From Bacteriovoracaceae bacterium (GTDB lineage Bacteria; Bdellovibrionota; Bacteriovoracia; Bacteriovoracales; Bacteriovoracaceae): a stretch of DNA of 64,000 nucleotides. Both the position numbers and the translations under genes were made by a program. Under the pieces are notes generated by a model. It saw only the letters and a program-made list of their open reading frames with translations, was not told the DNA's origin and ran no database searches. The stretch lies in NCBI GenBank assembly GCA_018649885.1, contig JABIHA010000075.1:1-64000 (forward strand), written 5' to 3'. Shown here one piece after another: positions 1-64,000 of this stretch; within the stretch, counting starts at the first letter, position 1, and the number at the start of each line of letters is the position of its first letter.

Positions 1-750
1 GCTGCTGCAAAAGTTGGTGGGATTATGGCAAATGCCACTTATCCCGCAGATTTTATTTTCCAAAATTTAAGCATTCAAACAAATGTATTTCAGGCCGCAA
101 ATGAGCACAATGTAGAAAAGCTTCTGTTTTTAGGAAGCTCATGCATTTACCCAAAAAATGCTCCTCAGCCAATGAAAGAGGATTGCCTTTTAACTGGTCC
201 GCTTGAGCCAAGTAATGAACCCTATGCCATTGCCAAAATTGCAGGCTTAAAAACGGCTCAATATTTTAGAAAGCAATACGGAAAGCACTTTGTCTCCGTC
301 ATGCCTACAAATCTTTACGGTCAAGGTGATAACTACGACTTACAAAATAGCCATGTTCTTCCGGGACTAATCGCTAGGATGCATCAGGCAATGGGTCGTG
401 GTGAGAAGAGTTTTGAAGTGTGGGGAACAGGTGAGCCTAAAAGAGAGCTTCTCTATGTGGACGACATGGCACGGGCCTGTATTCATGTAATAAAGCTAGA
501 TGGTGAAAGTGTTCCCGATGTAATCAATATTGGTTGCGGAAAAGATATCACCATTAAAGAACTGGCCTTTATGGTTGCGGAAAAAATGGGTTTTGAAGGT
601 GATATAAACTTCAATACCGATTACCCTGATGGAACTATGAGAAAACTCCTTGATGTCACAAAGATTAAAGAGCTTGGGTGGAAACCTGAGGTTGGTCTTG
701 AAGAGGGTATTGATCTTTCTATTAAGTTCTTTAGAGAATCCTTAAACTAA
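1..750 (+). CDS. fcl: GDP-L-fucose synthase, 3' part (start lies before the window)
   Basis: The reading frame is open from base 1, so this is the C-terminal part (about 249 codons) of an extended SDR enzyme that is normally about 310-320 residues. The family converts GDP-4-keto-6-deoxy-mannose to GDP-L-fucose by 3,5-epimerisation and NADPH-dependent reduction in the cytosol. Seen: the AAAKVGGI start typical of the Fcl/WcaG core, GSSCIYP, the catalytic YAIAK (YxxxK), and the MPTNLYGQGDNY and GEPKRELLYVDDMA signatures of this enzyme. The first ATG in the window (base 25) is internal and is not the start. It is probably the last gene of a + strand operon that includes the dehydratase Gmd upstream, which is an inference. 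It is followed by a large inverted repeat that could end transcription. Confidence 0.93.
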   Translation, partial: AAAKVGGIMANATYPADFIFQNLSIQTNVFQAANEHNVEKLLFLGSSCIYPKNAPQPMKEDCLLTGPLEPSNEPYAIAKIAGLKTAQYFRKQYGKHFVSVMPTNLYGQGDNYDLQNSHVLPGLIARMHQAMGRGEKSFEVWGTGEPKRELLYVDDMARACIHVIKLDGESVPDVINIGCGKDITIKELAFMVAEKMGFEGDINFNTDYPDGTMRKLLDVTKIKELGWKPEVGLEEGIDLSIKFFRESLN

Positions 751-758
751 TCCAAAAT

Positions 759-972
759 CCCTTTACCTTCCTGTTGGGTGTTGGCAGTTGCCCTTGCCCT
801 CCTAAGATGATTTACATATTTTATATGATCACAAATTTAGCAATTATTTCAAAAGAAAAGACATTCTCCTTTTAAAAAACTAATTTGAATAGATAGCCTT
901 ATGTTTTAATGACAATTACCTTGGGAGGGCAAGGGCATGGGCATGGGCAACACCCAACAGGAAGGTAAAGGG
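759..972. repeat. Imperfect inverted repeat with ~45-nt arms, possible bidirectional terminator or MITE-like element
   Basis: The 241-bp gap between the converging fcl end and a minus-strand GT holds two near-complementary arms, about 759-805 and 919-972, around an A+T-rich middle of about 115 bp. The outer 24 bases are exact complements (AACACCCAACAGGAAGGTAA in the right arm, plus AGGG). Inside them a second block (GGAGGGCAAGGGCA) also matches. The right arm contains a GGGCAT hexamer tandem, which causes the length difference between arms. No ORF of note lies between the arms. Confidence 0.8.
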
Positions 973-991
973 TATCCAAATAAATTATTTA

Positions 992-2026
992 TTAAATATC
1001 CAAAACCTTCTCAACAAACTCACGACTCTCCAAAATTCTATTAGGAGTCATTTCTATATTCATAAATTTGCAAATGGCCCTTGCTATAGAAGATGGCTGA
1101 AGAGGATCAAATACCCCCGCAGGCGTAATCACATCAAAAACATAGTCTCTATCAGATGCCAAAATAGGTACACCTAGATTTTCAGCTTCAATCATGGGAA
1201 GTCCAAAGGATTCAAATAATGAAGGGAAAACTAGGGCCTTAGATCCAGACAAAAAATCTACCAGCTTATTTCTTTCGAGACTTGAAATAAGCTCCACACA
1301 AAGACCATTGTCTTTTGCAAACTGCTCAGTCCAAAGGCACAGATCCGGATAGCTCGCCTTATTTAACACAAGTTTTAACTCTGGAGTAATTCCATATTGA
1401 GACTTTAAAAGTTTCCAAGCTTTTAATAAATTCACATGGTTTTTATGTTTTTCACCACTAGCAATATAGCAAAAATAGTCTCCACGGCTTGAGGATGTAA
1501 CTTCTTTTTTAAAGGATGAAAATCCCGCAATACTAATAGGAAGATCATGTCCCATACTACCAATGAAAGAATTTTTCATTGTCTGGGTTTGTACAAAGTA
1601 TTGGTACTGAGGCTTACTTCTGACATTAAACCAAATTTTTTCAAATACCGATCTAAAAAATGTCTTAGCCCCATTTAAGTTAAAAAATCTCTCTTGTACC
1701 AAGTATTTATTTTGGACGAATACTGCCACTTTTGAGCGAACATCAAATAATGGAGGTAGGTTTCCAAAACAAAGAACGGTGGTGTTTGAAGGATTAAGGT
1801 TCGCTAGCTCCGCTATCCTACTTTCAGCAGATATTCTTGAAAATACAGTTGATCTAACCTTGAAAATTTCTATATTATTAGGCAGCTCACTGGGTACAGG
1901 ATAGCGATGATCTACAAAGCAAGTGACATCTTCACCTTTAATACCAGCACTCAAAATACCCTGCAGAAGAACTTTTCCGCCTCCTACGTGAATATTGTGT
2001 GCCGAAATTATCAATTTCTTATTCAT
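992..2026 (-). CDS. Glycosyltransferase, GT4-like (GT-B fold)
   Basis: A 344-residue protein that should transfer a sugar from a nucleotide donor to a lipid-linked glycan at the cytoplasmic face. Evidence: a glycine-rich N-terminal stretch (HNIHVGGGKVLL) and a C-terminal GT4 donor-site region with the E-x7-E motif in ESFGLPMIE at about residue 270, preceded by ALVFPSLF. Between them is the usual YIASGEKHKNH segment that opens the second Rossmann domain. Length is normal for small GT4 enzymes. The ATG is preceded by AAGAGCAG. It lies 14 bp downstream of the epimerase/sugar-transferase fusion and is probably co-transcribed with it and wecB. Donor and acceptor cannot be read from sequence. Confidence 0.85.
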   Translation of the reverse strand: MNKKLIISAHNIHVGGGKVLLQGILSAGIKGEDVTCFVDHRYPVPSELPNNIEIFKVRSTVFSRISAESRIAELANLNPSNTTVLCFGNLPPLFDVRSKVAVFVQNKYLVQERFFNLNGAKTFFRSVFEKIWFNVRSKPQYQYFVQTQTMKNSFIGSMGHDLPISIAGFSSFKKEVTSSSRGDYFCYIASGEKHKNHVNLLKAWKLLKSQYGITPELKLVLNKASYPDLCLWTEQFAKDNGLCVELISSLERNKLVDFLSGSKALVFPSLFESFGLPMIEAENLGVPILASDRDYVFDVITPAGVFDPLQPSSIARAICKFMNIEMTPNRILESREFVEKVLDI

Positions 2027-2040
2027 CTGCTCTTGCCTTA

Positions 2041-3555
2041 TTAGTGTGTGATTCCCTCTTTCAAAAGAATCTTTTTAAAGGTCAAAATAAATATTTTAAC
2101 ATCTGTAACCATTGATCTTCTATAGAGATATTCCTCATCGTATTTAACTTTTTCAGGAATACTTATTTCATCTCGCCCATTAATTTGGGCCCAACCAGTT
2201 AATCCAGGGATTAACTTGTGAACGCCTTTTTGGGTCCTTAACTCTACTAGATCGTCTTGATTGTACAATGCAGGCCTTGGTCCAACAAAGCTCATATCCC
2301 CTTTCCAAATTGATATCAGTTGAGGAATTTCATCTAGGCTCATTTTCCTTAAATATGATCCTGGTGGAGTTAAGAATGACTGCGAGTCAGTTAGAAGATG
2401 AGTGGCAACGACAGGTGTGTCTAGTCTCATGGTCCTAAATTTAGGCATTAAAAATATAGTATTGTTTTTACCCACTCGCTTAGACCAATATAGAGCTGGA
2501 CCCTTACTTGTTAATCTTACGATTAAACACAGTATTAAAAAAGGCACCAATAAAATCATGGTGGCAATGAGTGCAAGAGCTAAATCAAAAAACCTCTTTA
2601 AAAATCCCGGGCTTCCTTTACTCACAAAGAAGCTTCTTGACGTTATTTTAATAGCTTCCTCAGGCCCTACTTCGGGTGACCAATTTAAAACTTTTTTTAA
2701 TTTACTATTATCAATCCAAAGACTTCCATAAAGCCTATCGGCTACAGATTTTTTTCCTACAATACTAAGAAGAAAAAGCATCAAGCTATCGGGGATGGGA
2801 AGAATAGGATATTTTCTTCCGAATGAAGATCCAATAGATCTAATGAGCTTTGACGTGGAAAAGTTTCCACCATCAGAAGCTAAAAATACCTGAGGGAAAT
2901 CTCCATTGTAAGAAATAGCACTCTTAATTATGGAGCAAAAATTATCAATATAGACCATACTTCTTACATTCTTTTCAGGATTAAATGGAATGAAAAACCC
3001 AGAGCTAATTATCTTAACAAGCATTTGAAAATTTGCTCTAACCCCTGGACCATAAATTAGTGGTGGTCTTAGAATTAACACTTCTATTTTTGATGTGATT
3101 TCTTCAGACAATAAGTAGTTTTCTGCTTCAAGTTTACTGGCCCCGTAGGGATCTTGAGTTTCCGGCTGGTCTTCTTCTGTGTAGGCACTTTCTTTGCCTT
3201 CACCATTAACTTTAATTGTACTAATAAAAACAAATTTCTTTGCACCTAATGCAATTGCATCCTGAACAAGCTTTTTTGTCCCTAAAAAATTGGCCTTAAG
3301 ATATTCTAGTTTGGGATTTTCTACAGAGTCGTCCATAATATGAACTCGAGCAGCTAGATGAACAACTGTATCAACGCCTCTGAGTGCGTTTTCCCAATTC
3401 GTTTCCTCAGATAGCTCGCCTACAACCTCGGTTTTCACTCCATCAATTTCAATTTTTTTTCTACTCGTTCCTACAAGTTCTAGGTCAAGGCCTTGTAGGT
3501 ATTGACACAAGCGCCTGCCAACAAAGCCACTTGCACCAGTGATGAGAACTTTCAT
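2041..3555 (-). CDS. Fusion: NAD(P)-dependent epimerase/reductase (SDR) + phosphoglycosyl transferase
   Basis: A 504-residue two-enzyme protein. Residues 1 to about 305 are an extended SDR with the nucleotide-binding GASGFVGRR and catalytic YGASK. It resembles WbpV/WreQ-type enzymes that reduce or epimerise UDP-4-keto-6-deoxy-HexNAc. Residues from about 312 are a monotopic bacterial sugar transferase (WcaJ/PglC/WbpL type): basic-hydrophobic re-entrant helix (FLKRFFDLALALIATMILLV), KFRTM, the catalytic Asp-Glu in LDEIPQL, and MSFVGPRP. It would put a sugar-1-phosphate on undecaprenyl phosphate, starting the repeat unit. The ATG overlaps the wecB stop by 4 bp (ATGA), so translation is coupled. 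SDR and PGT are usually neighbouring genes, and here they are one chain with no frameshift. The SDR substrate is inferred. Confidence 0.92.
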   Translation of the reverse strand: MKVLITGASGFVGRRLCQYLQGLDLELVGTSRKKIEIDGVKTEVVGELSEETNWENALRGVDTVVHLAARVHIMDDSVENPKLEYLKANFLGTKKLVQDAIALGAKKFVFISTIKVNGEGKESAYTEEDQPETQDPYGASKLEAENYLLSEEITSKIEVLILRPPLIYGPGVRANFQMLVKIISSGFFIPFNPEKNVRSMVYIDNFCSIIKSAISYNGDFPQVFLASDGGNFSTSKLIRSIGSSFGRKYPILPIPDSLMLFLLSIVGKKSVADRLYGSLWIDNSKLKKVLNWSPEVGPEEAIKITSRSFFVSKGSPGFLKRFFDLALALIATMILLVPFLILCLIVRLTSKGPALYWSKRVGKNNTIFLMPKFRTMRLDTPVVATHLLTDSQSFLTPPGSYLRKMSLDEIPQLISIWKGDMSFVGPRPALYNQDDLVELRTQKGVHKLIPGLTGWAQINGRDEISIPEKVKYDEEYLYRRSMVTDVKIFILTFKKILLKEGITH

Positions 3556-4679
3556 TTATTCCAAACAACCCTATTTATGTAATCGGTGTAACTTTGAATT
3601 ACCTTGATCACGTGACTAGAAACTCTAGTTGCTTCGTAGTCAGAAATTTCATGTCCTGGACCGCCAAATTTATCGAAATCTTTAACCATCATTTCAATGG
3701 ATTCAAGAACTCTATCTCTTTTTAGCCCACTCATGGCAACCATCCCAACATCCATACCCTCAGGTCTTTCATGGGCCTGTCTAATCATAATGGCAGGAAA
3801 ATTTAGTAAAAAAGATTCCTCTGTAATGGTCCCACTATCGGAAACAACACAATAAGCTTCCTTTTGAAGCCTATTGTAATCAAAGAAACCAAGTGGCTTC
3901 ATGAAATTAATGAGTGAATTCAAGTTCCCCGTTTCCAACTGTTCAAGCTTCTTTCTTGTTCTAGGATGAGTTGAAACAATTATTGGATATTTGTATTTTT
4001 CTGCAAGAGCATTTAATGAATCTAGGAAATTAGAAAAATTCGTTTCGTAATCTACATTTTCCTCTCTATGAGCACTTACAATGAAGAACTCTTTTGATTT
4101 CAACTTGAGGGTTTCTAGCACTTTCGATTCAGCAATTTGAGTTTTAAAAGAATCGAGCACTTCCCTCATGGGAGAGCCTGTTTTAATTATTGTCTCAGCC
4201 TTAATCCCCTCATCCATTAGGTATCTTCTAGCGTGCTCACTGTGAACCATATTAATATCGCTCAAGTGATCAACAATCTTTCTATTTATTTCTTCTGGCA
4301 CTCTTTGATCAAAACATCTATTTCCGGCTTCCATATGAAAGATTGGAATTTGTCTTCTTTTTACAGGAATAACTGCGAGGCATGAATTAGTATCACCATA
4401 GAGTAAGCAGGCATCAGGTTTTTCTTTTTCAAGAACTTCCTCCACCCCTTCTATGACTTTTGCTATAGTTTTAGCGGCACTACCCCCAGCTGCTTCAAGA
4501 AAGTAATCTGGCTTTCGAATTCCAAGGTCATTGAAAAAAATCTCATTGAGCTCATAATCAAAATTTTGTCCAGTGTGTACTAGAACGTGCTCAAAATTAT
4601 CTTCTACAGCTTCAATAATTTTACTTAGTTTTATTATCTCAGGCCTGGTCCCAATTATCGTCAATACCTTTAGCGCCAA
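3552..4679 (-). CDS. wecB: UDP-N-acetylglucosamine 2-epimerase (non-hydrolysing)
   Basis: Interconverts UDP-GlcNAc and UDP-ManNAc in the cytosol, supplying ManNAc for surface polysaccharide. Seen: TIIGTRPEIIKL at the N terminus, VHTGQNFD, GDTNSCLA, HMEAGNRCFDQRVPEEINR, the catalytic SAHREENVD segment and SDSGTITEES at the UDP site. I place the start at a TTG (base 4679), giving MALKVLTIIGTRPEI and 375 residues. It has AGGAGA six bases upstream, and family members begin at this point. An ATG nine codons earlier (4706) is possible but would add an atypical tail containing the Shine-Dalgarno itself. First gene of a three-gene minus operon, overlapping the fusion gene by 4 bp. The 225 bp upstream separate it from a divergent GT2 gene and should hold both promoters. 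Confidence 0.93.
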   Translation of the reverse strand: MALKVLTIIGTRPEIIKLSKIIEAVEDNFEHVLVHTGQNFDYELNEIFFNDLGIRKPDYFLEAAGGSAAKTIAKVIEGVEEVLEKEKPDACLLYGDTNSCLAVIPVKRRQIPIFHMEAGNRCFDQRVPEEINRKIVDHLSDINMVHSEHARRYLMDEGIKAETIIKTGSPMREVLDSFKTQIAESKVLETLKLKSKEFFIVSAHREENVDYETNFSNFLDSLNALAEKYKYPIIVSTHPRTRKKLEQLETGNLNSLINFMKPLGFFDYNRLQKEAYCVVSDSGTITEESFLLNFPAIMIRQAHERPEGMDVGMVAMSGLKRDRVLESIEMMVKDFDKFGGPGHEISDYEATRVSSHVIKVIQSYTDYINRVVWNK

Positions 4680-4904
4680 AATTGCTCTCCTTACCTCTAG
4701 CCTCATTTTAAGGCCATTATGATCAAATAAAAAATATGTGAAACTATACCACTTCCAACAAGTAATTAATGATTTTTTTCAATCGGCGCAACGCGAGATT
4801 AGTACATGATTTACCTCTCAAACTGCATACTCTACCCTCTATAGCTTTTAACTCTACTGCAATTAGGATATCCTACGCACGAACATCCGAGCTCGCGTAA
4901 AATT

Positions 4905-5690
4905 ATGATATCGATAGTCACCATTACCTATAATAACCACTCCGAGCTGATTACAACTTTGGCTTCGGTGGATAGTGTTGCGGACACTGAAAATGTTGTC
5001 ATCAATGGTGGAACTTGCGAAGAAACCAAAGAATTTTTAAAAAGCTTTAAAGGCAATTCTATAAGTGAGCCAGACGATGGAATTGCCGATGCCTTTAATA
5101 AAGGCATTAAGCTGTCAAAGGGCGAATATATTGTCTTTCTAAACAGTGGAGACGAGCTTTTAGACCCTACTTACTACCGCCATGCACAGGAATATTTCAA
5201 AGGAAACCCTGAGGTTTCTTTTATTTACTCGGATGTAGTCATTGCCCATCCCACCTTCGGACATATGCACTACAAACCAAAAAATCTAAAGGGAATTTCC
5301 TCGATGCCCTTTTCTCACCAAACCCTGATCATGAAAAAAGAAATTTTCGAAAATGTAGGAAATTTCAACGTAAATTACCGCTTCTGCATGGATTTTGAGC
5401 TCCTATTGCGGGCCATAATAAGTGGGTCAAAAGGTTATTATTATCCCCACGCCACTACAATTATGGATGGAGGTGGAGTCTCAGCGAAACAAAGATTCAA
5501 CGTCCAAATTGAGGAGTATAAGGCCTTAAAAAAACATGGCCTTCTGGGATTTTTCCAGTCCCTTTCCCTGGTCTATAGATTTCTTAAATATATGGTAAAA
5601 AATGTGCTGCTTAGAACGGGATTTTTTAAATTAGTGAACTGGTACCTAAAATACAAATACAAAGACCGAGTCATCACCCCCAAAAAGTAA
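4905..5690 (+). CDS. Glycosyltransferase family 2 (WcaE-like)
   Basis: A 261-residue GT-A enzyme. It opens with SIVTITYNN, followed by the short-form GT2 region SEPDDGIADAFNKGI seen in WcaE-type enzymes and the GEYIVFLNSGDEL segment. SHQTLIMKKEIF precedes the acceptor-side region with the FCMDFELLLR motif. The last 60 residues are basic and hydrophobic, which could hold the protein at the membrane. No clear Shine-Dalgarno precedes the ATG, so initiation may be weak or leaderless. A gap of 113 bp separates it from the next + gene. The sugar transferred is unknown. Confidence 0.85.
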   Translation: MISIVTITYNNHSELITTLASVDSVADTENVVINGGTCEETKEFLKSFKGNSISEPDDGIADAFNKGIKLSKGEYIVFLNSGDELLDPTYYRHAQEYFKGNPEVSFIYSDVVIAHPTFGHMHYKPKNLKGISSMPFSHQTLIMKKEIFENVGNFNVNYRFCMDFELLLRAIISGSKGYYYPHATTIMDGGGVSAKQRFNVQIEEYKALKKHGLLGFFQSLSLVYRFLKYMVKNVLLRTGFFKLVNWYLKYKYKDRVITPKK

Positions 5691-5803
5691 GCAGGCTTTT
5701 GCTACTGTGCTTCTTTACACCATTTCCGATCAATTATTTTTTTATTTATTCCCTCTCAATATGCTATAAATGGCAATTACAATGACAATTAAAGAGGTTT
5801 TAG

Positions 5804-6907
5804 ATGAAAGTACCCTACTCATATTTACCACAGCAATTTGCTGACCCAGCACCAATTCTAGAAGAAATCGCAGAAGTTATTAAGGTAGGGGACTTTACCT
5901 TAGGGCCTAGGGTGGAAAAATTTGAAAATTTATTTTCTGATTTTATTGGCTGTAAACATGCCATTGGCGTTGGATCTGGAACAGACGCACTTTTCTTATC
6001 TCTAAAAGCACTGGGAATCGGTGCAGGTGATGAAGTCATTACCACGGCCAATACTTTTGTCGCCACGGCTGGCGCCATTGAAACAGCAGGAGCGCGCATT
6101 CGGTTTGTAGACTGCGCAGACAATTATGTCATGGATGTTTCAAAGCTCGAAGCTGCCATTACAGAAAATACAAAATGTATTATGCCAGTTCACTACTCTG
6201 GCCAGCCAGTTGATATGGATCCTCTTTTAAAGATTGCCCAAAAGCACAATTTAAAAGTCGTTGAAGATGCATGTTGTGCCATTGACGCTGAAGTGGGTGG
6301 TAAGAGATGTGGCACCATTGGTGACACTGGTGGTTTTAGCTTACACCCTTTAAAAAACCTCAACATCTGGGGCGACGGTGGTGTCATCACCACCAATAAC
6401 GAAGAAATTAGAGACAAGCTAAGACTTCTTCGAAATCACGGTATGGTCAATAGAGATGAGTATGCTTTTTACGCCTACAACTCAAGACTTGATACGGTTC
6501 AATCAATTGTTGGCTGCCACTTGATTAAAGATGTTAAGTGGATCACTGATATGAGAATAAAATTTGCGGAGTCTTTTGATAGCGCATTTTCTCAGCTTAG
6601 TGACTTTATAAAAATTCCACCTAGACCTGCAAATGAGAGACGCGTTTATCACATGTATATGTTACTTGTTGAAAGACGTGATGAGCTCCATAGCTTTTTA
6701 CTTGAGCAAGGTATAGATGCAAAAGTTCACTACCCTATTCCACTTCATCTTCAGCAGGCAAGCGAGGGTCTTGGTTACAAAATGGGTGATTTTCCAGTGG
6801 CCGAGAAGCAGGCTAAAAATATTATTAGTTTTCCTGTTCACCAACATCTTATAGATGAGCAAGTGCAATACACAATTGATAAAGTAAAAGAATTTTACAA
6901 GGCATAA
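5804..6907 (+). CDS. DegT/DnrJ/EryC1/StrS sugar aminotransferase (first of a tandem pair)
   Basis: A PLP enzyme of 367 residues expected to aminate a nucleotide-linked keto sugar, usually with glutamate as donor. Seen: VGSGTDALFLSLKALGIG, the ANTFVATAGAIE strand, EDACCAIDAE with the PLP-ring-contacting Asp, and HPLKNLNIWGDGG carrying the Schiff-base lysine at about residue 183. AAAGAGG precedes the ATG by seven bases. A second aminotransferase of the same subfamily follows after 5 bp and shares most landmarks, so the pair looks like a duplication. A CysCys replaces the usual Ala-Gln in the EDA motif (EDACCA), which may reflect a different substrate pocket. Confidence 0.92.
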   Translation: MKVPYSYLPQQFADPAPILEEIAEVIKVGDFTLGPRVEKFENLFSDFIGCKHAIGVGSGTDALFLSLKALGIGAGDEVITTANTFVATAGAIETAGARIRFVDCADNYVMDVSKLEAAITENTKCIMPVHYSGQPVDMDPLLKIAQKHNLKVVEDACCAIDAEVGGKRCGTIGDTGGFSLHPLKNLNIWGDGGVITTNNEEIRDKLRLLRNHGMVNRDEYAFYAYNSRLDTVQSIVGCHLIKDVKWITDMRIKFAESFDSAFSQLSDFIKIPPRPANERRVYHMYMLLVERRDELHSFLLEQGIDAKVHYPIPLHLQQASEGLGYKMGDFPVAEKQAKNIISFPVHQHLIDEQVQYTIDKVKEFYKA

Positions 6908-6912
6908 TCACT

Positions 6913-8007
6913 ATGGAAGTTAAATACGTTGATATTGGCTCACAATATACAGAACACCGAGATGAGTACTTAAAAACCATTGATGAAGTTCTAAGTTCAG
7001 GACAACTCATAATGGGAGCAGAGGTAGACACTCTTGAGAGAAATTTTTGTGAGTTAACTGGCTCCAAGCACGCCATCTCTGTCGCCAATGGAACTGACGC
7101 ACTAGTAATTATCATGAAGTCTCTAGGCATTGGTCCTGGAGATGAGGTTATCACTGCCTCTAATTCTTTTATTTCCTCAGCTTCAAGTATTGGGCTCATA
7201 GGGGCCACACCGGTGTTTGCAGATATTGATGACGATCTCAATATAAGCGCAGAGGCCATCGAAAAAGTAATCACTAATAAAACAAAGGCCATTATGCCAG
7301 TTCATTTAACTGGAAAATGTGCTGATATGACTCCTATTTTAGAAATTGCTAAAAAGCATGGCCTCAAAGTTATTGAAGACGCCGCTCAATCAATAATGGC
7401 CAAATCAAATGATTGGCTCAGTGGCTCAATGGGTGACGCTGCTAGCTTTAGCCTACATCCACTTAAAAATCTCAATGCTTTTGGAGACGCTGGGATCATT
7501 ACAACTTCAGATGATCAGCTTGCTGAGAAAATGAGGCTTATGAGAAATCACGGCCAAGTTAGTAGAGATGATTTTGTATTTTGGGGATTTAACTCAAGAA
7601 CAGATGCTGTTCAAGCGGCCATTATAAATAAAAAAATTAAATATCTTGATGGCGTCATTAAAAATCGTAGAGAAAATGCACAGCTATATAGAAATCGTTT
7701 GAAAGATATTGTTAAGTGCCCAGTTGATGGCGAAGGCTGCTTTGATACTTATCACCTCTTTGTGATTCAAGCGAAAAAAAGAGATGAGCTTAAAGCATTT
7801 CTGGATAGTACTGGCGTTCAAGCACAAATTCATTACCCAACACCCATTCACCTGTACAAAGCTGCTAGTTATCTTGGCTATAAGAAAGGCGATTTACCTA
7901 ACACTGAAAGACTTGCAGGAGAAATTCTCTCACTTCCTATTCATCAAGGACTTGGACCATCTCAAATTGAGTATGTCTGTGAGAAAATAGAACAATTTTA
8001 CAAATAA
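6913..8007 (+). CDS. DegT/DnrJ/EryC1/StrS sugar aminotransferase (second of a tandem pair)
   Basis: A 364-residue PLP-dependent sugar aminotransferase, paralogous to the gene 5 bp upstream. Matching landmarks: GTDALVIIMKSLGIGPGDEV, ASNSFISSASSIG, VHLTGKCADM, EDAAQSIMA (canonical here, unlike EDACCA in its partner) and HPLKNLNAFGDAG with the catalytic lysine. The C-terminal HYPTPIHLYKAASYLGY and FPxHQ-like LPIHQGL motifs are shared too. Two similar enzymes in a row may aminate two positions or two different keto sugars, or form a heterodimer. The sequence does not decide between these. It is followed after 14 bp by the GmhA-like gene. Confidence 0.92.
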   Translation: MEVKYVDIGSQYTEHRDEYLKTIDEVLSSGQLIMGAEVDTLERNFCELTGSKHAISVANGTDALVIIMKSLGIGPGDEVITASNSFISSASSIGLIGATPVFADIDDDLNISAEAIEKVITNKTKAIMPVHLTGKCADMTPILEIAKKHGLKVIEDAAQSIMAKSNDWLSGSMGDAASFSLHPLKNLNAFGDAGIITTSDDQLAEKMRLMRNHGQVSRDDFVFWGFNSRTDAVQAAIINKKIKYLDGVIKNRRENAQLYRNRLKDIVKCPVDGEGCFDTYHLFVIQAKKRDELKAFLDSTGVQAQIHYPTPIHLYKAASYLGYKKGDLPNTERLAGEILSLPIHQGLGPSQIEYVCEKIEQFYK

Positions 8008-8021
8008 ATGAGGAGAGAGCT

Positions 8022-8633
8022 TTGAGTAAAGTAGATCAAATATTTAACGAGTCAAAAAGTATACTCGATTTTACTAGTGGCTATTTTTCCTACCTAAAAA
8101 ACTTAATCGATGGCATCGACCACAATACGATTGAGGAAATCATCACAGTTTTTCTTGAGGCCAGAGAAAGTGGAAAAACAATTTACTTTATCGGCAATGG
8201 AGGAAGTGCTGCCACTTGCTCACACTTTGCCAATGATATTGGATACGGAACGAGAACATACAAGAAACCTTTTAAAGTATTAAGCCTAACTGATAACAAT
8301 GCCGTACTGACTGCTCTTGGAAATGATGAGGGCTACGGCGAGATATTTAAAAAACAATTAGAAGTGCTAGCAACAAAAGATGATATTGTTGTGGCCATAT
8401 CCGCTTCCGGAAATTCACCAAATATTGTGAAAGCATTAGAATATGCGAGTGAGCTTGGATGCAAGACTATTGGGCTTTCCGGTTTTGATGGCGGAAAACT
8501 TAAACAAATGACAGATATTTGTCTACATGTCGACTCTCCAAAGGGAGATTATGGTCCAGTGGAAGACCTCCATATGATCTTTGATCACCTGATTTCCAAC
8601 TATCTCATGAGAAAAGTTAGAGAGGAACTCTAA
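8022..8633 (+). CDS. gmhA: SIS-domain sugar isomerase, GmhA-like
   Basis: A 203-residue isomerase of the phosphoheptose isomerase family, which converts sedoheptulose 7-phosphate to D-glycero-D-manno-heptose 7-phosphate, the first step to nucleotide-heptoses. Seen: the phosphate-binding GNGGSAATCSHFANDI at about residue 57, the second SIS motif AISASGNSPNIVKALEYA, and the C-terminal EDLHMIFDHLI helix that supplies a conserved His/Glu. It starts with TTG, with AGGAGAG five bases upstream. It sits between the aminotransferases and the E1 pair. A HldE-like kinase/nucleotidyltransferase and a GmhB-like phosphatase lie at about 17.6-22.5 kb on the other strand, so a full heptose route exists in the window. 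The specific substrate is inferred. Confidence 0.88.
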   Translation: MSKVDQIFNESKSILDFTSGYFSYLKNLIDGIDHNTIEEIITVFLEARESGKTIYFIGNGGSAATCSHFANDIGYGTRTYKKPFKVLSLTDNNAVLTALGNDEGYGEIFKKQLEVLATKDDIVVAISASGNSPNIVKALEYASELGCKTIGLSGFDGGKLKQMTDICLHVDSPKGDYGPVEDLHMIFDHLISNYLMRKVREEL

Positions 8634-8669
8634 AACTAATAAAACATAGAAGCTTAAAGGTAAGATACC

Positions 8670-9644
8670 ATGCATGAATTAGACGCAGAAAAGGCCCGCG
8701 CAATTTACTATGACCTTGTGAGAGTTAGGCGAATAGAAGAAGAAATCAAAAAAAGATATCCTCTACAAGAAATGCGTTGCCCAGTTCACCTCAGCATTGG
8801 ACAAGAGTCCCCGGCAGTAGCCATTTCTCATGCCATCAACAAAACTGATTATATGATGAGCGGGCATAGATCCCACAGTCACTACCTTGCAAAAGGTGGA
8901 GATCTCAGAAAATTTATTTGTGAGCTCTATGGAAGAGCTGATGGATGCTCTAAAGGCCAAGGTGGTTCAATGCATCTAATCGATCTCTCAGTCGATTTTT
9001 TGGGTGCCACCTCTATCGTTGGCGGTACGGTGCCAATTGCAGTTGGTGCAGCCTTTTCTAGTAAGCTTCAAAATGAGAATAGAGTAACTGTAAGCTGCAT
9101 TGGAGACGCGGTTGTTGAAGAGGGTGTCTTTCACGAAAGCATGAACTTTGCAGCTGTAAATGATCTTCCAGTAATCTTCTTTTGCGAAAATAATTTCTAT
9201 TCCATTTACACCCCTCTACCTCAAAGACAGCCTGCTAGACCTCTGACAGATCTAGCTAAGGCCCATGGTGTAAAGGCCGTCTCAATAGATAGTAGCAACG
9301 TATTCAAAACCTATATGATGTTAGATAGCTTAGTGGCAGAAGCAAGGCGCGATAAGAAACCTCTCTTTCTCGAGCTCTTCACCTACCGCTACGTTGAGCA
9401 CTGTGGTCCCCATGAAGACGACAACCTACAATACAGACCTGACTCTGAACTAGAAGAGTGGAAGGCCAAAGAGCCAATTTTGGTGGCCCAAAACCATTTA
9501 AAGGAAGCCGGAATATGGGATCAAGCTTGGAGTGATCAAATAGAAAAAAGAATTGAAGAAGAAATTCATGAGGCCTTTGATTACGCCATAAATTGCCCCT
9601 ATCCGCCCATTGAAAACTTAGGAAGTTATACCTATGCAAAATAA
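8670..9644 (+). CDS. Thiamine-diphosphate-dependent dehydrogenase E1, alpha subunit-like
   Basis: 324 residues, the usual length for E1 alpha subunits of the pyruvate/acetoin dehydrogenase family. The chain has HRSHSHYLAKGG, CSKGQGGSMHL, the GATSIVGGTVPIAVGAA helix and the ThDP/Mg motif CIGDAVVEEGVFHES ending at CENN, where the usual GDG is GDA. In complexes this subunit decarboxylates a 2-oxoacid and passes the acyl unit to an E2 lipoyl domain. No E2 or E3 gene is present here. Its neighbours are sugar aminotransferases and an isomerase, so a role in making or attaching a two-carbon unit on a sugar is plausible. The avilamycin and aldgamycin antibiotic clusters use E1-like pairs for branched sugars. 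That role is inference. It overlaps the beta gene by 11 bp. Confidence 0.88.
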   Translation: MHELDAEKARAIYYDLVRVRRIEEEIKKRYPLQEMRCPVHLSIGQESPAVAISHAINKTDYMMSGHRSHSHYLAKGGDLRKFICELYGRADGCSKGQGGSMHLIDLSVDFLGATSIVGGTVPIAVGAAFSSKLQNENRVTVSCIGDAVVEEGVFHESMNFAAVNDLPVIFFCENNFYSIYTPLPQRQPARPLTDLAKAHGVKAVSIDSSNVFKTYMMLDSLVAEARRDKKPLFLELFTYRYVEHCGPHEDDNLQYRPDSELEEWKAKEPILVAQNHLKEAGIWDQAWSDQIEKRIEEEIHEAFDYAINCPYPPIENLGSYTYAK

Positions 9645-10707
9645 TACTAGCACCAGAGAAATTACATATATAGAAGCCATTAGAGAAGCCACTTACCAAG
9701 TCTTGGAAAGTGAGCCTAAATCTTTTCTTATGGGCCTTGGAGTATCTGATCCTAAGGGATGCTTTGGTACAACAACTAATCTTCATGAAAGTTTTCCAGG
9801 TAGAGTTTTTGAAACTCCCGTATCAGAAAATACCTTAACAGGTGTTTGTCTTGGAAGTGCTATCACCGGACTTAGACCAATTTTAGTCCACCTTAGAATT
9901 GATTTCACCATGTATGCCATGGACCAAATGATTAACAATATGGCCAAATGGAGAAGTATGTTTGGTGGCCAAGTAAATGTCCCAATGGTCGTTAGGATGG
10001 TTATTGGAATGGGCTGGGGACAAGGAAACCAACACTCTCAAAATCTCCAATCATTTTTTGCCCATGTCCCAGGAATTAAAGTAATCGTTCCTGCAACTGC
10101 TTACGATATGAAAGGCATGCTCATAAGTGCTATGAAAGATAACAACCCAGTAATTATCCTTGAGCATAGATGGCTTCAATTTACGAAAAGTATTGTGCCT
10201 GAAGAAATGTATGAGGTACCAATTGGAAAATGTAACGTACTAACTGAAGGCAGTGACATTACAATTGTTAGTTGGGGCCAAGTCTTAATTGAAACTCTTA
10301 AGGCCAATGAGTTCTTAAAAGAAAATGGTGTCAGTGCTGAAATCATTGACCTTCGAAGCCTAACACCACTTGATATGCCAGCTATAAAAAGATCTGTTCA
10401 AAAAACTGGAAAACTCTTAGTTGTAGACTCATCTTGGAAGACAGGCGGATTTGCAGGCGAAATTATCGCCAGAGTCTGTGAAGATCCAGACATTATGCTA
10501 GACACTATGACCCAAAGACTTTGCTATCCAGACTTCCCTGTTCCTTCAAGCCCTGGACACGCCAATCATTATTATATTAGATCAACCCATATCTTTGATA
10601 AGGTTTCTAATATGCTAGAAAAAGAGCTAGATAAAAGTGGTGTGCTTGCACAAGAAGAGGGAAGACTTCTAGATGCTCCGGATCAAAATTTCATCGGCCC
10701 ATTTTAG
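9634..10707 (+). CDS. Thiamine-diphosphate-dependent dehydrogenase E1, beta subunit-like (transketolase central and C-terminal domains)
   Basis: 357 residues, slightly longer than typical E1 beta subunits (about 325-340). The N-terminal pyrimidine-binding domain has TYIEAIREA, the glycine-rich GLGVSDPKGCFG, the conserved catalytic Glu region FETPVSENTLTGVCLGSAITG and RPILVHLRIDFTMYAMDQM. The C-terminal transketolase domain has DITIVSWGQVLIETLKA, EIIDLRSLTPLD and GKLLVVDSSWKTGGFAGEI. It overlaps the alpha gene by 11 bp, indicating coupled synthesis of an alpha2beta2 enzyme. It is the last gene of the + operon. Downstream is a hairpin followed by a T-run before the convergent cupin gene. Substrate unknown, see the alpha subunit. 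Confidence 0.88.
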   Translation: MQNNTSTREITYIEAIREATYQVLESEPKSFLMGLGVSDPKGCFGTTTNLHESFPGRVFETPVSENTLTGVCLGSAITGLRPILVHLRIDFTMYAMDQMINNMAKWRSMFGGQVNVPMVVRMVIGMGWGQGNQHSQNLQSFFAHVPGIKVIVPATAYDMKGMLISAMKDNNPVIILEHRWLQFTKSIVPEEMYEVPIGKCNVLTEGSDITIVSWGQVLIETLKANEFLKENGVSAEIIDLRSLTPLDMPAIKRSVQKTGKLLVVDSSWKTGGFAGEIIARVCEDPDIMLDTMTQRLCYPDFPVPSSPGHANHYYIRSTHIFDKVSNMLEKELDKSGVLAQEEGRLLDAPDQNFIGPF

Positions 10708-10729
10708 TTGGTGAGGTTTGCTTAGGCCA

Positions 10730-10772
10730 GACCTAAACCTAGGTCAATGTCCAAGTCCAGGTATTTTTTTTT
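10730..10772 (+). terminator. Probable intrinsic terminator after the E1 beta gene
   Basis: A 6-bp perfect hairpin (GACCTA, loop AACC, TAGGTC, 10730-10745) is followed about 17 bases later by a run of nine or more T (ending around 10772). AGGTTT upstream (10714) could alternatively pair with AAACCT (10735). The distance from stem to T-run is longer than in a textbook terminator, so confidence is moderate. It lies between converging genes. Confidence 0.45.
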
Positions 10773-11211
10773 ATCTTTCGTCGATGTTCCAGACGTCCCA
10801 CAGGCGGGCGTCGAAGCGGTAATCATCACCTAGGCTATCGTCTAACTTAGAAGATGAGAAAAACATAAGCTTAGTGTCATCTGTTAGGGACATAAAGCCA
10901 TTGGCATATCCGTTTGGAATATAAAGAACTGAGGGAGTATTGGCACTAAGTGTGAAACGGTGGGTTTCAAGCTCTTTAGAAGGATTGTCCCAATCGTCAA
11001 TTTTAACTGCACCAATAACAGCTGCGCCACTTACGGCCATTACATATTTTGATTCATTTTTATGGGCATGCCATGCTCTGACAAAACCTCTATCGTGGTT
11101 TTCGACTGTGTAGAATCTTTTAACTGAAGCAAAATCAAAGTCATTAACAAAGCCAACTTGACCTCTATCATCAACGGCCAATCCGCCTTTTAATTGTTTT
11201 GGTAATTCCAT
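10771..11211 (-). CDS. RmlC-like cupin, nucleotide-sugar 3,5-epimerase family
   Basis: A 146-residue single-domain cupin related to dTDP-4-dehydrorhamnose 3,5-epimerase but shorter than RmlC (about 180). Seen: DDRGQVGFVNDFDF, KRFYTVEN, RAWHAHKNESKYV with paired histidines of the active-site barrel, VLYIPNGYANGFMSLTDDTKLMFFSS, and a C-terminal LWDVWNIDER in the place where RmlC has a WP motif. It should epimerise or isomerise a 4-keto nucleotide sugar. The SDR gene upstream on the same strand (8 bp gap) would be its pathway partner. The SDR-plus-small-cupin pair lies beside the E1 pair, which suggests one shared unusual-sugar pathway (inference). Confidence 0.82.
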   Translation of the reverse strand: MELPKQLKGGLAVDDRGQVGFVNDFDFASVKRFYTVENHDRGFVRAWHAHKNESKYVMAVSGAAVIGAVKIDDWDNPSKELETHRFTLSANTPSVLYIPNGYANGFMSLTDDTKLMFFSSSKLDDSLGDDYRFDARLWDVWNIDER

Positions 11212-11219
11212 GATCTATC

Positions 11220-12158
11220 CTAGTAAAGTCTTTCTTGCAGGTAGCGGGCATTGGAGTATCTTTCATCATCTAGATTTTTGATTCTTCCGGCCATTATCAG
11301 ACTCTTTAATTCCTTGACTCCATAATTGACATCATAGATGGGAGAGAAGCCAAAGCAAGATTTTGCTTTTTCACAACTCACTCTATAATTTCTGGTATCT
11401 TGAAAAGGTACATCTGTTGTAACAATGGTGCAGGTATCAAAGTGTGATTGAACATCACAAGCTAGATCAATTATTCTCTTGTTCTCTTGCATCAGGTTGA
11501 AAATACCTACATGGGGAGAATCAATATTTTGGGCAACGGCCCTAGCAACATCTTTAACGTGAAGAAGAGGTCTAAATTGATCCCCTCCAAAAACATTTAT
11601 TTTTCCGTGCTCAATAGCTTTTGCAGTTAAAATATTAACCACTAAATCCATTCTTATTCTTGAGTAGCAGTCTCCTACTCCAAATAATGTTCCCAGTCTA
11701 AAAATGATGGCATTCTTATCTTTTAAATAATCTTCTGCTTTTAATTTTGTAGCTGCATACAATGACAGCGGACTAGTACCAGAGCTCTCATCCAACATAC
11801 TATTTTGTGCCCCATAAACAGAGCATGTAGACATAAAAATAATTCTGCCATCAAAATTATCGGCAAGAGTTTTCACTGCCTCTTGATTAAGCTTAACGGT
11901 AATGTCTGGATTAATCTGACAAGCACCATCACCTACAAGAGCAGCTAACCATACAACAGTATCTGCCCAATCTAAATGAGGTTTTAATTTTTCGATGTCG
12001 AGAACATCACCGTGAACAAACTCTACTGGTTTTCTAAAGGTATCTTCATATAAAAGGGAGTCATAAACTCGAATTTGATAATCACTATTTTGTGCAAGAA
12101 GGTCAGTAATGGCCCCGCCAACATAACCTGCCCCACCAGTGATTAGAATCTTTCTCAT
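11220..12158 (-). CDS. NAD(P)-dependent epimerase/dehydratase (extended SDR)
   Basis: About 312 residues. Rossmann motif GGAGYVGG at residues 7-14, VVWLAALVGDGACQINPD, MSTCSVYGA and the catalytic YAATK at about residue 150. RPLLHVKDVARA is the usual substrate-side segment. I start at the ATG at 12158 (MRKILITGG), as family members do. It has GGGG nine bases upstream, while the ATG five codons earlier (12173) has no clear ribosome site. It acts on a nucleotide-linked sugar, and dehydratase, epimerase and reductase roles cannot be told apart from sequence. It is paired with the RmlC-like gene downstream and diverges from the RmlD-like gene across about 165 bp that must hold both promoters. Confidence 0.87.
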   Translation of the reverse strand: MRKILITGGAGYVGGAITDLLAQNSDYQIRVYDSLLYEDTFRKPVEFVHGDVLDIEKLKPHLDWADTVVWLAALVGDGACQINPDITVKLNQEAVKTLADNFDGRIIFMSTCSVYGAQNSMLDESSGTSPLSLYAATKLKAEDYLKDKNAIIFRLGTLFGVGDCYSRIRMDLVVNILTAKAIEHGKINVFGGDQFRPLLHVKDVARAVAQNIDSPHVGIFNLMQENKRIIDLACDVQSHFDTCTIVTTDVPFQDTRNYRVSCEKAKSCFGFSPIYDVNYGVKELKSLIMAGRIKNLDDERYSNARYLQERLY

Positions 12159-12324
12159 CGCAGTAAACCCCACATTCTTAACTTTGTATGGAGTAAAATT
12201 TACCTTTTTTGTGATTATAATTCAATTTTTTGTAACAGAGATCATCCACCTAGTTGCCACTAATTTTTTATTTAGGTATTTTATATTTTGAAAAAGCTCC
12301 AAAACTCTTATGCAAGGGAAGACA

Positions 12325-13137
12325 ATGAAGAAAATCGCAATATTTGGCACCAGTGGAATGCTTGGTCACGCTGCTGTTGGTTATTTCTCACAAAAAGGCT
12401 ACACTGTTACCTCATTTTCAAGATCAGATTATGACATTGCAAAAGACGATCCTAAAAAATTATTTGAGCTAACTAAGGGAATGGATCTAGTGCTCAATGG
12501 AGCTGGAGTTATTAAGCCTCGAATTGCACACATGAGTATAGAGGACGTCATGGTCGTCAACTCACGCTTTCCAAGAAATCTTGCTAAGGCCTGTGATAAA
12601 AACGGAGCTAAGCTATTTCACATAACTACCGACTGTGTTTATACAGGTGATAAAGGTGCTTACAACGAAGATGATCTATACGATGCAACTGATTTATACG
12701 GACTTTCAAAAAATGGCGGAGACATGTCAGACTGCATGGTTCTTCGGACATCAATTATAGGCGAAGAAAAAGACCAGGCAAGATCACTTCTTGAATGGGC
12801 AATTAGTCAAAAAGGTAAACAGGTCAATGGATTCACAAATCATCAGTGGAATGGTGTAACTACACTTTGCTTAGTGCAAGTGGTTGAAGACATCATGACT
12901 AAAGGGCTCTACAAGAAAGGCATCTTTCACATTCATTCACCAAAAAGTGTATCAAAACTTGAGTTAGTTGAAATTATTAGTGATGTGTACGAGCTTAACC
13001 TAAATGTTAAATCTGCTGAAGCTGCAACATTTTGTGATAGAACTCTTAGTACCAAGTTTGAGCTAAGCTCAGAAGTCTGTAAGAAACAAATACAAGACCA
13101 AATTGTTGAAATGAGAGCTTTTTTTAAAGGCCTCTAG
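12325..13137 (+). CDS. RmlD-like nucleotide-sugar 4-keto reductase (SDR)
   Basis: 270 residues of the RmlD/StrL group, which reduces 4-keto-6-deoxy nucleotide sugars with NAD(P)H. Seen: IFGTSGMLGHAAV, the SRSDYDIAK strand, LNGAGVIKPRIA, ITTDCVYTGDKGAY with the catalytic Thr, YGLSKNGGD (YxxxK), VLRTSIIGEE and NGFTNHQWNGVTT. I choose the second ATG (12325), which has AGGGA six bases upstream. The ATG at 12310 lies before that site. The gene stands alone on the + strand between divergent and convergent minus operons. With the cupin and SDR across the divergent promoter it completes a dehydratase, epimerase and reductase set. Confidence 0.88.
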   Translation: MKKIAIFGTSGMLGHAAVGYFSQKGYTVTSFSRSDYDIAKDDPKKLFELTKGMDLVLNGAGVIKPRIAHMSIEDVMVVNSRFPRNLAKACDKNGAKLFHITTDCVYTGDKGAYNEDDLYDATDLYGLSKNGGDMSDCMVLRTSIIGEEKDQARSLLEWAISQKGKQVNGFTNHQWNGVTTLCLVQVVEDIMTKGLYKKGIFHIHSPKSVSKLELVEIISDVYELNLNVKSAEAATFCDRTLSTKFELSSEVCKKQIQDQIVEMRAFFKGL

Positions 13138-13139
13138 GG

Positions 13140-13313
13140 CGTGAAGACGTTTCATATTTCGAGGCGAAAAGTTCAGGTTCCAAGCTGTTTTTGCGCGCGC
13201 AGGAGGTTATTTTTGAGGCTTGCCCATAGGCAAGTCGCAGGAAATAAGCTCCGAGCACGTGAAAACAGCGCCGGAAGATGGAATTTTCGGCCGAAATATG
13301 AAATGTCTTCACG
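13140..13313. repeat. 174-bp imperfect palindrome between convergent genes
   Basis: The sequence folds on itself about a centre at 13226-13227. The outer arms pair as CGTGAAGAC (13140-13148) with GTCTTCACG (13305-13313) and TTTCATATTTCG with CGAAATATGAAA. The inner arms pair as CTTGCC (13219-13224) with GGCAAG (13229-13234). Between these, GCTGTTTT and GGAG/TTATTT blocks also match, with mismatches and small offsets. Arms are equal in length. Each strand therefore encodes a similar short ORF beginning KTFHIS and ending KYE-SSRP, which I regard as a consequence of the palindrome, not as genes. It could act as a bidirectional terminator or be a dispersed palindromic element. Confidence 0.85.
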
Positions 13314-13315
13314 AC

Positions 13316-15241
13316 CTAATGGAGGCTATTTCTATTTTCCATATCGCTGCTAGCGTTGACTTTAGGGTTTTCAGCGGGTTTGTACTCTACAACCAGTGAC
13401 TGAAGAAAAGTTTGAAAAGTCACAAGACTATCTCCTTCAGACAACGAAACAAGTTTTCTTAAATCATCAGAAAATTGCTCACCAACCTCTCGGGCCTTGG
13501 CCACTCTCACAAGAGGGTGCGAAGTTGGCAATGAGTGTTCATCATCGAGGAGTAACTCTTCAAATAATTTCTCCCCAGGTCGAAGACCAATTATTTGGAT
13601 GTCTATATCTTCATCTGGAACCAAGCCACTTAGTGTGATCATTTGCTTGGCCAAATCTAAAATTCGAACGGGCTCTCCCATTTCAAGAACAAAGATTTCT
13701 CCACCACTACCTATTGATCCCGCTTGCATAACAAGTCGGCAGGCTTCAGGTATCGACATAAAATAGCGTTTAACATCTTGGTGAGTAACTGTAACTGGCC
13801 CACCTTTTTCAATTTGGTTTTTAAAAAGTGGAATAACAGAACCACTACTTCCAAGAACATTTCCAAACCGAACCGTCATATATTTAGTGCCAGAAGATTT
13901 TGCCTGGATATCTTGAATGACCATTTCAGCAACACGTTTAGAAGCACCCATTATATTTGTGGGATTGACGGCCTTGTCAGTTGAGATCATCACAAATCTC
14001 TCAGCCCCAAATTTATTAGCTGCCTGTGAGACAATTTCAGTTCCCTTTACATTGACGTCGATTGCTGCGTAAGGATTGCATTCCATCATTGGCACATGCT
14101 TATAAGCTGCTGCATGAAAGACAACATCTGGCCTGTAACGCTTAAACACCTCTTCAACATTTTTGACCCTTCTCACGTCCCCTACATAAGGCTCCACTAC
14201 AAGGTGAGGATATTTCTCCCTCAGGTTTAGCTCGAGGTCATATATAAAAAATTCTGTTTGCTCAAATATCACTAAAAGTGTTGGGTTAAACTTGGCTATT
14301 TGATGGCAAATTTCGGAGCCAATTGAGCCACCTGCACCTGTTACCAAAACGACTTTACCTGTTAACATTGCTCCCAAAGATTTTTGATCCAAATTGACAG
14401 GCTCTCTGCCCAGCAAATCTTCTGGTTCAATATTTCTAAGTTGGGAAAATTCAATTCTCCCATGGAGAAGATCTTTCAAGCTAGGAAGAGTTTTAAATTC
14501 AATATCACTTCTTTGACATGACTCGACTACTTTCTTTATCTGACTCCCTGTTGCGGAGGGAATAGCAATAAAGACTTTTTGCGCCCCTGTTTTTGCCAGA
14601 ACTCGATCGAGGTCTTTAACAGCACCAAGAATATTAATACCGTGAAGAGACTTTCCCTTTTTCCCTGAATCATCATCTACAAAGGCAACAATTCTTATTT
14701 TAAGAGAGGGATTTTCCCGAAATTCCCGAAACAACTGCTCTCCTCCAGCTCCTGCCCCCACAATAACAGCTTTATCAAAGTCACCACTTTTTTGTAAATT
14801 AAAAGCAAAAGTATTATCGCGATAAAGTCTATAGGCAAGACGACTCCCTCCTAAGAAAACAATCAATAATAACCAGTCAATGATGAAAGCTGTTCTCGGA
14901 ATATTTTCGAGTCGAATAGTGAAAAAGAGGATCAAGGCAGAAAGGGCAACTGCAATGGAGGCACCCTTAATAATTTTTACTAGATCAGTAGTACTTGAAA
15001 AACGCCAAATCCCTTTGTACAAACCCATTAAGTAAAAGCAAACAGACTGAATAAATGCAATTCCGACAAAAGAAAGCAAAGTGGTTAAATAGGACCCTCT
15101 AATAATGGGAAGTCCATCAAACCTTAAAACAATGGCAATATAGAATGAACAAAAAGCTACAATACCATCGAAGCTAAAAACGATTAAGCTCTTTTGCCTA
15201 GAGCTTAACTTGCCAATAAATTTTAAGATTTTCTTATCCAT
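13316..15241 (-). CDS. Membrane-anchored nucleotide-sugar 4,6-dehydratase, CapD/WbpM family
   Basis: About 641 residues. Four N-terminal transmembrane segments (roughly residues 20-140) are followed by a first Rossmann domain (VIVGAGAGGEQL, about 160-280) and a C-terminal SDR dehydratase domain from about 290 (VLVTGAGGSIGSEICHQI). The latter has the modified catalytic SMK-type region (MISTDKAVNPTNIMGASKR) and RFGNVLGSSGSVIP. The family converts UDP-GlcNAc to UDP-4-keto-6-deoxy-HexNAc, feeding QuiNAc, FucNAc or bacillosamine routes. That is the substrate class expected by the SDR half of the fusion at 2041-3555. Start chosen at ATG 15241 (AGGG eight bases upstream), with a TTG at 15262 inside the upstream gene rejected. 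Confidence 0.93.
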   Translation of the reverse strand: MDKKILKFIGKLSSRQKSLIVFSFDGIVAFCSFYIAIVLRFDGLPIIRGSYLTTLLSFVGIAFIQSVCFYLMGLYKGIWRFSSTTDLVKIIKGASIAVALSALILFFTIRLENIPRTAFIIDWLLLIVFLGGSRLAYRLYRDNTFAFNLQKSGDFDKAVIVGAGAGGEQLFREFRENPSLKIRIVAFVDDDSGKKGKSLHGINILGAVKDLDRVLAKTGAQKVFIAIPSATGSQIKKVVESCQRSDIEFKTLPSLKDLLHGRIEFSQLRNIEPEDLLGREPVNLDQKSLGAMLTGKVVLVTGAGGSIGSEICHQIAKFNPTLLVIFEQTEFFIYDLELNLREKYPHLVVEPYVGDVRRVKNVEEVFKRYRPDVVFHAAAYKHVPMMECNPYAAIDVNVKGTEIVSQAANKFGAERFVMISTDKAVNPTNIMGASKRVAEMVIQDIQAKSSGTKYMTVRFGNVLGSSGSVIPLFKNQIEKGGPVTVTHQDVKRYFMSIPEACRLVMQAGSIGSGGEIFVLEMGEPVRILDLAKQMITLSGLVPDEDIDIQIIGLRPGEKLFEELLLDDEHSLPTSHPLVRVAKAREVGEQFSDDLRKLVSLSEGDSLVTFQTFLQSLVVEYKPAENPKVNASSDMENRNSLH

Positions 15242-15251
15242 TGTACTAACC

Positions 15252-16691
15252 CTAACCTGCAATTGGTTTTAAATTTTTCCCGCCAAAGCGGCGTTTTATT
15301 AGTGAAGTAATCGCACAAGTAATTACAAATAATCCAAAAAATGAAAACGAATAATACCCAATATCTAACGGCATTCTAAATCTATATACAGGGTTTGCAA
15401 AAACTCCAAGTGTAATTAAATGAATCCAAGAGATGAAAAAACCCGTTTGAATCTCAATTGGATACTTCTTGAAAAAGAAAACCAATAATAGACTTGAAAT
15501 GATAAATAAGTAGAAGGCCCAAGTATTTACTGTTTTGATGCCGATAAATTTTTCCGTTGTGAATGAAATTCGTTCCATTAAATTGAGTAGGAATCTATTC
15601 CATTTGAGTGGTCTCCCTAGTCCAAAGCCCACTGCATTTTCGTTACCCAGGGTCATGATGTAAAAATTGGATAAAAGGGCCTTAGAATAAACCCAAGTAT
15701 TTTTCATCACCATTTCAAGGTAAATTTTATCCATCATTTTAATATAGCCCATTTTAAGTTCTGGGTGTTTCTTTAAATAAGCTTGGGTGAGCTTATAAAA
15801 CGCCCCCATGGATAATCCAACTTTTTTATTTTTATCTAATACCTTTTGGTATCCATTTAATAATTCAGGGTAAGCGCTATTTTTATAATAAAATACTTCA
15901 GGCTTCATGCTATGGTAGGCGATATTAAACGTAGAGCCACTATAAGGTGCTTTTTGTGAAATATTCTTTTGATCTTGCATTGGCAGTAAAATAGATTTTA
16001 AAACCAAATAAATGACAAATGGAAGAAAATATATTGAAGATAATTTTATTGCTTTCAGTTTTTCAGATAAAAAGTATTTGCGATTTAAAATTGTAAAGAC
16101 TACTGGGAGTGATAAAAACACGACAATATATTCACCACGAGTCATCTTTAGTGCCAGGCCCATTAATCCAAAACAGATAGCAAAGAGTAATTCATTTTTC
16201 TTGTAGCGAGCGATCGATTCTTTTCTAAAAAACAGGTACAATAAGAGTGAAAAAATAAGCACACAAAGTGACTCCCTCATCACAGAATGCTCAAGGATCA
16301 GCCTTGCTTCTCTTGAAAAAAGGTAAAATGTGATGACTAGTGCAAAAACCTTATTGTAGCTTCTTAAAAAAAGGTAGGATAGCACAGCTGAGATCAATCC
16401 AAAGAGATGCTGAAATATTGAAACTGAGAGGAAAAATAATTTTGCAGAGGTGATTTTTTTCAAGAAAAATAAGAAGCAAACATATGTAGGCCCAGTTAGA
16501 CGGAAAAAATTTAACACGTCAGTTTCAAGCCAATTTATAGAGGGTAAGTATCTAACCTCTCCATCAACCCCAAGAATACTTGGCCCTTTAAGGAGGTACA
16601 TTCTCAGCCTAATAATTACCAATACAGCGAGGCATAGTGCCAGAGCTATTTTTTCCCAGGGATATTTTTTAATCTTTTCAATGCTAATCAA
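15252..16691 (-). CDS. Polytopic membrane protein, possible GT-C glycosyltransferase or polymerase-like
   Basis: 479 residues with about 9-11 hydrophobic segments spread along the chain (for example LALCLAVLVIIRL, FALVITFYLF, LCVLIFSLLLYLFF, FYLFIISSLLLVFFF, FFGLFVITCAI). A large extracytoplasmic loop at about residues 225-340 carries many Lys and Tyr. An acidic residue in the first loop (GVDGEVRYLPS) and EHSVMRES resemble the layout of GT-C enzymes, which use polyprenyl-phosphate sugars. No family motif is definite. TTG start with AAGG ten bases upstream. It lies 5 bp after a DPM1-like GT2, a pairing that often means the GT2 makes a polyprenyl-phosphate sugar for the GT-C. Wzy-type polymerase is an alternative. 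Confidence 0.6.
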   Translation of the reverse strand: MISIEKIKKYPWEKIALALCLAVLVIIRLRMYLLKGPSILGVDGEVRYLPSINWLETDVLNFFRLTGPTYVCFLFFLKKITSAKLFFLSVSIFQHLFGLISAVLSYLFLRSYNKVFALVITFYLFSREARLILEHSVMRESLCVLIFSLLLYLFFRKESIARYKKNELLFAICFGLMGLALKMTRGEYIVVFLSLPVVFTILNRKYFLSEKLKAIKLSSIYFLPFVIYLVLKSILLPMQDQKNISQKAPYSGSTFNIAYHSMKPEVFYYKNSAYPELLNGYQKVLDKNKKVGLSMGAFYKLTQAYLKKHPELKMGYIKMMDKIYLEMVMKNTWVYSKALLSNFYIMTLGNENAVGFGLGRPLKWNRFLLNLMERISFTTEKFIGIKTVNTWAFYLFIISSLLLVFFFKKYPIEIQTGFFISWIHLITLGVFANPVYRFRMPLDIGYYSFSFFGLFVITCAITSLIKRRFGGKNLKPIAG

Positions 16692-16696
16692 GATAA

Positions 16697-17530
16697 TTAT
16701 GCCTTCGTTTCAATGGCCAAATCATCATTTATATCTACTAATTTGTTAATTTTTTGATTTCGATTGATAAATTGGTGTCTTCTAAAAGTAGCACTATCTT
16801 CAATAATTTCTCCACTAATGCGATCTAGAATATGCACAGAAATCATAGTGTTGATATAGCCACTTGCAAGATTAATAAAAGACTTAAACTTTAAGGCAGT
16901 AGAACTTCCGCCCTCTCTCGGTTTAAGTGAGGATGGAATTTCCGCAAAGAGATAACCTCTTTTGAGAAGTTTTATGAGTAGCTCTGTTTGATAGAAAAAT
17001 CCAAAACTACTAAGTGTAACTTGTTTCAAGACAGATCTTCTGTAGATAACACTTCCATTCATATAGTTTAAGAGAAGGCCAAATGAAATATTTATTATTC
17101 CCTTATATAATATTGAAATAATCCTTCTCTTAAATGTCCTCACTTCCTTATTAAAGAAAAAAGGTACGAGCACGTCGACTTCATTCATCAAAGGCATGTA
17201 CCTAAGAATATCACCGGTATCAATTTCTCCATCACCAGGAATAAGCATAACAGAATCACCCAAAGCATTTTGAGCTCCGTCCCAAAAAGAAAATCCAATT
17301 CCTCTTGGAGTCTTGTGTACAATTTGTCTTAAGAATGGAATTTTTTTACTAAGATCCGTTACAATGTCACCGGTTTTATCAGTACTACCATCGTTTACGA
17401 CAATGATTTCACCGTTTATGCCATACATTTTAAAGGCATCAACTGCATTTATTACGGCCTTTTCAATATTGCCCTGCTCATTGAGTGCAGGCATTATTAT
17501 AGAAATTTGATAAGTACTCTCACTACCCAT
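16697..17530 (-). CDS. Glycosyltransferase family 2, DPM1/polyprenyl-phosphate-sugar-synthase-like
   Basis: 277 residues. A GT-A domain with SIIMPALNEQGNIEKAV, GEIIVVNDGSTDKTGDI and the DxD-position PGDGEIDTGDIL. GSVIYRRSVL follows, then FYQTELLIKLLKRGYLFAEIPS, a pattern common to DPM1-like enzymes. The C-terminal hydrophobic anchors found in ArnC or GtrB are absent; one weakly hydrophobic helix (about residues 135-155) is visible. The membrane protein gene begins 5 bp downstream. If that is a GT-C enzyme, this one would supply its lipid-linked donor. It is preceded by an 86-bp gap after the HldE-like gene. Confidence 0.82.
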   Translation of the reverse strand: MGSESTYQISIIMPALNEQGNIEKAVINAVDAFKMYGINGEIIVVNDGSTDKTGDIVTDLSKKIPFLRQIVHKTPRGIGFSFWDGAQNALGDSVMLIPGDGEIDTGDILRYMPLMNEVDVLVPFFFNKEVRTFKRRIISILYKGIINISFGLLLNYMNGSVIYRRSVLKQVTLSSFGFFYQTELLIKLLKRGYLFAEIPSSLKPREGGSSTALKFKSFINLASGYINTMISVHILDRISGEIIEDSATFRRHQFINRNQKINKLVDINDDLAIETKA

Positions 17531-17616
17531 TTAACATCCATTTTTTCTCTGACTTTAGCACAGTGAGAGCCAATCTCCATACAAGAAATTGCCTTAATAT
17601 CAGCTCTGCGACAAGC

Positions 17617-19176
17617 CTAGTAAACTGAAAGCCCACGAAGGTGGTGGTTTTTTAGATTCGTTACGTAACTAGTGAGGTCACTGGGCCCAATGGGGTTATT
17701 TCCTACCCTTTCAACTGAAATGGCAGACATACATGTGCCTAGTGCAGCTGATTCTGTCACGCTTAATCCTGCACAAAGACCAAGTGACATACACGAAAGT
17801 AGAGCATCTCCGGCTCCAGCTACATCTATGGCATGGGTCGACAATGAACCAAAATATTCTGATTCATAGGGAGCCTGTCTATCATCCGAAGGCCTATAAA
17901 CAAGAAGGCCTTGCTCCCCTAGTGTAATTACCAGATTCTCATTTCCCGTTTTCTGAATAAGTGTCTGCGCCAATTCCTCAAGCCCAGATGTTTCATCAGC
18001 CAAGGCCAGTCTCGCCTCTTTTTCAGTAGGAGTTATAAGTGAAACTCCCTTAAATTTTGATACATGTCCAATTTGACTAGAAGCCTGAACATCTGCAAAT
18101 ACCTTTACCCCATTTTTATGAGCAATTTGAATAATCCCGTCTAGAACTTTTTGGGTAATTAAACCGTAAACAAAATCAGAAATAATCACGCCGTCTACTC
18201 TTTTAATTTCTGACTCAAGATTTTCGAGGATTGTATCCTCTAACTCCTTTGCTATTTTATGCTGCTTAAGCCTGCTAACTCTAAGTATTTTCTGGTTTTC
18301 AACCATGTATCTTATTTTAAATGTGGTAGGTCTTCCTTCATCTTTGTACAAAAATGTATTCACTCCAGATTCCGCCAATTTCCTTGAAACGAAATCTCCA
18401 GCAGGGTCATCACCAATTACTGAAAAAAAGCTACATTCAGCGCCGAGCTCTTTTACATGAAGAGCAACAATGGCAGCCCCCCCTACAAATTCTCTTGCAT
18501 TTAATTCTCTTATCACTTGCACTGGTGCCTCTGAGCTAACCCCCAGAGAATCACAGGCCACGAATTGATCAACTATAGTATCACCGATAACTAATATTTT
18601 TTGATTTTTAAAACTCTCTATGCAATTTGTGATTTTCTCAAGAGAGATATCCTGTCTTTCACAGACCTTCAGAAAGTTTTCAACTTTCCTCTCTTTTCTG
18701 GTGTCTTCTTTTTCATATAAAAATTGAGTAGATGTATATTTTACTTCACCTGAACAAAAGATCACCTTTGCACCACAGCTTTCAGCCGCTTCGATTTCAC
18801 CTCGAATAAGATCTCTTTTATCTTCGAACTCCTTACCTTTCACATAAAAATTAGGGCCCACATTGGGAATAAATTCCTCAATCGCTCCTTCGAGTGCAAA
18901 CACACCGTCAACCATGCCTAGAGTTGCCACACTTTGCGCTCTCTCGGCTTGATCAAAATAAGCTTTTGACGCTTCAGATTCTGGCTCAAAATGCTCTACA
19001 GCAACGAGGAGATAATCACCTAAGTTAGCTGCAAAATTTAGATATCTCATATGCCCTGGGTGAATCACATTAAAATGTCCAAAACAAAGAACAACAGATT
19101 TGCTTTCATTTCTCAGACACTCAATTTTCTCTTTAAGAGCAGAAGTATTCAATAATTTTAATGAGTCATTAACCAT
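17617..19176 (-). CDS. HldE-like bifunctional enzyme with swapped domain order: nucleotidyltransferase then PfkB kinase
   Basis: 519 residues. The N-terminal domain (about 25-165) is a cytidylyltransferase-like nucleotidyltransferase with the HxGH motif in NVIHPGHMRYL and the downstream KYTSTQFL (an S/T-rich ISSS-like loop). The C-terminal domain (about 190-500) is a PfkB/ribokinase-family kinase with FVGGAAIVALHV, VIGDDPAGDFV and the catalytic DVAGAGDALLS. E. coli HldE has the kinase first and the nucleotidyltransferase second. Such enzymes phosphorylate heptose 7-phosphate at C1 and later join heptose 1-phosphate to a nucleotide. GmhA-like and GmhB-like genes in the same window support that role. 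A separate sugar-1-P nucleotidyltransferase at 21.2 kb makes the final nucleotide uncertain. Confidence 0.88.
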   Translation of the reverse strand: MVNDSLKLLNTSALKEKIECLRNESKSVVLCFGHFNVIHPGHMRYLNFAANLGDYLLVAVEHFEPESEASKAYFDQAERAQSVATLGMVDGVFALEGAIEEFIPNVGPNFYVKGKEFEDKRDLIRGEIEAAESCGAKVIFCSGEVKYTSTQFLYEKEDTRKERKVENFLKVCERQDISLEKITNCIESFKNQKILVIGDTIVDQFVACDSLGVSSEAPVQVIRELNAREFVGGAAIVALHVKELGAECSFFSVIGDDPAGDFVSRKLAESGVNTFLYKDEGRPTTFKIRYMVENQKILRVSRLKQHKIAKELEDTILENLESEIKRVDGVIISDFVYGLITQKVLDGIIQIAHKNGVKVFADVQASSQIGHVSKFKGVSLITPTEKEARLALADETSGLEELAQTLIQKTGNENLVITLGEQGLLVYRPSDDRQAPYESEYFGSLSTHAIDVAGAGDALLSCMSLGLCAGLSVTESAALGTCMSAISVERVGNNPIGPSDLTSYVTNLKNHHLRGLSVY

Positions 19177-19181
19177 AGCTT

Positions 19182-20183
19182 TTACTTTAACTCTACATCT
19201 AGCATTGTTTTAATATTAAAATATCTCTTATCTTCTAATGAATTAGGAAGAAGTCCTTCTTCAAAAGCTTTTTTAATGCCGAGTACTGCTTGCTCTATTG
19301 TGTGCTTGGGAGTGAAGCCAATATCCTCTTCAATTTTCTTTGAAGAGATGTGATAAGATCTGTTGTCATCAGTATCTACATATTCAATTTGAACATCATC
19401 ACCAATAATTTTTTGAACTGCAAACCCTAGCTCTTCTACAGTGTGATTTTCATAGCCAGCATTATAGATTTTACCAGCAATTTTCTCGCTGGGTTGATCT
19501 AATAAATTGATATAAAGATCGGTCATATCTTCAATATTAATATTTGGTCTTTTTTGTTTGCCACCAAATATCTTGATTTTTTTATTGTGGTAGGCGTGAT
19601 TTGTTAAAATATTCACAATCACATCTAATCTTTGTCTGGGAGAATATCCACAAACTGTAGCAGGTCTTATGGTGACAGTTGTGAAATCATCACTTTGAAA
19701 TCCAACGAGGAGCTTTTCACATTCGGCCTTAAATTTAGAATAATCTGTAAGAGGTTCAAGAGACAGGCCTTCGTGAACATTTTCTTCTTTTTTAACTCCG
19801 TAGACAGAAGAAGAAGAGGCATAAATAAATCTACTAACGCCAGAGGCTTTTGAAATTTCGGCCAGAGGGCTAAAAGCATCTAAATTAATAGAGCGACCAA
19901 GACCTGGGTTTAAATCAAAACTGGGATCATTTGAAATACAGGCCAGGTGAATGACAGTATCATGTCCAGGAATCGTTTTCTTTAAAAGATCCTGATCTCT
20001 AATATCGCCCTTAATGACGTTGAGATTACTTTTTAAATTTCCATCAATTTTTTCAAAGACATCTTCTCCGTACATCATCAAATCAAGTACTGAAACTTTG
20101 TGTCCGGCCTTTAGTAATTTAGGAACAAGTCTTGCTCCCACATAACCTGCTCCACCAGTAATATAGACATTGTGTTTTGACAT
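19182..20183 (-). CDS. NAD-dependent nucleotide-sugar epimerase/dehydratase (extended SDR)
   Basis: 333 residues. GGAGYVGARLV at the N terminus, HLACISNDPSFDLNPG, YASSSSVYG and the catalytic YSKFK at about residue 150, then RPATVCGYSPRQRLDV and RPNINIEDMTDLY. Similar in overall plan to the SDR at 11220. It acts on a nucleotide-sugar, and the precise reaction is not readable. The ATG has AGAGGAA five bases upstream. It lies between the HldE-like gene (5 bp) and another SDR (13 bp) in a compact minus operon running from 22523 down to about 13316, and its position suggests modification of the heptose made there. Confidence 0.88.
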   Translation of the reverse strand: MSKHNVYITGGAGYVGARLVPKLLKAGHKVSVLDLMMYGEDVFEKIDGNLKSNLNVIKGDIRDQDLLKKTIPGHDTVIHLACISNDPSFDLNPGLGRSINLDAFSPLAEISKASGVSRFIYASSSSVYGVKKEENVHEGLSLEPLTDYSKFKAECEKLLVGFQSDDFTTVTIRPATVCGYSPRQRLDVIVNILTNHAYHNKKIKIFGGKQKRPNINIEDMTDLYINLLDQPSEKIAGKIYNAGYENHTVEELGFAVQKIIGDDVQIEYVDTDDNRSYHISSKKIEEDIGFTPKHTIEQAVLGIKKAFEEGLLPNSLEDKRYFNIKTMLDVELK

Positions 20184-20196
20184 AATTTCCTCTTAA

Positions 20197-21186
20197 TTAC
20201 TTTCCCAAGGCTTCAAACCATGGCTTAGTTTCTTTTTCTATAGTCTCTGGAGTCCACACAGGTGCCTTGCTCCAGTAATCAATATTATCTAACATTATTT
20301 GAACACCCTGCTCAAAAGAAGTTTTGGGCTTCCAATCAACTGCCGCCAAAACTTTTTCAATATTAGCGTGAGTGCAATCGGGCTCTCCTGGCCTTTTGGG
20401 AATATAAGTTATCTCCCCGCCAAGTAGCTCCACTAAACGATTCACTGAATTTGGTGTTCCAGAGCCAATATTAAAGGCTTCGTCTTTAATTTCTGACCCA
20501 GCTAATTTATATAGAGCGCTCACAAGATCTTTGACAAAAATAAAATCTCTTGTTTGTTTGCCATCCCCCACTACAGTGTAAGGACTACCTGCAAGTTTTT
20601 GAGCGAGGAAGGTTCCAAAAACGGCGCCATAAGTGCCAGAGGTTCTAGACCTAGGTCCGTAAACATTAAAAAATCTTGTGGTTATAACTGGTAAATCGTA
20701 GAGTTTTCCCCAATGTAAAACCATCTCTTCACCCATTCTCTTGGTGAGAGCGTAAGGATACTCAACCCTAATTTCGGCCTCTTCATTTGTTGGGTAATTA
20801 TCTGGAATTCCATAACAAGAAGATGAGGCTGCATAGACAAATTTCTTCAAATTTTTTGAAAGTCTAGCTGCTTGCAAAACCTTCAATGTCCCGGTCACAT
20901 TACTTTGATAGTAAAGCTCAGGGTTTTGCACTGAAGGTACAATGTCCGCAAGAGCAGCAATATGAAAAATGTAATCGGCGTCAGTAGCCAGTTCGTTCAA
21001 TCTTGGGTCAGTAGAAATATCCAGTTCCACAATTTCAAGTTGATCATTGTCTGCAAGATGATCGAGATTAGATTTTCTTCCCGTCGAGAAATTATCTACA
21101 ACAACAACTTTGAGATCTTTCGAAATAAGTAGATCAACCAAGTGTGATCCAATAAATCCTGCTCCGCCTGTTACTAATGCTTTCAT
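20197..21186 (-). CDS. NAD-dependent epimerase, UDP-glucose/UDP-HexNAc 4-epimerase-like (SDR)
   Basis: 329 residues. GGAGFIGSHLVDLL at residue 7, VVDNFSTGRKSNLDHL, HIAALADIVPSVQNPELYYQSNVTGT-type region, YAASSSCYG, catalytic YALTK at about residue 145 and RFFNVYGPRSRTSGTYGAV. The layout is that of WbpP/Gne-type 4-epimerases and of dehydratases close to them. In Gram-negative heptose clusters similar enzymes act on the nucleotide-heptose, so that is an alternative. The ATG has AAAGG six bases upstream. It is followed closely by the second SDR of the operon. Confidence 0.88.
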   Translation of the reverse strand: MKALVTGGAGFIGSHLVDLLISKDLKVVVVDNFSTGRKSNLDHLADNDQLEIVELDISTDPRLNELATDADYIFHIAALADIVPSVQNPELYYQSNVTGTLKVLQAARLSKNLKKFVYAASSSCYGIPDNYPTNEEAEIRVEYPYALTKRMGEEMVLHWGKLYDLPVITTRFFNVYGPRSRTSGTYGAVFGTFLAQKLAGSPYTVVGDGKQTRDFIFVKDLVSALYKLAGSEIKDEAFNIGSGTPNSVNRLVELLGGEITYIPKRPGEPDCTHANIEKVLAAVDWKPKTSFEQGVQIMLDNIDYWSKAPVWTPETIEKETKPWFEALGK

Positions 21187-21195
21187 ATCAAACCT

Positions 21196-21933
21196 TTAAA
21201 AATTAAAATTATAGTGATTAATTTCAGATCTAGCCAACTCTAGCCTCTCGCCAGTATCAATGGCCACCCGATGGGCTTCCCCTAGCTTATAAGCGTAGAG
21301 ATTACCTTCTTTTACTAGGTGCGGAAAAATATCCTTTGGCCAATCAGAAATCTCATTTTTTTGTATATATCCCAAAGTTTCAGGGCTAATGCAATAAATA
21401 GCTGAATTGACCCAATAGGGCTCACCTGAAGCATTTGCTGGATTATTTTTAGGCCTTTCTAGGAACCTCACCACTTTTCCGCTCTGGTCCATCTCAACGT
21501 AGCTATTAGACTTGTGTCTCTGGTGTACAACCATTGAGGCAAGTCCCGAGTGTGAGTGGTGAAATTTCATGAACTCCCTGTAATCGAGATCAGTTAAAAT
21601 ATCTCCGTAAATAACAAGAAGATGGTCAGTTGGATTACCGGCAAGTTCATGCATTCGAAGAACACCCCCAGCAGTACCTGTTGGGGCGGGCTCATGGAGA
21701 TAGGTTATATTTAATCCAAGAGCTGAACCATCAGAAAAATATTCCGTGAACGCTTTTGCAAGATAGTGAAGATTGATCACCACATTGCTCACCCCTAAGG
21801 ATTTTAAATGTCTTAAGGTGTATTCAAGAAGAGGTTTTCCATTAATATCCAGCATCGGTTTTGGGCAACTTTTAGTGGCCTCACCCATTCTGGTTCCAAA
21901 CCCAGCACAGAGAAGATAAGCAGTTACATTCAC
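21196..21933 (-). CDS. Sugar-1-phosphate nucleotidyltransferase (HddC/ManC/RmlA-type)
   Basis: 245 residues. It has the signature of sugar nucleotidyltransferases, LLCAGFGTRMGEATKSCPKPMLDI at the N terminus (the GxGTRM-x-KP core), then EPAPTGTAGGVLRM and VIYGDILTDLDY with the metal-binding Asp. I start at GTG (21933), which overlaps the GmhB stop as GTGA and has AGGGGG upstream. The ATG six codons earlier (21951) is inside that ribosome site. Sequence plan and position next to a GmhB-like phosphatase match HddC, which makes GDP-D-glycero-alpha-D-manno-heptose. Base specificity is inferred. Confidence 0.88.
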   Translation of the reverse strand: MNVTAYLLCAGFGTRMGEATKSCPKPMLDINGKPLLEYTLRHLKSLGVSNVVINLHYLAKAFTEYFSDGSALGLNITYLHEPAPTGTAGGVLRMHELAGNPTDHLLVIYGDILTDLDYREFMKFHHSHSGLASMVVHQRHKSNSYVEMDQSGKVVRFLERPKNNPANASGEPYWVNSAIYCISPETLGYIQKNEISDWPKDIFPHLVKEGNLYAYKLGEAHRVAIDTGERLELARSEINHYNFNF

Positions 21934-22523
21934 TCCCCACCCCCTACACACGCTAAAAGTTCTTCTAGTTGATTAATTTCAAAGTCTGGCTTTTTGTCAG
22001 CCTCGTCTATTTCGAGCTCTGTTTTAATTAAGGCCTCATTTGCTTTAGCCGTTTTAAGCCAGACAGTTTTGCACCCTGCTAAGTTGCCAGCAATGATGTC
22101 GGAAATTCGGTCCCCCACCAGATAACTACGCGTAAGCTCAATTCCCAAATCCTGCTGGGCCTTAAATAGCATTCCAGGCCTGGGCTTTCTAAGGGGAGAA
22201 TCCAGTCTAAACTCATCAATTTGTGCGTTGGGATGAAATGGGCAGAGGTAAATCCCATCAAATAGCTCGTCTCCCTTCTGGGGGGAGCAAATATTATCTA
22301 AGATTTGGCTATTGAGATCCATCGCTGCTTCAAGTGAGAGAATCCCCCTTGATACAACAGTCTGATTTGTAACCAAGATGATTTTAAACCCTCTTCTCTT
22401 TAAAGTTGTAAGCACCCTAGCTGCACCATCAATATATTTGATGTCACCAATGTGTGAAGGCAAATGGGTATCTTCAATAAGGACACCATCCCTATCGAAA
22501 AAGACAGCTGCATTATTTCGCAA
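21930..22523 (-). CDS. gmhB: HAD phosphatase, GmhB-like (heptose bisphosphate 7-phosphatase family), zinc ligands mostly missing
   Basis: 197 residues. HAD motif I FFDRDGVLIEDT at about residue 8, motif II VTNQ, motif III RKPRPGML and motif IV LVGDRISDI. These match GmhB, which removes the C7 phosphate of heptose 1,7-bisphosphate. E. coli GmhB binds zinc through a C-x-H...C-x-C cluster. Here the first part reads CPFHP and the second is SPLRKP, so both later cysteines are gone and the first His is displaced. Zinc-free GmhB relatives and the related histidinol-phosphatase branch exist, so activity is not excluded. First gene of the long minus operon; the promoter should be in the 361-bp gap upstream. 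Confidence 0.85.
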   Translation of the reverse strand: MRNNAAVFFDRDGVLIEDTHLPSHIGDIKYIDGAARVLTTLKRRGFKIILVTNQTVVSRGILSLEAAMDLNSQILDNICSPQKGDELFDGIYLCPFHPNAQIDEFRLDSPLRKPRPGMLFKAQQDLGIELTRSYLVGDRISDIIAGNLAGCKTVWLKTAKANEALIKTELEIDEADKKPDFEINQLEELLACVGGGE

Positions 22524-22884
22524 GGCTCATCCCCTATGTAAACTCTGTAGACAAACTTATACTATATTTAAGTTTAATTGTTGTTCATTTACAAAGTTCA
22601 TTTCAATAAAAATACTAATGCCAAAGCGAAGCCAGGCTAAAAATTGAGGTCAGTTTGGCCACAAAAGGCCGTAAAATAAGGGCCGTTTCGAGGCCTACAA
22701 TTGGGCAATTAATGCTAGTAGCAATAAACCGGGAATTGAAATTCAACGCGCTACAGCCACAAATGGTTCGACTACCCATCTCCGCAAAAGTAATATATAT
22801 TACGTATATGGTACATGTTGAAACCATGATATTCATCATGGTTTCAATGTTCACCAAATTAAGTCGCCATATCAAAGAGGATTC
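22524..22884. other. 361-bp intergenic region between divergent operons
   Basis: It separates the gmhB-like gene (-) from a radical SAM gene (+) and must hold promoters for both. It is A+T-rich near both genes with a G+C-richer middle (about 22625-22780). The middle has short GGCC blocks (GGCCACAAAAGGCC, AGGGCC, AGGCCT). Short ORFs exist on both strands, but they have no recognisable domain and no good ribosome sites. The only strong structure is the hairpin at 22815-22850. Confidence 0.6.
22815..22850 (+). promoter_or_regulatory. Strong hairpin in the leader of the radical SAM gene
   Basis: TTGAAACCATGAT (22818-22830), loop ATTC, ATCATGGTTTCAA (22835-22847) form a perfect 13-bp stem, extended by two G-T pairs and an A-T pair. 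No T-run follows, so it is not a classical terminator. It sits 35 bases before the ATG of the radical SAM gene and could be an operator (dyad) or a leader-RNA stem. Confidence 0.6.
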
Positions 22885-24444
22885 ATGAAAGTACTATTTA
22901 TATACCCAAATTATCAAGGCTACGCTCGAGTTCCACTAGGCCTCTCTATTCCAATGACAGTTCTAATGGAAGCGGGACATGAAGTTGGACTTTTTGATAC
23001 AACATTTATTTTAAGTAGTATTAATACTGACAACGAAGCACGTGAAGCTGCTGGACTTGTTAAGCCAACAGACACATCTCATTTTTTTACTCCTCATTCT
23101 CCCGAAGAAGTTGATGAAATGCTTCGGCAAAAAATTAGAGACTTTAATCCTGACCTTGTGGGAATAAGTATATTAGAAGACAACTACGAATATTCTGATC
23201 GTCTTCTTAAAGTTCTTAAAGAACTAAAGCCAGACCTTCCAGTCATTGCTGGCGGCACAACTCCAACAGTGGCTCCAGATGTACTCATTAAAAATCCTGG
23301 AATTGATTATCTCATTAGAGGAGAAGGCGAATGGGCCTTGAGAGACTTTTGTGAAAAATTTGAAAAAGGTGAATCCCTTGAAAAAGTTAATAATCTCGTT
23401 TACCTGAGAGATGACGGAATGGTGGTCTCCAATCCACTGGGACCATTTCTAAACTTAGATGACCTGCCCCCTCAAAATTTAGATTTATGGGACGACGGCC
23501 ACTTCGTAAAGGCCTACGATGGCGGCTTATATAAAACAGGCTTCTTTGAGATGTCCAGGGGATGCATGCTTAAATGCACTTACTGTGTCAACGTAACCTA
23601 CCAAGATATATTTGAAGATTCTGGCAGATATTTTAGAGTTAAGTCTGTTGAAAAAGCAGTTGAAGAAATTAAACTACTAAAAGAGAAATACGGATTTGAA
23701 AGAATATTCTTCTGTGATGATAATTTTCTTTCTATGCCGAAAATAAGATTTGATGCCTTTGTAGATGTCTGGCAAAAAGAAGTTGGTCTTCCATTTTGGA
23801 TGAATACAACTATAGAAGCCATCGGCTCTAATAGAGACAGAATTGAAAGGCTAAAAGAAGTTGGATGTTGCGGAATTGGTCTTGGCCTTGAAACAGGAAG
23901 TGACTGGTTTAGAAGAAATATTCTCCACAAAAGAATCAAAAACGATCGTATATATAAAACAGTCAGTATTTTACACGACTTTGGATACAGAACGACGGCC
24001 AATATCATGATTGGTTTTCCTGGTGAATATCTCTACGATATTTATCAAAGCATTCAATTTGTAAAAGAGATTGAGGCCAAAAGTTGTGACGTCACCTTTG
24101 TGGCCCCATACTATGCAACCCCAATTTTTAAAGTCGCCAAAAAAATGGGCCTGATTGATGTGTGGGAAGATCGCCCTGGCTTTAATGGCATGGCCCAGCA
24201 TATTGGAATGAGACAAGGCCCTCAGATTAATATTCCAACCATTTCAAAAGATAAACTCAACGAAATATATCTCACATTCATGGACTACGTTGAAGGGAAA
24301 ATTGAAGTTCCCGCTAAGTACATTCAACTTGATGAGTCTGAACCGATGATTGAAAGTAGAAAATCTGTTTTAAAAACATTTAGAGATCTATTTCTCAATC
24401 CTGCATGGTTAACTAAAGAAGGCGTTGAAGAAAGGTATCTCTAG
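22885..24444 (+). CDS. B12-binding-domain radical SAM protein
   Basis: 519 residues. The N-terminal Rossmann-like B12-binding domain (about 1-150; VLFIYPNYQGYARVPLGLS, FNPDLVGISILEDNYEYSDRLL region, VIAGGTTPTVAPD) is followed by a radical SAM core with the 4Fe-4S motif CMLKCTYC at about residue 230. FFCDDNFLS and GLGLETGS, typical of the core, come next. There is a C-terminal extension of about 120 residues. The family includes methyltransferases and cyclases, and substrate cannot be predicted. AAAGAGG precedes the ATG. It is coupled to a CMP-sugar synthetase gene (stop and GTG overlap by one base), so it may act on that sugar or its product. Two other members lie at 47.9 and 58.2 kb. Confidence 0.9.
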   Translation: MKVLFIYPNYQGYARVPLGLSIPMTVLMEAGHEVGLFDTTFILSSINTDNEAREAAGLVKPTDTSHFFTPHSPEEVDEMLRQKIRDFNPDLVGISILEDNYEYSDRLLKVLKELKPDLPVIAGGTTPTVAPDVLIKNPGIDYLIRGEGEWALRDFCEKFEKGESLEKVNNLVYLRDDGMVVSNPLGPFLNLDDLPPQNLDLWDDGHFVKAYDGGLYKTGFFEMSRGCMLKCTYCVNVTYQDIFEDSGRYFRVKSVEKAVEEIKLLKEKYGFERIFFCDDNFLSMPKIRFDAFVDVWQKEVGLPFWMNTTIEAIGSNRDRIERLKEVGCCGIGLGLETGSDWFRRNILHKRIKNDRIYKTVSILHDFGYRTTANIMIGFPGEYLYDIYQSIQFVKEIEAKSCDVTFVAPYYATPIFKVAKKMGLIDVWEDRPGFNGMAQHIGMRQGPQINIPTISKDKLNEIYLTFMDYVEGKIEVPAKYIQLDESEPMIESRKSVLKTFRDLFLNPAWLTKEGVEERYL

Positions 24445-25130
24445 TGACGCAAACTGTAGCGATCATTCCTGCAAGAGGTGGTTCCAAAGGAATCCCTAAA
24501 AAAAACCTCATCCCATTTTGTGGTAAACCACTAATAGCGTGGAGTATCGAACAGGCCGTATCAGCATCCCACATCGATTCAGTTTGGGTCACCTCAGACG
24601 ATGAGGAGATCCTATCAGTTGCACAGTCTTACGGTGCCAACCCCATACTAAGACCAAATGATATTTCGGGAGATGGTGCCAGCTCTGAGTCTGCCTGGAT
24701 TCATGCAGTTGATGACATACGAAACAAAGGCATAGATATTGATCTGGCCATTGGCATTCAGGCTACCTCTCCTCTTAGAGAGGCCAAGGACCTTGACCTG
24801 GCCATTGAAAAATTTAGAAATGATCAGCTGGATTCATTGTTTTCAGCATCACTCATTGAAGACTTCTTTATTTGGGAAGAAGACGACGACGGTAATCTTA
24901 AAAGCCAAAATTATGACCATTTAAATAGAAAAAGAAGACAAGATATCAAACCTCAATACGTTGAAAATGGATCGTTCTATCTATTTAAGCCTGATGATAT
25001 TTCTAAATTTGATAATAGGCTTAGTGGAAAAATAGGATTTTCGATCATGGAATTCTGGAAGACCTTTGAAATCGATTCGATGGAAGATTTAGAATTTTGT
25101 GAGGCCTTGATGAAGCATTACCTAACTTAA
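24444..25130 (+). CDS. CMP-ulosonate/nonulosonate synthetase, NeuA-like cytidylyltransferase
   Basis: 228 residues. AIIPARGGSKGIPKKNLIPF at residue 6 is the CTP-binding signature of the NeuA/KdsB family. VWVTSDDEEIL, RPNDISGDGASSESAW and QATSPLREAKDLD follow. The enzyme joins CMP to an anomeric C2-hydroxyl of a keto-deoxy-ulosonic acid (sialic, legionaminic or related). It starts with GTG directly on the preceding stop (TAGTG) with AAAGG eight bases upstream. The HAD phosphatase domain sometimes fused to NeuA is absent here but occurs at 30.4 kb fused to a SIS domain. It could activate the product of the KdnA/KdnB/NeuB cassette on the opposite strand. Confidence 0.9.
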   Translation: MTQTVAIIPARGGSKGIPKKNLIPFCGKPLIAWSIEQAVSASHIDSVWVTSDDEEILSVAQSYGANPILRPNDISGDGASSESAWIHAVDDIRNKGIDIDLAIGIQATSPLREAKDLDLAIEKFRNDQLDSLFSASLIEDFFIWEEDDDGNLKSQNYDHLNRKRRQDIKPQYVENGSFYLFKPDDISKFDNRLSGKIGFSIMEFWKTFEIDSMEDLEFCEALMKHYLT

Positions 25131-25196
25131 TCTTGATAAGTTACTTTAATCACCTCAATTGAATTATTCGATAAAATTTAAGCTTGTGTTCATTAC

Positions 25197-25643
25197 TTAA
25201 TTAAGTTCTTTCTCCAACATAATTATGATCTCTTCGTCATGGTCACTTTGCTGAGTACCTATAATATTGAATCCATACTTAATATTATAAATGAGCATCT
25301 CCTTGAATCGGTTTTCTGTAAATGTTCGGACTCTTGAATAACCTAAATTCGATATTATCTCCTGCTGCTTTTTTGACAGCTCTTTTGCAACGCCTTTCCT
25401 ACGAAAATCTGGATGAACACCTCCGATCCAGCTGTAGAATAGTCTTGCCGATAACTCATATCCCACCTTGTAACCAATAGGTTTGTTTTCTTCATAAGCA
25501 ATTAGGACGACTAGAGCATGTTTTACATTGGCCTCTCTTTGAAGTTTTTCTTTCGTATATGGATTATCAAAAATAGCTTCCTCAAGAGAAAAAATTTCCT
25601 CTGCAATCACATCACTTATTTTATTATACTCCTTGATTTTCAT
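25197..25643 (-). CDS. GNAT-family N-acetyltransferase
   Basis: 148 residues with the GNAT fold: ALVVLIAYEENKPIGYKVG (strand 4 region), GVHPDFRRKGVAKELSKKQQ (acetyl-CoA-binding R/QxxGxG/A equivalent RRKGVA) and VRTFTENRFKEMLIYNIKYGF. It transfers an acyl group from acyl-CoA to an amine, and the substrate is unknown. The neighbours (histidine phosphatase 6 bp upstream, nucleotidyltransferase, then the ulosonate cassette) suggest it could N-acylate the amino group introduced by KdnA, which is speculative. It converges on the CMP-sugar synthetase with 66 bp between and no clear terminator. Confidence 0.82.
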   Translation of the reverse strand: MKIKEYNKISDVIAEEIFSLEEAIFDNPYTKEKLQREANVKHALVVLIAYEENKPIGYKVGYELSARLFYSWIGGVHPDFRRKGVAKELSKKQQEIISNLGYSRVRTFTENRFKEMLIYNIKYGFNIIGTQQSDHDEEIIIMLEKELN

Positions 25644-25649
25644 TTCTAC

Positions 25650-26198
25650 CTACACCCTTCCTATGAATTCATAAGTCTCATTGGTAAATTTTAGGCCAAA
25701 CACATCTGGATTTTGAAGATTCCTCCAAAAATCAAAATTAAATTTAGGGTCAACCTTATTTAAAAACAGAGAAATAGCGTTTCCGTGAGAAGAAATAGCA
25801 ATGACTTCATCTCCTACATCAATCATGGAGTTTGTGATTGCCTGGAATACCCTGGCTTGGCATTCATTTGAAGATTCCCCATTCGGCAATTTATAGTCAA
25901 AATCAATCCAAGTTTTTTCTAATTCTTCAAGCCAGTTATCAATCATACCTGCGCTTAATTCTCTTTCTCTCAAGTCGTGGTTTTGAGTAATGTCGATGCA
26001 ATATTTCTCGGCAAATGGAGTCACTGTGTGGATAGCTCTAGGATATGGACTGGAAATGATTTTATTTATTTTGAGCTCTGCGAGTTTAGATATCAGCTCA
26101 CTAGCTTGCTTTTGTCCAGCAGGACTTAGTGGCCAGTCACACTCATTAATATCTTTGCTAGGAGCACTTTCAGCATGTCTAATAAGAATTAAGTTCAC
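25650..26198 (-). CDS. Histidine phosphatase family protein (SixA/phosphoglycerate-mutase-like)
   Basis: 182 residues. LILIRHAESAP at residue 3 gives the catalytic RHxE-type motif (RHAES), followed by WPLSPAGQKQA, SSPYPRAIHTVTP with the phosphate-binding Arg, LRERELSAG with the acid Glu, and the second catalytic His in ISSHGNAIS. It should remove phosphate from a small molecule or protein. GTG start. In a sugar locus it may act as a sugar phosphatase. It is 6 bp from the GNAT gene. No typical link to ulosonate synthesis is known to me. Confidence 0.85.
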   Translation of the reverse strand: MNLILIRHAESAPSKDINECDWPLSPAGQKQASELISKLAELKINKIISSPYPRAIHTVTPFAEKYCIDITQNHDLRERELSAGMIDNWLEELEKTWIDFDYKLPNGESSNECQARVFQAITNSMIDVGDEVIAISSHGNAISLFLNKVDPKFNFDFWRNLQNPDVFGLKFTNETYEFIGRV

Positions 26199-26245
26199 TA
26201 GCAGCTCCGAACAATAATACCAAACTTACTATAGGTACAAAAAAA

Positions 26246-26992
26246 TCAACTTAACAGGTTTAGAGAGATATTTGCAATATTAATAACATCATCCGGTTTG
26301 AGCTTTTCAGCTTCTTCATCATTATATTTATGATTATCTAAGAGCTTTTGAATCAGCCTTGAGTCATCACCACCTTGTCGAACTAACCATTTCAATGCGT
26401 TTTGCTTCGACAAACATTTCCCCGTAAGTTCTAATGATTTTATTCTTGCTGCTCCACTTGCAATCCAAATGGCTGGATCAATTGGAAGATATTTATCAGC
26501 AGGCATTTTTTTAACTTTGCGTATTATTTTTCCTATATAAGGAATCCAATATTGCTGTTTGTTGGCCTTGGCCCAATCAATTAAGTTTTCCCTACTAACC
26601 TCAGGTAAAATATCTGTAAGAGAGAACTCTCCAAAAATTTTCTTGGACTGGTATTTTAGAGACCATTGCTCTGGAGTAGGTAACGATTTTGGGAATAAGT
26701 TATGCTTTTCATTCAATAAGCTTTTTGAGTACAATTTTGAATCATCTTCATAAACAATATATCCATCTAACAGAATCTCATGGTTTTTAGTTTTCCAATC
26801 ACCTATTAATTTATCGAAGTCCTCTAGGAGAGATTTGTTCTTAATTATAAAAACGACATCGAGATCGCTACGCGAAGGTGCCCAAAACCCCGTTACACTC
26901 GATCCAAATAAAAAACATGTAGATTTAATTGTAGACTGAAGATTGAAGTGAGCTTTCAAATTACTTATGTAATCATCTAATTTCTTTTTCAT
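26246..26992 (-). CDS. Nucleotidyltransferase-fold protein (Pol beta/KNTase-like)
   Basis: 248 residues. The N-terminal nucleotidyltransferase signature FLFGSSVTGFWAPSRSDLDVVFII carries GS...SDxD (about residues 28-46), the metal and nucleotide site of this fold. The rest is a helical domain with WALKYQS-like SLKYQSKKIFGEF and many Lys. Aminoglycoside adenylyltransferases share the fold, but this protein does not look like AadA beyond the core, and a resistance role is not supported. No HEPN partner is adjacent, so a MNT-type antitoxin is not supported either. Function unknown. A 58-bp gap separates it from the KdnB-like gene. Confidence 0.7.
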   Translation of the reverse strand: MKKKLDDYISNLKAHFNLQSTIKSTCFLFGSSVTGFWAPSRSDLDVVFIIKNKSLLEDFDKLIGDWKTKNHEILLDGYIVYEDDSKLYSKSLLNEKHNLFPKSLPTPEQWSLKYQSKKIFGEFSLTDILPEVSRENLIDWAKANKQQYWIPYIGKIIRKVKKMPADKYLPIDPAIWIASGAARIKSLELTGKCLSKQNALKWLVRQGGDDSRLIQKLLDNHKYNDEEAEKLKPDDVINIANISLNLLS

Positions 26993-27050
26993 AATCTCTT
27001 TCGAATAATCAACGATAGCATCGCTTCGGGCCTTCTATTGTTATGCGCTC

Positions 27051-28112
27051 TTACATTCTAAGATAAAGCTCTTTAATCACATCCCGAGTAAAAATATTTC
27101 TCCAATCTGTACCAAGAGCATTTTCGAGAGGTTTTTCCATCAAAAGAGTTATATCAATCATCTTCTCTAACATTTCCTCTGAAAGATCAGCGCAAAGACC
27201 CCTTCTAATAGTGATATTGTGCTTTTTTACCATCTCTCTGAACTCTTCCATATAGTCTGGATAGTATTGATCGAGGTAATCGAAAGCAATGACGTTGCCT
27301 TCACCGTGATGAATACCAAAAGCATAGCTAAGACCATAAGACATTGCATGGCAGACACCAACTTCTGAGTAGACAATTGAGTTACCACCAAACATTGAGG
27401 CAATCATCATATCACCATGAGTGCCATCACCTAGAAAACGTTTTCTAGTTAGATCTAGAGCCTTTTCAGCATAAGCTTTACTAAAATCATTTAAGTAACA
27501 ACCACAAAGAGACTCAACACTATGGATATAACAGTCCATCGCAGTGTAAAAAGCCTGCTCAGTAGGAACTGTTTCCAATAAATTTGGATCAAGTACAATT
27601 TGGTCGTATAAAGAAAAATTACTATTTATTCCTTGTTTCTTTTCTGGGCCCATTAGGACACAGGTTCTTGAAACTTCGGCTCCAGTTCCTGAGACAGTTG
27701 GAATTCCAACTTTATAAACTGGTTTATTCTTGGGTAGATCCCAACCTTGATAATCACTAGATGATCCATCATTGGTTAGCATTATAGAAACGGCTTTACC
27801 TACATCTAAAACTGAGCCGCCACCGAATGCAACGACTGCGCAAGGAAGATCACCAGAGTCTTTAATCTTTTTCGTGTATTCATCAATAACTACAGTTTTA
27901 GGCTCTTCACTAGTATCAACTTGAAAAAATAGATCCCCGCTATCAACTCTAATATTGTATTTTTCAAGATCCTTAAAATAATGATCTACAAAAAATACAA
28001 TATGCCCACTTCCCGCTCTTCTCTCATCGAGAAGTTCATTTAATTGGGAAATGGCTCCCACGCCAAACATTGTTTTAGGGACAGATAAAAAGTTTTTTAT
28101 TGGGGCAACCAT
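27051..28112 (-). CDS. kdnB: Kdo 8-oxidase, KdnB-like (iron-containing alcohol dehydrogenase family)
   Basis: 353 residues. In Shewanella KdnB oxidises the C8 hydroxyl of 3-deoxy-manno-octulosonate (Kdo) to an aldehyde for amination by KdnA. Evidence: SVPKTMFGVGAISQL start, glycine-rich GGGSVLDVGKAVSIMLTN, YQGWDLPKNKPVYKVGIPT, SGTGAEVSRTCVL and the metal-binding histidines in DCYIHSVESL, CHAMSYGLSYAFGIHHGEGN. YQGWDL, SGTGAE and DCYIH are details I recall for Shewanella KdnB, which makes this assignment firmer than for a general iron ADH. It is translationally coupled (TAATG, one shared base) to the KdnA gene upstream. Confidence 0.88.
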   Translation of the reverse strand: MVAPIKNFLSVPKTMFGVGAISQLNELLDERRAGSGHIVFFVDHYFKDLEKYNIRVDSGDLFFQVDTSEEPKTVVIDEYTKKIKDSGDLPCAVVAFGGGSVLDVGKAVSIMLTNDGSSSDYQGWDLPKNKPVYKVGIPTVSGTGAEVSRTCVLMGPEKKQGINSNFSLYDQIVLDPNLLETVPTEQAFYTAMDCYIHSVESLCGCYLNDFSKAYAEKALDLTRKRFLGDGTHGDMMIASMFGGNSIVYSEVGVCHAMSYGLSYAFGIHHGEGNVIAFDYLDQYYPDYMEEFREMVKKHNITIRRGLCADLSEEMLEKMIDITLLMEKPLENALGTDWRNIFTRDVIKELYLRM

Positions 28113-29296
28113 TAAGCCTCTCCTCGGAGCTCTTTCATAGCACTTTTAGTACTAGAAATAAGGTAGTCAATATCTTTAGGATCCATATCAGATGCAAATG
28201 GAAATGAAATCATGTTATCAAAAAACCTGTCAGTTTCGGGACAATTTCCACCACTGCAACCGTTGTTGATGAAGAGCTCATACTTATATAGCGGATAATA
28301 CTGAACAACAGTTTTAATACCGTACTTAGTAAATAATAAATCAATTAAATCATCTCTCGTTTTACCATTACTTCCCTCATAGCGAGCTGGAAATAGATGA
28401 TAAGCACTAAGACAATTTTCGGGAACTTTTTGAAAGCTAAGCTCACTAAAGTCAGAAAGAGCATCGATTATTTGAGCGGCCTGATTTCTTCTTACTTCAT
28501 TAATTTTACCAATTCGCTTTAAGATCAAATCTCCTGCAAGCGCCTGGATTTCTCCCATGGCGAAATTATAAGGAATTTCTCCTGGGATCGCCTCTATGAT
28601 ATTTGACATAGCTGGCTGCCAATATTTTTTTTGGTTTAAAAAAGGACGGGCCCCAATTTTTCTAAGTCCTAAAATCTCTTCAACATACTTAGTTGAATTG
28701 GTTGTAAGCATTCCCCCTTCTCCGAGGGTGGTAATATTTTTTTGGCCGTGAAAACTAAAGCAGCCAAAATCTCCCCATGAACCTACTTTTTTACCGCAGT
28801 ATTCTGCTCCAGGAGCTTGGGCGCAATCTTCAACAACTAAAAGACCATTCTTACTGGCTATGTCCATCACTACGTCCATTTTTACTGGAAGGCCGTAAAG
28901 GTGGACAGGAACAATGACTTTAGATTTATTTGTGACTTTTTTTGCAAGATCATTTGTATCCATAACAAATGTTTCTGGATCAATATCAACAAATACAATT
29001 TTTGCTTTTCTTCTGATAAATGGCAGGGCCGTGGCTGCAAATGTATGAGCAGGAAGAAGAACCTCATCGCCCTCTTCAACCCTGCAAAGAATTGCTGCGA
29101 GCTCAAGAGCTGCTGTGGCACTACTGACACCAAAAGCATTTTCAACTCCAACAAAACTTGCGAAATTATCTTCAAATGCTTTTAGATTTGGTCCCATGGA
29201 AAGAGACTTTGCAGACTTTATCCCTTCACAAATGATATCGACTTCACTATCGGTTAATCTTGTTTGAATTCCAGGAAAATCAAGTTTTAAGTCCAT
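28112..29296 (-). CDS. kdnA: 8-amino-3,8-dideoxy-octulosonate transaminase, KdnA-like (DegT family)
   Basis: 394 residues. A DegT/DnrJ-type PLP aminotransferase: FGVSSATAALELAAILCRVEEGDEV, PAHTFAATALPFIRRKA, EDCAQAPGAEY, and the Schiff-base Lys in FHGQKNITTLGEGG. KdnA aminates the C8 aldehyde made by KdnB, giving Kdo8N. Pairing with a KdnB gene by a one-base TAATG overlap is the main evidence for this specific role. The C terminus has NNGCSGGNCPETDRFFDNMISFPF, with a Cys-rich turn shortly before the family's FPF motif. It is itself coupled by TAATG to the NeuB-like gene upstream, so the three are made together. Confidence 0.87.
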   Translation of the reverse strand: MDLKLDFPGIQTRLTDSEVDIICEGIKSAKSLSMGPNLKAFEDNFASFVGVENAFGVSSATAALELAAILCRVEEGDEVLLPAHTFAATALPFIRRKAKIVFVDIDPETFVMDTNDLAKKVTNKSKVIVPVHLYGLPVKMDVVMDIASKNGLLVVEDCAQAPGAEYCGKKVGSWGDFGCFSFHGQKNITTLGEGGMLTTNSTKYVEEILGLRKIGARPFLNQKKYWQPAMSNIIEAIPGEIPYNFAMGEIQALAGDLILKRIGKINEVRRNQAAQIIDALSDFSELSFQKVPENCLSAYHLFPARYEGSNGKTRDDLIDLLFTKYGIKTVVQYYPLYKYELFINNGCSGGNCPETDRFFDNMISFPFASDMDPKDIDYLISSTKSAMKELRGEA

Positions 29297-30180
29297 TACA
29301 CACCTCTAAGTTTTTTTCTAGCAACTAACTCACTGTCACAGAGTTTTTTCACACCGTCTCCGACTGCTCCGCCAATAAGTCTTATATCTCTAGCTAACTT
29401 ATACATACCGTGAGGTTCTACTGAAGCAATTTGATCAGTCCCCCACATAGTTCTATCAAGAGTAATATGTCTTTCGATAAAATGAGCGCCAAAAGCTGCG
29501 GCCATGACAGTTGTGTCTAGACCAAATTCATGACCACTATAACCGATAACAACTTCTGGATATCGTTCAGTGAAAGTTTGGATCACTTTTATATTTAGCT
29601 CTTCAATAGGAGCTGGGTAAGCTGAGTGACAATGACAAAGTATCAACTGGCTTGTTTTAGACATGGCAAAATTGATAGCGTCATCAATTTCTTGTTGAGT
29701 ACTCATTCCTGAAGATAAAACAAGAGGTACTCCAGTTTGAGCTGTTTTTTCAATTAACTCATAGTTAGTTAAAAAAGCAGATGGAATTTTTATAAATGGT
29801 ACGTCGTAGTTTTTGACTAAAAAATCTAGACTATCAAGATCCCAAACTGAAGCGGTAAAATGAATATCTCTTCCAGTACAGAGCTCTTTTATATCATCGT
29901 ATTCAGGTTTTTCGAATTCAACTTTCTTTTTGTAATCAAGGTAGGTCATCTCGCCCCAAGGAGTTTCTCTCATGACACTTTTTTGATGTTCAGGGACACA
30001 CACATCAGGGTTTCTTTTTTGGAACTTTACGCAGTCAAAATCAAATACTGAGGCAAACTCAATTAATTTTTTTGCGATATCAACATCACCATTATGATTG
30101 ATTCCGATTTCACCACATATATATACAGGATGACCTTTGCCTACTGTTTTATTTCCCAGCTTTACAGATGCGCTCACCAT
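29296..30180 (-). CDS. NeuB-family ulosonate synthase lacking the C-terminal SAF domain
   Basis: 294 residues. NeuB-family TIM barrel: CGEIGINHNGDVDIAKKLI, FDCVKFQKRNPD, ASVWDLDSLDFL, PSAFLTNYELI, SSGMSTQQEIDDA, CHCHSAYPAP, IGYSGHEFGLD, and ERHITLDRTMWGTDQIASVEP. These enzymes condense phosphoenolpyruvate with an aldose to give a keto-deoxy acid. Classical NeuB is about 340-350 residues because of a C-terminal SAF (antifreeze-like) domain. Here the chain ends right after the barrel. The other synthase in the window (51.8 kb) has the domain. TAAGGAGAAA precedes the ATG. It should make the acid that KdnB and KdnA modify, and the acceptor sugar is unknown. Confidence 0.88.
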   Translation of the reverse strand: MVSASVKLGNKTVGKGHPVYICGEIGINHNGDVDIAKKLIEFASVFDFDCVKFQKRNPDVCVPEHQKSVMRETPWGEMTYLDYKKKVEFEKPEYDDIKELCTGRDIHFTASVWDLDSLDFLVKNYDVPFIKIPSAFLTNYELIEKTAQTGVPLVLSSGMSTQQEIDDAINFAMSKTSQLILCHCHSAYPAPIEELNIKVIQTFTERYPEVVIGYSGHEFGLDTTVMAAAFGAHFIERHITLDRTMWGTDQIASVEPHGMYKLARDIRLIGGAVGDGVKKLCDSELVARKKLRGV

Positions 30181-30353
30181 TTTCTCCTTATGCTTCTTAT
30201 ATTGTCTTAAATAGTAAATTAAAGACTAAATTTACAACATTACGGCCTAATAGGATAATTTATTTTTCTATTTTACTTACGACTCAACGTGACGCGTCCT
30301 GAGGAAATTATCTCTCGGTCCTGAGTATGAAAAAAATGAAAGAATTGAATGGA

Positions 30354-31496
30354 TTAAGATAGCTCGAAAATTAAATCACACAGCTCTCTGACCGCCCCTT
30401 CTCCACCATTTTTGCTGAGTACCAAATCGGAAATATCGAGTACCGGCTTATAAGCATCCCGTGGCGCACATGAGAAACCCACGAATTCCATGACCTCTAA
30501 ATCATTTAGATCATTTCCCATGTAGATTACACTTGAAGGGTCAATGCCATCGGCTAAACATTTTTCTTCTAAGTATTCTTTCTTGTTTGAACAACCATGA
30601 TGGACATCTATTCCGAGCTTTTTGGCCCTGGCCTTGACCACACTATTAACTTCGGTAGAAAGAATAAAAATTTCAATATCAGAGTTTTTTAACCTACTGA
30701 GTCCAAGTCCATCACTTCTGTCACATCTAACTAACTCGGAGCCATCATCCACAACAAAGACTTTATTATTAGTAAGGACACCATCAAAATCTAAAACAAG
30801 TAACTTTGGCTTAAAAAGATCTCTGCGTTTACGAGATGCTGAACCACTGCTTTTTTGAAGATTTGGCCCTTGATCTGAATTTAGTATGTCCCCCAATGAG
30901 GTACAAAGTGTGTTACAAACAGGTCTGTGAAGCTCTCTTGTCTCAAGGCTATTTGTTGCTGGAACATTCAAGAGAATATCTCCCCAATTTGCGAGATTTC
31001 CACTGTTAGAACCCATAAGACAGATAGACTTTATTCCAATTGATTTAGCTAATTTTAATGCATTTAAAATATTCTCACTGTTATCAGATGTTGAAATGGT
31101 TAAAAGAATATCTCCCTTTTTTCCTAGCCCCAAAAGCTGTTGAGCAAAGTGAAAGTCTGGATTCATACCATCAGAATTAGAGCTAATATTAGTGCCCAGT
31201 GAAATTGCGGCTATGGAATATTGAAGGTTAGTACAAAAGCTTTGAAGCTCTCCTGGAATCTGCTCTTTAAAATTCGCCTTTACACTTTCAGGAAGTGAGC
31301 CTTTAGGGTCTGTCCCAGTGAGCAATTGCGATGCAACTTGCTCACTGTCAAAAGCACTTCCACCAGTTCCACAGGTAAAAATAGTCCCACCGGATTTGGA
31401 GCTTTCATACAAACCCAAAAGCGCCTGCTCCAATGGAGCTTTGATTTTTTCTAGCGCAGGGTAGCGATTTATTAGCTCTTCAATGCTTCTTTGCAA
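30354..31496 (-). CDS. Fusion: SIS-domain sugar isomerase + KdsC/NeuA-C-type HAD phosphatase
   Basis: 380 residues. Residues about 1-210 form a SIS domain with FTCGTGGSAFDSEQVASQL (phosphate loop) and TISTSDNSENILNALKLA, closest in plan to GmhA. Residues about 225-380 form a HAD phosphatase of the KdsC type with LVLDFDGVLTNNKVFV (motif I), LSTEVNSVV (motif II) and GNDLNDLEVM (motif IV). KdsC-type enzymes dephosphorylate 3-deoxy-ulosonate phosphates. Isomerase and phosphatase on one chain would supply both ends of a condensation pathway: make the aldose phosphate, then remove phosphate from the ulosonate. The linker (SGSASRKRRD) is basic and Ser-rich. It lies 173 bp upstream of NeuB on the same strand. 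Confidence 0.88.
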   Translation of the reverse strand: MQRSIEELINRYPALEKIKAPLEQALLGLYESSKSGGTIFTCGTGGSAFDSEQVASQLLTGTDPKGSLPESVKANFKEQIPGELQSFCTNLQYSIAAISLGTNISSNSDGMNPDFHFAQQLLGLGKKGDILLTISTSDNSENILNALKLAKSIGIKSICLMGSNSGNLANWGDILLNVPATNSLETRELHRPVCNTLCTSLGDILNSDQGPNLQKSSGSASRKRRDLFKPKLLVLDFDGVLTNNKVFVVDDGSELVRCDRSDGLGLSRLKNSDIEIFILSTEVNSVVKARAKKLGIDVHHGCSNKKEYLEEKCLADGIDPSSVIYMGNDLNDLEVMEFVGFSCAPRDAYKPVLDISDLVLSKNGGEGAVRELCDLIFELS

Positions 31497-31667
31497 AAAC
31501 TGTCTCTCTTGTTTGTGGTTTCTTACAATAGAATATACTTCTTTTTTATCAAATTATTCTGTTAAAGACCAATATCACTGAGTTTACCACCATTAGATTT
31601 TTTGCTGATTTCACAATATATGCTACTCTTCGCACACAGTTAAAAACCACCCAAGTGATTTAAAAAT

Positions 31668-33149
31668 ATGGCCAAAATAAAGCATTTTTTAAAAGAACAA
31701 TATTTTCAATTTTTTTTTGATGAGAAAAATAAATTAAAAAATACATGGTTGAAAAATATCTCTTTTATTTGGAATTTCCTACACCTTAAATTTTCTGGAA
31801 TTGAATCCTTACTTACAAAGTATATAAATTTAAAAAGCTTTGACTCGATTGAAAAAGGCAGCGCTGACTATCATTTAATTTCCGTTGTCTCGGAGAAACA
31901 AATATTTTTTATACCATTTTTTGAAAAAATCATGATCGATGCTCTTAGATTTAATACACTAAAAGCGAAAGGAAATATTCTTTTTAATGGCCCCACTCCT
32001 ACATCAGAATTGTTGACAGCACTTGATAAAAATTTTTCTTACCAATGCATTTCTGGCACTGATCTACTCCTCGTGAAAGTTAAAGAGCTGATTAAAAACT
32101 CTGACTCAAACACGGTACTTTTAAATATTCCTACTGATATTGCCCTCTCAGACCAAGAGTTTTTTCAGTCATTAAACTCACTGGAAAAGGAAATTATCTT
32201 TATCCAGTCATTTGATAATGCACAAAAATACCGTCTGTTCTCGAGTGATATTTTGGAATTAACAAAGCCAATTGACTATAAATGTCCAAATGATGCTTTA
32301 GAGAGAGTTAAAGAATTTAAAGAATTTGCAATTGAGTACCCAGTAATTAAGAAATTACATTCTTTCTATCAATCGAAAAATTTATTGATGGAAGAAAATG
32401 ACGAATATTTCTTTCTCTATAAAAAGCTTATAGCTTTTCGATTTTACTCACCAAATGACAGCCTTTTCCCCCAACTAAATCCAGCAGTCGACGGCAATTA
32501 CCAAAACTATATTGAATCCGATAGAGAGCTAAACTCTCTTATAGAGAAAATAAAAAATCGTAAAATTCTAGCAAGCACTATTGGGACCAGGCCTACTATG
32601 CCAAAAAATCCTGATGGAAGAGTATTAGTACATTTGGGTCCAGGTGATCAAGATGACCCACAATACACAAATGTGGACTCAAGAGATTTGCCTCATATTC
32701 ACATAGTTGAAGATGTTTTTTCCTCGAATATTTTTGAACCTGGAAGCGTAGACTTAATCTATGCCTGCCACCTGCTAGAGCATGTAAAGTATCAGGACAC
32801 TATCAAAATGCTCCAAAATTGGCACACATGGCTAAAACCCAAAGGTGTGCTGCGATTGTCCGTTCCAGATTTTTCCAAAATTACAGATACCTACAATGCA
32901 ACGAAAAGTATTAGCTCTATTCAAACAGCGTTAATGGGTGGCCAAAATTATGCTGCCAACTTTCATTTAGCTATGTTTGATCAGCATTTTCTGAAAAATT
33001 GCTTGGAAAAAGCAGGCTTTAAACAGAGCAGGAAATGGCACCCCGAAGAATGCCGCGAATATACATTTAATGATTGGGCATCCAAAAAGATGACCTACAA
33101 CAACCAAAACTTTGAAATTAGTCTTAATCTTGAGGCTACAAAGAGCTAA
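31668..33149 (+). CDS. Protein with C-terminal SAM-dependent methyltransferase domain and unknown N-terminal half
   Basis: 493 residues. From about residue 320: VLVHLGPGDQDDPQYTNVD (SAM-binding Gly loop), IVEDVFSSNIFEPGSVDLIYACHLLEHV and LKPKGVLRLSVPDF are methyltransferase motifs of the COG4627-like group found in polysaccharide loci. The first about 310 residues have no recognised domain. They are rich in Phe and Lys, and include FNGPTPTSELLTALDK (about 105). Divergent from the SIS-HAD gene across 171 bp. No obvious Shine-Dalgarno precedes the ATG. It may methylate a glycan, but the N-terminal half could equally be a separate transferase domain. Confidence 0.75.
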   Translation: MAKIKHFLKEQYFQFFFDEKNKLKNTWLKNISFIWNFLHLKFSGIESLLTKYINLKSFDSIEKGSADYHLISVVSEKQIFFIPFFEKIMIDALRFNTLKAKGNILFNGPTPTSELLTALDKNFSYQCISGTDLLLVKVKELIKNSDSNTVLLNIPTDIALSDQEFFQSLNSLEKEIIFIQSFDNAQKYRLFSSDILELTKPIDYKCPNDALERVKEFKEFAIEYPVIKKLHSFYQSKNLLMEENDEYFFLYKKLIAFRFYSPNDSLFPQLNPAVDGNYQNYIESDRELNSLIEKIKNRKILASTIGTRPTMPKNPDGRVLVHLGPGDQDDPQYTNVDSRDLPHIHIVEDVFSSNIFEPGSVDLIYACHLLEHVKYQDTIKMLQNWHTWLKPKGVLRLSVPDFSKITDTYNATKSISSIQTALMGGQNYAANFHLAMFDQHFLKNCLEKAGFKQSRKWHPEECREYTFNDWASKKMTYNNQNFEISLNLEATKS

Positions 33150-33222
33150 TACTTGTCGCAACAAATGCCATTATAGTATAGTCTGGCTTTAAAATTCCTA
33201 TAAATATCCGGTGGAAATAATT

Positions 33223-34389
33223 ATGTCTGAAAACACAGAAATGGAAAATAAGAGTGCCTTTGATGGATTGCACAACTACGTCGACAGAATCATCAAGCAA
33301 ATGGAGTATTCAAAAAATATAAAAGATACTTCTCCACTATTTCCACAGCATGTTCACATAGAACCAACAAACGCTTGTAACCTTCAGTGCATTCATTGCC
33401 ATCACCACCCTGACTATCCTGAAAATCCTAATACCTTTACCAGGAAAAGAGGGATTATGAAGATGGAGCTTTATAAAAAGGTAATCAATGAAATTGCGCC
33501 TTTAAAATGCTCTATTACTCTTGATGTGCAAGGTGAGCCAACACTCCACCCTAAGTTTATGGAAATGGTGAGGTATGCCAAGGAAAGAAATGTTTATACT
33601 TCTGTGTTGTCAAACGGAACCAAACTCACAGAAAAAATGTCAATGGAGCTAATAGAGTTAGGCCTAGATAGAATGGTCTTTTCATTTGATAGTGTAAAAA
33701 AAGAAATCTACGAAAAAATTAGAATCAAATCAAAGTTTGACCCTACTTTTAAAAATGTTCTCACTTTTATTAAACTAAATCATGAAGCAGGTCATAAAAC
33801 TCATGTGTGCATGTCTATGGTTTATCAAAAAAGAAACAAAGGGATGGCACAAGAGTACGAAGATTTTTTTGCAAAGCTTCCAGTAGACAAAGTTTTTTGT
33901 AACCCTCTTTTAAACCTTGCAGGTGTTTCAGGTATATCAGATGAAATTGAATTATCTGATGTTCAAAAAGGCCCTAAAGAAAATTGGCCAATTTGTCGTA
34001 TTCCCTGGGAAGACTTGACTGTCAATTGGGATGGACTTATCACTCCTTGCCCTGTGGATGTTAACGTGTCTGGACCAGTGGGTGATGCAAACGAGGATAG
34101 CCTCCAAGAAATTTGGAATAACGAGAATATGAGATCTTTTAGAAGAGCACATATTGAGAAAGACTATACTCTTATTAAAAAAGATGGGCCTCTTTGTGAA
34201 AGTTGCAATTGTCTATTTTATCCTGAGTATGACTTACGTGACTTTGGAGAATATGCCACAAATGCTATTTGTAGATCAGCTATGCACTACGCTCCTAAGC
34301 TCATCAATAAAAGTAAAACTTCAAGTGATGAAAAATTTGTAAATTTACAAAAACTTTTAAGTGGTGAAATCCAGATAGCAGATCTTTAA
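33223..34389 (+). CDS. Radical SAM/SPASM-domain protein
   Basis: 388 residues. A radical SAM core with the 4Fe-4S motif CNLQCIHC (about residue 50), GEPTLHPKFMEM and TSVLSNGTKL. A SPASM-type C-terminal region has Cys in CRIPWED, ITPCPVD and CESCNC, which would bind auxiliary iron-sulfur clusters. Members modify peptides, but several act on sugars and cyclitols (for example BtrN-type dehydrogenation). In a glycan locus a sugar substrate is plausible but not shown. I start at ATG 33223, with GGTGG eight bases upstream; a GTG at 33211 overlaps that site. Its stop shares TTAA with the convergent PIG-L gene. Confidence 0.87.
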   Translation: MSENTEMENKSAFDGLHNYVDRIIKQMEYSKNIKDTSPLFPQHVHIEPTNACNLQCIHCHHHPDYPENPNTFTRKRGIMKMELYKKVINEIAPLKCSITLDVQGEPTLHPKFMEMVRYAKERNVYTSVLSNGTKLTEKMSMELIELGLDRMVFSFDSVKKEIYEKIRIKSKFDPTFKNVLTFIKLNHEAGHKTHVCMSMVYQKRNKGMAQEYEDFFAKLPVDKVFCNPLLNLAGVSGISDEIELSDVQKGPKENWPICRIPWEDLTVNWDGLITPCPVDVNVSGPVGDANEDSLQEIWNNENMRSFRRAHIEKDYTLIKKDGPLCESCNCLFYPEYDLRDFGEYATNAICRSAMHYAPKLINKSKTSSDEKFVNLQKLLSGEIQIADL

Positions 34390-35081
34390 ACTGTTGCTCT
34401 TATTAAGCAAAATGCTTCAGCAAATTGTTTGCCACTTTGAACTCCTCGGTGGCTAGCTAAAACTTTCAGATAATCAAGAGATCTCGGGTGTGGATACTCT
34501 CTTAGCTCAGATTGGTAGCATCCCATAGCTTCAACCTTTTTTTCAATAGTGCTACCAACATCAACAAAAGTGTTAGGGATAAAAACGCTCTCAGCACTGT
34601 AAGAGTTCCACTCTGTAGAAGAAGGTACTTCATAGCTATAAATACTAGTATTTTTCTCTCCTGAAATTGGCCGAAAAGCAGTCAATGTAGCTATATGAGC
34701 AATTCGATGATCAATATTGAGATCCCCTGCATGATGAGTGAATACAATATCCGGCTGAACCTTGTCTTTTATGATTTCGATTTCCTTTACAATATCGAGC
34801 ATATCTACCGAGTCAAAACGGTTATCAGCAAAATTTAAGACACTCATATCTTTAAAGCCCAATACCTTAGAAGACTTTTCAATCTCACCAGAAAGTGTCT
34901 CTACTTCCTTCTCCACGCTTTTACCATCTCTAGATGCCTTACCTTGGGATAAAATCAGCCCATGTACATTATGGCCAGAGCTGGCAAGAAAACTAATAGT
35001 TGCCCCGCAGCCTAAAGCTTCATCGTCTGGGTGAGCGGCAATTATTAGAACTGTTTTTTTGGAAGTACCGTTTGGGATCAT
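34386..35081 (-). CDS. PIG-L/LmbE-family N-deacetylase
   Basis: 231 residues. A zinc-dependent deacetylase of the PIG-L superfamily: AAHPDDEALGCGATI at residue 14 (HPDD zinc site) and HHAGDLNIDHRIAH with the third zinc-ligand His at about 118. The family removes acetyl groups from GlcNAc-type sugars, releasing a free amine that can be re-acylated or formylated. Its gene runs against the neighbours: it converges on the radical SAM gene with the stop codons overlapping in a TTAA, and diverges from the aldo/keto reductase across 98 bp. A role in trimming an N-acetyl group before formylation by the 45.4-kb protein is possible, but only inferred. Confidence 0.88.
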   Translation of the reverse strand: MIPNGTSKKTVLIIAAHPDDEALGCGATISFLASSGHNVHGLILSQGKASRDGKSVEKEVETLSGEIEKSSKVLGFKDMSVLNFADNRFDSVDMLDIVKEIEIIKDKVQPDIVFTHHAGDLNIDHRIAHIATLTAFRPISGEKNTSIYSYEVPSSTEWNSYSAESVFIPNTFVDVGSTIEKKVEAMGCYQSELREYPHPRSLDYLKVLASHRGVQSGKQFAEAFCLIRATV

Positions 35082-35179
35082 AGCAACTCTTTTTCGTTTT
35101 TTTTTAATTCTAAATCATGGTTTTAACAAGTAAAGGGTTCATTTACTGATTAAAAAATAAAGAGTATTTTTTAATCACT

Positions 35180-36049
35180 ATGATAGTGAGTCGTGCAAAT
35201 AAACTAGTCCTCGGTACAGTGCAACTTGGTTTGAAGTATGGCATTGCCAATAAATCGGGAAGACCAAACCATGAAGAATCCAGGGAGATTTTAAAATTTG
35301 CAATGGATTCAGGAATCGATACCTTGGATACAGCACAGGCTTATGGTGACGTTCATGAGATCATTTCTAGTTTTCACCAAAACTCTCCAAAAAAATTTAA
35401 AATTCAAACTAAATTTAATTCTCTTCCATATAATATTGTAGATTACCTTAAGTCTCAGGCTGAACTTTTGAAGGTTCCTAGTATCGAAACTCTTTACTTT
35501 CATAGTTTTGAAGATTTTGAAAATTGCCTGGATTTCGAAAGCTTCAAAAAGGCTAAAGAGCTTGGCCTTTTAAATGAAATAGGTGTTTCAATTTATAATA
35601 CGAAGCAATTAGAGAAATGTATTTCAAATAAGTATATCGATACTATTCAAAGTCCATTTAACTTATTTGACAACTGGTCCGAGCGTGGAGCACTTTTTGA
35701 GAAGGCCCATTCAAATGGGAAAAAAATCTATACTCGATCTGTATTTTTACAGGGATTATTTTTTCTAAAAAAAGAAGAATTAAAAGGTGTTCTAAAGAAA
35801 ATGGAAGACTGTATTGAAAAAGTCCAACAGCTATCAAAAGAAAAGCAATTAAGTATTCAGGATTTGGCACTAAATTATTGCCTTAGCTTTGAGCAAGTAT
35901 CTGGTGTTCTGGTTGGTGTAGATACAAAAGGGCAGTTAGAGCAAAATCTAAAAGCCATGGATGTATCACTAGAAAAACAAACGATAGAGCAAATTAATGG
36001 ACTAAAAGTTAATTACCCCGAACTTTTAAATCCTGTAAACTGGGAATAA
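35180..36049 (+). CDS. Aldo/keto reductase-family protein
   Basis: 289 residues. LVLGTVQLGLKYGIAN at the N terminus, DTLDTAQAYGDVHEI with the AKR Asp and Tyr, IQTKFN with the Lys, LYFHSFEDF with the His position, and EIGVSIYNTKQLEK. Compact AKRs of this kind occur repeatedly in nonulosonate and surface-sugar clusters beside SpsF and Gfo/Idh genes. It should use NADPH on an aldehyde or keto sugar. First gene of an operon running to 42516 with gaps of 0-6 bp or 4-bp overlaps. Three bp separate it from the SpsF-Gfo/Idh fusion. Confidence 0.85.
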   Translation: MIVSRANKLVLGTVQLGLKYGIANKSGRPNHEESREILKFAMDSGIDTLDTAQAYGDVHEIISSFHQNSPKKFKIQTKFNSLPYNIVDYLKSQAELLKVPSIETLYFHSFEDFENCLDFESFKKAKELGLLNEIGVSIYNTKQLEKCISNKYIDTIQSPFNLFDNWSERGALFEKAHSNGKKIYTRSVFLQGLFFLKKEELKGVLKKMEDCIEKVQQLSKEKQLSIQDLALNYCLSFEQVSGVLVGVDTKGQLEQNLKAMDVSLEKQTIEQINGLKVNYPELLNPVNWE

Positions 36050-36052
36050 ATA

Positions 36053-37771
36053 ATGAATGATCAGTTTGGTGCAATTGTAACTGCAAGAATGGGATCAAGT
36101 AGATTTCCTGGAAAGTCCATGGTGAATATTTGTGGAAAACCTTCCCTTCAATGGCTAATCGAAAGAGTTCTTTCTTCCAAAAATATAGATGAGTTAATTA
36201 TTGCGACAACAATTGCAGAAAAAGACCTTCCAATAGTTGAGTTAGCAAAAAAGTTAGGAGTTCTTTGTATTCAAGGTCCTGTTGAGGATGTTCTGACCAG
36301 AGTCTATGAAGCATCTCTTTCCTTAAAATCTGATAGACTAATCTACCTCACAGGAGATTGCCCACTAACAGATCCAGGCATTATTGACTACATGATCGAC
36401 ATTTATAGGTCAAAAAATGAAGATTATCTAAAGAACTTCCAATGGGGTCCTGACGCAAAAAAAGAATGTGGATTCCCCAATGGACTAGATGTGGAAGTCT
36501 TTAGTAAAGAAATATTAAATTCTGTCCACGAAAAAGCAACTGACCCATGGCTCAGGGAACATGTTACAGAACCAATGTACACGTGGAAGGAATTCTCTCA
36601 CTTCACAGTTGAGGCCCCTGAAAAATGGAGAAGGCCACACTATAGAATATGTATAGATACAAAAGAAGACTACCAGCTTGTGAATACCATTTTTGAGGAA
36701 CTGATTGCTCAAAAGGTAGGCATTAGCGCCGAGAGTGCTATCACCTACCTAGATGACAATCCTGATCTTCTTAAGATTAACCAAACAACATCTCAAGCCA
36801 AGTACACTGCATGTATAATTGGACTAGGTAATATTGGATTTCTCTACGATTTAGACCCGAAACTTGACGGGATTCAAACCCATGCCAGTGCATATAGAAG
36901 ATGGTCATCCACTCGACTCGTAAGTGGTAGCGACCTAGATGAGTCTAGGTGTAAGCTCTTTAAAAATCATTATCAATTAGAAAATGTATATTCTAATTAT
37001 CACGATATGATTGAAAATGAAAAACCAGATATTGTCTCTGTTTGCACACCTCCAGAATTACAATATCAAATTATTTCGAGTCTTTTGAAGACTGATATTA
37101 AAGCCATATGGTGTGAAAAACCTTTTGGATTAGAACAAAGGCAGTGGATAGATATTTCTAAAAAACTTGAAGAAAAAAAAGTTCAACTCTTTGTTAATTA
37201 CTGGATGAGATTTACTCCCTTATTTTCAAATCTAAAAGCATACCTTGGAGAAGGAAACCTTGGAAAAATTTGGGGTGGAACATATATTTACTCTGGAGGA
37301 GGATATAATAGTGGTACCCATGCCCTAGATATTCTCAATTATCTTTTTGGCAAACCACTAAAATTCGATGCCACTTACAAAAGAAAATTAAAAAGCGGCG
37401 ATCATGGGATTGGAACCAATTTGCATTTTAAGGATGATGTGGTTTTCAATTTATTTCCAGGTAACAAAGAAAAACACTTTACCACTGAAATTGATATATT
37501 AGGTGAAAAGGGACGAATTAGAATTTCTGATCACAAGCCATTTGTAGAATATTTTGAATCAAAACCATCTGAAATAGAAAGTGGAGTGAATGAGCTCGTA
37601 AAAATGCCACAACTTCCATTTGACGGATCAAAATCAGATATTCAATTAAATGTTATTCAAAATATTACGCATTCCCTTGATGGAAATTCCCAGGCTCTTT
37701 GCACAGGAGACGATGGGTTGTGGGCAAGCCAGTACATGGATGAATTAAAAAAATCTTTAGGAGAAAATTAA
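36053..37771 (+). CDS. Fusion: SpsF-like cytidylyltransferase + Gfo/Idh/MocA oxidoreductase
   Basis: 572 residues. Residues 1 to about 245 are a SpsF-type nucleotidyltransferase (VTARMGSSRFPGKSMVNICG, TGDCPLTDPGIID, GLDVEVFS, RICIDTKED). Residues about 252-572 are a Gfo/Idh/MocA-type NAD(P) oxidoreductase (IIGLGNIGFLYD, VCTPPELQ, WCEKPFGLE with the EKP motif, NYWMRFTP). These usually occur as two adjacent genes in glycan loci, and here no stop separates them. The order suggests channelling between a redox step on a sugar and its CMP activation, but the enzymes need not act on the same molecule. The operon around it supplies a DegT aminotransferase 1 bp downstream. Confidence 0.9.
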   Translation: MNDQFGAIVTARMGSSRFPGKSMVNICGKPSLQWLIERVLSSKNIDELIIATTIAEKDLPIVELAKKLGVLCIQGPVEDVLTRVYEASLSLKSDRLIYLTGDCPLTDPGIIDYMIDIYRSKNEDYLKNFQWGPDAKKECGFPNGLDVEVFSKEILNSVHEKATDPWLREHVTEPMYTWKEFSHFTVEAPEKWRRPHYRICIDTKEDYQLVNTIFEELIAQKVGISAESAITYLDDNPDLLKINQTTSQAKYTACIIGLGNIGFLYDLDPKLDGIQTHASAYRRWSSTRLVSGSDLDESRCKLFKNHYQLENVYSNYHDMIENEKPDIVSVCTPPELQYQIISSLLKTDIKAIWCEKPFGLEQRQWIDISKKLEEKKVQLFVNYWMRFTPLFSNLKAYLGEGNLGKIWGGTYIYSGGGYNSGTHALDILNYLFGKPLKFDATYKRKLKSGDHGIGTNLHFKDDVVFNLFPGNKEKHFTTEIDILGEKGRIRISDHKPFVEYFESKPSEIESGVNELVKMPQLPFDGSKSDIQLNVIQNITHSLDGNSQALCTGDDGLWASQYMDELKKSLGEN

Positions 37772-37772
37772 A

Positions 37773-39062
37773 ATGAGTAACAAGCTTGCCCTCTTGGGGG
37801 GGAAACCCATAATAGATAAAAATTTTGATGACTATAATACGATAGGTGAAGAGGAAAAAAAGGCAGTCATGGAAGTTCTAGATGCTGGAAAACTTTCCGA
37901 TTTTCTCGGGTCAGCAAGTGATGGCTTTAACGGAGGTAAATGGGTTCGGGCCATTGAGAAATCATGGTGTGAATACTTCGACGTAAAGCATGCAGTTTCA
38001 ATGAACTCAGCCACATCTGCTCTATTTGCAGCAGTGTCCGCAGCAGGGATCGGCCCTGGCGATGAAGTGATTGTCCCTCCATTAACAATGTGTGCAACTG
38101 CTACTGCAATACTAGCTAACAATGCTATTCCAATATTTGCAGATGTTGACTACAAAACGATGAATATTGACCCAGAAAGTGTAGAAAAAAATATCACTCC
38201 TAGAACAAAGGCCATTTTTGTAGTCCATTTAGCAGGGCATCCAGCAGACATGGACCCAATCATGGAGCTGGCAAAAAAACACAACCTAATAGTTTTAGGT
38301 GACAATGCTCAGTCTCCAGGAGCTTTTTACAAAGACAAAAATGTTGGATGTATTGAAGATATTGGCGTGTTTAGCCTCAATTGCCATAAAACAATCCAAT
38401 GTGGTGAAGGAGGTATTGCGGTAACAAATGATGATGAACTTGCATTTAGACTTAGGCTTGTTAGAAACCACGGAGAAAACTGTGTAAAAGGATTTGGAAG
38501 AGCTGAACTTAACATTCTTGGATTCAACCTCAGAATGACGGAGATGGAAGCAGCAGTAGGGTACCATCAGTTACAAAAACTTGGCCATCAAAACAAGTGT
38601 CGACAAGAGCTAGCTGGATATTTAACTCAAAAATTAATAGAAAATTTTGACTTTATCGAGCCACCTCATGTGCAAGAAAACTGTACTCATGTTTACTACC
38701 TCTATCATATGTATTTTAACGAGGAAAAGGCAGGTATTCCTATAGAAGTATTTTCTAAAGCGATGGACGCTGAAGGGGTTCCTCTTTTTACAAGGTGGGG
38801 CTTCCCCATATACAGACTTCCTATATTTCAAAATTTATCAGCAGCGGGTAATTCTGGATGGCCTTTTAAATCTCCATTTTACAATCAGGATATAAGTTAT
38901 CCTGATGGCCTGTGCCCAATGGCAGAAAAATCGGAAACAGACTCTATTTTTATTGAAACAATGGTCAGATGGCCCCAAACTACCAGTGATATGGATTTGA
39001 TAATTACGGCCATAAATAAAATACTGGAAAACAAACAAGAACTTCTAAGTGCGGAATTGTAG
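37773..39062 (+). CDS. DegT/DnrJ/EryC1/StrS sugar aminotransferase
   Basis: 429 residues, longer than the common 370-390. MSNKLALLGGKPIIDKNF at the start is typical of the AHBA-synthase/StsC-like branch (the LALLGGKP motif). Then MNSATSALFAAVSAAGIGPGDEV, PPLTMCATATAIL, GDNAQSPGAFY, and NCHKTIQCGEGG with the Schiff-base Lys. The QC variation after the Lys is a little unusual. It should aminate a keto sugar or cyclitol. One bp after the SpsF-Gfo/Idh fusion, and a Gfo/Idh dehydrogenase followed by an aminotransferase is a common way to replace a hydroxyl by an amine. The next gene begins directly after the stop (TAGATG). Confidence 0.9.
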   Translation: MSNKLALLGGKPIIDKNFDDYNTIGEEEKKAVMEVLDAGKLSDFLGSASDGFNGGKWVRAIEKSWCEYFDVKHAVSMNSATSALFAAVSAAGIGPGDEVIVPPLTMCATATAILANNAIPIFADVDYKTMNIDPESVEKNITPRTKAIFVVHLAGHPADMDPIMELAKKHNLIVLGDNAQSPGAFYKDKNVGCIEDIGVFSLNCHKTIQCGEGGIAVTNDDELAFRLRLVRNHGENCVKGFGRAELNILGFNLRMTEMEAAVGYHQLQKLGHQNKCRQELAGYLTQKLIENFDFIEPPHVQENCTHVYYLYHMYFNEEKAGIPIEVFSKAMDAEGVPLFTRWGFPIYRLPIFQNLSAAGNSGWPFKSPFYNQDISYPDGLCPMAEKSETDSIFIETMVRWPQTTSDMDLIITAINKILENKQELLSAEL

Positions 39063-40145
39063 ATGAAAATTCTATTGGGATCATATGCTCCCGGAGGAGC
39101 TGAGTGTCTCATTCATATAGCGCAAAAACTTCTAAGCCTTGACCATCAGATCAGTACGTTAACTACAAATATGTCAGCTCAAATATTTTTGAACCATGGA
39201 ATTACACCTGACTATGAATTTAACTGTATCGGAGTCCCGCTTTACAAAGAAGTAGAGGATATTCTAAAAAAGATAGCTCCAGATGTAGTGGTTAGCGGTA
39301 TTGTGGGACCCAAAGACCAGCTTGACTATGCTCTTATAGAAGGCGCAAAAGAACTAAAAATTCCGATTCTTTCAATCCTTGATTCTTGGATGAATTACGC
39401 TGATCGATTTAATAATCCAGTTACCCTAGAGAAAAATTTCTATCAACCAAATTTAGTTGCGGTGATGGATCAATTCACACTAGATGAAATGACTAAAGAG
39501 GGATGCAACCCAAATATTTGCTTCATATCGGGACATCCAAAATTTGATTGGATTAAAAAATCAAAAGAAATTGATAATAAAGGTATGAAGGAAAAACTAG
39601 GCCTTAATTCTCAAAAAAAATGTATTACTTTCTTCTCTCATCCAGTTGATAGCTATTATCCAAATAGAAGTTTAGGCTATAACGAATTTGATGTTTTCCC
39701 TATCTTATTTGAAACTCTATTTAATGACTTAGATAAAGATTCATTTGAATTCGTTTTCAAAGAACATCCTATAGACTCTACCCTTCCTAAGGATTATATT
39801 AAAAATTACCAATTTCATTATATTGAAAGATGTAATATAGATGATCTAATGCTTGCAACAGATATCGCCATTTCAATGAGTAGTACGATGCTAATTTTTA
39901 GCGCACTTTGCACAAGTAAAGTTATTTCCATCCAGCCAAATTTAAATATTGAACATGACAACTGTGTACTCACTAGAGCAGAAATTCTCCCAAATACTCA
40001 AAATAAAATAGATTTTTTAGGTGAACTTAAAAGCGGATTATTGGAAACAGGTAGCAGCGCCAAGTATGAGAAATTTTTTAATGCAGATGGCAAATCGTGT
40101 GATAGAATCATAGAGAAAATATATAGTTTGGGAGATTTTGAATGA
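39063..40145 (+). CDS. GT-B-like protein, putative glycosyltransferase of an unrecognised family
   Basis: 360 residues. The N terminus (ILLGSYAPGGAECLIHIAQKL) has the Gly-rich acceptor-side loop of GT-B proteins. The C-terminal half has FVFKEHPIDSTLP (an HP motif), then AISMSSTMLIFSALCTSKV, a Ser-rich loop. HP followed by a Ser-Ser loop is the pattern seen in sialyltransferase-like (GT38/GT52) and CDP-glycerol transferase-like enzymes, in both of which the donor is a cytidine nucleotide. That would fit CMP-sugars made by the SpsF enzymes of this operon. Family assignment is uncertain. ATGA overlap of 4 bp with the GNAT gene downstream. Confidence 0.6.
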   Translation: MKILLGSYAPGGAECLIHIAQKLLSLDHQISTLTTNMSAQIFLNHGITPDYEFNCIGVPLYKEVEDILKKIAPDVVVSGIVGPKDQLDYALIEGAKELKIPILSILDSWMNYADRFNNPVTLEKNFYQPNLVAVMDQFTLDEMTKEGCNPNICFISGHPKFDWIKKSKEIDNKGMKEKLGLNSQKKCITFFSHPVDSYYPNRSLGYNEFDVFPILFETLFNDLDKDSFEFVFKEHPIDSTLPKDYIKNYQFHYIERCNIDDLMLATDIAISMSSTMLIFSALCTSKVISIQPNLNIEHDNCVLTRAEILPNTQNKIDFLGELKSGLLETGSSAKYEKFFNADGKSCDRIIEKIYSLGDFE

Positions 40146-40687
40146 AAAATCCTTTTTTGGTTGGTGAAAAATGCTATTTAAGAGGCCTTTCAGTTGATGA
40201 CCTTGGGACAGAATATTTTCAGTGGCTCAATGATCAAAATACTACTAAATATATGCACAACGGAATGTTTCCTAATAGTGACAAGAAAATGAAAGCATTT
40301 TTTGATCGAGTAACTGACAGTAATACAGACCTAGTTCTTGCCATTATTTCAAAAATCGATGATGTGCATATTGGCAATCTTGGACTCCACAATATTAACT
40401 GGATCTATAGAAAAGCAGAGCTTGGAATTTTAGTTGGAAACAACTCTTATGCTGGAAAAGGATTGGCTTCTGAAGCCATGAGACTACTTTTGGGTCATTC
40501 ATTTAATCGCCTTGGTCTAAATAAAGTATTTGTTAGAACTGAAGAAGAAAATACAGCTGCCTATAAAGCATTTGAAAAAGTCGGGTTTAAAGAAGAAGGC
40601 AGGCTCAGGCAAGAATGCATGAGAGATGGCAAGTTTTTTGACACAGTTTACATGGGTGCATTAAAAGCCGAATTTAACTCTAAGTAA
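40142..40687 (+). CDS. GNAT N-acetyltransferase, PseH/SpsD-like
   Basis: 181 residues. RimJ/PseH-type GNAT: YLRGLSVDDLGTEYFQWLND (the substrate-side start shared by PseH and RimJ), IGNLGLHNINWIYRKAELGI, GKGLASEAMRLLLGHSFNRLGLNKV (acetyl-CoA site GKGLAS) and VGFKEEGRLRQE. PseH acetylates the 4-amino group in pseudaminic acid synthesis, and PseB, PseC, PseG and PseI homologues lie at 50.8-55.9 kb, so this may be their missing step. It is 10 kb away and in an operon with SpsF, so a different amino sugar is the alternative. Overlaps the preceding gene by 4 bp. Confidence 0.85.
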   Translation: MKNPFLVGEKCYLRGLSVDDLGTEYFQWLNDQNTTKYMHNGMFPNSDKKMKAFFDRVTDSNTDLVLAIISKIDDVHIGNLGLHNINWIYRKAELGILVGNNSYAGKGLASEAMRLLLGHSFNRLGLNKVFVRTEEENTAAYKAFEKVGFKEEGRLRQECMRDGKFFDTVYMGALKAEFNSK

Positions 40688-40693
40688 ATCACT

Positions 40694-41770
40694 ATGATTG
40701 TAACTATACTTTATCATCCAGGCTCGATTACAGAATATCTCACCATTATAAATGATATAAAAAAGGATGAGAAAAGTATTCTTGTTCTTTGCGAACACGA
40801 TTACACCACTGATGAAATTAAAAATCATCTACTTTCCTTGTTTGATGATATTGTTGTCCTCTCCAATATCAACTACGATTACCGAATTCCCCTTGGTATT
40901 ATCCGTATTCGCCAACATCAAGCTAAGCTAAAAAAACTTTTTGATACTTACCCTGTTAAGAAAATAAAAATTATCACTGATATATCTGCCTACCTTCCAG
41001 TAAACACCGCCCTCTCATATTTTATGAAAAACTTTGAGGTCCAAGAGATTTTCAGTGTAAAGGCTAATTTGAAACATGAATACAAGCCTGACTTCAAGAA
41101 AACATTTTTTGCTTCAATTTACTCTAAGCTATGTGGCCTTCTCAAGGCTCAATACTTTGAAAAATTAGGTTATATCTACACCAATGAGATAGATTGCAAA
41201 GTTGTAAAGATACTTCCATTCTTCTCCCTGCCTATTGCAAAAAGTGATAAAAAGATCTTCTTTAAGAAAAAAAATCTTTATCAACTAGGTGATATGGAAA
41301 AAAAAGACACCATACTAATTTTTAGTGATAAAGATCTATCGCCCTACGACCCCCCTGAAGATAAAATTTACCACAAGAAACTTGGTGAGTTTTATCGGGA
41401 AATTCAAAAAAAATATCCAAATGCCTCAATCCTTTGCAAACCACATCCAGCTGACGGAATGGAAGGGATGGAGGGAATGCAGTGTTTGAAGTATGATTTT
41501 TATCAAAAGGAAATAACTTCACAACTTGCGATTGATGAGCTCCACTCGCGGCTAATTGCATGCTATTCACCAGCATCAACCTCATTAATTTACTCATCTT
41601 CAGTTGGGATCCCCTCTTATACATTTTATAAATTTTTAAATTTAAAGGCCTCTATACTAGCTGAGTACTTTGAAAATGATTTACAAAAAGAAAATCCCTG
41701 TTTAATAAATATTGAAAGACTTGAGCAAATTGGATCTATTGACACTAATCAAATGAAGGAACAGCCGTGA
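40694..41770 (+). CDS. GT-B-like protein with sialyltransferase-type HP and Ser motifs
   Basis: 358 residues. No motif of common GT4 or GT2 families. It has LYHPGSITEYLTI at the N terminus, CKPHPADGM (HP motif, about residue 250), and ACYSPASTSLIYSSSVGIPSY (Ser-rich loop, about 293). HP plus an SS loop recalls polysialyltransferases (GT38) and GT52 sialyltransferases, which use CMP-sugars. The gene next in line encodes a CMP-sugar synthetase (SpsF) and overlaps it by 4 bp (GTGA), in keeping with a CMP-donor enzyme. A basic, hydrophobic segment (FFASIYSKLCGLLKAQYF) could touch the membrane. Family is tentative. Confidence 0.6.
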   Translation: MIVTILYHPGSITEYLTIINDIKKDEKSILVLCEHDYTTDEIKNHLLSLFDDIVVLSNINYDYRIPLGIIRIRQHQAKLKKLFDTYPVKKIKIITDISAYLPVNTALSYFMKNFEVQEIFSVKANLKHEYKPDFKKTFFASIYSKLCGLLKAQYFEKLGYIYTNEIDCKVVKILPFFSLPIAKSDKKIFFKKKNLYQLGDMEKKDTILIFSDKDLSPYDPPEDKIYHKKLGEFYREIQKKYPNASILCKPHPADGMEGMEGMQCLKYDFYQKEITSQLAIDELHSRLIACYSPASTSLIYSSSVGIPSYTFYKFLNLKASILAEYFENDLQKENPCLINIERLEQIGSIDTNQMKEQP

Positions 41771-42516
41771 GCATTAAAACAGTAGTAATTGTTCAGGCCC
41801 GAATGGGTTCAACCAGGCTTCCTGGAAAAGTTCTAAACCCGCTTGAAGGAATCCCACTGCTTGAGCATGTTTGCCGTAGAATTCAGAGCAGCAAACTTTC
41901 TGACTTGCTTGTTATCGCCACCTCAATAGATCCAAACAACGACCCCATTGATAAGCTTTGTGACAGTCTGGGCATTGAATGTTTCAGAGGTAGCGAAGAA
42001 GACGTCCTGGGACGCTTCTACTGCGCAGCCGTTAATCACAAACCTGAGTATGTAGTGAGAATTACGGCTGACTGTCCATTAGTTGACCCAGAAATTATAG
42101 ACCATGCAATTAATCTGATTTCAAATGGTGGATATGACTATGTCAGCAACACTGAGCCTCCAACTTACCCAGATGGTTATGATGTTGAAGTTTTTAAATT
42201 TGAGGCGCTTAAAAAAGCACACCATGGTGCTGAACATAAATATCAAAGAGAACACGTCACTAGCTATATTACTGAAAACCAGGCCCTTTTTAAATGTCAC
42301 AGCTTTGCTGCTCCTGAAGACCTCTCCCATATGAGACTAACAGTAGATACTAGCGAAGACTTCGAGGTCATAAAATTAATTTACAGCTCGCTCTATTCAA
42401 AAAACCACTTATTTAGCTATGAAGAAGTAGTCCAATTTTTGAAAAAAAACCCACAAATCCTCGAACTTAACTCCCATTTTGAAAGAAATGAGGGCTATGA
42501 CACCACTGATACCTAG
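41767..42516 (+). CDS. spsF: SpsF-like cytidylyltransferase (CMP-sugar synthetase)
   Basis: 249 residues. VIVQARMGSTRLPGKVLNPL is the SpsF signature (CTP-binding loop), then ITADCPLVDPEIIDHA with metal-binding Asp, YDVEVFKFEAL and RLTVDTSEDFEV. Members activate ulosonic or nonulosonic acids as CMP-sugars. In Bacillus subtilis SpsC, SpsD, SpsE, SpsF and SpsG form one spore-coat polysaccharide set, and all five types occur in this window. GTG start overlapping the previous stop (GTGA). It is the last gene of the tight operon, and the next gene is 79 bp further. It could act with PseI (51.8 kb). Confidence 0.9.
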   Translation: MSIKTVVIVQARMGSTRLPGKVLNPLEGIPLLEHVCRRIQSSKLSDLLVIATSIDPNNDPIDKLCDSLGIECFRGSEEDVLGRFYCAAVNHKPEYVVRITADCPLVDPEIIDHAINLISNGGYDYVSNTEPPTYPDGYDVEVFKFEALKKAHHGAEHKYQREHVTSYITENQALFKCHSFAAPEDLSHMRLTVDTSEDFEVIKLIYSSLYSKNHLFSYEEVVQFLKKNPQILELNSHFERNEGYDTTDT

Positions 42517-42595
42517 ATTTGCTGGAGCTAAGCACCATTTATCATCCTCAAGATAGTATTTTCTATAGTTTATAAACTTGGTACTATATCCCTAT

Positions 42596-44050
42596 ATGGA
42601 AAATATAGTAGCACTATGTAGAATAATATTTGGGGTGATCTTTTTTATAAAGTTTTACCACTCATTTGATGCTGAAGATATTGTTTGGGCGCTCGGTAAA
42701 CCCTTTGGACTGGATGACTTTGGGTGGAAGGCCTTAAAGTTTTTAACCTATCTATCTCTGTTTGGATTTACATTGGGAATCCTCACAACAGCCTCCACTT
42801 TACTTTTATTTGTTACCTTTTTAGTGCTTAATAGAAAAGCTGCCCTATATGGTCTTGAGGATGTTTTTTTCCAAACCTTCATTTTTTATTTTCTCTGGAC
42901 ATCAAAATCTTATACCTGGTCCATTGATTCACTTCTAGGTAATACACCTCCAATTTGGAAGATCAATCTCGGACAATTTCCCGAAATTATTCTATCGACA
43001 AATATTGCCATTATTTTTCTAGGGGCAGGTATATGTAAATTAAGAAGCCCTATGTGGATAAAAGGCCTTGGAGCATACTTCTTCTTTTTAATGCCCAATT
43101 TCAGAGTAAGAAGCACCAAACTCATAGTAAATAACAAACCCATAATTTATGCCATCAATTATTCAGCAGTATTCTTTCAGCTGGCTTGCTTGTTTGCATG
43201 GCTCCTACCATGGCAATATTTCTCAATGCTTTGCTGGTTTTTTATTTTTTCCTTTTCAATTTCACTCTATCTTATTTTTGATTTAACTTGGATTGGTCAA
43301 GCTGTTACTACAATGGCATTAATTCCATTCGTTCTATTATTTGGAGATGGCTACCAAAGTTTATATAGTTTATGGATTACCCAAAACCACTCATATCCCT
43401 TGGTAAGCCTATTTTTAATACTATCTTTATTAGGCAGTGTATGGACAGCCATAGCGAACCCCATATTTTTTACAAATGCCCCCGTCTGGCTTGATAAAAT
43501 ACATTTATTTTTTAGATATATAGGAAGGGTAACTTGGGGAATGGTTCCAATTGATGTATTTACTGAAATCCACATTGAAGGCCCCATTGTCTACAGAGTT
43601 TTCAAAAAATATACAAATGGGAGTGAAAAAGAAATTTTCAAAATTTTTTCAAAAGATGCTACCCCGGGCCCAGAAAGAAAATTCAAGCCATCATTTTTTG
43701 AGGTAACTTCCTACAAGGTTGCTGAAGCTATTATGGAATTTGAAGCCTATGGTGAAATTAAAGATCCCCATAGAAAAGTATTTATTCAAAAACTATCAGA
43801 ATATATTGTGAAAAAATATCAAAAATTAGGAGAAGATAACTTTGTACTCGTTTATAAAGTCCTACAAGTGATCCCTCCTGGAAATGAGTTTATTGGTTAT
43901 AGTGAATGGTATCTTGAAGAGCCCTGGCTAGATGCTTTCGAAGTTGATAAAAATGGCCACATTACTCAATTAGAGAAGAAAGTATTAAAAGGTCCAACAG
44001 GAAGAGATTTGGGAAGACACTCATTTGAGTACAATCCCTATGTCAGTTAA
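42596..44050 (+). CDS. Multi-TM protein with HTTM-like region (VKGC-related)
   Basis: About 484 residues. Roughly eight to ten hydrophobic segments in the first about 320 residues (for example LCRIIFGVIFFIKF, LFGFTLGILTTAST, FFQTFIFYFLW, ILSTNIAIIFLGAG, YAINYSAVFFQLACLFAW, FIFSFSISLYLIF). The long soluble C-terminal part (about 150 residues) has PGPERKFKPSFF and PPGNEFIGYSEWYLEEPWL. The arrangement resembles horizontally transferred transmembrane (HTTM) proteins related to vitamin K-dependent carboxylases. I start at ATG 42596. A TTG at 42578 is also in frame, and neither has a clear Shine-Dalgarno. Substrate and reaction unknown. Neighbours suggest a membrane step in glycan modification. Confidence 0.6.
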   Translation: MENIVALCRIIFGVIFFIKFYHSFDAEDIVWALGKPFGLDDFGWKALKFLTYLSLFGFTLGILTTASTLLLFVTFLVLNRKAALYGLEDVFFQTFIFYFLWTSKSYTWSIDSLLGNTPPIWKINLGQFPEIILSTNIAIIFLGAGICKLRSPMWIKGLGAYFFFLMPNFRVRSTKLIVNNKPIIYAINYSAVFFQLACLFAWLLPWQYFSMLCWFFIFSFSISLYLIFDLTWIGQAVTTMALIPFVLLFGDGYQSLYSLWITQNHSYPLVSLFLILSLLGSVWTAIANPIFFTNAPVWLDKIHLFFRYIGRVTWGMVPIDVFTEIHIEGPIVYRVFKKYTNGSEKEIFKIFSKDATPGPERKFKPSFFEVTSYKVAEAIMEFEAYGEIKDPHRKVFIQKLSEYIVKKYQKLGEDNFVLVYKVLQVIPPGNEFIGYSEWYLEEPWLDAFEVDKNGHITQLEKKVLKGPTGRDLGRHSFEYNPYVS

Positions 44051-44059
44051 GGAAAAATT

Positions 44060-45355
44060 GTGGATATCGCTAACTCAAAAAAATTATGGGAAAAAGCACT
44101 TAAGGTAATCCCTGGAGGATCTCAGACTCTCTCAAAAGCACCAAATATGTTTACCTTTGGTGTATCTCCTATGTTCTTGCAAAAAGGAGAAGGGGCTTAT
44201 GTTTGGGATGTGGATGGGAATAAATTCATAGATTACCCATTAGCACTTGGCCCCATCACCCTTGGTCATAATCATCCAAGCACTGTTAAAGCTGTAACAG
44301 AACAATTAAAAAATGGAACCGTCTTCTCACTGATGCATCCTCTAGAGGCAGAGGTTGCTGAAATGTTAGTCGAATCCATACCGTGTGCAGAGATGGTAAA
44401 ATTTGGAAAAAATGGAGCCGATGCAACTTCAGCAGCTATTAGACTTTCCAGAAAAATTACTGGAAATGATATTATTTTGTCGTGTGGATATCATGGATAC
44501 CATGACTGGTACATTTCCTCCACTGAGTTAAGAGGGGGTGTTCCTGAGTTTAATCGTGAACTTATACACTCCTTTGATTACAATAATCCAAGCTCTCTTG
44601 AAGAACTATTCTCAAAATTTCATGGAAAAGTTGCCGCCGTTATTCTTGAACCTGTGAGCACAGTTTCTCCAGATAAAGATTTCTTACACAGAGTTAAGGA
44701 AATTACGCACAAAAATGGGGCGATTCTCGTATTTGATGAAATCGTAACAGGTTTTCGACTCGCCATGGGTGGAGCAAGTGAATACTACGGAGTCACTCCA
44801 GATTTAAGCTGTATTGGTAAAGGGATGGCCAATGGAATGCCTATTTCTGCACTAGTTGGGAAAAAGGAATTAATGCAGGAAATGGAAGGAATATTTTTCA
44901 GCACTACCTATGGGGGTGAAACACTTTCACTTGCTGCAACTAAAGCAACTATTTGTGAGATGAGAGAGAAGAGTGTTCAAAAACATCTTTGGGAAATGGG
45001 AGAAAAACTACAATCCTACACAGCTCAATGTATCAAAAAATATGGACTAGAAAAGCATATTACCCTCACAGATATTTATCCAAAATTTTGGATGAATTTT
45101 ATAGACCAAAATGGTGATGAAGATAATGATGTTAAGGGGCTCTTTTTCCAAGAAACTGCTCTTCGCGGTGTGCTGGTTGGAGGACTGCAATACATCTCCT
45201 ACAGCCATAGCGAACAAGTAATTGAAGAAACAAAAAAGGCATTTGATGAAAGTCTTGAAATCGTAGGCACGGCAGTCAAATCGGGTGATCTCAAAAGTTA
45301 CCTAAAAGGCACTCCTCCTGGGAATGTATTTAAAAGATCAAGCCCAAATGATTAG
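44060..45355 (+). CDS. Class III aminotransferase, glutamate-1-semialdehyde aminomutase-like
   Basis: 431 residues, GSA-aminomutase size. VIPGGSQTLSKAPNMF, KGEGAYVWDVDGNKFIDYP, LGHNHP, KFGKNGADATSAAIRLSRKITG, GYHGYHDWY, ILEPV, FDEIVTGFRLAMGGA, and the PLP lysine in CIGKGMANGMPISALVG. True HemL is a housekeeping heme enzyme, while copies such as this in surface-glycan clusters are thought to aminate or shift amines on sugars. The PLP fold is certain and the substrate is not. GTG start with AAGGA eight bases upstream. It lies 11 bp before the formyltransferase-like gene, so the amine made here could be formylated there. Confidence 0.9.
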   Translation: MDIANSKKLWEKALKVIPGGSQTLSKAPNMFTFGVSPMFLQKGEGAYVWDVDGNKFIDYPLALGPITLGHNHPSTVKAVTEQLKNGTVFSLMHPLEAEVAEMLVESIPCAEMVKFGKNGADATSAAIRLSRKITGNDIILSCGYHGYHDWYISSTELRGGVPEFNRELIHSFDYNNPSSLEELFSKFHGKVAAVILEPVSTVSPDKDFLHRVKEITHKNGAILVFDEIVTGFRLAMGGASEYYGVTPDLSCIGKGMANGMPISALVGKKELMQEMEGIFFSTTYGGETLSLAATKATICEMREKSVQKHLWEMGEKLQSYTAQCIKKYGLEKHITLTDIYPKFWMNFIDQNGDEDNDVKGLFFQETALRGVLVGGLQYISYSHSEQVIEETKKAFDESLEIVGTAVKSGDLKSYLKGTPPGNVFKRSSPND

Positions 45356-45366
45356 GGAGAACGTAT

Positions 45367-46074
45367 TTGAAAAAAAATGATAAAGTTGCCTTACTAGGTT
45401 CAGGTATTAATCAAGGTGGATTTTCTGAAATAGAGGAATTATTTAAAAATCGGTCTATCCCCTATGAAATTCTCTCTCACCACAATCAGATTAACAAATC
45501 ACACTCCTTGGCCATCTCACTTGGCTACCAAAGAATTATTCCAAAAAACCAACTTGATCAACTCCCCTTAGGTCTTGTAGTACTCCACTCAAGCGATCTT
45601 CCACAGGGAAGAGGTTGGGCGCCACATTTTTATACAATATACAACAAGCGCAAATCGCTCACTCTCACAATGCTGTATGCAGATGAAGGTGTCGATTCTG
45701 GGGATATAATTGCCAAAGCCAGGTATCCTATTGATGAATTATCGACAATAAATGAGCTCAGGAAAATTGATGATGCTCTAACATTATTTCTTTTAGAGAA
45801 GTTTCTGGGTAAAATCACAGCTTCTAAGATTAAAGGAAAATCACAAGATCTCCTGGAAATTGAACCCACGTATCATAAAAAGAGAGTTCCTGAAGACAGC
45901 AAAGTATTTGAGGATATGGACCCCGAAAAGCTTCGCCACTTTCTACGCTGCCTTCCACCTGAACATCCTGGATACACTGAAAAATCAGGCAAAAAGGTCT
46001 ATTTTCCTTCAAATAGTGAAAGAGATTTTAAAGTAATTACACAAAATATTACTCTGGAAGATTTAAGCTCTTGA
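45367..46074 (+). CDS. Formyltransferase-like protein, catalytic Asn apparently replaced
   Basis: 235 residues. The formyl-transferase N-terminal fold shows in LVVLHSSDLPQGRGWAPHFYTI (the HxSxLPxxRG loop, about residue 75) and DEGVDSGDIIAKA (the D-x-GD loop, about residue 110). Enzymes such as Fmt, ArnA and sugar N-formyltransferases (VioF, WlaRD) use a catalytic Asn-His-Asp set. The His and Asp are here, but the Asn, two residues before the His, is Val. It may be inactive, use another residue, or transfer a different one-carbon unit. A C-terminal domain of about 80 residues follows (LLEIEPTYHKKRVPEDSK). TTG start with GGGAGA six bases upstream. Confidence 0.75.
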   Translation: MKKNDKVALLGSGINQGGFSEIEELFKNRSIPYEILSHHNQINKSHSLAISLGYQRIIPKNQLDQLPLGLVVLHSSDLPQGRGWAPHFYTIYNKRKSLTLTMLYADEGVDSGDIIAKARYPIDELSTINELRKIDDALTLFLLEKFLGKITASKIKGKSQDLLEIEPTYHKKRVPEDSKVFEDMDPEKLRHFLRCLPPEHPGYTEKSGKKVYFPSNSERDFKVITQNITLEDLSS

Positions 46075-46174
46075 TCCAAGTGAGATTTCCCACCTCATCG
46101 CGTCGAAATTGTCAAAAAAGCAGGATTTTAGTACTATGTAGCTTGGTTTTATTAAAACAATCGAGTCGTAGAAA

Positions 46175-47866
46175 TTGAAAAAATTGCTATCATCTAAACT
46201 ATTAGAGTTAAAATATAAGATATTAAGTAACCCTTATTTACCTTTAAAAAAATATGATTCTGCCAGGCCTTATATTTGGAATAGTGGACTTAAAGATATT
46301 TTTGATGAATATCCAAATAGCCCTGACCGCGAAAAAACAGTAATCGTCTATGGTCTACGAAGTTACGTGCATCATAATCTATCTATGATGGAGAAAACTT
46401 TTTCTGATTGTTTTAGATTTCAAGGGGCAAATGTTTATAATTTATTATGCGATGGAGGGCTGCCCTCTTGTGATATGTACACATTTGATAGTATTGATAA
46501 TCAAAAAATTTCATGCAACTTTTGCACAAAATCGCTTCCTTTCTATGAAAAAAACTACCCCAATGATTACCTTCATTTTAGCCAATATCTCTCAAGTGCC
46601 GAAAAAAATGAACTTAAAGAAAAAATTGATAAATTAAGTGTTGATGAATTGCTTGAATTTCACTACCTAGGAGTAAAAGTTTCACGGCATTCTAAGTCCT
46701 CTGTTGCAAAATATTTTGCAGATGCATTTAGAGAAGAGGCTCCAGGGCACATCGATATCCTAAGACACTCTTCTTATATTAGCTGCCTGGGAGCACTCGT
46801 TGCCAAAAAGGTTTTTGATACAAAAAAGCCTACACATATCTTCACCCTACATGGTTGCTATGCTACCTGGGGTGGCTTTTGCGAATTTATGAAAAACAAC
46901 GGGGTTGAAGTCTATGTGTACCGAAAATTATTCAACCCAAGCATGGGCTATTTCGATTTTCCAAAATGGACAGCAGATCCTCAAGATATTCAAGGCGAGT
47001 TAGCTTGGGAAAAATACAAACACACACCACTTAATAGCAAACAAAAAAAGATGATCGATGATTTTTTTGAAAAGAAAAAATCTGGCAAGTCAGATGATTA
47101 CCTTATTTTCTTTCACAATAAGACACAAAATGATGAAAAATTTCAAAACCTTTTAGAAGACAAGGGCAAAAGAAAATTCGTACTCTACCTTCACTCTCTT
47201 TGGGATAGTGGGTTTGAAGAGGCAACTTCTCCTGCATTTAAGGACCACAACTCTTGGGTACTAGAAACAATTGCTTACTTTATTGATCATCCCGATATTT
47301 ACTTAATCATAAAACCACACCCTCAAGAATATTCAATCCTAGAAGAAAATAAAAAAGGCGCAATTGCCCTCATTACGGATAAGTTTGGAAAACTTCCAGA
47401 AAATGTAATTTTCATGGAAAAAGAATGGTCATTCACAAGTTATCAGCTCATGCATTTTGGGTGTATCAGCATTACATACTATGGAACCGTTGGACTCGAG
47501 TCAGCATTTTTTAAGTTCCCTGTGCTATTTGGTGGCTTTAGCCCTATAGTAAATGCTGGGTGTGCACCAAAAGTAGAAAAGAAAGAGGACTATTTTGCAC
47601 TTATAGAAAATCCTCAACCTCTCTATGATCATCATAAAACTCATTTTGAAATTATAGAAAGGTATGTCTTTTTTAGTTATTTCAGTCAGGCCATAAGAGT
47701 AGATATTTATAGATCAGATAAAATGTATCTGGACCAAGAGTGCATCGACTGGAATAAATTAAAAGACTACAACAAATTTATCAAAGAAAATCCAGATATG
47801 AACAGAATCGTAAAGCTTATGCTCGATGGAAAAGCTGTTATCAATGAGCCTGAATACTTTAACTAG
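46175..47866 (+). CDS. GT-B-like capsule-type glycosyltransferase
   Basis: 563 residues. The N-terminal half has FRFQGANVYNLLCDGGLPSC and THIFTLHGCYATWGGF, and the second half has IIKPHPQEYSIL (HP motif, about residue 390) and CISITYYGTVGLESAFFKFP. The HP loop followed by a GTVGLE helix is the plan of Capsule_synth (KpsC/KpsS-like) transferases and of other glycan GT-Bs. A conserved-looking CDGGLPSC...CNFCTK cysteine group in the first 120 residues is unusual. TTG start, no clear Shine-Dalgarno. Its stop shares CTAG with the convergent radical SAM gene. Donor not predictable; CMP-Kdo-like donors would suit the family. Confidence 0.65.
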   Translation: MKKLLSSKLLELKYKILSNPYLPLKKYDSARPYIWNSGLKDIFDEYPNSPDREKTVIVYGLRSYVHHNLSMMEKTFSDCFRFQGANVYNLLCDGGLPSCDMYTFDSIDNQKISCNFCTKSLPFYEKNYPNDYLHFSQYLSSAEKNELKEKIDKLSVDELLEFHYLGVKVSRHSKSSVAKYFADAFREEAPGHIDILRHSSYISCLGALVAKKVFDTKKPTHIFTLHGCYATWGGFCEFMKNNGVEVYVYRKLFNPSMGYFDFPKWTADPQDIQGELAWEKYKHTPLNSKQKKMIDDFFEKKKSGKSDDYLIFFHNKTQNDEKFQNLLEDKGKRKFVLYLHSLWDSGFEEATSPAFKDHNSWVLETIAYFIDHPDIYLIIKPHPQEYSILEENKKGAIALITDKFGKLPENVIFMEKEWSFTSYQLMHFGCISITYYGTVGLESAFFKFPVLFGGFSPIVNAGCAPKVEKKEDYFALIENPQPLYDHHKTHFEIIERYVFFSYFSQAIRVDIYRSDKMYLDQECIDWNKLKDYNKFIKENPDMNRIVKLMLDGKAVINEPEYFN

Positions 47867-49263
47867 TAGTGTCTGTCAGCGGCCCTAAAAGCTGCTGTTT
47901 CCTCTATAATTTGTGGCTCAAACTCTTGCATAATATCAATGAAGCTATCTACGTTTATACCACCGAGGTATGAATACCCTGCATCTTCTCTGACCTTCCA
48001 CCACTCTCGGACAGTTCCCTTACCCTTGGTATCTTCATAGTAAGTCATAAAACCTGGCTCATCTAGCCGGGTCCATTCAAAATTATCGACAGTAAAATCT
48101 TCTTTTGCCCTAAACAAATCCCAGTAACGTGTTCCTGGAAATGGAGTTAGTATTGATGTTGAACCAAAGCCCAATTTTCCGCTTCTAATATTTTTTAAAA
48201 TAAACTCATATGTCTGAACTAAATCAATTTCCTCTTCTTCAGGAACTCCAATAATAAAATTTCCACTTATACCAAGACCAGCATCATGGCATAGATCTAT
48301 AGATTTTTGATTCTTTGCTACTGTTGCACTACCAGCTTTTAAAACTTGAATAATTTTCTCTGAACCAGATTCAAACCCAATGGCCACTTTTGTAAATCCA
48401 AATTCTTGCAAGGACTTAACCATCATTTTATTCATGGTACTGACCTGAGCATAGCCCACTTTTGGTATTTTCAATATTTCTGGATCATTGTTTTGAGCGT
48501 AACTAATGCAATCTTTTAAGTAATTCACATTTACAAAGGCAATATCATCTCTAAAGACAATGACTCTAACATCATCTAGGGAGTCGGCAATATGTCTAAT
48601 ATCTGAAATTAGTTTACCAGGTGTTGGTCTTCTAACTTCTCTAGTCCAAGTTTGATAATTTGTACAAAAGTCGCACTTATAAGGACATCCTCTTGCAGAG
48701 AAAATAGCTGGAATTGATCTATTACGGTTAAAATAACCTAAGTCAGGAGCTGGAATTACATCCAAATCTTCCATCAAAGACCTAGGCTGGCCCATAACAA
48801 TACGTCCATTTCTCCTTCCAAAAACTCCTGGGATTTGACCAATTTGCTCATTGTCTTTACCACTATTCACACTTTCTACAAATTCAAGAAAGCTAAATTC
48901 ACCCTCACCAACTACACCAAAATCAAAATTTTGATCGAGGCTACTGGGAAGAGCTGTAATGTGAGCTCCACCTATTATGGTTACAGTGTCGGGAAATTTC
49001 TCTTTAACAATTTTAACGATATTTTTTGCGACTCCGTACTGATTTGATACGGAAGACAGGGCAACTAAATCGAACTTGGTCTCAGTGTAATCATTTAAGA
49101 ATTCATTGGAATCACAGGTTAGTATTTCATAGTCACTATCCGAATGAGTCTCAAGAAAAGTTTTTAATGTACAAATTGCCAATCCAACATCAGGACGCGA
49201 GGTCCCAAGTCTTGTAGTTTGTACTAAAGCTATTTTTTTAATTGTATTGTAAGTTTGTCCCAT
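47863..49263 (-). CDS. B12-binding-domain radical SAM protein
   Basis: 466 residues. B12-binding-like N-terminal domain (LVQTTRLGTSRPDVGLAICTL, DLVALSSVSNQYGVAKNIV, TVTIIGGAHITALPSSLD), then radical SAM core with CPYKCDFC at about residue 195, VIVFRDDIAFVNVNY and KVAIGFESGSEKII. It belongs to the same broad group as the genes at 22.9 and 58.2 kb but is not a close duplicate. Possible roles are methylation or rearrangement of a sugar or lipid, and the substrate is unknown. It follows the amidohydrolase/methyltransferase/PseG/PseI operon on the minus strand after 89 bp. GAGAATT lies before the ATG. Confidence 0.9.
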   Translation of the reverse strand: MGQTYNTIKKIALVQTTRLGTSRPDVGLAICTLKTFLETHSDSDYEILTCDSNEFLNDYTETKFDLVALSSVSNQYGVAKNIVKIVKEKFPDTVTIIGGAHITALPSSLDQNFDFGVVGEGEFSFLEFVESVNSGKDNEQIGQIPGVFGRRNGRIVMGQPRSLMEDLDVIPAPDLGYFNRNRSIPAIFSARGCPYKCDFCTNYQTWTREVRRPTPGKLISDIRHIADSLDDVRVIVFRDDIAFVNVNYLKDCISYAQNNDPEILKIPKVGYAQVSTMNKMMVKSLQEFGFTKVAIGFESGSEKIIQVLKAGSATVAKNQKSIDLCHDAGLGISGNFIIGVPEEEEIDLVQTYEFILKNIRSGKLGFGSTSILTPFPGTRYWDLFRAKEDFTVDNFEWTRLDEPGFMTYYEDTKGKGTVREWWKVREDAGYSYLGGINVDSFIDIMQEFEPQIIEETAAFRAADRHY

Positions 49264-49352
49264 AATTCTCTACCATTAAATGTTGTAAAACATGATGTCT
49301 ATCATATTTGTTACTATACTATACTTTTAAAGCCCTTTTATACAAATTCTCA

Positions 49353-50186
49353 CTAACTCTTTAGTAGCTGCAAAAAATTTCCACTAAAAATCTTGCTCTC
49401 TATTTCTGTTGCAAGCTTTAATGATTTAACTGCCTTAACTACTTGTTCTTGATTATGTGAATGGTTAAATGGAAAATCGGTGCCAAAAATAATTTTATCT
49501 GAAAGCCCAATATCAATATAATGATTGACCATCTTTATTGTCGAGGACACAGCCGTGTCAAACCAAATATTGTTAAAATTCTCTTTCATATTTTCATTGA
49601 GATAGTACATCCCGATCATCCCACCCATGTGGGCTGCAATGATTTTTAGCTCAGGTTTCTTTCTGGCCAGACTTAGCAAGTGGGCTCCAGAAGCATTTGA
49701 AATGTTAAATGGATGATCGACATGCGTCATGAGAAAAAGGCCATTTTCAATAATCTCATCTGCTAATTCACAAACACATTCACTATCAAGCGCAAAATCT
49801 CCTTGCCACTCAGGGTTAATTTTTACACCTACAATTCCATTATCTTTGAAACTCTTTATTAGTGAAAAACTATCACTGCAGCTGGGATTAATAGAGCAAA
49901 TACCCCAAAAATTGTCGGGCTTGTGCTTAGTAGCTTCCATAATGTAGTGATTATTTTCAGCACATAAGATGGCGCTCCTCCAGGGGAAAGATACAAGAGT
50001 AGATTTTGAAATTGAAGCTGCCTCCATTGATTTCTCAATACTCTCAATTGAACTAAGTGCCAGGGCCATCTCCCCTTCTGAATGTTTATAAATTGAAGAA
50101 ATTATTTCTTTCTCTCCTGCGGGCAAATCAGCATTAACTTTTTGAAGCCTGTCCGGAAGAGCATATACATGTGCATCTATTATCAT
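49353..50186 (-). CDS. Amidohydrolase-2 family protein with altered metal site
   Basis: 277 residues of the amidohydrolase/ACMSD-like TIM-barrel type. DAHVYALP at the start, GVKINPEWQG, MTHVDHP, IIAAHMGGM and FGTDFPFNHSHN with the conserved Asp. The usual N-terminal metal motif D-x-H-x-H is DAHVY here, so the second His is Tyr. Other ligands (His of THVDH, AAHMGG, Asp of GTD) remain. Members of this family hydrolyse, decarboxylate or hydrate small molecules. The reaction here is unknown. ATGA overlap of 4 bp with the methyltransferase upstream. It is the last gene of the PseG/PseI operon. Confidence 0.85.
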   Translation of the reverse strand: MIIDAHVYALPDRLQKVNADLPAGEKEIISSIYKHSEGEMALALSSIESIEKSMEAASISKSTLVSFPWRSAILCAENNHYIMEATKHKPDNFWGICSINPSCSDSFSLIKSFKDNGIVGVKINPEWQGDFALDSECVCELADEIIENGLFLMTHVDHPFNISNASGAHLLSLARKKPELKIIAAHMGGMIGMYYLNENMKENFNNIWFDTAVSSTIKMVNHYIDIGLSDKIIFGTDFPFNHSHNQEQVVKAVKSLKLATEIESKIFSGNFLQLLKS

Positions 50187-50842
50187 TTTAACTTTCCTAA
50201 AATATAAAATGTATGGGAGTCATTTATCTCTACAACACGATTCTCTCTGGGCAAAAAACCGCCTATTTCTTCTACTTCAACACCACAATTTCTTAGCTTT
50301 TCTAAGATGATATTGGGGTCAAACCAAAGGTGAGCATCTTCAGGAGTGAGCTCTCCCGATGTAAATTTATTCCAATTTTGGTTTTTAGTTGTAAAAAAAA
50401 TCGTTCCCCCCTGACCTAGTAAACTTACAAGCCCGGTCAAAGCGGTATCAATATTAAGACCACAGTTTTGAAGAACTCCAATGGAAGTCACTAAATCAAA
50501 TTTCTGGTCAATTAAATCGGTCTCAAAATTACCCGTCAATATTTCAACTCTTTTGTCATCCAAAAATTTTTCACGACAAAACTCTGCCAAATCAACACAT
50601 ACATCTATTCCAACAATATTTTGACAATGAGATGCATTCAACACAAGATCAATAAAGCTACCTGTTCCGCAACCAACATCAACCCATGAGTTTGTATCAC
50701 TCCAGTTAACTTTCTCAATCCCCAGTTTAAATCTATTGAGCATTCCCTCTCGAGATCCCCACTTTACTTTTTTGTGCTCATCTTTTTCAGAGAAGCTTTC
50801 CTGGTAATCAAGTCCTACATCTTTTGGCGAATTATGACTCAT
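50183..50842 (-). CDS. Class I SAM-dependent methyltransferase
   Basis: 219 residues. WVDVGCGTGSFIDL (SAM motif I) at about residue 57, NIVGIDVCVDLAEFCRE, FDLVTSIGVLQNCGLN and LGQGGTIFFTTKN match UbiE/COQ5-type small-molecule methyltransferases. It overlaps the PseG gene by 11 bp and the amidohydrolase by 4 bp, so it is co-translated with both. A likely role is methylation of the nonulosonate or its precursor, but that is inferred from operon context alone. Confidence 0.88.
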   Translation of the reverse strand: MSHNSPKDVGLDYQESFSEKDEHKKVKWGSREGMLNRFKLGIEKVNWSDTNSWVDVGCGTGSFIDLVLNASHCQNIVGIDVCVDLAEFCREKFLDDKRVEILTGNFETDLIDQKFDLVTSIGVLQNCGLNIDTALTGLVSLLGQGGTIFFTTKNQNWNKFTSGELTPEDAHLWFDPNIILEKLRNCGVEVEEIGGFLPRENRVVEINDSHTFYILGKLK

Positions 50843-51845
50843 TAAAAAAGCTCCTAAAATAATTCACTATTCGTTCTTTATTCTCAATTAAGTTAACTGT
50901 TTTAAAACCATGGTAGTCTTCCAAATTACTGGCAAACTTCTTTACATTTTCTAAAATCTCATTTGAGTCTAATTGATCTTGCTCTCCCAAATTAGAACCA
51001 ATTCCAAGTTCTGCAATGGCCCTGGCATTATAAATTTGGTCTTTTGATTGCACCAATACCATCATTGGCACTCCTAAAAAATACAACTCATTGCATGTTG
51101 TCCCACCGCTTGTGATTGCAAAATGACTAGATTGAAAAATTTCTAAAAGATTATCAGGACAATGGTAAATATTGGAATTTTCAGGAACTACTTCCAAAAC
51201 ATTTTTAACTTTTTCGCTATCGACCAATGGCCCATAGATCAAATTAATAGATTTTACACATTCAATTTCATTGATAATCAGTGCAATTTTTTGGGTCCAA
51301 TCATCAGGGTCTGATGCTCCCATAGTAATTGAAATTGAAAAATCTTTTGAAACTTTTCTGCCAACTCTTTTCACTGCTTCAAACTCACTTCGAAGCAGTA
51401 AGAACTCAGGGCCTATCATGCTATTTTCTTTGAGTTTTTCATTATAGGGAATACTAAATGCAGAAATACTTGAATTAATAATTCCTGTAAGATTCCAATC
51501 ATTTTTTTCACCGTAGTCATCAAAGGCCAAGCAGGTAAAATTAGAGTTCTTTAAATCGTCCAATATATTCTTATCGTATTGATAGGTGTCAAATACCACA
51601 ATTTTTGACTCTTCATTTTGATATTCACTCAAGGAGTTTTTTATAGAATCTTCTAGTATTTTAAATTTGTAATTTGGATAAAGCCTTGTGAAGTTTTCCT
51701 GTGATTTACTAGAAATTACAAAAAGACACCCAATCCCTTCATCTTCTAAGACATTTGCAAAGTTAATGCATCTATTTAAGTGGCCTAATCCAATATCAAG
51801 GTACCCATCGCATCGAAAAAAAACCTTGGGTTCAATTGAACTCAC
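50832..51845 (-). CDS. pseG: UDP-sugar hydrolase, PseG/SpsG-like
   Basis: 337 residues. FRCDGYLDIGLGHLNRCINFANVL at residue 9 is the PseG active-site opening (R/G-GHxxR with the catalytic His). ISITMGASDPDDWTQKIA and SHFAITSGGTTCNELYFLGVP are the UDP-binding GT-B motifs. PseG removes UDP from UDP-2,4-diacetamido-2,4,6-trideoxy-altrose to release the sugar for condensation by PseI. It is coupled by TAATG to the PseI-like gene, which makes PEP condensation the next step. PseB and PseC follow on the other strand across a shared divergent region, completing this route except for a nearby acetyltransferase. Confidence 0.9.
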   Translation of the reverse strand: MSSIEPKVFFRCDGYLDIGLGHLNRCINFANVLEDEGIGCLFVISSKSQENFTRLYPNYKFKILEDSIKNSLSEYQNEESKIVVFDTYQYDKNILDDLKNSNFTCLAFDDYGEKNDWNLTGIINSSISAFSIPYNEKLKENSMIGPEFLLLRSEFEAVKRVGRKVSKDFSISITMGASDPDDWTQKIALIINEIECVKSINLIYGPLVDSEKVKNVLEVVPENSNIYHCPDNLLEIFQSSHFAITSGGTTCNELYFLGVPMMVLVQSKDQIYNARAIAELGIGSNLGEQDQLDSNEILENVKKFASNLEDYHGFKTVNLIENKERIVNYFRSFFNES

Positions 51846-52903
51846 TAATCCTCCAGATGCTCAATTAGAATAGGTGTATCTCTTGCAACTTTTGTCTTTA
51901 ATTTTTTTCCTAGTAAGCTTGGAATATTTTTTGCCTTAAGGCCTGTTCCAGGTCTTTTTAATGACAAGTCTTCTCTTGAAACGATATGACCTACTTCCAA
52001 ATTTTTCACAGCTACAACTGAACGGCGAAAAAGCATTCTCGTTTCCATTTCAGTTTTAGAGGGAGCTATTTTACTAATACCTCTCATTGTTTCTGCTTCT
52101 CTGACTTGAGAAACTAGAGCTTTTAGCTCTTGTGGATCAGCTGAAAGAGAATGGTCTGGACCCGCAAGGCCTTTATCAAGAGTAAAATGTTTCTCTAGAA
52201 TACATGCCCCCAAACCTGCTGCTATAGTGCAAGCGAGAATTCCCTCTGTGTGATCAGAATATCCTACTAAGCATCCAAAACGCTCTTTCAAGGTTTGAAG
52301 TCTTGAAAGGTTCGCCTCATCATTTGGAGTGGGATAAACCGAAACACAATGGAGTATACAATGTTGTTCAACTCCGTGATTTTTTAATATTTCAAGTGCA
52401 TCAGCTACTTCATCTTCATCTGCCATACCTGTTGATAAAATCATTGGCATCTTCTTACTCGCCACATATTCAATTAATGGCAGGTTGATAAGATCTTCTG
52501 AGCTTAGTTTAAAACATGTTATACCTGACTCCATGGCAATATCAGTGCTAAGTGGGTCTGCTACAGAGGTCATGGGAACGAGCCCAAGTTTCCTGCTGTA
52601 TTCAAATAGCTCTTTATGCCAGCTAGCCGGCAGCTCAAGCCTTTTGAACATCTCATACATATTTTCTTTTACAATTTTTCCATCATTTGTGTACTCATAC
52701 TCAAGATCTTTATCCGCCATAAATTCTTCAGCTCGAAAGCTTTGAAATTTCACACAATCAGCACCTGCTTCAAGTGCTGAGTCAATTGTCTTTTTTGCAA
52801 TTTCAAGAGAACCATTATGGTTCACCCCAATTTCTGCAATAATAAAAGTAGGATGGCCTTCACCAATCTCCACATTATCTATTTTAAAACTATTAGTGCT
52901 CAT
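51845..52903 (-). CDS. pseI: Pseudaminic/nonulosonic acid synthase, PseI/NeuB-like, with SAF domain
   Basis: 352 residues. TIM barrel with IAEIGVNHNGSLEIAKKTID, DCVKFQSFRAEEFM, SVADPLSTDIAM, KLSSEDLINLPL, LSTGMADEDE, CVSVYPTPNDEANL, GYSDHTEGI and EKHFTLDKGLAGPDHSLSADP. A C-terminal SAF (antifreeze-like) domain follows from about residue 285 (RRSVVAVKNLEVGHIVSREDL), which the synthase at 29.3 kb lacks. It condenses PEP with a free diacetamido sugar to give pseudaminic or legionaminic acid. Next to PseG and facing PseB/PseC, PseI is the better name. Coupled to WbqC by a 4-bp overlap. Confidence 0.92.
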   Translation of the reverse strand: MSTNSFKIDNVEIGEGHPTFIIAEIGVNHNGSLEIAKKTIDSALEAGADCVKFQSFRAEEFMADKDLEYEYTNDGKIVKENMYEMFKRLELPASWHKELFEYSRKLGLVPMTSVADPLSTDIAMESGITCFKLSSEDLINLPLIEYVASKKMPMILSTGMADEDEVADALEILKNHGVEQHCILHCVSVYPTPNDEANLSRLQTLKERFGCLVGYSDHTEGILACTIAAGLGACILEKHFTLDKGLAGPDHSLSADPQELKALVSQVREAETMRGISKIAPSKTEMETRMLFRRSVVAVKNLEVGHIVSREDLSLKRPGTGLKAKNIPSLLGKKLKTKVARDTPILIEHLED

Positions 52904-53631
52904 AAGTTCTCTTTGCTGATGTTATTTGAAAAACAAATCTCTTTTGCATCAGGGCCATGATTGAATAATAGATCAACAAAGGCCATGTGTGAGAGAAACT
53001 CTCCAAAACGCTGTTCATATTCAGGGTGGTTGTAATCTTGAAAAACGACCTTCATATTCTCATTTTTAAATGAATCAACATCAATATAATCTTGGCCATG
53101 GCAACCAGTGAAAACAATATCTGCATTGAATCGCTTTCCATGCTCCAAGACTAAGTCAGACTTTGATTCTACAAAATCTTGCTCTGAGCCCATAACAATC
53201 TCAGCAGTTATATCAAACCAACTGAAGAGCTGCTTTAAAACAGCTAAATTCAAATCACTTAGTCTCTCCCACTTATTTTCAAGGTAGAGCCATTCGAAAA
53301 ACTGCTTATAATCTTTAAAAAATCTAGATTTGCCGTAAGCCATCTTTAGGGATTGCAAATGAACGGTAGGCCACCTTTTCTTCTCTTGAAGGTTTTCTTG
53401 GTCTACTATCAAAATTTCATTCAGCTTATTTGAACTAGAGTTCTTGAGGTCTACTGGCACAGTTAACCAAAGTGGCTTTCCCTGAGGAGATTTTATTTTG
53501 TTCCGGTTATTCCAGTCCCCACTCAAATATTGAACATCATCCATGTAGATAAAAATATCTGCCATCTTGGCCTTATGAATGAGTCCCAACCAAGGAAGAT
53601 AGACAGGTTGGTGGCCCGAAACAACTTTCAT
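52900..53631 (-). CDS. WbqC-family protein
   Basis: 243 residues. The WbqC signature VVSGHQPVYLPWLGLIHKA lies at the very N terminus, followed by DIFIYMDDVQYLSGDWNNRNKIKS. WLTVPVDL and GCHGQDYID are further landmarks. The family occurs almost only in O-antigen and glycan clusters. Its reaction is not established to my knowledge, and an acyl or amino-acid transfer to sugars is a frequent guess. I start at ATG 53631, which has GGAG seven bases upstream; the ATG at 53646 lies before it. First gene of the minus operon with PseI and PseG. The 144 bp before it separate it from PseB on the other strand. Confidence 0.88.
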   Translation of the reverse strand: MKVVSGHQPVYLPWLGLIHKAKMADIFIYMDDVQYLSGDWNNRNKIKSPQGKPLWLTVPVDLKNSSSNKLNEILIVDQENLQEKKRWPTVHLQSLKMAYGKSRFFKDYKQFFEWLYLENKWERLSDLNLAVLKQLFSWFDITAEIVMGSEQDFVESKSDLVLEHGKRFNADIVFTGCHGQDYIDVDSFKNENMKVVFQDYNHPEYEQRFGEFLSHMAFVDLLFNHGPDAKEICFSNNISKENL

Positions 53632-53775
53632 CGCAAATCTCCGCAACGCAATAAATGGTCATTATCCATGAAAAAGGATACTATTTAAGACAAATAATTC
53701 TCTATGAGAAAAGAAGTCTATATTGTATATTTACCTTCTTAATATCTACAAGGAAAGCCCTCTGGGGAGCGTTTT

Positions 53776-54786
53776 ATGTTAAATGGAAGATCTATTTTAA
53801 TCACCGGTGGATCGGGCTCGTTTGGAAAAAAGTTTGTTGACCATGTCGTCCACAATTATCCAAATATTTCGCGATTAGTAATTTATTCTCGAGATGAGCT
53901 TAAACAATTTGAGATGGCCCAACTATACCCGCCTGAGAAATATCCATTTATCAGATTCTTCCTAGGTGATGTAAGGGACAGAGACAGACTGACTCGCGCA
54001 TGTGAAGGAATAGACCTCATTGTACACGCCGCAGCTTTAAAGCAAGTGCCTGCTGCTGAGTACAACCCAATGGAATTTATCAAAACAAATGTACTTGGAG
54101 CAGAAAATTTAATTGAGGCCTGTTTTAAAAATGGGGTCAAAGACCTTATCGCTCTTTCTACAGATAAAGCCGCAGCACCTGTAAACCTCTACGGGGCCAC
54201 CAAACTATGCTCAGATAAGCTTTTTGTTGCAGCAAATAATATGAAAGGCTCAAGAGAGATCAAATTTTCTGTCGTCAGATATGGCAATGTTTTAGGATCA
54301 CGTGGTTCTGTTGTTCCATTTTTTCTTAACAAAAGAGATTCTGGAGTCATACCCATTACTGACCCAGAAATGACAAGATTCACGATTAATCTGTCTGAGG
54401 CAGTAGAGTTTGTAATACAAAGCTTTAAGAGATATTCGGGTGGAGAAATCTTCATCCCCAAACTCCCATCATACAAGATCACTGATCTCGCTGAGGCCAT
54501 AGCCCCAAAATGTGAAGTCAAAAATGTTGGCATCAGACCTGGTGAGAAAATCCATGAAGAAATGATTACACTAATGGATTCACCTAACACACTTGAATTC
54601 GATGACTATTTTGCAATTCTTCCCCCTGGCCCCATGTGGGACAAGGATGAATATATGAAAAAGCATGGGGCTAAACCTTGTGAGCCCGGCTTTTACTATC
54701 ACTCAGGCAATAACACTAGCTGGCTAACTGTAGAAGAAATTAGAAAGCACGTTAAAGATCACGTGGACCCGAATTTCACAGTCTAA
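53776..54786 (+). CDS. pseB: UDP-N-acetylglucosamine 4,6-dehydratase (inverting), PseB
   Basis: 336 residues. It removes water from UDP-GlcNAc and inverts C5, giving UDP-2-acetamido-2,6-dideoxy-beta-L-arabino-hexos-4-ulose, the first step to pseudaminic acid. Seen: LITGGSGSFGKKFVDHVV, YSRDELKQFEMAQ, FFLGDVRDRDRL, HAAALKQVPAAEYNPMEFI, the STDKAAAPVNLYGATK catalytic region (Asp-Lys and YxxxK) and RYGNVLGSRGSVVPFF. All are characteristic of PseB and distinct from the membrane-bound dehydratase at 13.3 kb. GGGGAG precedes the ATG by seven bases. It lies 18 bp before PseC. Confidence 0.95.
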   Translation: MLNGRSILITGGSGSFGKKFVDHVVHNYPNISRLVIYSRDELKQFEMAQLYPPEKYPFIRFFLGDVRDRDRLTRACEGIDLIVHAAALKQVPAAEYNPMEFIKTNVLGAENLIEACFKNGVKDLIALSTDKAAAPVNLYGATKLCSDKLFVAANNMKGSREIKFSVVRYGNVLGSRGSVVPFFLNKRDSGVIPITDPEMTRFTINLSEAVEFVIQSFKRYSGGEIFIPKLPSYKITDLAEAIAPKCEVKNVGIRPGEKIHEEMITLMDSPNTLEFDDYFAILPPGPMWDKDEYMKKHGAKPCEPGFYYHSGNNTSWLTVEEIRKHVKDHVDPNFTV

Positions 54787-54804
54787 CCATTTGAGAGAGC
54801 AAGC

Positions 54805-55944
54805 GTGGACCCAATCCCCTACGGAAAACACACAATTGAGCAAGCTGATATAGATGCAGTTGTGGACGCCCTTAAATCAGGGTGGATTACTCAAGGGCCT
54901 ACCGTCTTAGAGTTTGAAAAGCAATTTGCTGAATATGTGGGAGCTAAATATGCTGTTTCAACTACAAGTGGAACTACTGCTCTACACCTTTGTGCCAAAG
55001 TTTTAGAAGCTGGTCCAAATGATACCTACCTTTGTTCTCCACTAACCTTTGTGGCCTCTTCAAATGCTATCCTTTACGAGAGTGGAAATGTTGAGCTAGT
55101 TGATATTTGCCCTAAGACTTACACAATGGATATTGACCGTGCTGAAAAAATAATTGAAAGCTCTCCCGGAAAATACACAGGCCTTGTAATTACTGATTAT
55201 GCTGGTAGACCCGCAGATCGAGAAAGAGTCAGTAAACTCTGCGAGAAATACCAGTTAAAAGTTATATACGATGCCTGCCACTCACTGGGAGCAAGATATA
55301 CTGACTCTTCATCAAATACCCATATTGTAGGAAGCTGTGCCTATGGTGGGATAAATGCTTTTTCCTTTCATCCAGTTAAACATATCACCACCTGTGAAGG
55401 CGGAATGATAACCACAAACGATAAAAAAATTTACAAGCGCCTTCAGCTATTAAAAACTCATGGCATTGTTAAAAACCACAATAATACTAGTACACCGTGG
55501 GTCCAAGAGATGGTTGAGCTAGGCTATAACTATAGACTTCCAGATATTTTAGCAGCCCTAGGAATTTCTCAGCTAAAAAGGGCCGAGGAATCTTTAGACA
55601 AAAGACTTGAAATTGCCGCTTACTACGATCGAGAGCTTAGTGAGCTTGAAATTGAACTTCCCCACCGCGATGCCAGCTTTAAACACGGCTTCCACCTATA
55701 TGCGATCCAAAGTGACCAAAGAGACCAGCTCTACACTCACTTACGTGCAAATAATGTAGGGGTGCAAGTGCACTACGTACCCGTTCATCAAATGCCCTAT
55801 TATATTGAATATTTTGGAAAGAAACTTGAATTCCCCAACACTGATAGCTTTTACCAGCGCTGCTTAAGTCTTCCCATCTATCCAACGCTTAAAAGAGAAG
55901 AACAAGATTACGTCATTCAAAAAATAAAAGAATTTTTTAACTAA
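54805..55944 (+). CDS. pseC: UDP-4-amino-4,6-dideoxy-N-acetyl-beta-L-altrosamine transaminase, PseC
   Basis: 379 residues. DegT-family PLP aminotransferase of the PseC branch: YGKHTIEQADIDAVVDALKSG and ITQGPTVLEFEKQFAEYVG at the start, STTSGTTALHL, CSPLTFVASSNAIL, ITDYAGRPAD, DACHSLGARY and SFHPVKHITTCEGGM with the Schiff-base Lys at about residue 190. It aminates the 4-keto group of the PseB product using glutamate. GTG start, with GAGAGAGC six to eight bases upstream. The PglK-like ABC transporter begins in the same transcript, and its open frame starts directly after this stop. Confidence 0.93.
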   Translation: MDPIPYGKHTIEQADIDAVVDALKSGWITQGPTVLEFEKQFAEYVGAKYAVSTTSGTTALHLCAKVLEAGPNDTYLCSPLTFVASSNAILYESGNVELVDICPKTYTMDIDRAEKIIESSPGKYTGLVITDYAGRPADRERVSKLCEKYQLKVIYDACHSLGARYTDSSSNTHIVGSCAYGGINAFSFHPVKHITTCEGGMITTNDKKIYKRLQLLKTHGIVKNHNNTSTPWVQEMVELGYNYRLPDILAALGISQLKRAEESLDKRLEIAAYYDRELSELEIELPHRDASFKHGFHLYAIQSDQRDQLYTHLRANNVGVQVHYVPVHQMPYYIEYFGKKLEFPNTDSFYQRCLSLPIYPTLKREEQDYVIQKIKEFFN

Positions 55945-56031
55945 GAGATAGTCATACAAAAAGTTATTGAATCACTTACTAAAATAAGCTTCTTCTTTAA
56001 AGTTTTAGGGAGAGCAAAAATATCAATTCTA

Positions 56032-57759
56032 TTGTTATGCTCGCTGATCATAGGACTTTTAGAAGTATTTGGGGTTAGTTTAATCGTCCCCTTTGTATCT
56101 GTACTCAATAATCCCGATTCAATTAATAGTTCAAAATATATGAGGATGCTCTACAGTATTGCTGGATCAGATAGCACCGTAAACTTCATCGTAGATTTGG
56201 GACTATTAATTATTGTTGTCTTGCTATTAAAAAATAGTTTCACCATGTTAGTAAGATATATTAATTTTAAATTTTCGTTTACAGCACAGCATATTTTTTC
56301 AAGAGATCTCTATAATTCCTATCTAAAGAAAAACTACCTACAACATGTTCAACTCGAAAGCTCTACGCTTTTAAGAAATGTCACAAGTATTACGGGCTCC
56401 CTTGTAAATGGTATAATGATTCCAAGCCTCATGGTTTTAACTGATTTAATTATTATGACCTCTTTGGTCATCATGCTCTTGTATATAAATCCAGAGATCA
56501 CCCTCTACCTCACTCTGGGAGCTGGGACAGTATTATTTGGAATTGTATTCTTCACAAAAAAAGTTACAAACAACCTGGGAACCCAAAAAGAGAGACTAAG
56601 CCTAAAAATGTATAAAGTTCTCTCTGAGTCTTTTAAGGGAATTAAGGATATAAAGGTTTTTAATAAAGAAAGATTATTTTCAGAAGAGTACGAAGAGCAA
56701 AGTGAGCAGATGATAAAAGTTGATACTGGATTCAATACTCTTAGTATCTTCCCCCCTTACTTAATCGAGTTTATAGGAATTGCTTCAATTATTCTTGCTG
56801 TCAGATTTCTTTTGTTATCTGGCACAAGTATTAAAGAGATTCTCCCTCTTGTGACATTCTATGTTATGGCTGCATACAGAATGCTACCGATTCTATCAAG
56901 ATTCCCTGGAAATATTCACTTACTAAAATTTTACTCTTTTGCACTCGATATTATCTACCGAGACCTGAGAGATCTTTTTACAAACAAGAACACATTCAAA
57001 AAAGATTCCTCGCATACTGAAAATCCAATAACTTTCAATAAAAATATTTCTATTGAATCACTCAAATTCAAATATCCAACAAGAGAAGATCAAGCCCTTG
57101 GAGATGTTTCGCTTGAAATTCCCTATTGTAAGACGGTCGCCTTTATTGGGAGGTCTGGATCTGGAAAGACTACTCTTGTAGATCTTTTAATGGGCCTTTT
57201 CCCCGCCGATAGTGGAAAAATTAAATTAGATGGAGTTGAACTAACTGACCATAGCCTATTTCGTGATCTTATCGGATATGTCCCGCAAAATATCTTCCTC
57301 CTCGATGACACCATTGCTAGAAATATTGCGTTTACAACGGGACATGAGCAAATCGATAGAGAAAAAGTTAGTATTGCGCTAAAGCTAGCACAGCTCGATG
57401 AACTAGTTTCAACTCTTCCTAAAGGTATCGACACCTACGTGGGGGAAAATGGTGTGCAAATCTCTGGTGGACAAAGGCAGAGAATAGGAATCGCTAGAGC
57501 TCTGTACAAAGATCCTGCGTTACTTGTCTTTGATGAGGCCACTTCATCACTGGACAATGAAACAGAAGCAGAGATCATGGATTCAATTTATTCACTGGGA
57601 AAATCTAAAACGATTTTAATCGTTGCTCATCGGCTATCAACAATTAAAAACTGTGACATTATTTATCTTATGGGATCGGGGAAAGTTCTTGATACCGGAA
57701 AATTTGATGAGCTTTCAAAGAAGCACCCTGATTTTTTTAAGTTAGAAAATCAAGTTTAG
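56032..57759 (+). CDS. ABC transporter (TM domain + ATPase), PglK/MsbA-like oligosaccharide flippase
   Basis: 575 residues from the first TTG, but probably longer. Six predicted membrane helices are followed by an ATPase with Walker A GRSGSGKTT, signature SGGQRQR and Walker B LLVFDEATSSLD, plus VAHRLSTIKNC (H-loop). Details such as AAYRMLPILSRF and FALDIIYRDLRDL match PglK, the ABC flippase that moves undecaprenyl-PP oligosaccharides. The frame is open for another 29 codons upstream, back to the pseC stop, and that extension completes the first membrane helix, yet contains no ATG, GTG or TTG. An ATA at 55954 with AAGAGA upstream is the best candidate. The annotated TTG start would cut the helix. 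Confidence 0.88.
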   Translation: MLCSLIIGLLEVFGVSLIVPFVSVLNNPDSINSSKYMRMLYSIAGSDSTVNFIVDLGLLIIVVLLLKNSFTMLVRYINFKFSFTAQHIFSRDLYNSYLKKNYLQHVQLESSTLLRNVTSITGSLVNGIMIPSLMVLTDLIIMTSLVIMLLYINPEITLYLTLGAGTVLFGIVFFTKKVTNNLGTQKERLSLKMYKVLSESFKGIKDIKVFNKERLFSEEYEEQSEQMIKVDTGFNTLSIFPPYLIEFIGIASIILAVRFLLLSGTSIKEILPLVTFYVMAAYRMLPILSRFPGNIHLLKFYSFALDIIYRDLRDLFTNKNTFKKDSSHTENPITFNKNISIESLKFKYPTREDQALGDVSLEIPYCKTVAFIGRSGSGKTTLVDLLMGLFPADSGKIKLDGVELTDHSLFRDLIGYVPQNIFLLDDTIARNIAFTTGHEQIDREKVSIALKLAQLDELVSTLPKGIDTYVGENGVQISGGQRQRIGIARALYKDPALLVFDEATSSLDNETEAEIMDSIYSLGKSKTILIVAHRLSTIKNCDIIYLMGSGKVLDTGKFDELSKKHPDFFKLENQV

Positions 57760-57765
57760 GACCAT

Positions 57766-58248
57766 TTACTTTTTTGCCACAAAAAATATGTCATCGCCTT
57801 TTTCTTCCCATTTAGTAACCTTAGAAAAACCACTTTCTTTAATGATTTTTTCTAGAAAAGGCTTATCAAAAACTGATTTAACTTCATTTTTAGAACCAAG
57901 TAATGTTTCTACAAAACTTCCACAATCTGCATTTCTTTGATAGTTCGTTGAAATATGGTGAAAGTCTGGAGCTTTTATCTTCAAAACACCAGTCGGATTT
58001 AGAGCACAATTTAAGGTAGTTAAAAATTCATTTAAATGAAGATGGGAGACACGCTGTAAAACATCAACAGCATAAATTTCATCAAATTGAGAAACCTGAT
58101 CTATTGAGCCAATTTCTTCAAGTCCGGCACTGCTATACCCAGGAGCCACGTCACTACTTACATAGCCCAAGCTATGCCCATTTTTCTCAATATCTAGTAT
58201 TTTTTTATTCTTCTTTTGAACCATAATCCATGTCAAAAACGGCTTCAC
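57766..58248 (-). CDS. Small methyltransferase-like protein with degenerate SAM motif
   Basis: 160 residues. It shows the C-terminal methyltransferase half (QFDEIYAVDVLQRVSHLHL, ALNPTGVLKIKAPDFHHI), similar in plan to the C-terminal part of the 31.7-kb protein, but the Gly-rich SAM loop is not clear (ILDIEKNGHSLGYVSSDV). It is shorter than active class I enzymes (about 200-250), so it could be a reduced or non-catalytic form. It overlaps the upstream radical SAM gene by 44 bp at the ATG used here. An inner ATG at 58224 (MVQKKNKK) would cut the overlap to 20 bp and is perhaps the real start. It ends 6 bp from the ABC gene. Confidence 0.65.
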   Translation of the reverse strand: MKPFLTWIMVQKKNKKILDIEKNGHSLGYVSSDVAPGYSSAGLEEIGSIDQVSQFDEIYAVDVLQRVSHLHLNEFLTTLNCALNPTGVLKIKAPDFHHISTNYQRNADCGSFVETLLGSKNEVKSVFDKPFLEKIIKESGFSKVTKWEEKGDDIFFVAKK

Positions 58249-59743
58249 TGTAATTGAAACTGAAATCGTTTACGTTTCGCTCCATATTGTCAGGGTCAAC
58301 GCCACGCTTTTTATCATCCTTAAACTGCTCTTCTGGATTAACGTTATTCTCAGTGGCTCCAGTTCGGATGTAGCGATCTTCTGTAAGACCTAGACTTAAT
58401 AGTTCATTTAACTTTGAGGCCCCTTCCTTGATACATTCCATGATTCTTTCTTCAGTCATTTGGGTCATATTCACACAGATATCTTGTCTTTCTGTGATTA
58501 AATCAAGGTAAGCATCTTCATCTTTAATAAACCCATGCTCCTTAGCATACTCATACATTCCAGTATAAGGCAGTGGGAGAAGAAATCCCATACTTGGATA
58601 AACTTTGTTTTTGTAGCACATATCAAAAGTTTCTTTGATGGTTTCTTCTGTTTCCATAGGGTAACCAAAAACAACACTTGTATTGGATGTAATCTTAGCT
58701 TCTTTTAAAATCTTAATTTGCTCAGAGAAATATTCTGGCTCAATTTTCTTATTCATCATTTCGAGAATTTCTTTATTGGCCGACTCTAATGAGAAACCAA
58801 CTGCTGTACAGCCTGACTTTCTCATTTTATGAGCAATTTCTAATTTTCTTTCGTAGGGAACTTTTTCTTTTCCAAATAAGTCAGTTCTGATAGCTGCTGA
58901 CCATTCAAATTTAAGACCTGACTTAAGGATCTCATCAACCATTTTTTCTACTTGGGGAAGTGAGGCAAAACTTAAATCGTCCCAAAAGTTAAAAAGATTG
59001 GCACCGTAAGTATCGATGTGGCTCTTTATCTCTTCCATTACGAGTTCAGGTTTTCTGAACCTATAGGGATCATCCCAAAAAACGTAATGACAGAAAGTGC
59101 ACTTAAAAGCACATCCTCTGGCGGTAGCAATAGAAAATGGACGACTCACTTCTTTATCTTTACCGGCCCTTCCAAGGCTAACACCAGCTGTTTTTGACAT
59201 ATAGAGATCAATATCAAAAAGTCCCCAATTAATATGAGGTAGCTCGTTAATATTACATGCCTTTCTAGGTAGATTTTTTCGAACATTACCGTTTGAATCA
59301 CGGTAGATTATTCCTTCCACAGAAGCTAGCTCAGCTCCCTCATTGAGAGATTTGATTACTTCAACAGCTGTATACTCCCCTTCACCTTTTATCCCGATAT
59401 CAACAGGACAACTTGCAAATAAAACTTCAGGACAACTTCCACCAATAGAATTTCCAAACACTACAGTGGCTTCTGGTTGGTGTTTTTTGATAGTACTAGC
59501 AAGCCACTTCATCCACTTGTAGTGGGTAATAATTGAGCCCGACATAACAACATCAAACTTATTATCAGCAAAATATTTGTCAACATGCTCGTCTGAATAT
59601 TCATGGATATCAATATCTAATAATTCAAACTCATATCCAGCTTGTTGAACAACTGTCATCACAGAAGCAAGTCCAACTGGCAAAATACTATGCCCTTCTC
59701 TTAGAGATGGGTTTACAAATAAAATTTTGATCTTCTGTTCCAT
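58205..59743 (-). CDS. B12-binding-domain radical SAM protein
   Basis: 512 residues. B12-binding N-terminal domain (FVNPSLREGHSILPVGLA, VVFGNSIGGSCPEVLF) and radical SAM core with CAFKCTFC at about residue 205, NFWDDLSFAS and GFSLESANKE. A C-terminal extension of about 120 residues runs acidic at the end. Distinct in detail from the proteins at 22.9 and 47.9 kb, so this is a third family member, not a copy. It is coupled to the small methyltransferase-like gene. Product unknown. A hairpin lies 34-59 bp upstream in a 305-bp gap. Confidence 0.9.
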   Translation of the reverse strand: MEQKIKILFVNPSLREGHSILPVGLASVMTVVQQAGYEFELLDIDIHEYSDEHVDKYFADNKFDVVMSGSIITHYKWMKWLASTIKKHQPEATVVFGNSIGGSCPEVLFASCPVDIGIKGEGEYTAVEVIKSLNEGAELASVEGIIYRDSNGNVRKNLPRKACNINELPHINWGLFDIDLYMSKTAGVSLGRAGKDKEVSRPFSIATARGCAFKCTFCHYVFWDDPYRFRKPELVMEEIKSHIDTYGANLFNFWDDLSFASLPQVEKMVDEILKSGLKFEWSAAIRTDLFGKEKVPYERKLEIAHKMRKSGCTAVGFSLESANKEILEMMNKKIEPEYFSEQIKILKEAKITSNTSVVFGYPMETEETIKETFDMCYKNKVYPSMGFLLPLPYTGMYEYAKEHGFIKDEDAYLDLITERQDICVNMTQMTEERIMECIKEGASKLNELLSLGLTEDRYIRTGATENNVNPEEQFKDDKKRGVDPDNMERNVNDFSFNYSEAVFDMDYGSKEE

Positions 59744-60048
59744 GCCTACTCCTTAACTAGAGGGTTAAACAGATTTGCGTATTTCGCGAGCTGCGAATAC
59801 GCCTTCAATTATGGCACAATCGCAACGTGTTAATCACCCTGAAAATATTGACCAAAATAGAATGGAATCAAAATTTTGTCACGTTTTTATCGCAATTCCA
59901 ATTACTAAAGATGACCACACCAAGAGCTTTGGGAGCTAAAAACCACATACCCGAGTAAAGAAGTCCGTTACCTAACGCACCTCACCCCATTTTCTTCAGA
60001 AACACAGCTTTTATAGTAAAATTGTTAGGCTTAGTGCATATTTAGGGA
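59744..60048. other. 305-bp intergenic region between divergent genes
   Basis: It separates the radical SAM gene (-) from a GT2 gene (+). It is A+T-rich, with one clear hairpin at 59777-59802. TATAGTAAAAT before the + gene could be a -10 element, but no -35 match is convincing. No ORF with a ribosome site or domain was seen. Confidence 0.6.
59777..59802 (-). promoter_or_regulatory. Hairpin upstream of the B12 radical SAM gene
   Basis: GCGTATTTCGC (59777-59787), loop GAGCT, GCGAATACGC (59793-59802) pair with a single bulged T, an 8-10 bp G+C-rich stem in A+T-rich surroundings. No T-run follows on either strand, so it is not a typical terminator. It lies 34-59 bases upstream of the minus-strand ATG and could be an operator or leader structure. 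Confidence 0.5.
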
Positions 60049-60894
60049 ATGGAATCAAAAGAGCACATTTATATTATGTTTCCCCTATTTAACAGAATTG
60101 AGATGACCCTTAAGTGTCTCCAGGGTTTCTATAGTCAGGATTATCCCAATTTTTCGGTTCACCTTTTCGATGATGGGTCCACTGACGACACTCAAAACTT
60201 GATCGCCAAGCACTTTCCCAAAACAGAAGTCATAAGAGGAGAGGGAGATTATTGGTGGACCAAGTCAATTAACCAAGTCCTTAGAAAACTTATTACTCAA
60301 GCAGGTGAGAATGATTTTTTTCTTACCTCAAATAATGACACATGGATTGAGCCTAACTTTTTATCAACACTGATAAAAGAATCCAAAGAAAACAATAGAT
60401 CCATTGTAGGCAGCCGCTTAAAAAATGCGGCCAATGTGGAAATGATTACTCCGTGTGGATACTACTACTCTCCTGAGATTGTAGGTTTCACACCAGCTCC
60501 AGCTGTTATCGAGGGAAAGAGAGTGATAGATGCACTTGGGTGCAGAGGAACAATAATTCCATCAGAAGTTTTTAGAAAAGTGGGAGAATTTGATGAAATT
60601 AACCTCCCCCATTACGCAGCTGATATTGAATTCTTCTTGAGGGCCCACAAGGCTGGTTTTAATATCCTAGAAAGTGATACTGCTTACACATTTGATCTCG
60701 AACCACCTGAAACGGCTCAAGCTGAATTTGCTGGGATGAAACTCTACGATGTTTTATTTTCAATTAGGTCAAAATCTAACCTCAAAGCTAGGTTTGCAAT
60801 AATTGATAAGCATGGTCCAGGGGGATTAAAAAATCTCAAGCTCAAAGTTGTTTCCTTTTTAACCTTAGTGAAAACATATTTTGCTCAAAGGTAA
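60049..60894 (+). CDS. Glycosyltransferase family 2 (rhamnosyltransferase-like)
   Basis: 281 residues. IMFPLFNRIEMTLKCLQGF, HLFDDGSTDDTQNLIAKH, GDYWWTKSINQVL and FLTSNNDTWIEPNFL (the DxD-like site is NND) define the GT-A core. GCRGTIIPSEVFRKVGEFDE and HYAADIEFFLRAHKAG follow. This pattern is that of RfbF-like and other O-antigen GT2 enzymes, and the sugar cannot be assigned. No strong Shine-Dalgarno (TAGGGA eight bases before the ATG). It ends 1 bp from the convergent next gene. Confidence 0.88.
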   Translation: MESKEHIYIMFPLFNRIEMTLKCLQGFYSQDYPNFSVHLFDDGSTDDTQNLIAKHFPKTEVIRGEGDYWWTKSINQVLRKLITQAGENDFFLTSNNDTWIEPNFLSTLIKESKENNRSIVGSRLKNAANVEMITPCGYYYSPEIVGFTPAPAVIEGKRVIDALGCRGTIIPSEVFRKVGEFDEINLPHYAADIEFFLRAHKAGFNILESDTAYTFDLEPPETAQAEFAGMKLYDVLFSIRSKSNLKARFAIIDKHGPGGLKNLKLKVVSFLTLVKTYFAQR

Positions 60895-60895
60895 A

Positions 60896-61849
60896 TCATT
60901 TTAAAATTCGGCTCAAAAACCTTTTAAATCTACTGGTAAATGAACTCCCAAGATATTTAAAAAACCTTCGAAACTGCTCTCTTGCTAACTCAGAGCTCTC
61001 TACATTTTTTGAAAACGTAAAACTATTAAATTCCAAATCAATGGGAGTATCGAAATAATCAGTATTCATGGCATGAGTTCCAGAACTATCATTTCCAATA
61101 TTTTGAATCAAACTGGTCCCTGGATAAAGACAATGACCATTTTGAAGGAAGGCATATGCATACCAAGAGATTGCCCAACTTTGATTTTTTCCACAGGCTG
61201 CATCCTCTAACATTTTGGTATAAGGATATGTGCTTTCAAAATCAAATTCATGAGCTAAGCCAGAACTAACAATTTGGTCAAGGTAGCCTTGCGGATTAAG
61301 CTCTAGGCCACTCCAACGATCCTTCCAAGTGGCCCATCCCCAACAGTCTGCACCTTTAAGAAAAAATGTTGAACTAAGTGGCACTTTATGAGGAACAGTA
61401 TACCCACTTATACAATATACTGATTGATTGCTTTGATAGAATTCTAGTGCTGAGCAAATATAGTCAAGAAAATGTGGAGATGTTACAATATCATCTTCAA
61501 GAATAATTTGCTGCTCACAAACCTCGAACCCCTTTGATACACCTTCGAAAATTGATTTTTTCAAGCCAAAATTAGTTTCTTTTTTAAATACCTGTGCATT
61601 GGGATTTCGTAATTTAAAATTCTCGGCAACTAGACTCACACTTTCAATATTTTTTAAGTCAGAGTCATTTCTAGGCCCATCAATGTGGATATGAATAGGA
61701 AACTGCCGGCAGCTATCATTTTCTAATAATGCATCTAAAGTCTTTTTTAGATGATCAGATCTATTGAAAGCAAATACTGAAATGAGGGTAGTGGAATTAA
61801 TTAGAACCCCAACACTCACGAATAACTTCGTAGCTAGAAAAAGTTTCAA
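60896..61849 (-). CDS. Glycosyltransferase-like protein (GT-A, GNT-I-like fold)
   Basis: 317 residues as read from the first ATG. Landmarks: VFAFNRSDHLKKTLDALL, HIHIDGPRND, QIILEDDIVTSPHFLDYI with the metal-binding EDD, CISGYTVPHKV and FFLKGADCWGWATWKDRW. This plan is shared by glycosyltransferases often annotated as GT2- or GNT-I-related. Length fits. The start is uncertain: the first ATG lies 53 bp inside the upstream GT4 gene. A GTG at 61819 or a later codon before TLISVFAFN would reduce the overlap. Function beyond sugar transfer cannot be given. Confidence 0.78.
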   Translation of the reverse strand: MKLFLATKLFVSVGVLINSTTLISVFAFNRSDHLKKTLDALLENDSCRQFPIHIHIDGPRNDSDLKNIESVSLVAENFKLRNPNAQVFKKETNFGLKKSIFEGVSKGFEVCEQQIILEDDIVTSPHFLDYICSALEFYQSNQSVYCISGYTVPHKVPLSSTFFLKGADCWGWATWKDRWSGLELNPQGYLDQIVSSGLAHEFDFESTYPYTKMLEDAACGKNQSWAISWYAYAFLQNGHCLYPGTSLIQNIGNDSSGTHAMNTDYFDTPIDLEFNSFTFSKNVESSELAREQFRRFFKYLGSSFTSRFKRFLSRILK

Positions 61850-62996
61850 TCACGGCGTTAACCAAATCATCACTAGTCCAGCCTTTTAAGACTAACTCAC
61901 CAAGACGGATTTTTTCACTAATAACCTCACCGCCACCAATAATAGTGAGGATATGCTTAGTAAGTGACTCAGGTTGATTTAAGTCCATCAAAAATGCAGC
62001 GTCACCCACTTGATCACGCAAGCCTGGTAAATCTGAATAACAAACAGGCGTCTTAAAATGAAACGCTTCTAGGGGGGGAATATTAGAAGGGCCAAAATAT
62101 GTTGGCATAACAAGTGAAAGAGACTGCTTATAAAGGTATGGAATTTCAGCTCCATTAACAAACCCAATATCATGAATTTGATCACTTATTCCGTATTCAA
62201 GGGCGCGGGCCTTAATATAGCCTGAATTACCTTTACTAATTCCTGAGAAGATTGCATCAACTTTTTGATTGTGATTTTCTTTTAAAAACCTTAAGGCCTT
62301 TAAAATATAAATATGGTTTTTGTGTGGCCAAAATTGTGCGGGATAAAAAATATAATCATTTGAAAGACCATACTTCTGTTTAATATCCACATTTCCTAAA
62401 GACTCCTGAGTATGAATCCCAGGAAGAAGATTAACTACTTTGACCCTTTCTGAGTCGACACCATATCTATCAACGATTGTACTGCTTAAATGTTTTGAAA
62501 CAGCTGTTACAGCAACAGCTTTTTTGAGAACTGTACTATAGAGCATTTCTCTTTCATTAAATTGAGTAGCATTTCTAACTTCAGGAAACTCATTGAAATC
62601 TCTGTGACATAAATCCCACACTGTAAATACATAGGGAATGATATTAAAATCAAGAGCTAGCAAAGAGGGTGATAAAAAATATATTAAATCTACACCCTGA
62701 TTATTTATTAAATCTGTTTCAATCTTCTTTTTTTCTAAATTAAATTTACTGAAAATCCTAAGCCAGCAATCATTTCTCATGATACGTCGATGAATTTTCG
62801 AAAGTATTCCTTCTTGCAATAAATCTACATTCAATCCGATGTCAGTATATTGCTGTTGTACTTCTTTATTAGTTGTAAAAAAATAAAACTCAAATCTATC
62901 ATGAGATAATTTAGAAAATAATTCGACGATTTTGGCTTCGTACTGAAACCCACCACCAGAATCTAAATCGGAACCTACATTAAAAGCTATTTTCAT
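61797..62996 (-). CDS. Glycosyltransferase, GT4 family (GT-B)
   Basis: 399 residues. NVGSDLDSGGGFQYEAKIV at the N terminus, VFTVWDLCHRDFNEFPEV, VTAVSKHLSSTIVDRYGVD, DYIFYPAQFWPHKNHIYILKAL and the C-terminal donor site LVMPTYFGPSNIPPLEAFHFKTPV. This region has Pro-rich variation in place of the usual E-x7-E, and the second Glu (PLEAF) is kept. LPGLRDQVGDAAFLMD follows. Length and layout are normal for GT4. ATGA overlap of 4 bp with the methyltransferase upstream. Confidence 0.88.
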   Translation of the reverse strand: MKIAFNVGSDLDSGGGFQYEAKIVELFSKLSHDRFEFYFFTTNKEVQQQYTDIGLNVDLLQEGILSKIHRRIMRNDCWLRIFSKFNLEKKKIETDLINNQGVDLIYFLSPSLLALDFNIIPYVFTVWDLCHRDFNEFPEVRNATQFNEREMLYSTVLKKAVAVTAVSKHLSSTIVDRYGVDSERVKVVNLLPGIHTQESLGNVDIKQKYGLSNDYIFYPAQFWPHKNHIYILKALRFLKENHNQKVDAIFSGISKGNSGYIKARALEYGISDQIHDIGFVNGAEIPYLYKQSLSLVMPTYFGPSNIPPLEAFHFKTPVCYSDLPGLRDQVGDAAFLMDLNQPESLTKHILTIIGGGEVISEKIRLGELVLKGWTSDDLVNAVIETFSSYEVIRECWGSN

Positions 62997-63754
62997 TTTT
63001 TCCTAAGTACCCATACGACATACCAGCTGCCAAACGAAGGACTCTCATCTGTTAGCCACTGTAATTTCTGGGCAATCTCAAACCCATTTGATTCACAAAA
63101 CATTTCAAGTTCCGGATCAAAAAAATATCTCACATCGTGCTTTTCACTTTTTTCTATAATTTCACTAGATTTTTTATCTTTAATGAAAAAATGATAATTA
63201 ACCCTAACCATATTTTCACGCTCAAAGAACTCTGGTTCACTAAGTCTTGTGACATCAATATCATCATCCCCGAATCGCTTTATTCGAGTTTCGGGCATAT
63301 CAGTTAAGACACCTGGACCGTACCAAAAATCAAAAATAAATAATCCGCCTTGATTCAAATGATCACTTGCCACACGAAATACATCACCAACATTTGCGTT
63401 CGTTGTCAAATATCCCATAACGTGAAAAAGAGAGACAACTGTATCGAATTTTTTATCTAAGGATAGCTCTGTGATATTAGCGCAGCTAAACCTAACTTCG
63501 GAATTTTCTTCCCCTATTCTTTTCTTTGCTATTTCTAGCATCTCATCACTTAGATCAACCCCATGTACTGAATGACCCTTATTTAAAAATAATTCAGCAT
63601 GCTTACCAGTACCACAGCCTAGATCGAGAATTGACTTAGAATTTCCTGCATATTTTTTAATTAGAGAACTGACATAGTCGACTTCGGAGTCATACTCCTT
63701 AGATTCATAAACTAAGTCATAACATTTTGCATATAACTCACCAAAAACGGACAT
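62993..63754 (-). CDS. SAM-dependent methyltransferase
   Basis: 253 residues. YAKCYDLVYESKEYDSEVDYV opening, ILDLGCGTGKHAELFLNKGH (SAM motif I), GVDLSDEMLEIAKKR, FDTVVSLFHVMGYL and NQGGLFIFDFWYGPGVL. It matches the class I methyltransferases that modify nucleotide sugars or glycans. It follows a DegT aminotransferase on the minus strand after 25 bp, and methylation of the aminosugar made by that enzyme (N-methylation or dimethylation) is a plausible but unproven pairing. ATGA overlap with the GT4 gene downstream. Confidence 0.9.
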   Translation of the reverse strand: MSVFGELYAKCYDLVYESKEYDSEVDYVSSLIKKYAGNSKSILDLGCGTGKHAELFLNKGHSVHGVDLSDEMLEIAKKRIGEENSEVRFSCANITELSLDKKFDTVVSLFHVMGYLTTNANVGDVFRVASDHLNQGGLFIFDFWYGPGVLTDMPETRIKRFGDDDIDVTRLSEPEFFERENMVRVNYHFFIKDKKSSEIIEKSEKHDVRYFFDPELEMFCESNGFEIAQKLQWLTDESPSFGSWYVVWVLRKK

Positions 63755-63779
63755 CGCGGGCCTTGGACAGTGGGTATAG

Positions 63780-64000
63780 TTATTTTTTCAAGCTAATTAG
63801 TGTTTCACTTATATATTTAATCTTCTCACTTGGTAGGTTACTCGATGAAGGCAGGTAAAACCCATTTTTTGTCAATTTTTCTGTAACTGAGTAATCACCA
63901 GTCATGGTGCAACCATATTTTTCAAGCGAAGGCTGCTGGTGCATACCTACAAAAAATCTTCTAGAGTCGATTCCTTTCTCTCGGAGCATTTCCATAATCT
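63780..64000 (-). CDS. DegT/DnrJ/EryC1/StrS aminotransferase, C-terminal end (start beyond the window)
   Basis: Only the last about 73 codons are inside the window. GIDSRRFFVGMHQQPSLEKYG and a later NGFYLPSSSNLPSEKIKYI match the C terminus of perosamine-synthase-like (RfbE/PseC-group) sugar aminotransferases. The frame is open to the window end, so the ATG at 63995 is internal. It is 25 bp before the methyltransferase and in the same direction. Substrate not determined from this fragment. Confidence 0.82.
   Translation of the reverse strand, partial: IMEMLREKGIDSRRFFVGMHQQPSLEKYGCTMTGDYSVTEKLTKNGFYLPSSSNLPSEKIKYISETLISLKK

What the first reader, a model, noticed from the sequence alone, without database searches (positions are those of the whole stretch)
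24444..31496. KdnA-KdnB-NeuB-SIS/HAD cassette: a possible new aminated-ulosonate pathway
Seen: KdnB-like oxidase, KdnA-like transaminase and a NeuB-family synthase coupled by TAATG junctions, with a SIS-KdsC-type fusion upstream and a NeuA-like CMP-synthetase on the opposite strand. Known: in Shewanella KdnB oxidises Kdo at C8 and KdnA aminates it, but the Kdo itself comes from KdsA and KdsC. Inference: here a dedicated isomerase, a NeuB-type (not KdsA-type) synthase and a phosphatase make the acid locally, then KdnB/KdnA add a terminal amine and NeuA activates it. That would give a terminally aminated octulosonate or nonulosonate not described to my knowledge. The nearby GNAT might acylate the new amine.
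Basis: partly seen in the sequence, partly recalled or inferred. Interest (0 to 1): 0.8.

Follow-up and report, generated by a model that had tools for sequence, protein, structure and literature searches.

The report
Likely terminally aminated sialic-acid-like sugar pathway
This gene cassette, found with the same core genes in three bacteria of two phyla, encodes a synthase, phosphatase, oxidase, aminotransferase and activating enzyme that are predicted to build a sialic-acid-like surface sugar with an amine at its far end, likely a nine-carbon counterpart of an eight-carbon sugar known from Shewanella.

Summary
(1) The aminotransferase is not KdnA: it is about 65% identical to those of two sister cassettes but only 26-35% to those beside other KdnBs. 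(2) The SIS domain is unlikely to be a dedicated isomerase: its GmhA catalytic Glu is Gln, and the two sister cassettes show no SIS. (3) The GNAT is not part of the conserved set.

Core set in three genomes (window, L094, L003): aminotransferase, KdnB, SAF-less NeuB, KdsC-like phosphatase, NeuA. On a KdnB tree of 123 rows, a 33-row branch (SH-aLRT 95) holds 19 of 20 cassette-labelled rows and none of the 67 KdnA-linked rows, with fixed residue changes. The phosphatase carries Glu56/Arg64/Lys67 of the KDN-9-P phosphatase BT1713; the genome's own KdsC has Gly/Arg/Asn. The genome has its own kdsA, kdsB and kdsC.

Best reading: a KDN-type (nine-carbon) acid made by NeuB and phosphatase, oxidised at C9, aminated and activated as a CMP sugar, i.e. 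CMP-9-amino-KDN. All chemistry is predicted. New variant of a known kind.

The parts
24444..25130 (+). NeuA-like CMP-ulosonate synthetase (228 aa), convergent to the operon
   Evidence: CTP_transf_3 95 bits; PDB NeuA chains; 56% identical to the NeuA beside SIS-HAD and NeuB in G122 (L128); PseF model 135 bits, under its cut-off 205.7
27051..28112 (-). KdnB-type Fe-ADH (353 aa), predicted terminal-alcohol oxidase of the ulosonate; cassette sub-branch of KdnB
   Evidence: PDB 5k8c E 3e-109; 50% identical to Shewanella hafniensis KdnB; separate branch in tree; MDCYIH, H255 and H269 kept
28112..29296 (-). DegT/DnrJ/EryC1/StrS aminotransferase (394 aa), cassette type, not the KdnA orthologue
   Evidence: Pfam 298 bits; 65% and 64% to L003 and L094; KdnA 5k8b only 106 bits
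29296..30180 (-). SAF-less NeuB-family synthase (294 aa)
   Evidence: PF03102 233 bits, no SAF; AF2 model pLDDT 89.9, nearest folds 2wqp, 6ncs, 1xuu
30354..31496 (-). SIS domain (about residues 1-205) fused to KdsC-type HAD phosphatase (about 230-378), TTG start
   Evidence: HAD has E/R/K at BT1713 56/64/67; SIS has Gln57 at the GmhA catalytic Glu; same fusion beside NeuB in L128
29294..29298 (-). TAATG overlap of NeuB stop and AT start
   Evidence: sequence
28110..28114 (-). TAATG overlap of AT stop and KdnB start
   Evidence: sequence

Best explanation
The cassette is predicted to make CMP-9-amino-9-deoxy-KDN, a nine-carbon, terminally aminated, sialic-acid-like sugar, likely for a surface polysaccharide. 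Predicted steps: the SAF-less NeuB would condense PEP with mannose-6-phosphate to KDN-9-phosphate; the HAD domain would remove the 9-phosphate; KdnB would oxidise the freed C9 alcohol to an aldehyde with NAD; the DegT aminotransferase would turn the aldehyde into a C9 amine; NeuA would load the product on CMP. Shown: the genes, their families, their recurrence as a set in three genomes, gene fusions joining several of the enzymes, a distinct KdnB branch, and the BT1713-type residues in the HAD. Inferred: every substrate, the order of steps and the product. The SIS domain is likely a worn or altered isomerase that the pathway can do without.
For: Set recurs: AT, KdnB, NeuA-HAD fusion and NeuB in L003 (Bacteroidales) and L094 (another genus of the window's family). 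KdnB occurs in 4 of 368 genomes of the phylum at E up to 1e-60, and all 4 have a NeuB within the fetched stretch (two of them, L095 and L096, are a different type). Among the 80 KdnB loci kept from named genomes (the best of 579), NeuB is found in 1 (52 of the 80 have 4 kb on both sides). KdnB tree: the 33-row branch (SH-aLRT 95) has 19 cassette and 14 unlabelled rows and no KdnA-linked row; the sister branch (98) has 66 KdnA-linked, 13 other and 9 unlabelled rows and no cassette row. Fixed differences: Q160 19/19 against L 66/66; E250 19/19 against Q 66/66; L329 19/19 against W 66/66. 16 of 120 listed KdnB hits share their longest-contig length with one of 119 listed AT hits, against about 1 with jittered lengths. 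Fusions: NeuA-HAD (L003, L094), HAD-AT (P0290), AT-NeuA (P0309, P0325). HAD: E, R, K at BT1713 positions 56, 64, 67 in 6 of 6 HADs of interest; G000's own KdsC has G, R, N. G000 has its own kdsA, kdsC and kdsB, and G060 and L003's genome have their own KdsA, so a second Kdo route is not needed. The synthetase is NeuA-type here, but KdsB over the cut-off beside KdnB in Shewanella L070 and fused to KdnB in L076.
Against: No activity is known for any of these proteins. The HADs score below the cut-off of NCBIfam's KDN-9-P phosphatase model (window 100.9, L003 169.1, L094 167.2, cut-off 180), and all three pass the YrbI/KdsC subfamily model (109.6, 170.8, 163.4; cut-off 106.95). That E56/K67 part KDN-9-P from Kdo-8-P phosphatases is recalled (Lu et al. 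2009), not read here; the calls show only that PDB mutants exist at these two sites. Other 9-phosphate substrates might fit the same residues. Mannose-6-phosphate is not shown; a type I mannose-6-phosphate isomerase is only weakly seen in G000 (28 bits, cut-off 22; PF01238 none). The tree is a quick one with 48 open forks; 16 of the 19 cassette labels rest on contig-length fingerprints, and two pairs of rows are the same or nearly the same protein. L096 has a related AT (43%) with a KdnB outside the branch.
Confidence: 0.45

Rival explanations
1. Same five-step logic but another nine-carbon precursor: NeuB uses ManNAc-6-phosphate or another hexose phosphate, giving a 9-amino-Neu5Ac-like or other aminated nonulosonate.
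For: NeuB, HAD and NeuA fit any 9-phosphate route; the NeuB closest in the PDB by sequence is a Leptospira enzyme named sialic acid synthetase; the window has a WecB-type UDP-GlcNAc 2-epimerase at 3552-4706 (236.8 bits, cut-off 210.2), though about 25 kb away and of the non-hydrolysing kind.
Against: No ManNAc-forming epimerase or kinase was noticed in L003 or L094 (read by eye, not searched). The NeuB lacks SAF, the domain that in N. meningitidis NeuB carries Arg314, mutated in 4ipi and 4ipj; its place in SAF and its role with the N-acetyl group are recalled.
Confidence: 0.25
2. Plain Kdo8N: KdnB and the aminotransferase act on housekeeping Kdo, and NeuB, SIS-HAD and NeuA belong to a separate sialic route that merely sits beside them.
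For: Kdo genes are in G000; the one characterised KdnB named in PMC5125639 (passage read) serves Kdo8N; L128 has SIS-HAD, NeuB and NeuA without KdnB or AT hits, so those three can stand alone.
Against: TAATG coupling with NeuB; the same trio in three genomes of two phyla; HAD-AT and AT-NeuA fusions; KdnB sub-branch with fixed changes; no KdnA and no KdsB beside it.
Confidence: 0.12
3. One reading: the SIS domain makes a special aldose phosphate (pentose or heptose) that NeuB condenses, giving an eight- or ten-carbon acid.
For: SIS is fused to HAD beside NeuB in the window and in L128.
Against: Catalytic Glu is Gln and TSGNS is TSDNS in the window SIS; no SIS hit in L003 or L094.
Confidence: 0.08
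4. KdnB and the aminotransferase aminate another sugar (not a ulosonate) of the same polysaccharide.
For: The aminotransferase's best PDB match is a scyllo-inositol transaminase; L096 has a related AT (43%) with a KdnB of an outside branch.
Against: KdnB-family membership, AT fusions to NeuA and HAD, coupling to NeuB.
Confidence: 0.08

Closest known systems
Kdo8N pathway of Shewanella (KdnB, KdnA, KdsB)
   Same: KdnB-type oxidase next to a DegT aminotransferase and a CMP synthetase; amination of the terminal carbon is the predicted result
   Different: Aminotransferase of another DegT subfamily; KdnB on another branch; NeuA-type in place of KdsB-type synthetase; its own synthase and phosphatase
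KDN route of Bacteroides thetaiotaomicron and Prymnesium parvum (KDN-9-P synthase, KDN-9-P phosphatase, CMP-KDN synthetase)
   Same: NeuB-family synthase, KdsC-like HAD with E56/R64/K67 of BT1713, NeuA-type synthetase, predicted phosphorylated route
   Different: KdnB and aminotransferase added; HAD fused to SIS or NeuA; substrate not tested; HADs under the KDN-9-P phosphatase model cut-off
Pseudaminic acid pathway (a separate set at 50832-55944 of this window)
   Same: NeuB-family synthase and DegT aminotransferase
   Different: There the amine is set on a UDP-sugar before the synthase (recalled); here the oxidase-aminotransferase pair is predicted to act after it

Membership tests
Kdo8N pathway (kdnA-kdnB-kdsB) | KdnB-family oxidase | tested here: met
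   PDB 5k8c E 3e-109, 50% to Shewanella; but on a separate branch
Kdo8N pathway (kdnA-kdnB-kdsB) | KdnA orthologue beside KdnB | tested here: not met
   AT is 26-35% identical to ATs near other KdnBs and 65% to L003; 5k8b 106 bits, rank 36 of 56
Kdo8N pathway (kdnA-kdnB-kdsB) | KdsB-type CMP synthetase beside KdnB | tested here: not met
   NeuA-type: PseF model 135 bits, best KdsB model 61.8 bits; NeuA-HAD in L003 and L094; control L070 KdsB 234.7 bits, cut-off 155.2
Kdo8N pathway (kdnA-kdnB-kdsB) | Kdo is the substrate | not testable with these tools
   needs enzyme assay
KDN-9-P route | NeuB-family synthase rather than KdsA | tested here: met
KDN-9-P route | phosphatase with Glu56 and Lys67 (meaning of these residues recalled) | tested here: met
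   E, R, K in the window, L003 and L094
KDN-9-P route | HAD above the NCBIfam KDN-9-P phosphatase cut-off (180 bits) | tested here: not met
   100.9, 169.1 and 167.2 bits
KDN-9-P route | mannose-6-phosphate as substrate | not testable with these tools
   needs enzyme assay
GmhA-type isomerase (SIS domain) | catalytic Glu and His (roles recalled) | tested here: not met
   Glu is Gln57, His kept
Pseudaminic acid CMP synthetase (24444-25130) | PseF equivalog cut-off | tested here: not met
   135 bits, cut-off 205.7; instead 56% to the NeuA beside SIS-HAD and NeuB of L128

The most novel reading that the evidence does not exclude
KdnB has a second, unrecognised branch that works on nine-carbon acids: together with its own aminotransferase family it makes a class of zwitterionic, C9-aminated nonulosonic acids (9-amino-KDN type), spread thinly but widely over uncultured bacteria by transfer of a small cassette.
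Probability: 0.45. Interest if true: 0.75.

Novelty: new variant of a known kind. Interest (0 to 1): 0.6.

Why it matters
If true, terminal amination is not a quirk of Kdo in Shewanella-type LPS but a portable module that also turns sialic-acid-like sugars into zwitterions. It gives a sequence rule for finding the sugar (KdnB with Q160, E250 and MEKPL beside a SAF-less NeuB), and it warns that genes named '3-deoxy-alpha-D-manno-octulosonate 8-oxidase' by homology need not act on Kdo.

Tried and rejected
NeuA at 24444 as the PseF of the pseudaminic set at 50-56 kb: rejected, because a 56% relative stands beside SIS-HAD and NeuB in L128 and the PseF cut-off is not met.

GNAT, His-phosphatase and nucleotidyltransferase (25197-26992) as pathway parts: no hit at E 1e-4 in 80 KdnB loci, L094, L095 or L096; left out.

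More cassettes were sought without result: IMG/VR with the AT alignment (13 loci, at most 42% identical); plasmids with AT (E up to 1e-60: 1 record, 41%) and with KdnB (E up to 1e-50: none); phages with KdnB (E up to 1e-30: none); 393 genomes drawn from the order of L003's genome with the AT alignment (E up to 1e-110: only L003's own genome).

The AT-KdnB fusion P0335 lacks the first part of KdnB, has no contig and has Asn at the place of H255; it was not used as evidence. P0331 (AT with a GT2-type domain) was not followed up. So 5 of the 120 listed AT hits are fusions by length and Pfam.

L138 first looked to me like HAD-SIS in reversed order; SIS_2 scores only 12.4 bits there (cut-off 27) and no NCBIfam SIS model matches, so I dropped it as evidence for SIS.

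Papers: the Kdo8N origin paper (PMC3610993) is not held. Searches for a terminally aminated nonulosonate showed none in the rows listed (20 of 52, 20 of 217, 13 of 13, 20 of 79), so print is not excluded. Passages, not whole texts, were read in PMC6200933, PMC3210612, PMC5125639, PMC8510873 and PMC3438082. The KDN-9-P phosphatase specificity paper (Lu et al., JBC 2009) and the Arg314 paper are recalled, not read; one search did not list the former.
Full report
Observation. The window is part of a polysaccharide gene region (contig C37 of G000, 5.45 Mb, 151 contigs). The genes are as described. Pfam, NCBIfam and PDB searches give NeuA-like (24444-25130 +), KdnB (27051-28112 -), DegT aminotransferase AT (28112-29296 -), NeuB without SAF (29296-30180 -) and SIS-HAD (30354-31496 -). 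NeuB/AT and AT/KdnB overlap as TAATG, and SIS-HAD ends 173 nt before NeuB.

Recurrence. Of 80 KdnB loci kept from named genomes (the best of 579 relatives), one, L003 (a Bacteroidales MAG), has NeuB, an AT 65% identical to the window's, and NeuA and HAD in one protein of up to 390 aa; 52 of the 80 have more than 4 kb on both sides of KdnB. In the window's phylum KdnB is in 4 of 368 genomes at E up to 1e-60. G060 (L094) has AT, KdnB, NeuA-HAD, a methyltransferase-like gene and NeuB in a row. G273 and G363 (L096, L095) have KdnB of an outside branch with an AT and a NeuB; the NeuB of L096 has SAF and a cytidylyltransferase domain, that of L095 is split over two frames at an unresolved residue. 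The core trio AT, KdnB and SAF-less NeuB is therefore seen in three genomes of two phyla.

Links among the enzymes. The AT search listed 120 proteins; fusions among them include HAD-AT (P0290, AT 56% to the window) and AT-NeuA (P0309, P0325; 51 and 52%). NeuA-HAD is fused in L003 and L094. 16 of the 120 listed KdnB hits share their longest-contig length with one of 119 listed AT hits; jittered lengths give about 1. These are fingerprints, not read neighbourhoods.

KdnB branch. A tree of 123 KdnB rows puts 19 rows labelled cassette (3 by neighbourhood, 16 by contig fingerprint; L094 equals P0013 and L003 is nearly P0020, so about 17 distinct) and 14 unlabelled rows on one branch (SH-aLRT 95). 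The sister branch (98) holds 66 KdnA-linked, 13 other and 9 unlabelled rows and no cassette row. L095 (KdnA-linked label) and L096 (cassette label) lie outside both. It is a quick tree with 48 open forks. Between the 19 and the 66 there are fixed changes at window residues 160 (Q for L), 250 (E for Q) and 329 (L for W), and near-fixed ones at 327 (K 15 or R 4, for P) and 328 (P 18 of 19, for L); the MDCYIH motif is kept. E250 lies five residues before His255, a metal ligand by recalled Fe-ADH anatomy; that these changes alter substrate choice is inference.

Aminotransferase. KdnA of the PDB ranks 36th of 56; in 64 other KdnB loci with an AT hit the AT is 26-35% identical, against 65% in L003. 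It belongs to the DegT family but is not the KdnA orthologue.

Phosphatase. BT1713 (3e81) aligns with the L094 HAD, and the PDB chains 4hgq and 4hgr differ from it by Ala at Glu56, and at Glu56 and Lys67. E, R and K stand at 56, 64 and 67 in the window, L003, L094, L128, L138 and P0290; G000's own KdsC has G, R, N. Among 22 HAD hits in the 30 loci given for (of 56 match rows; three of the 22 are the window, L128 and L138 again), 14 have E and K: 11 of 11 in long frames of 354 or more residues and 3 of 11 in short ones. That these residues part KDN-9-P from Kdo-8-P phosphatases is recalled. Against: the NCBIfam KDN-9-P model cut-off is not reached.

SIS. The fusion SIS-HAD recurs in G122 (L128) beside NeuB and a 56% NeuA, without KdnB or AT hits. 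In L128 and four stand-alone relatives the GmhA Glu and TSGNS are kept; the window has Gln57 and TSDNS. The fetched L003 and L094 have no SIS hit. The domain is more likely altered than a needed isomerase.

Kdo background. On C147 G000 has kdsA (311.6 bits, just under the cut-off 314), kdsC (134.1, over its cut-off) and kdsB (TIGR00466 167.3, cut-off 155.2); G060 and L003's genome have their own KdsA over the cut-off. The cassette is thus not needed for Kdo. In Shewanella L070 KdnB stands with a KdsB over its cut-off, and in L076 KdsB is fused to KdnB, whereas the cassette has a NeuA-type synthetase. Synthase and synthetase both switch to the nonulosonate type, which is the main argument for a nine-carbon product.

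Mechanism. NeuB, then HAD, then KdnB, then AT, then NeuA, giving CMP-9-amino-KDN (confidence 0.45; some C9-aminated nonulosonate about 0.7). KDN-9-P from mannose-6-P is the known chemistry of the nearest complete route (PMC6200933, passages). The rows listed by four paper searches show no terminally aminated nonulosonate (capped lists); an 8-amino-9-deoxy nonulosonate of Flexibacter maritimus is known (PMC3210612, passage), with the amine inside the chain.

Verdict. Observation confirmed, interpretation partly supported, new variant of a known kind, interest 0.6.

Noticed in passing
L096:5773-10520 and L095:1666-5728: A third KdnB type (42% to the window), outside both main branches, stands with an AT, a glycosyltransferase-like gene (by eye) and a NeuB; in L096 the NeuB has SAF and is fused to a CTP_transf_3 domain (589 aa).
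   Followed up: partly
L128:9016-17211 and L138:962-5186: HAD proteins beside a SAF-less NeuB, fused to SIS in L128 and to about 170 residues of unclear kind in L138 (SIS_2 only 12.4 bits), with two SDR-like genes and a TIM-barrel-like gene shared by both loci (37-39% identical): another NeuB pathway of unknown product.
   Followed up: partly
window 50832-55944: Separate pseudaminic-type set: PseG-like (126 bits, cut-off 153.6), NeuB-family synthase with SAF, PseB (over cut-off) and PseC-like (413 bits, cut-off 423.5).
   Followed up: partly
L076:9176-11071: KdsB-KdnB fusion (632 aa, KdsB 172.5 bits, cut-off 155.2) in an uncultured Aquimarina; L051 has KdsB, a HAD-like gene (by eye) and KdnB in a row; neither locus has a hit to KdnA or the window AT.
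   Followed up: partly
window 17617-19176: Protein with a cytidylyltransferase-like domain first and a PfkB kinase second, the reverse of the HldE order (that order is recalled); SIS, HAD and nucleotidyltransferase genes at 8022, 21930 and 21196 could belong to a heptose route.
   Followed up: no
window 36053-37771: CTP_transf_3 domain fused to a GFO/IDH/MocA oxidoreductase.
   Followed up: no
window 25197-26992: GNAT, His-phosphatase and nucleotidyltransferase genes follow KdnB on the same strand; none was found in the other KdnB loci examined.
   Followed up: partly
P0345: A relative of the cassette AT (51%) is named from Methanoperedens, an archaeon; its neighbours were not seen.
   Followed up: no
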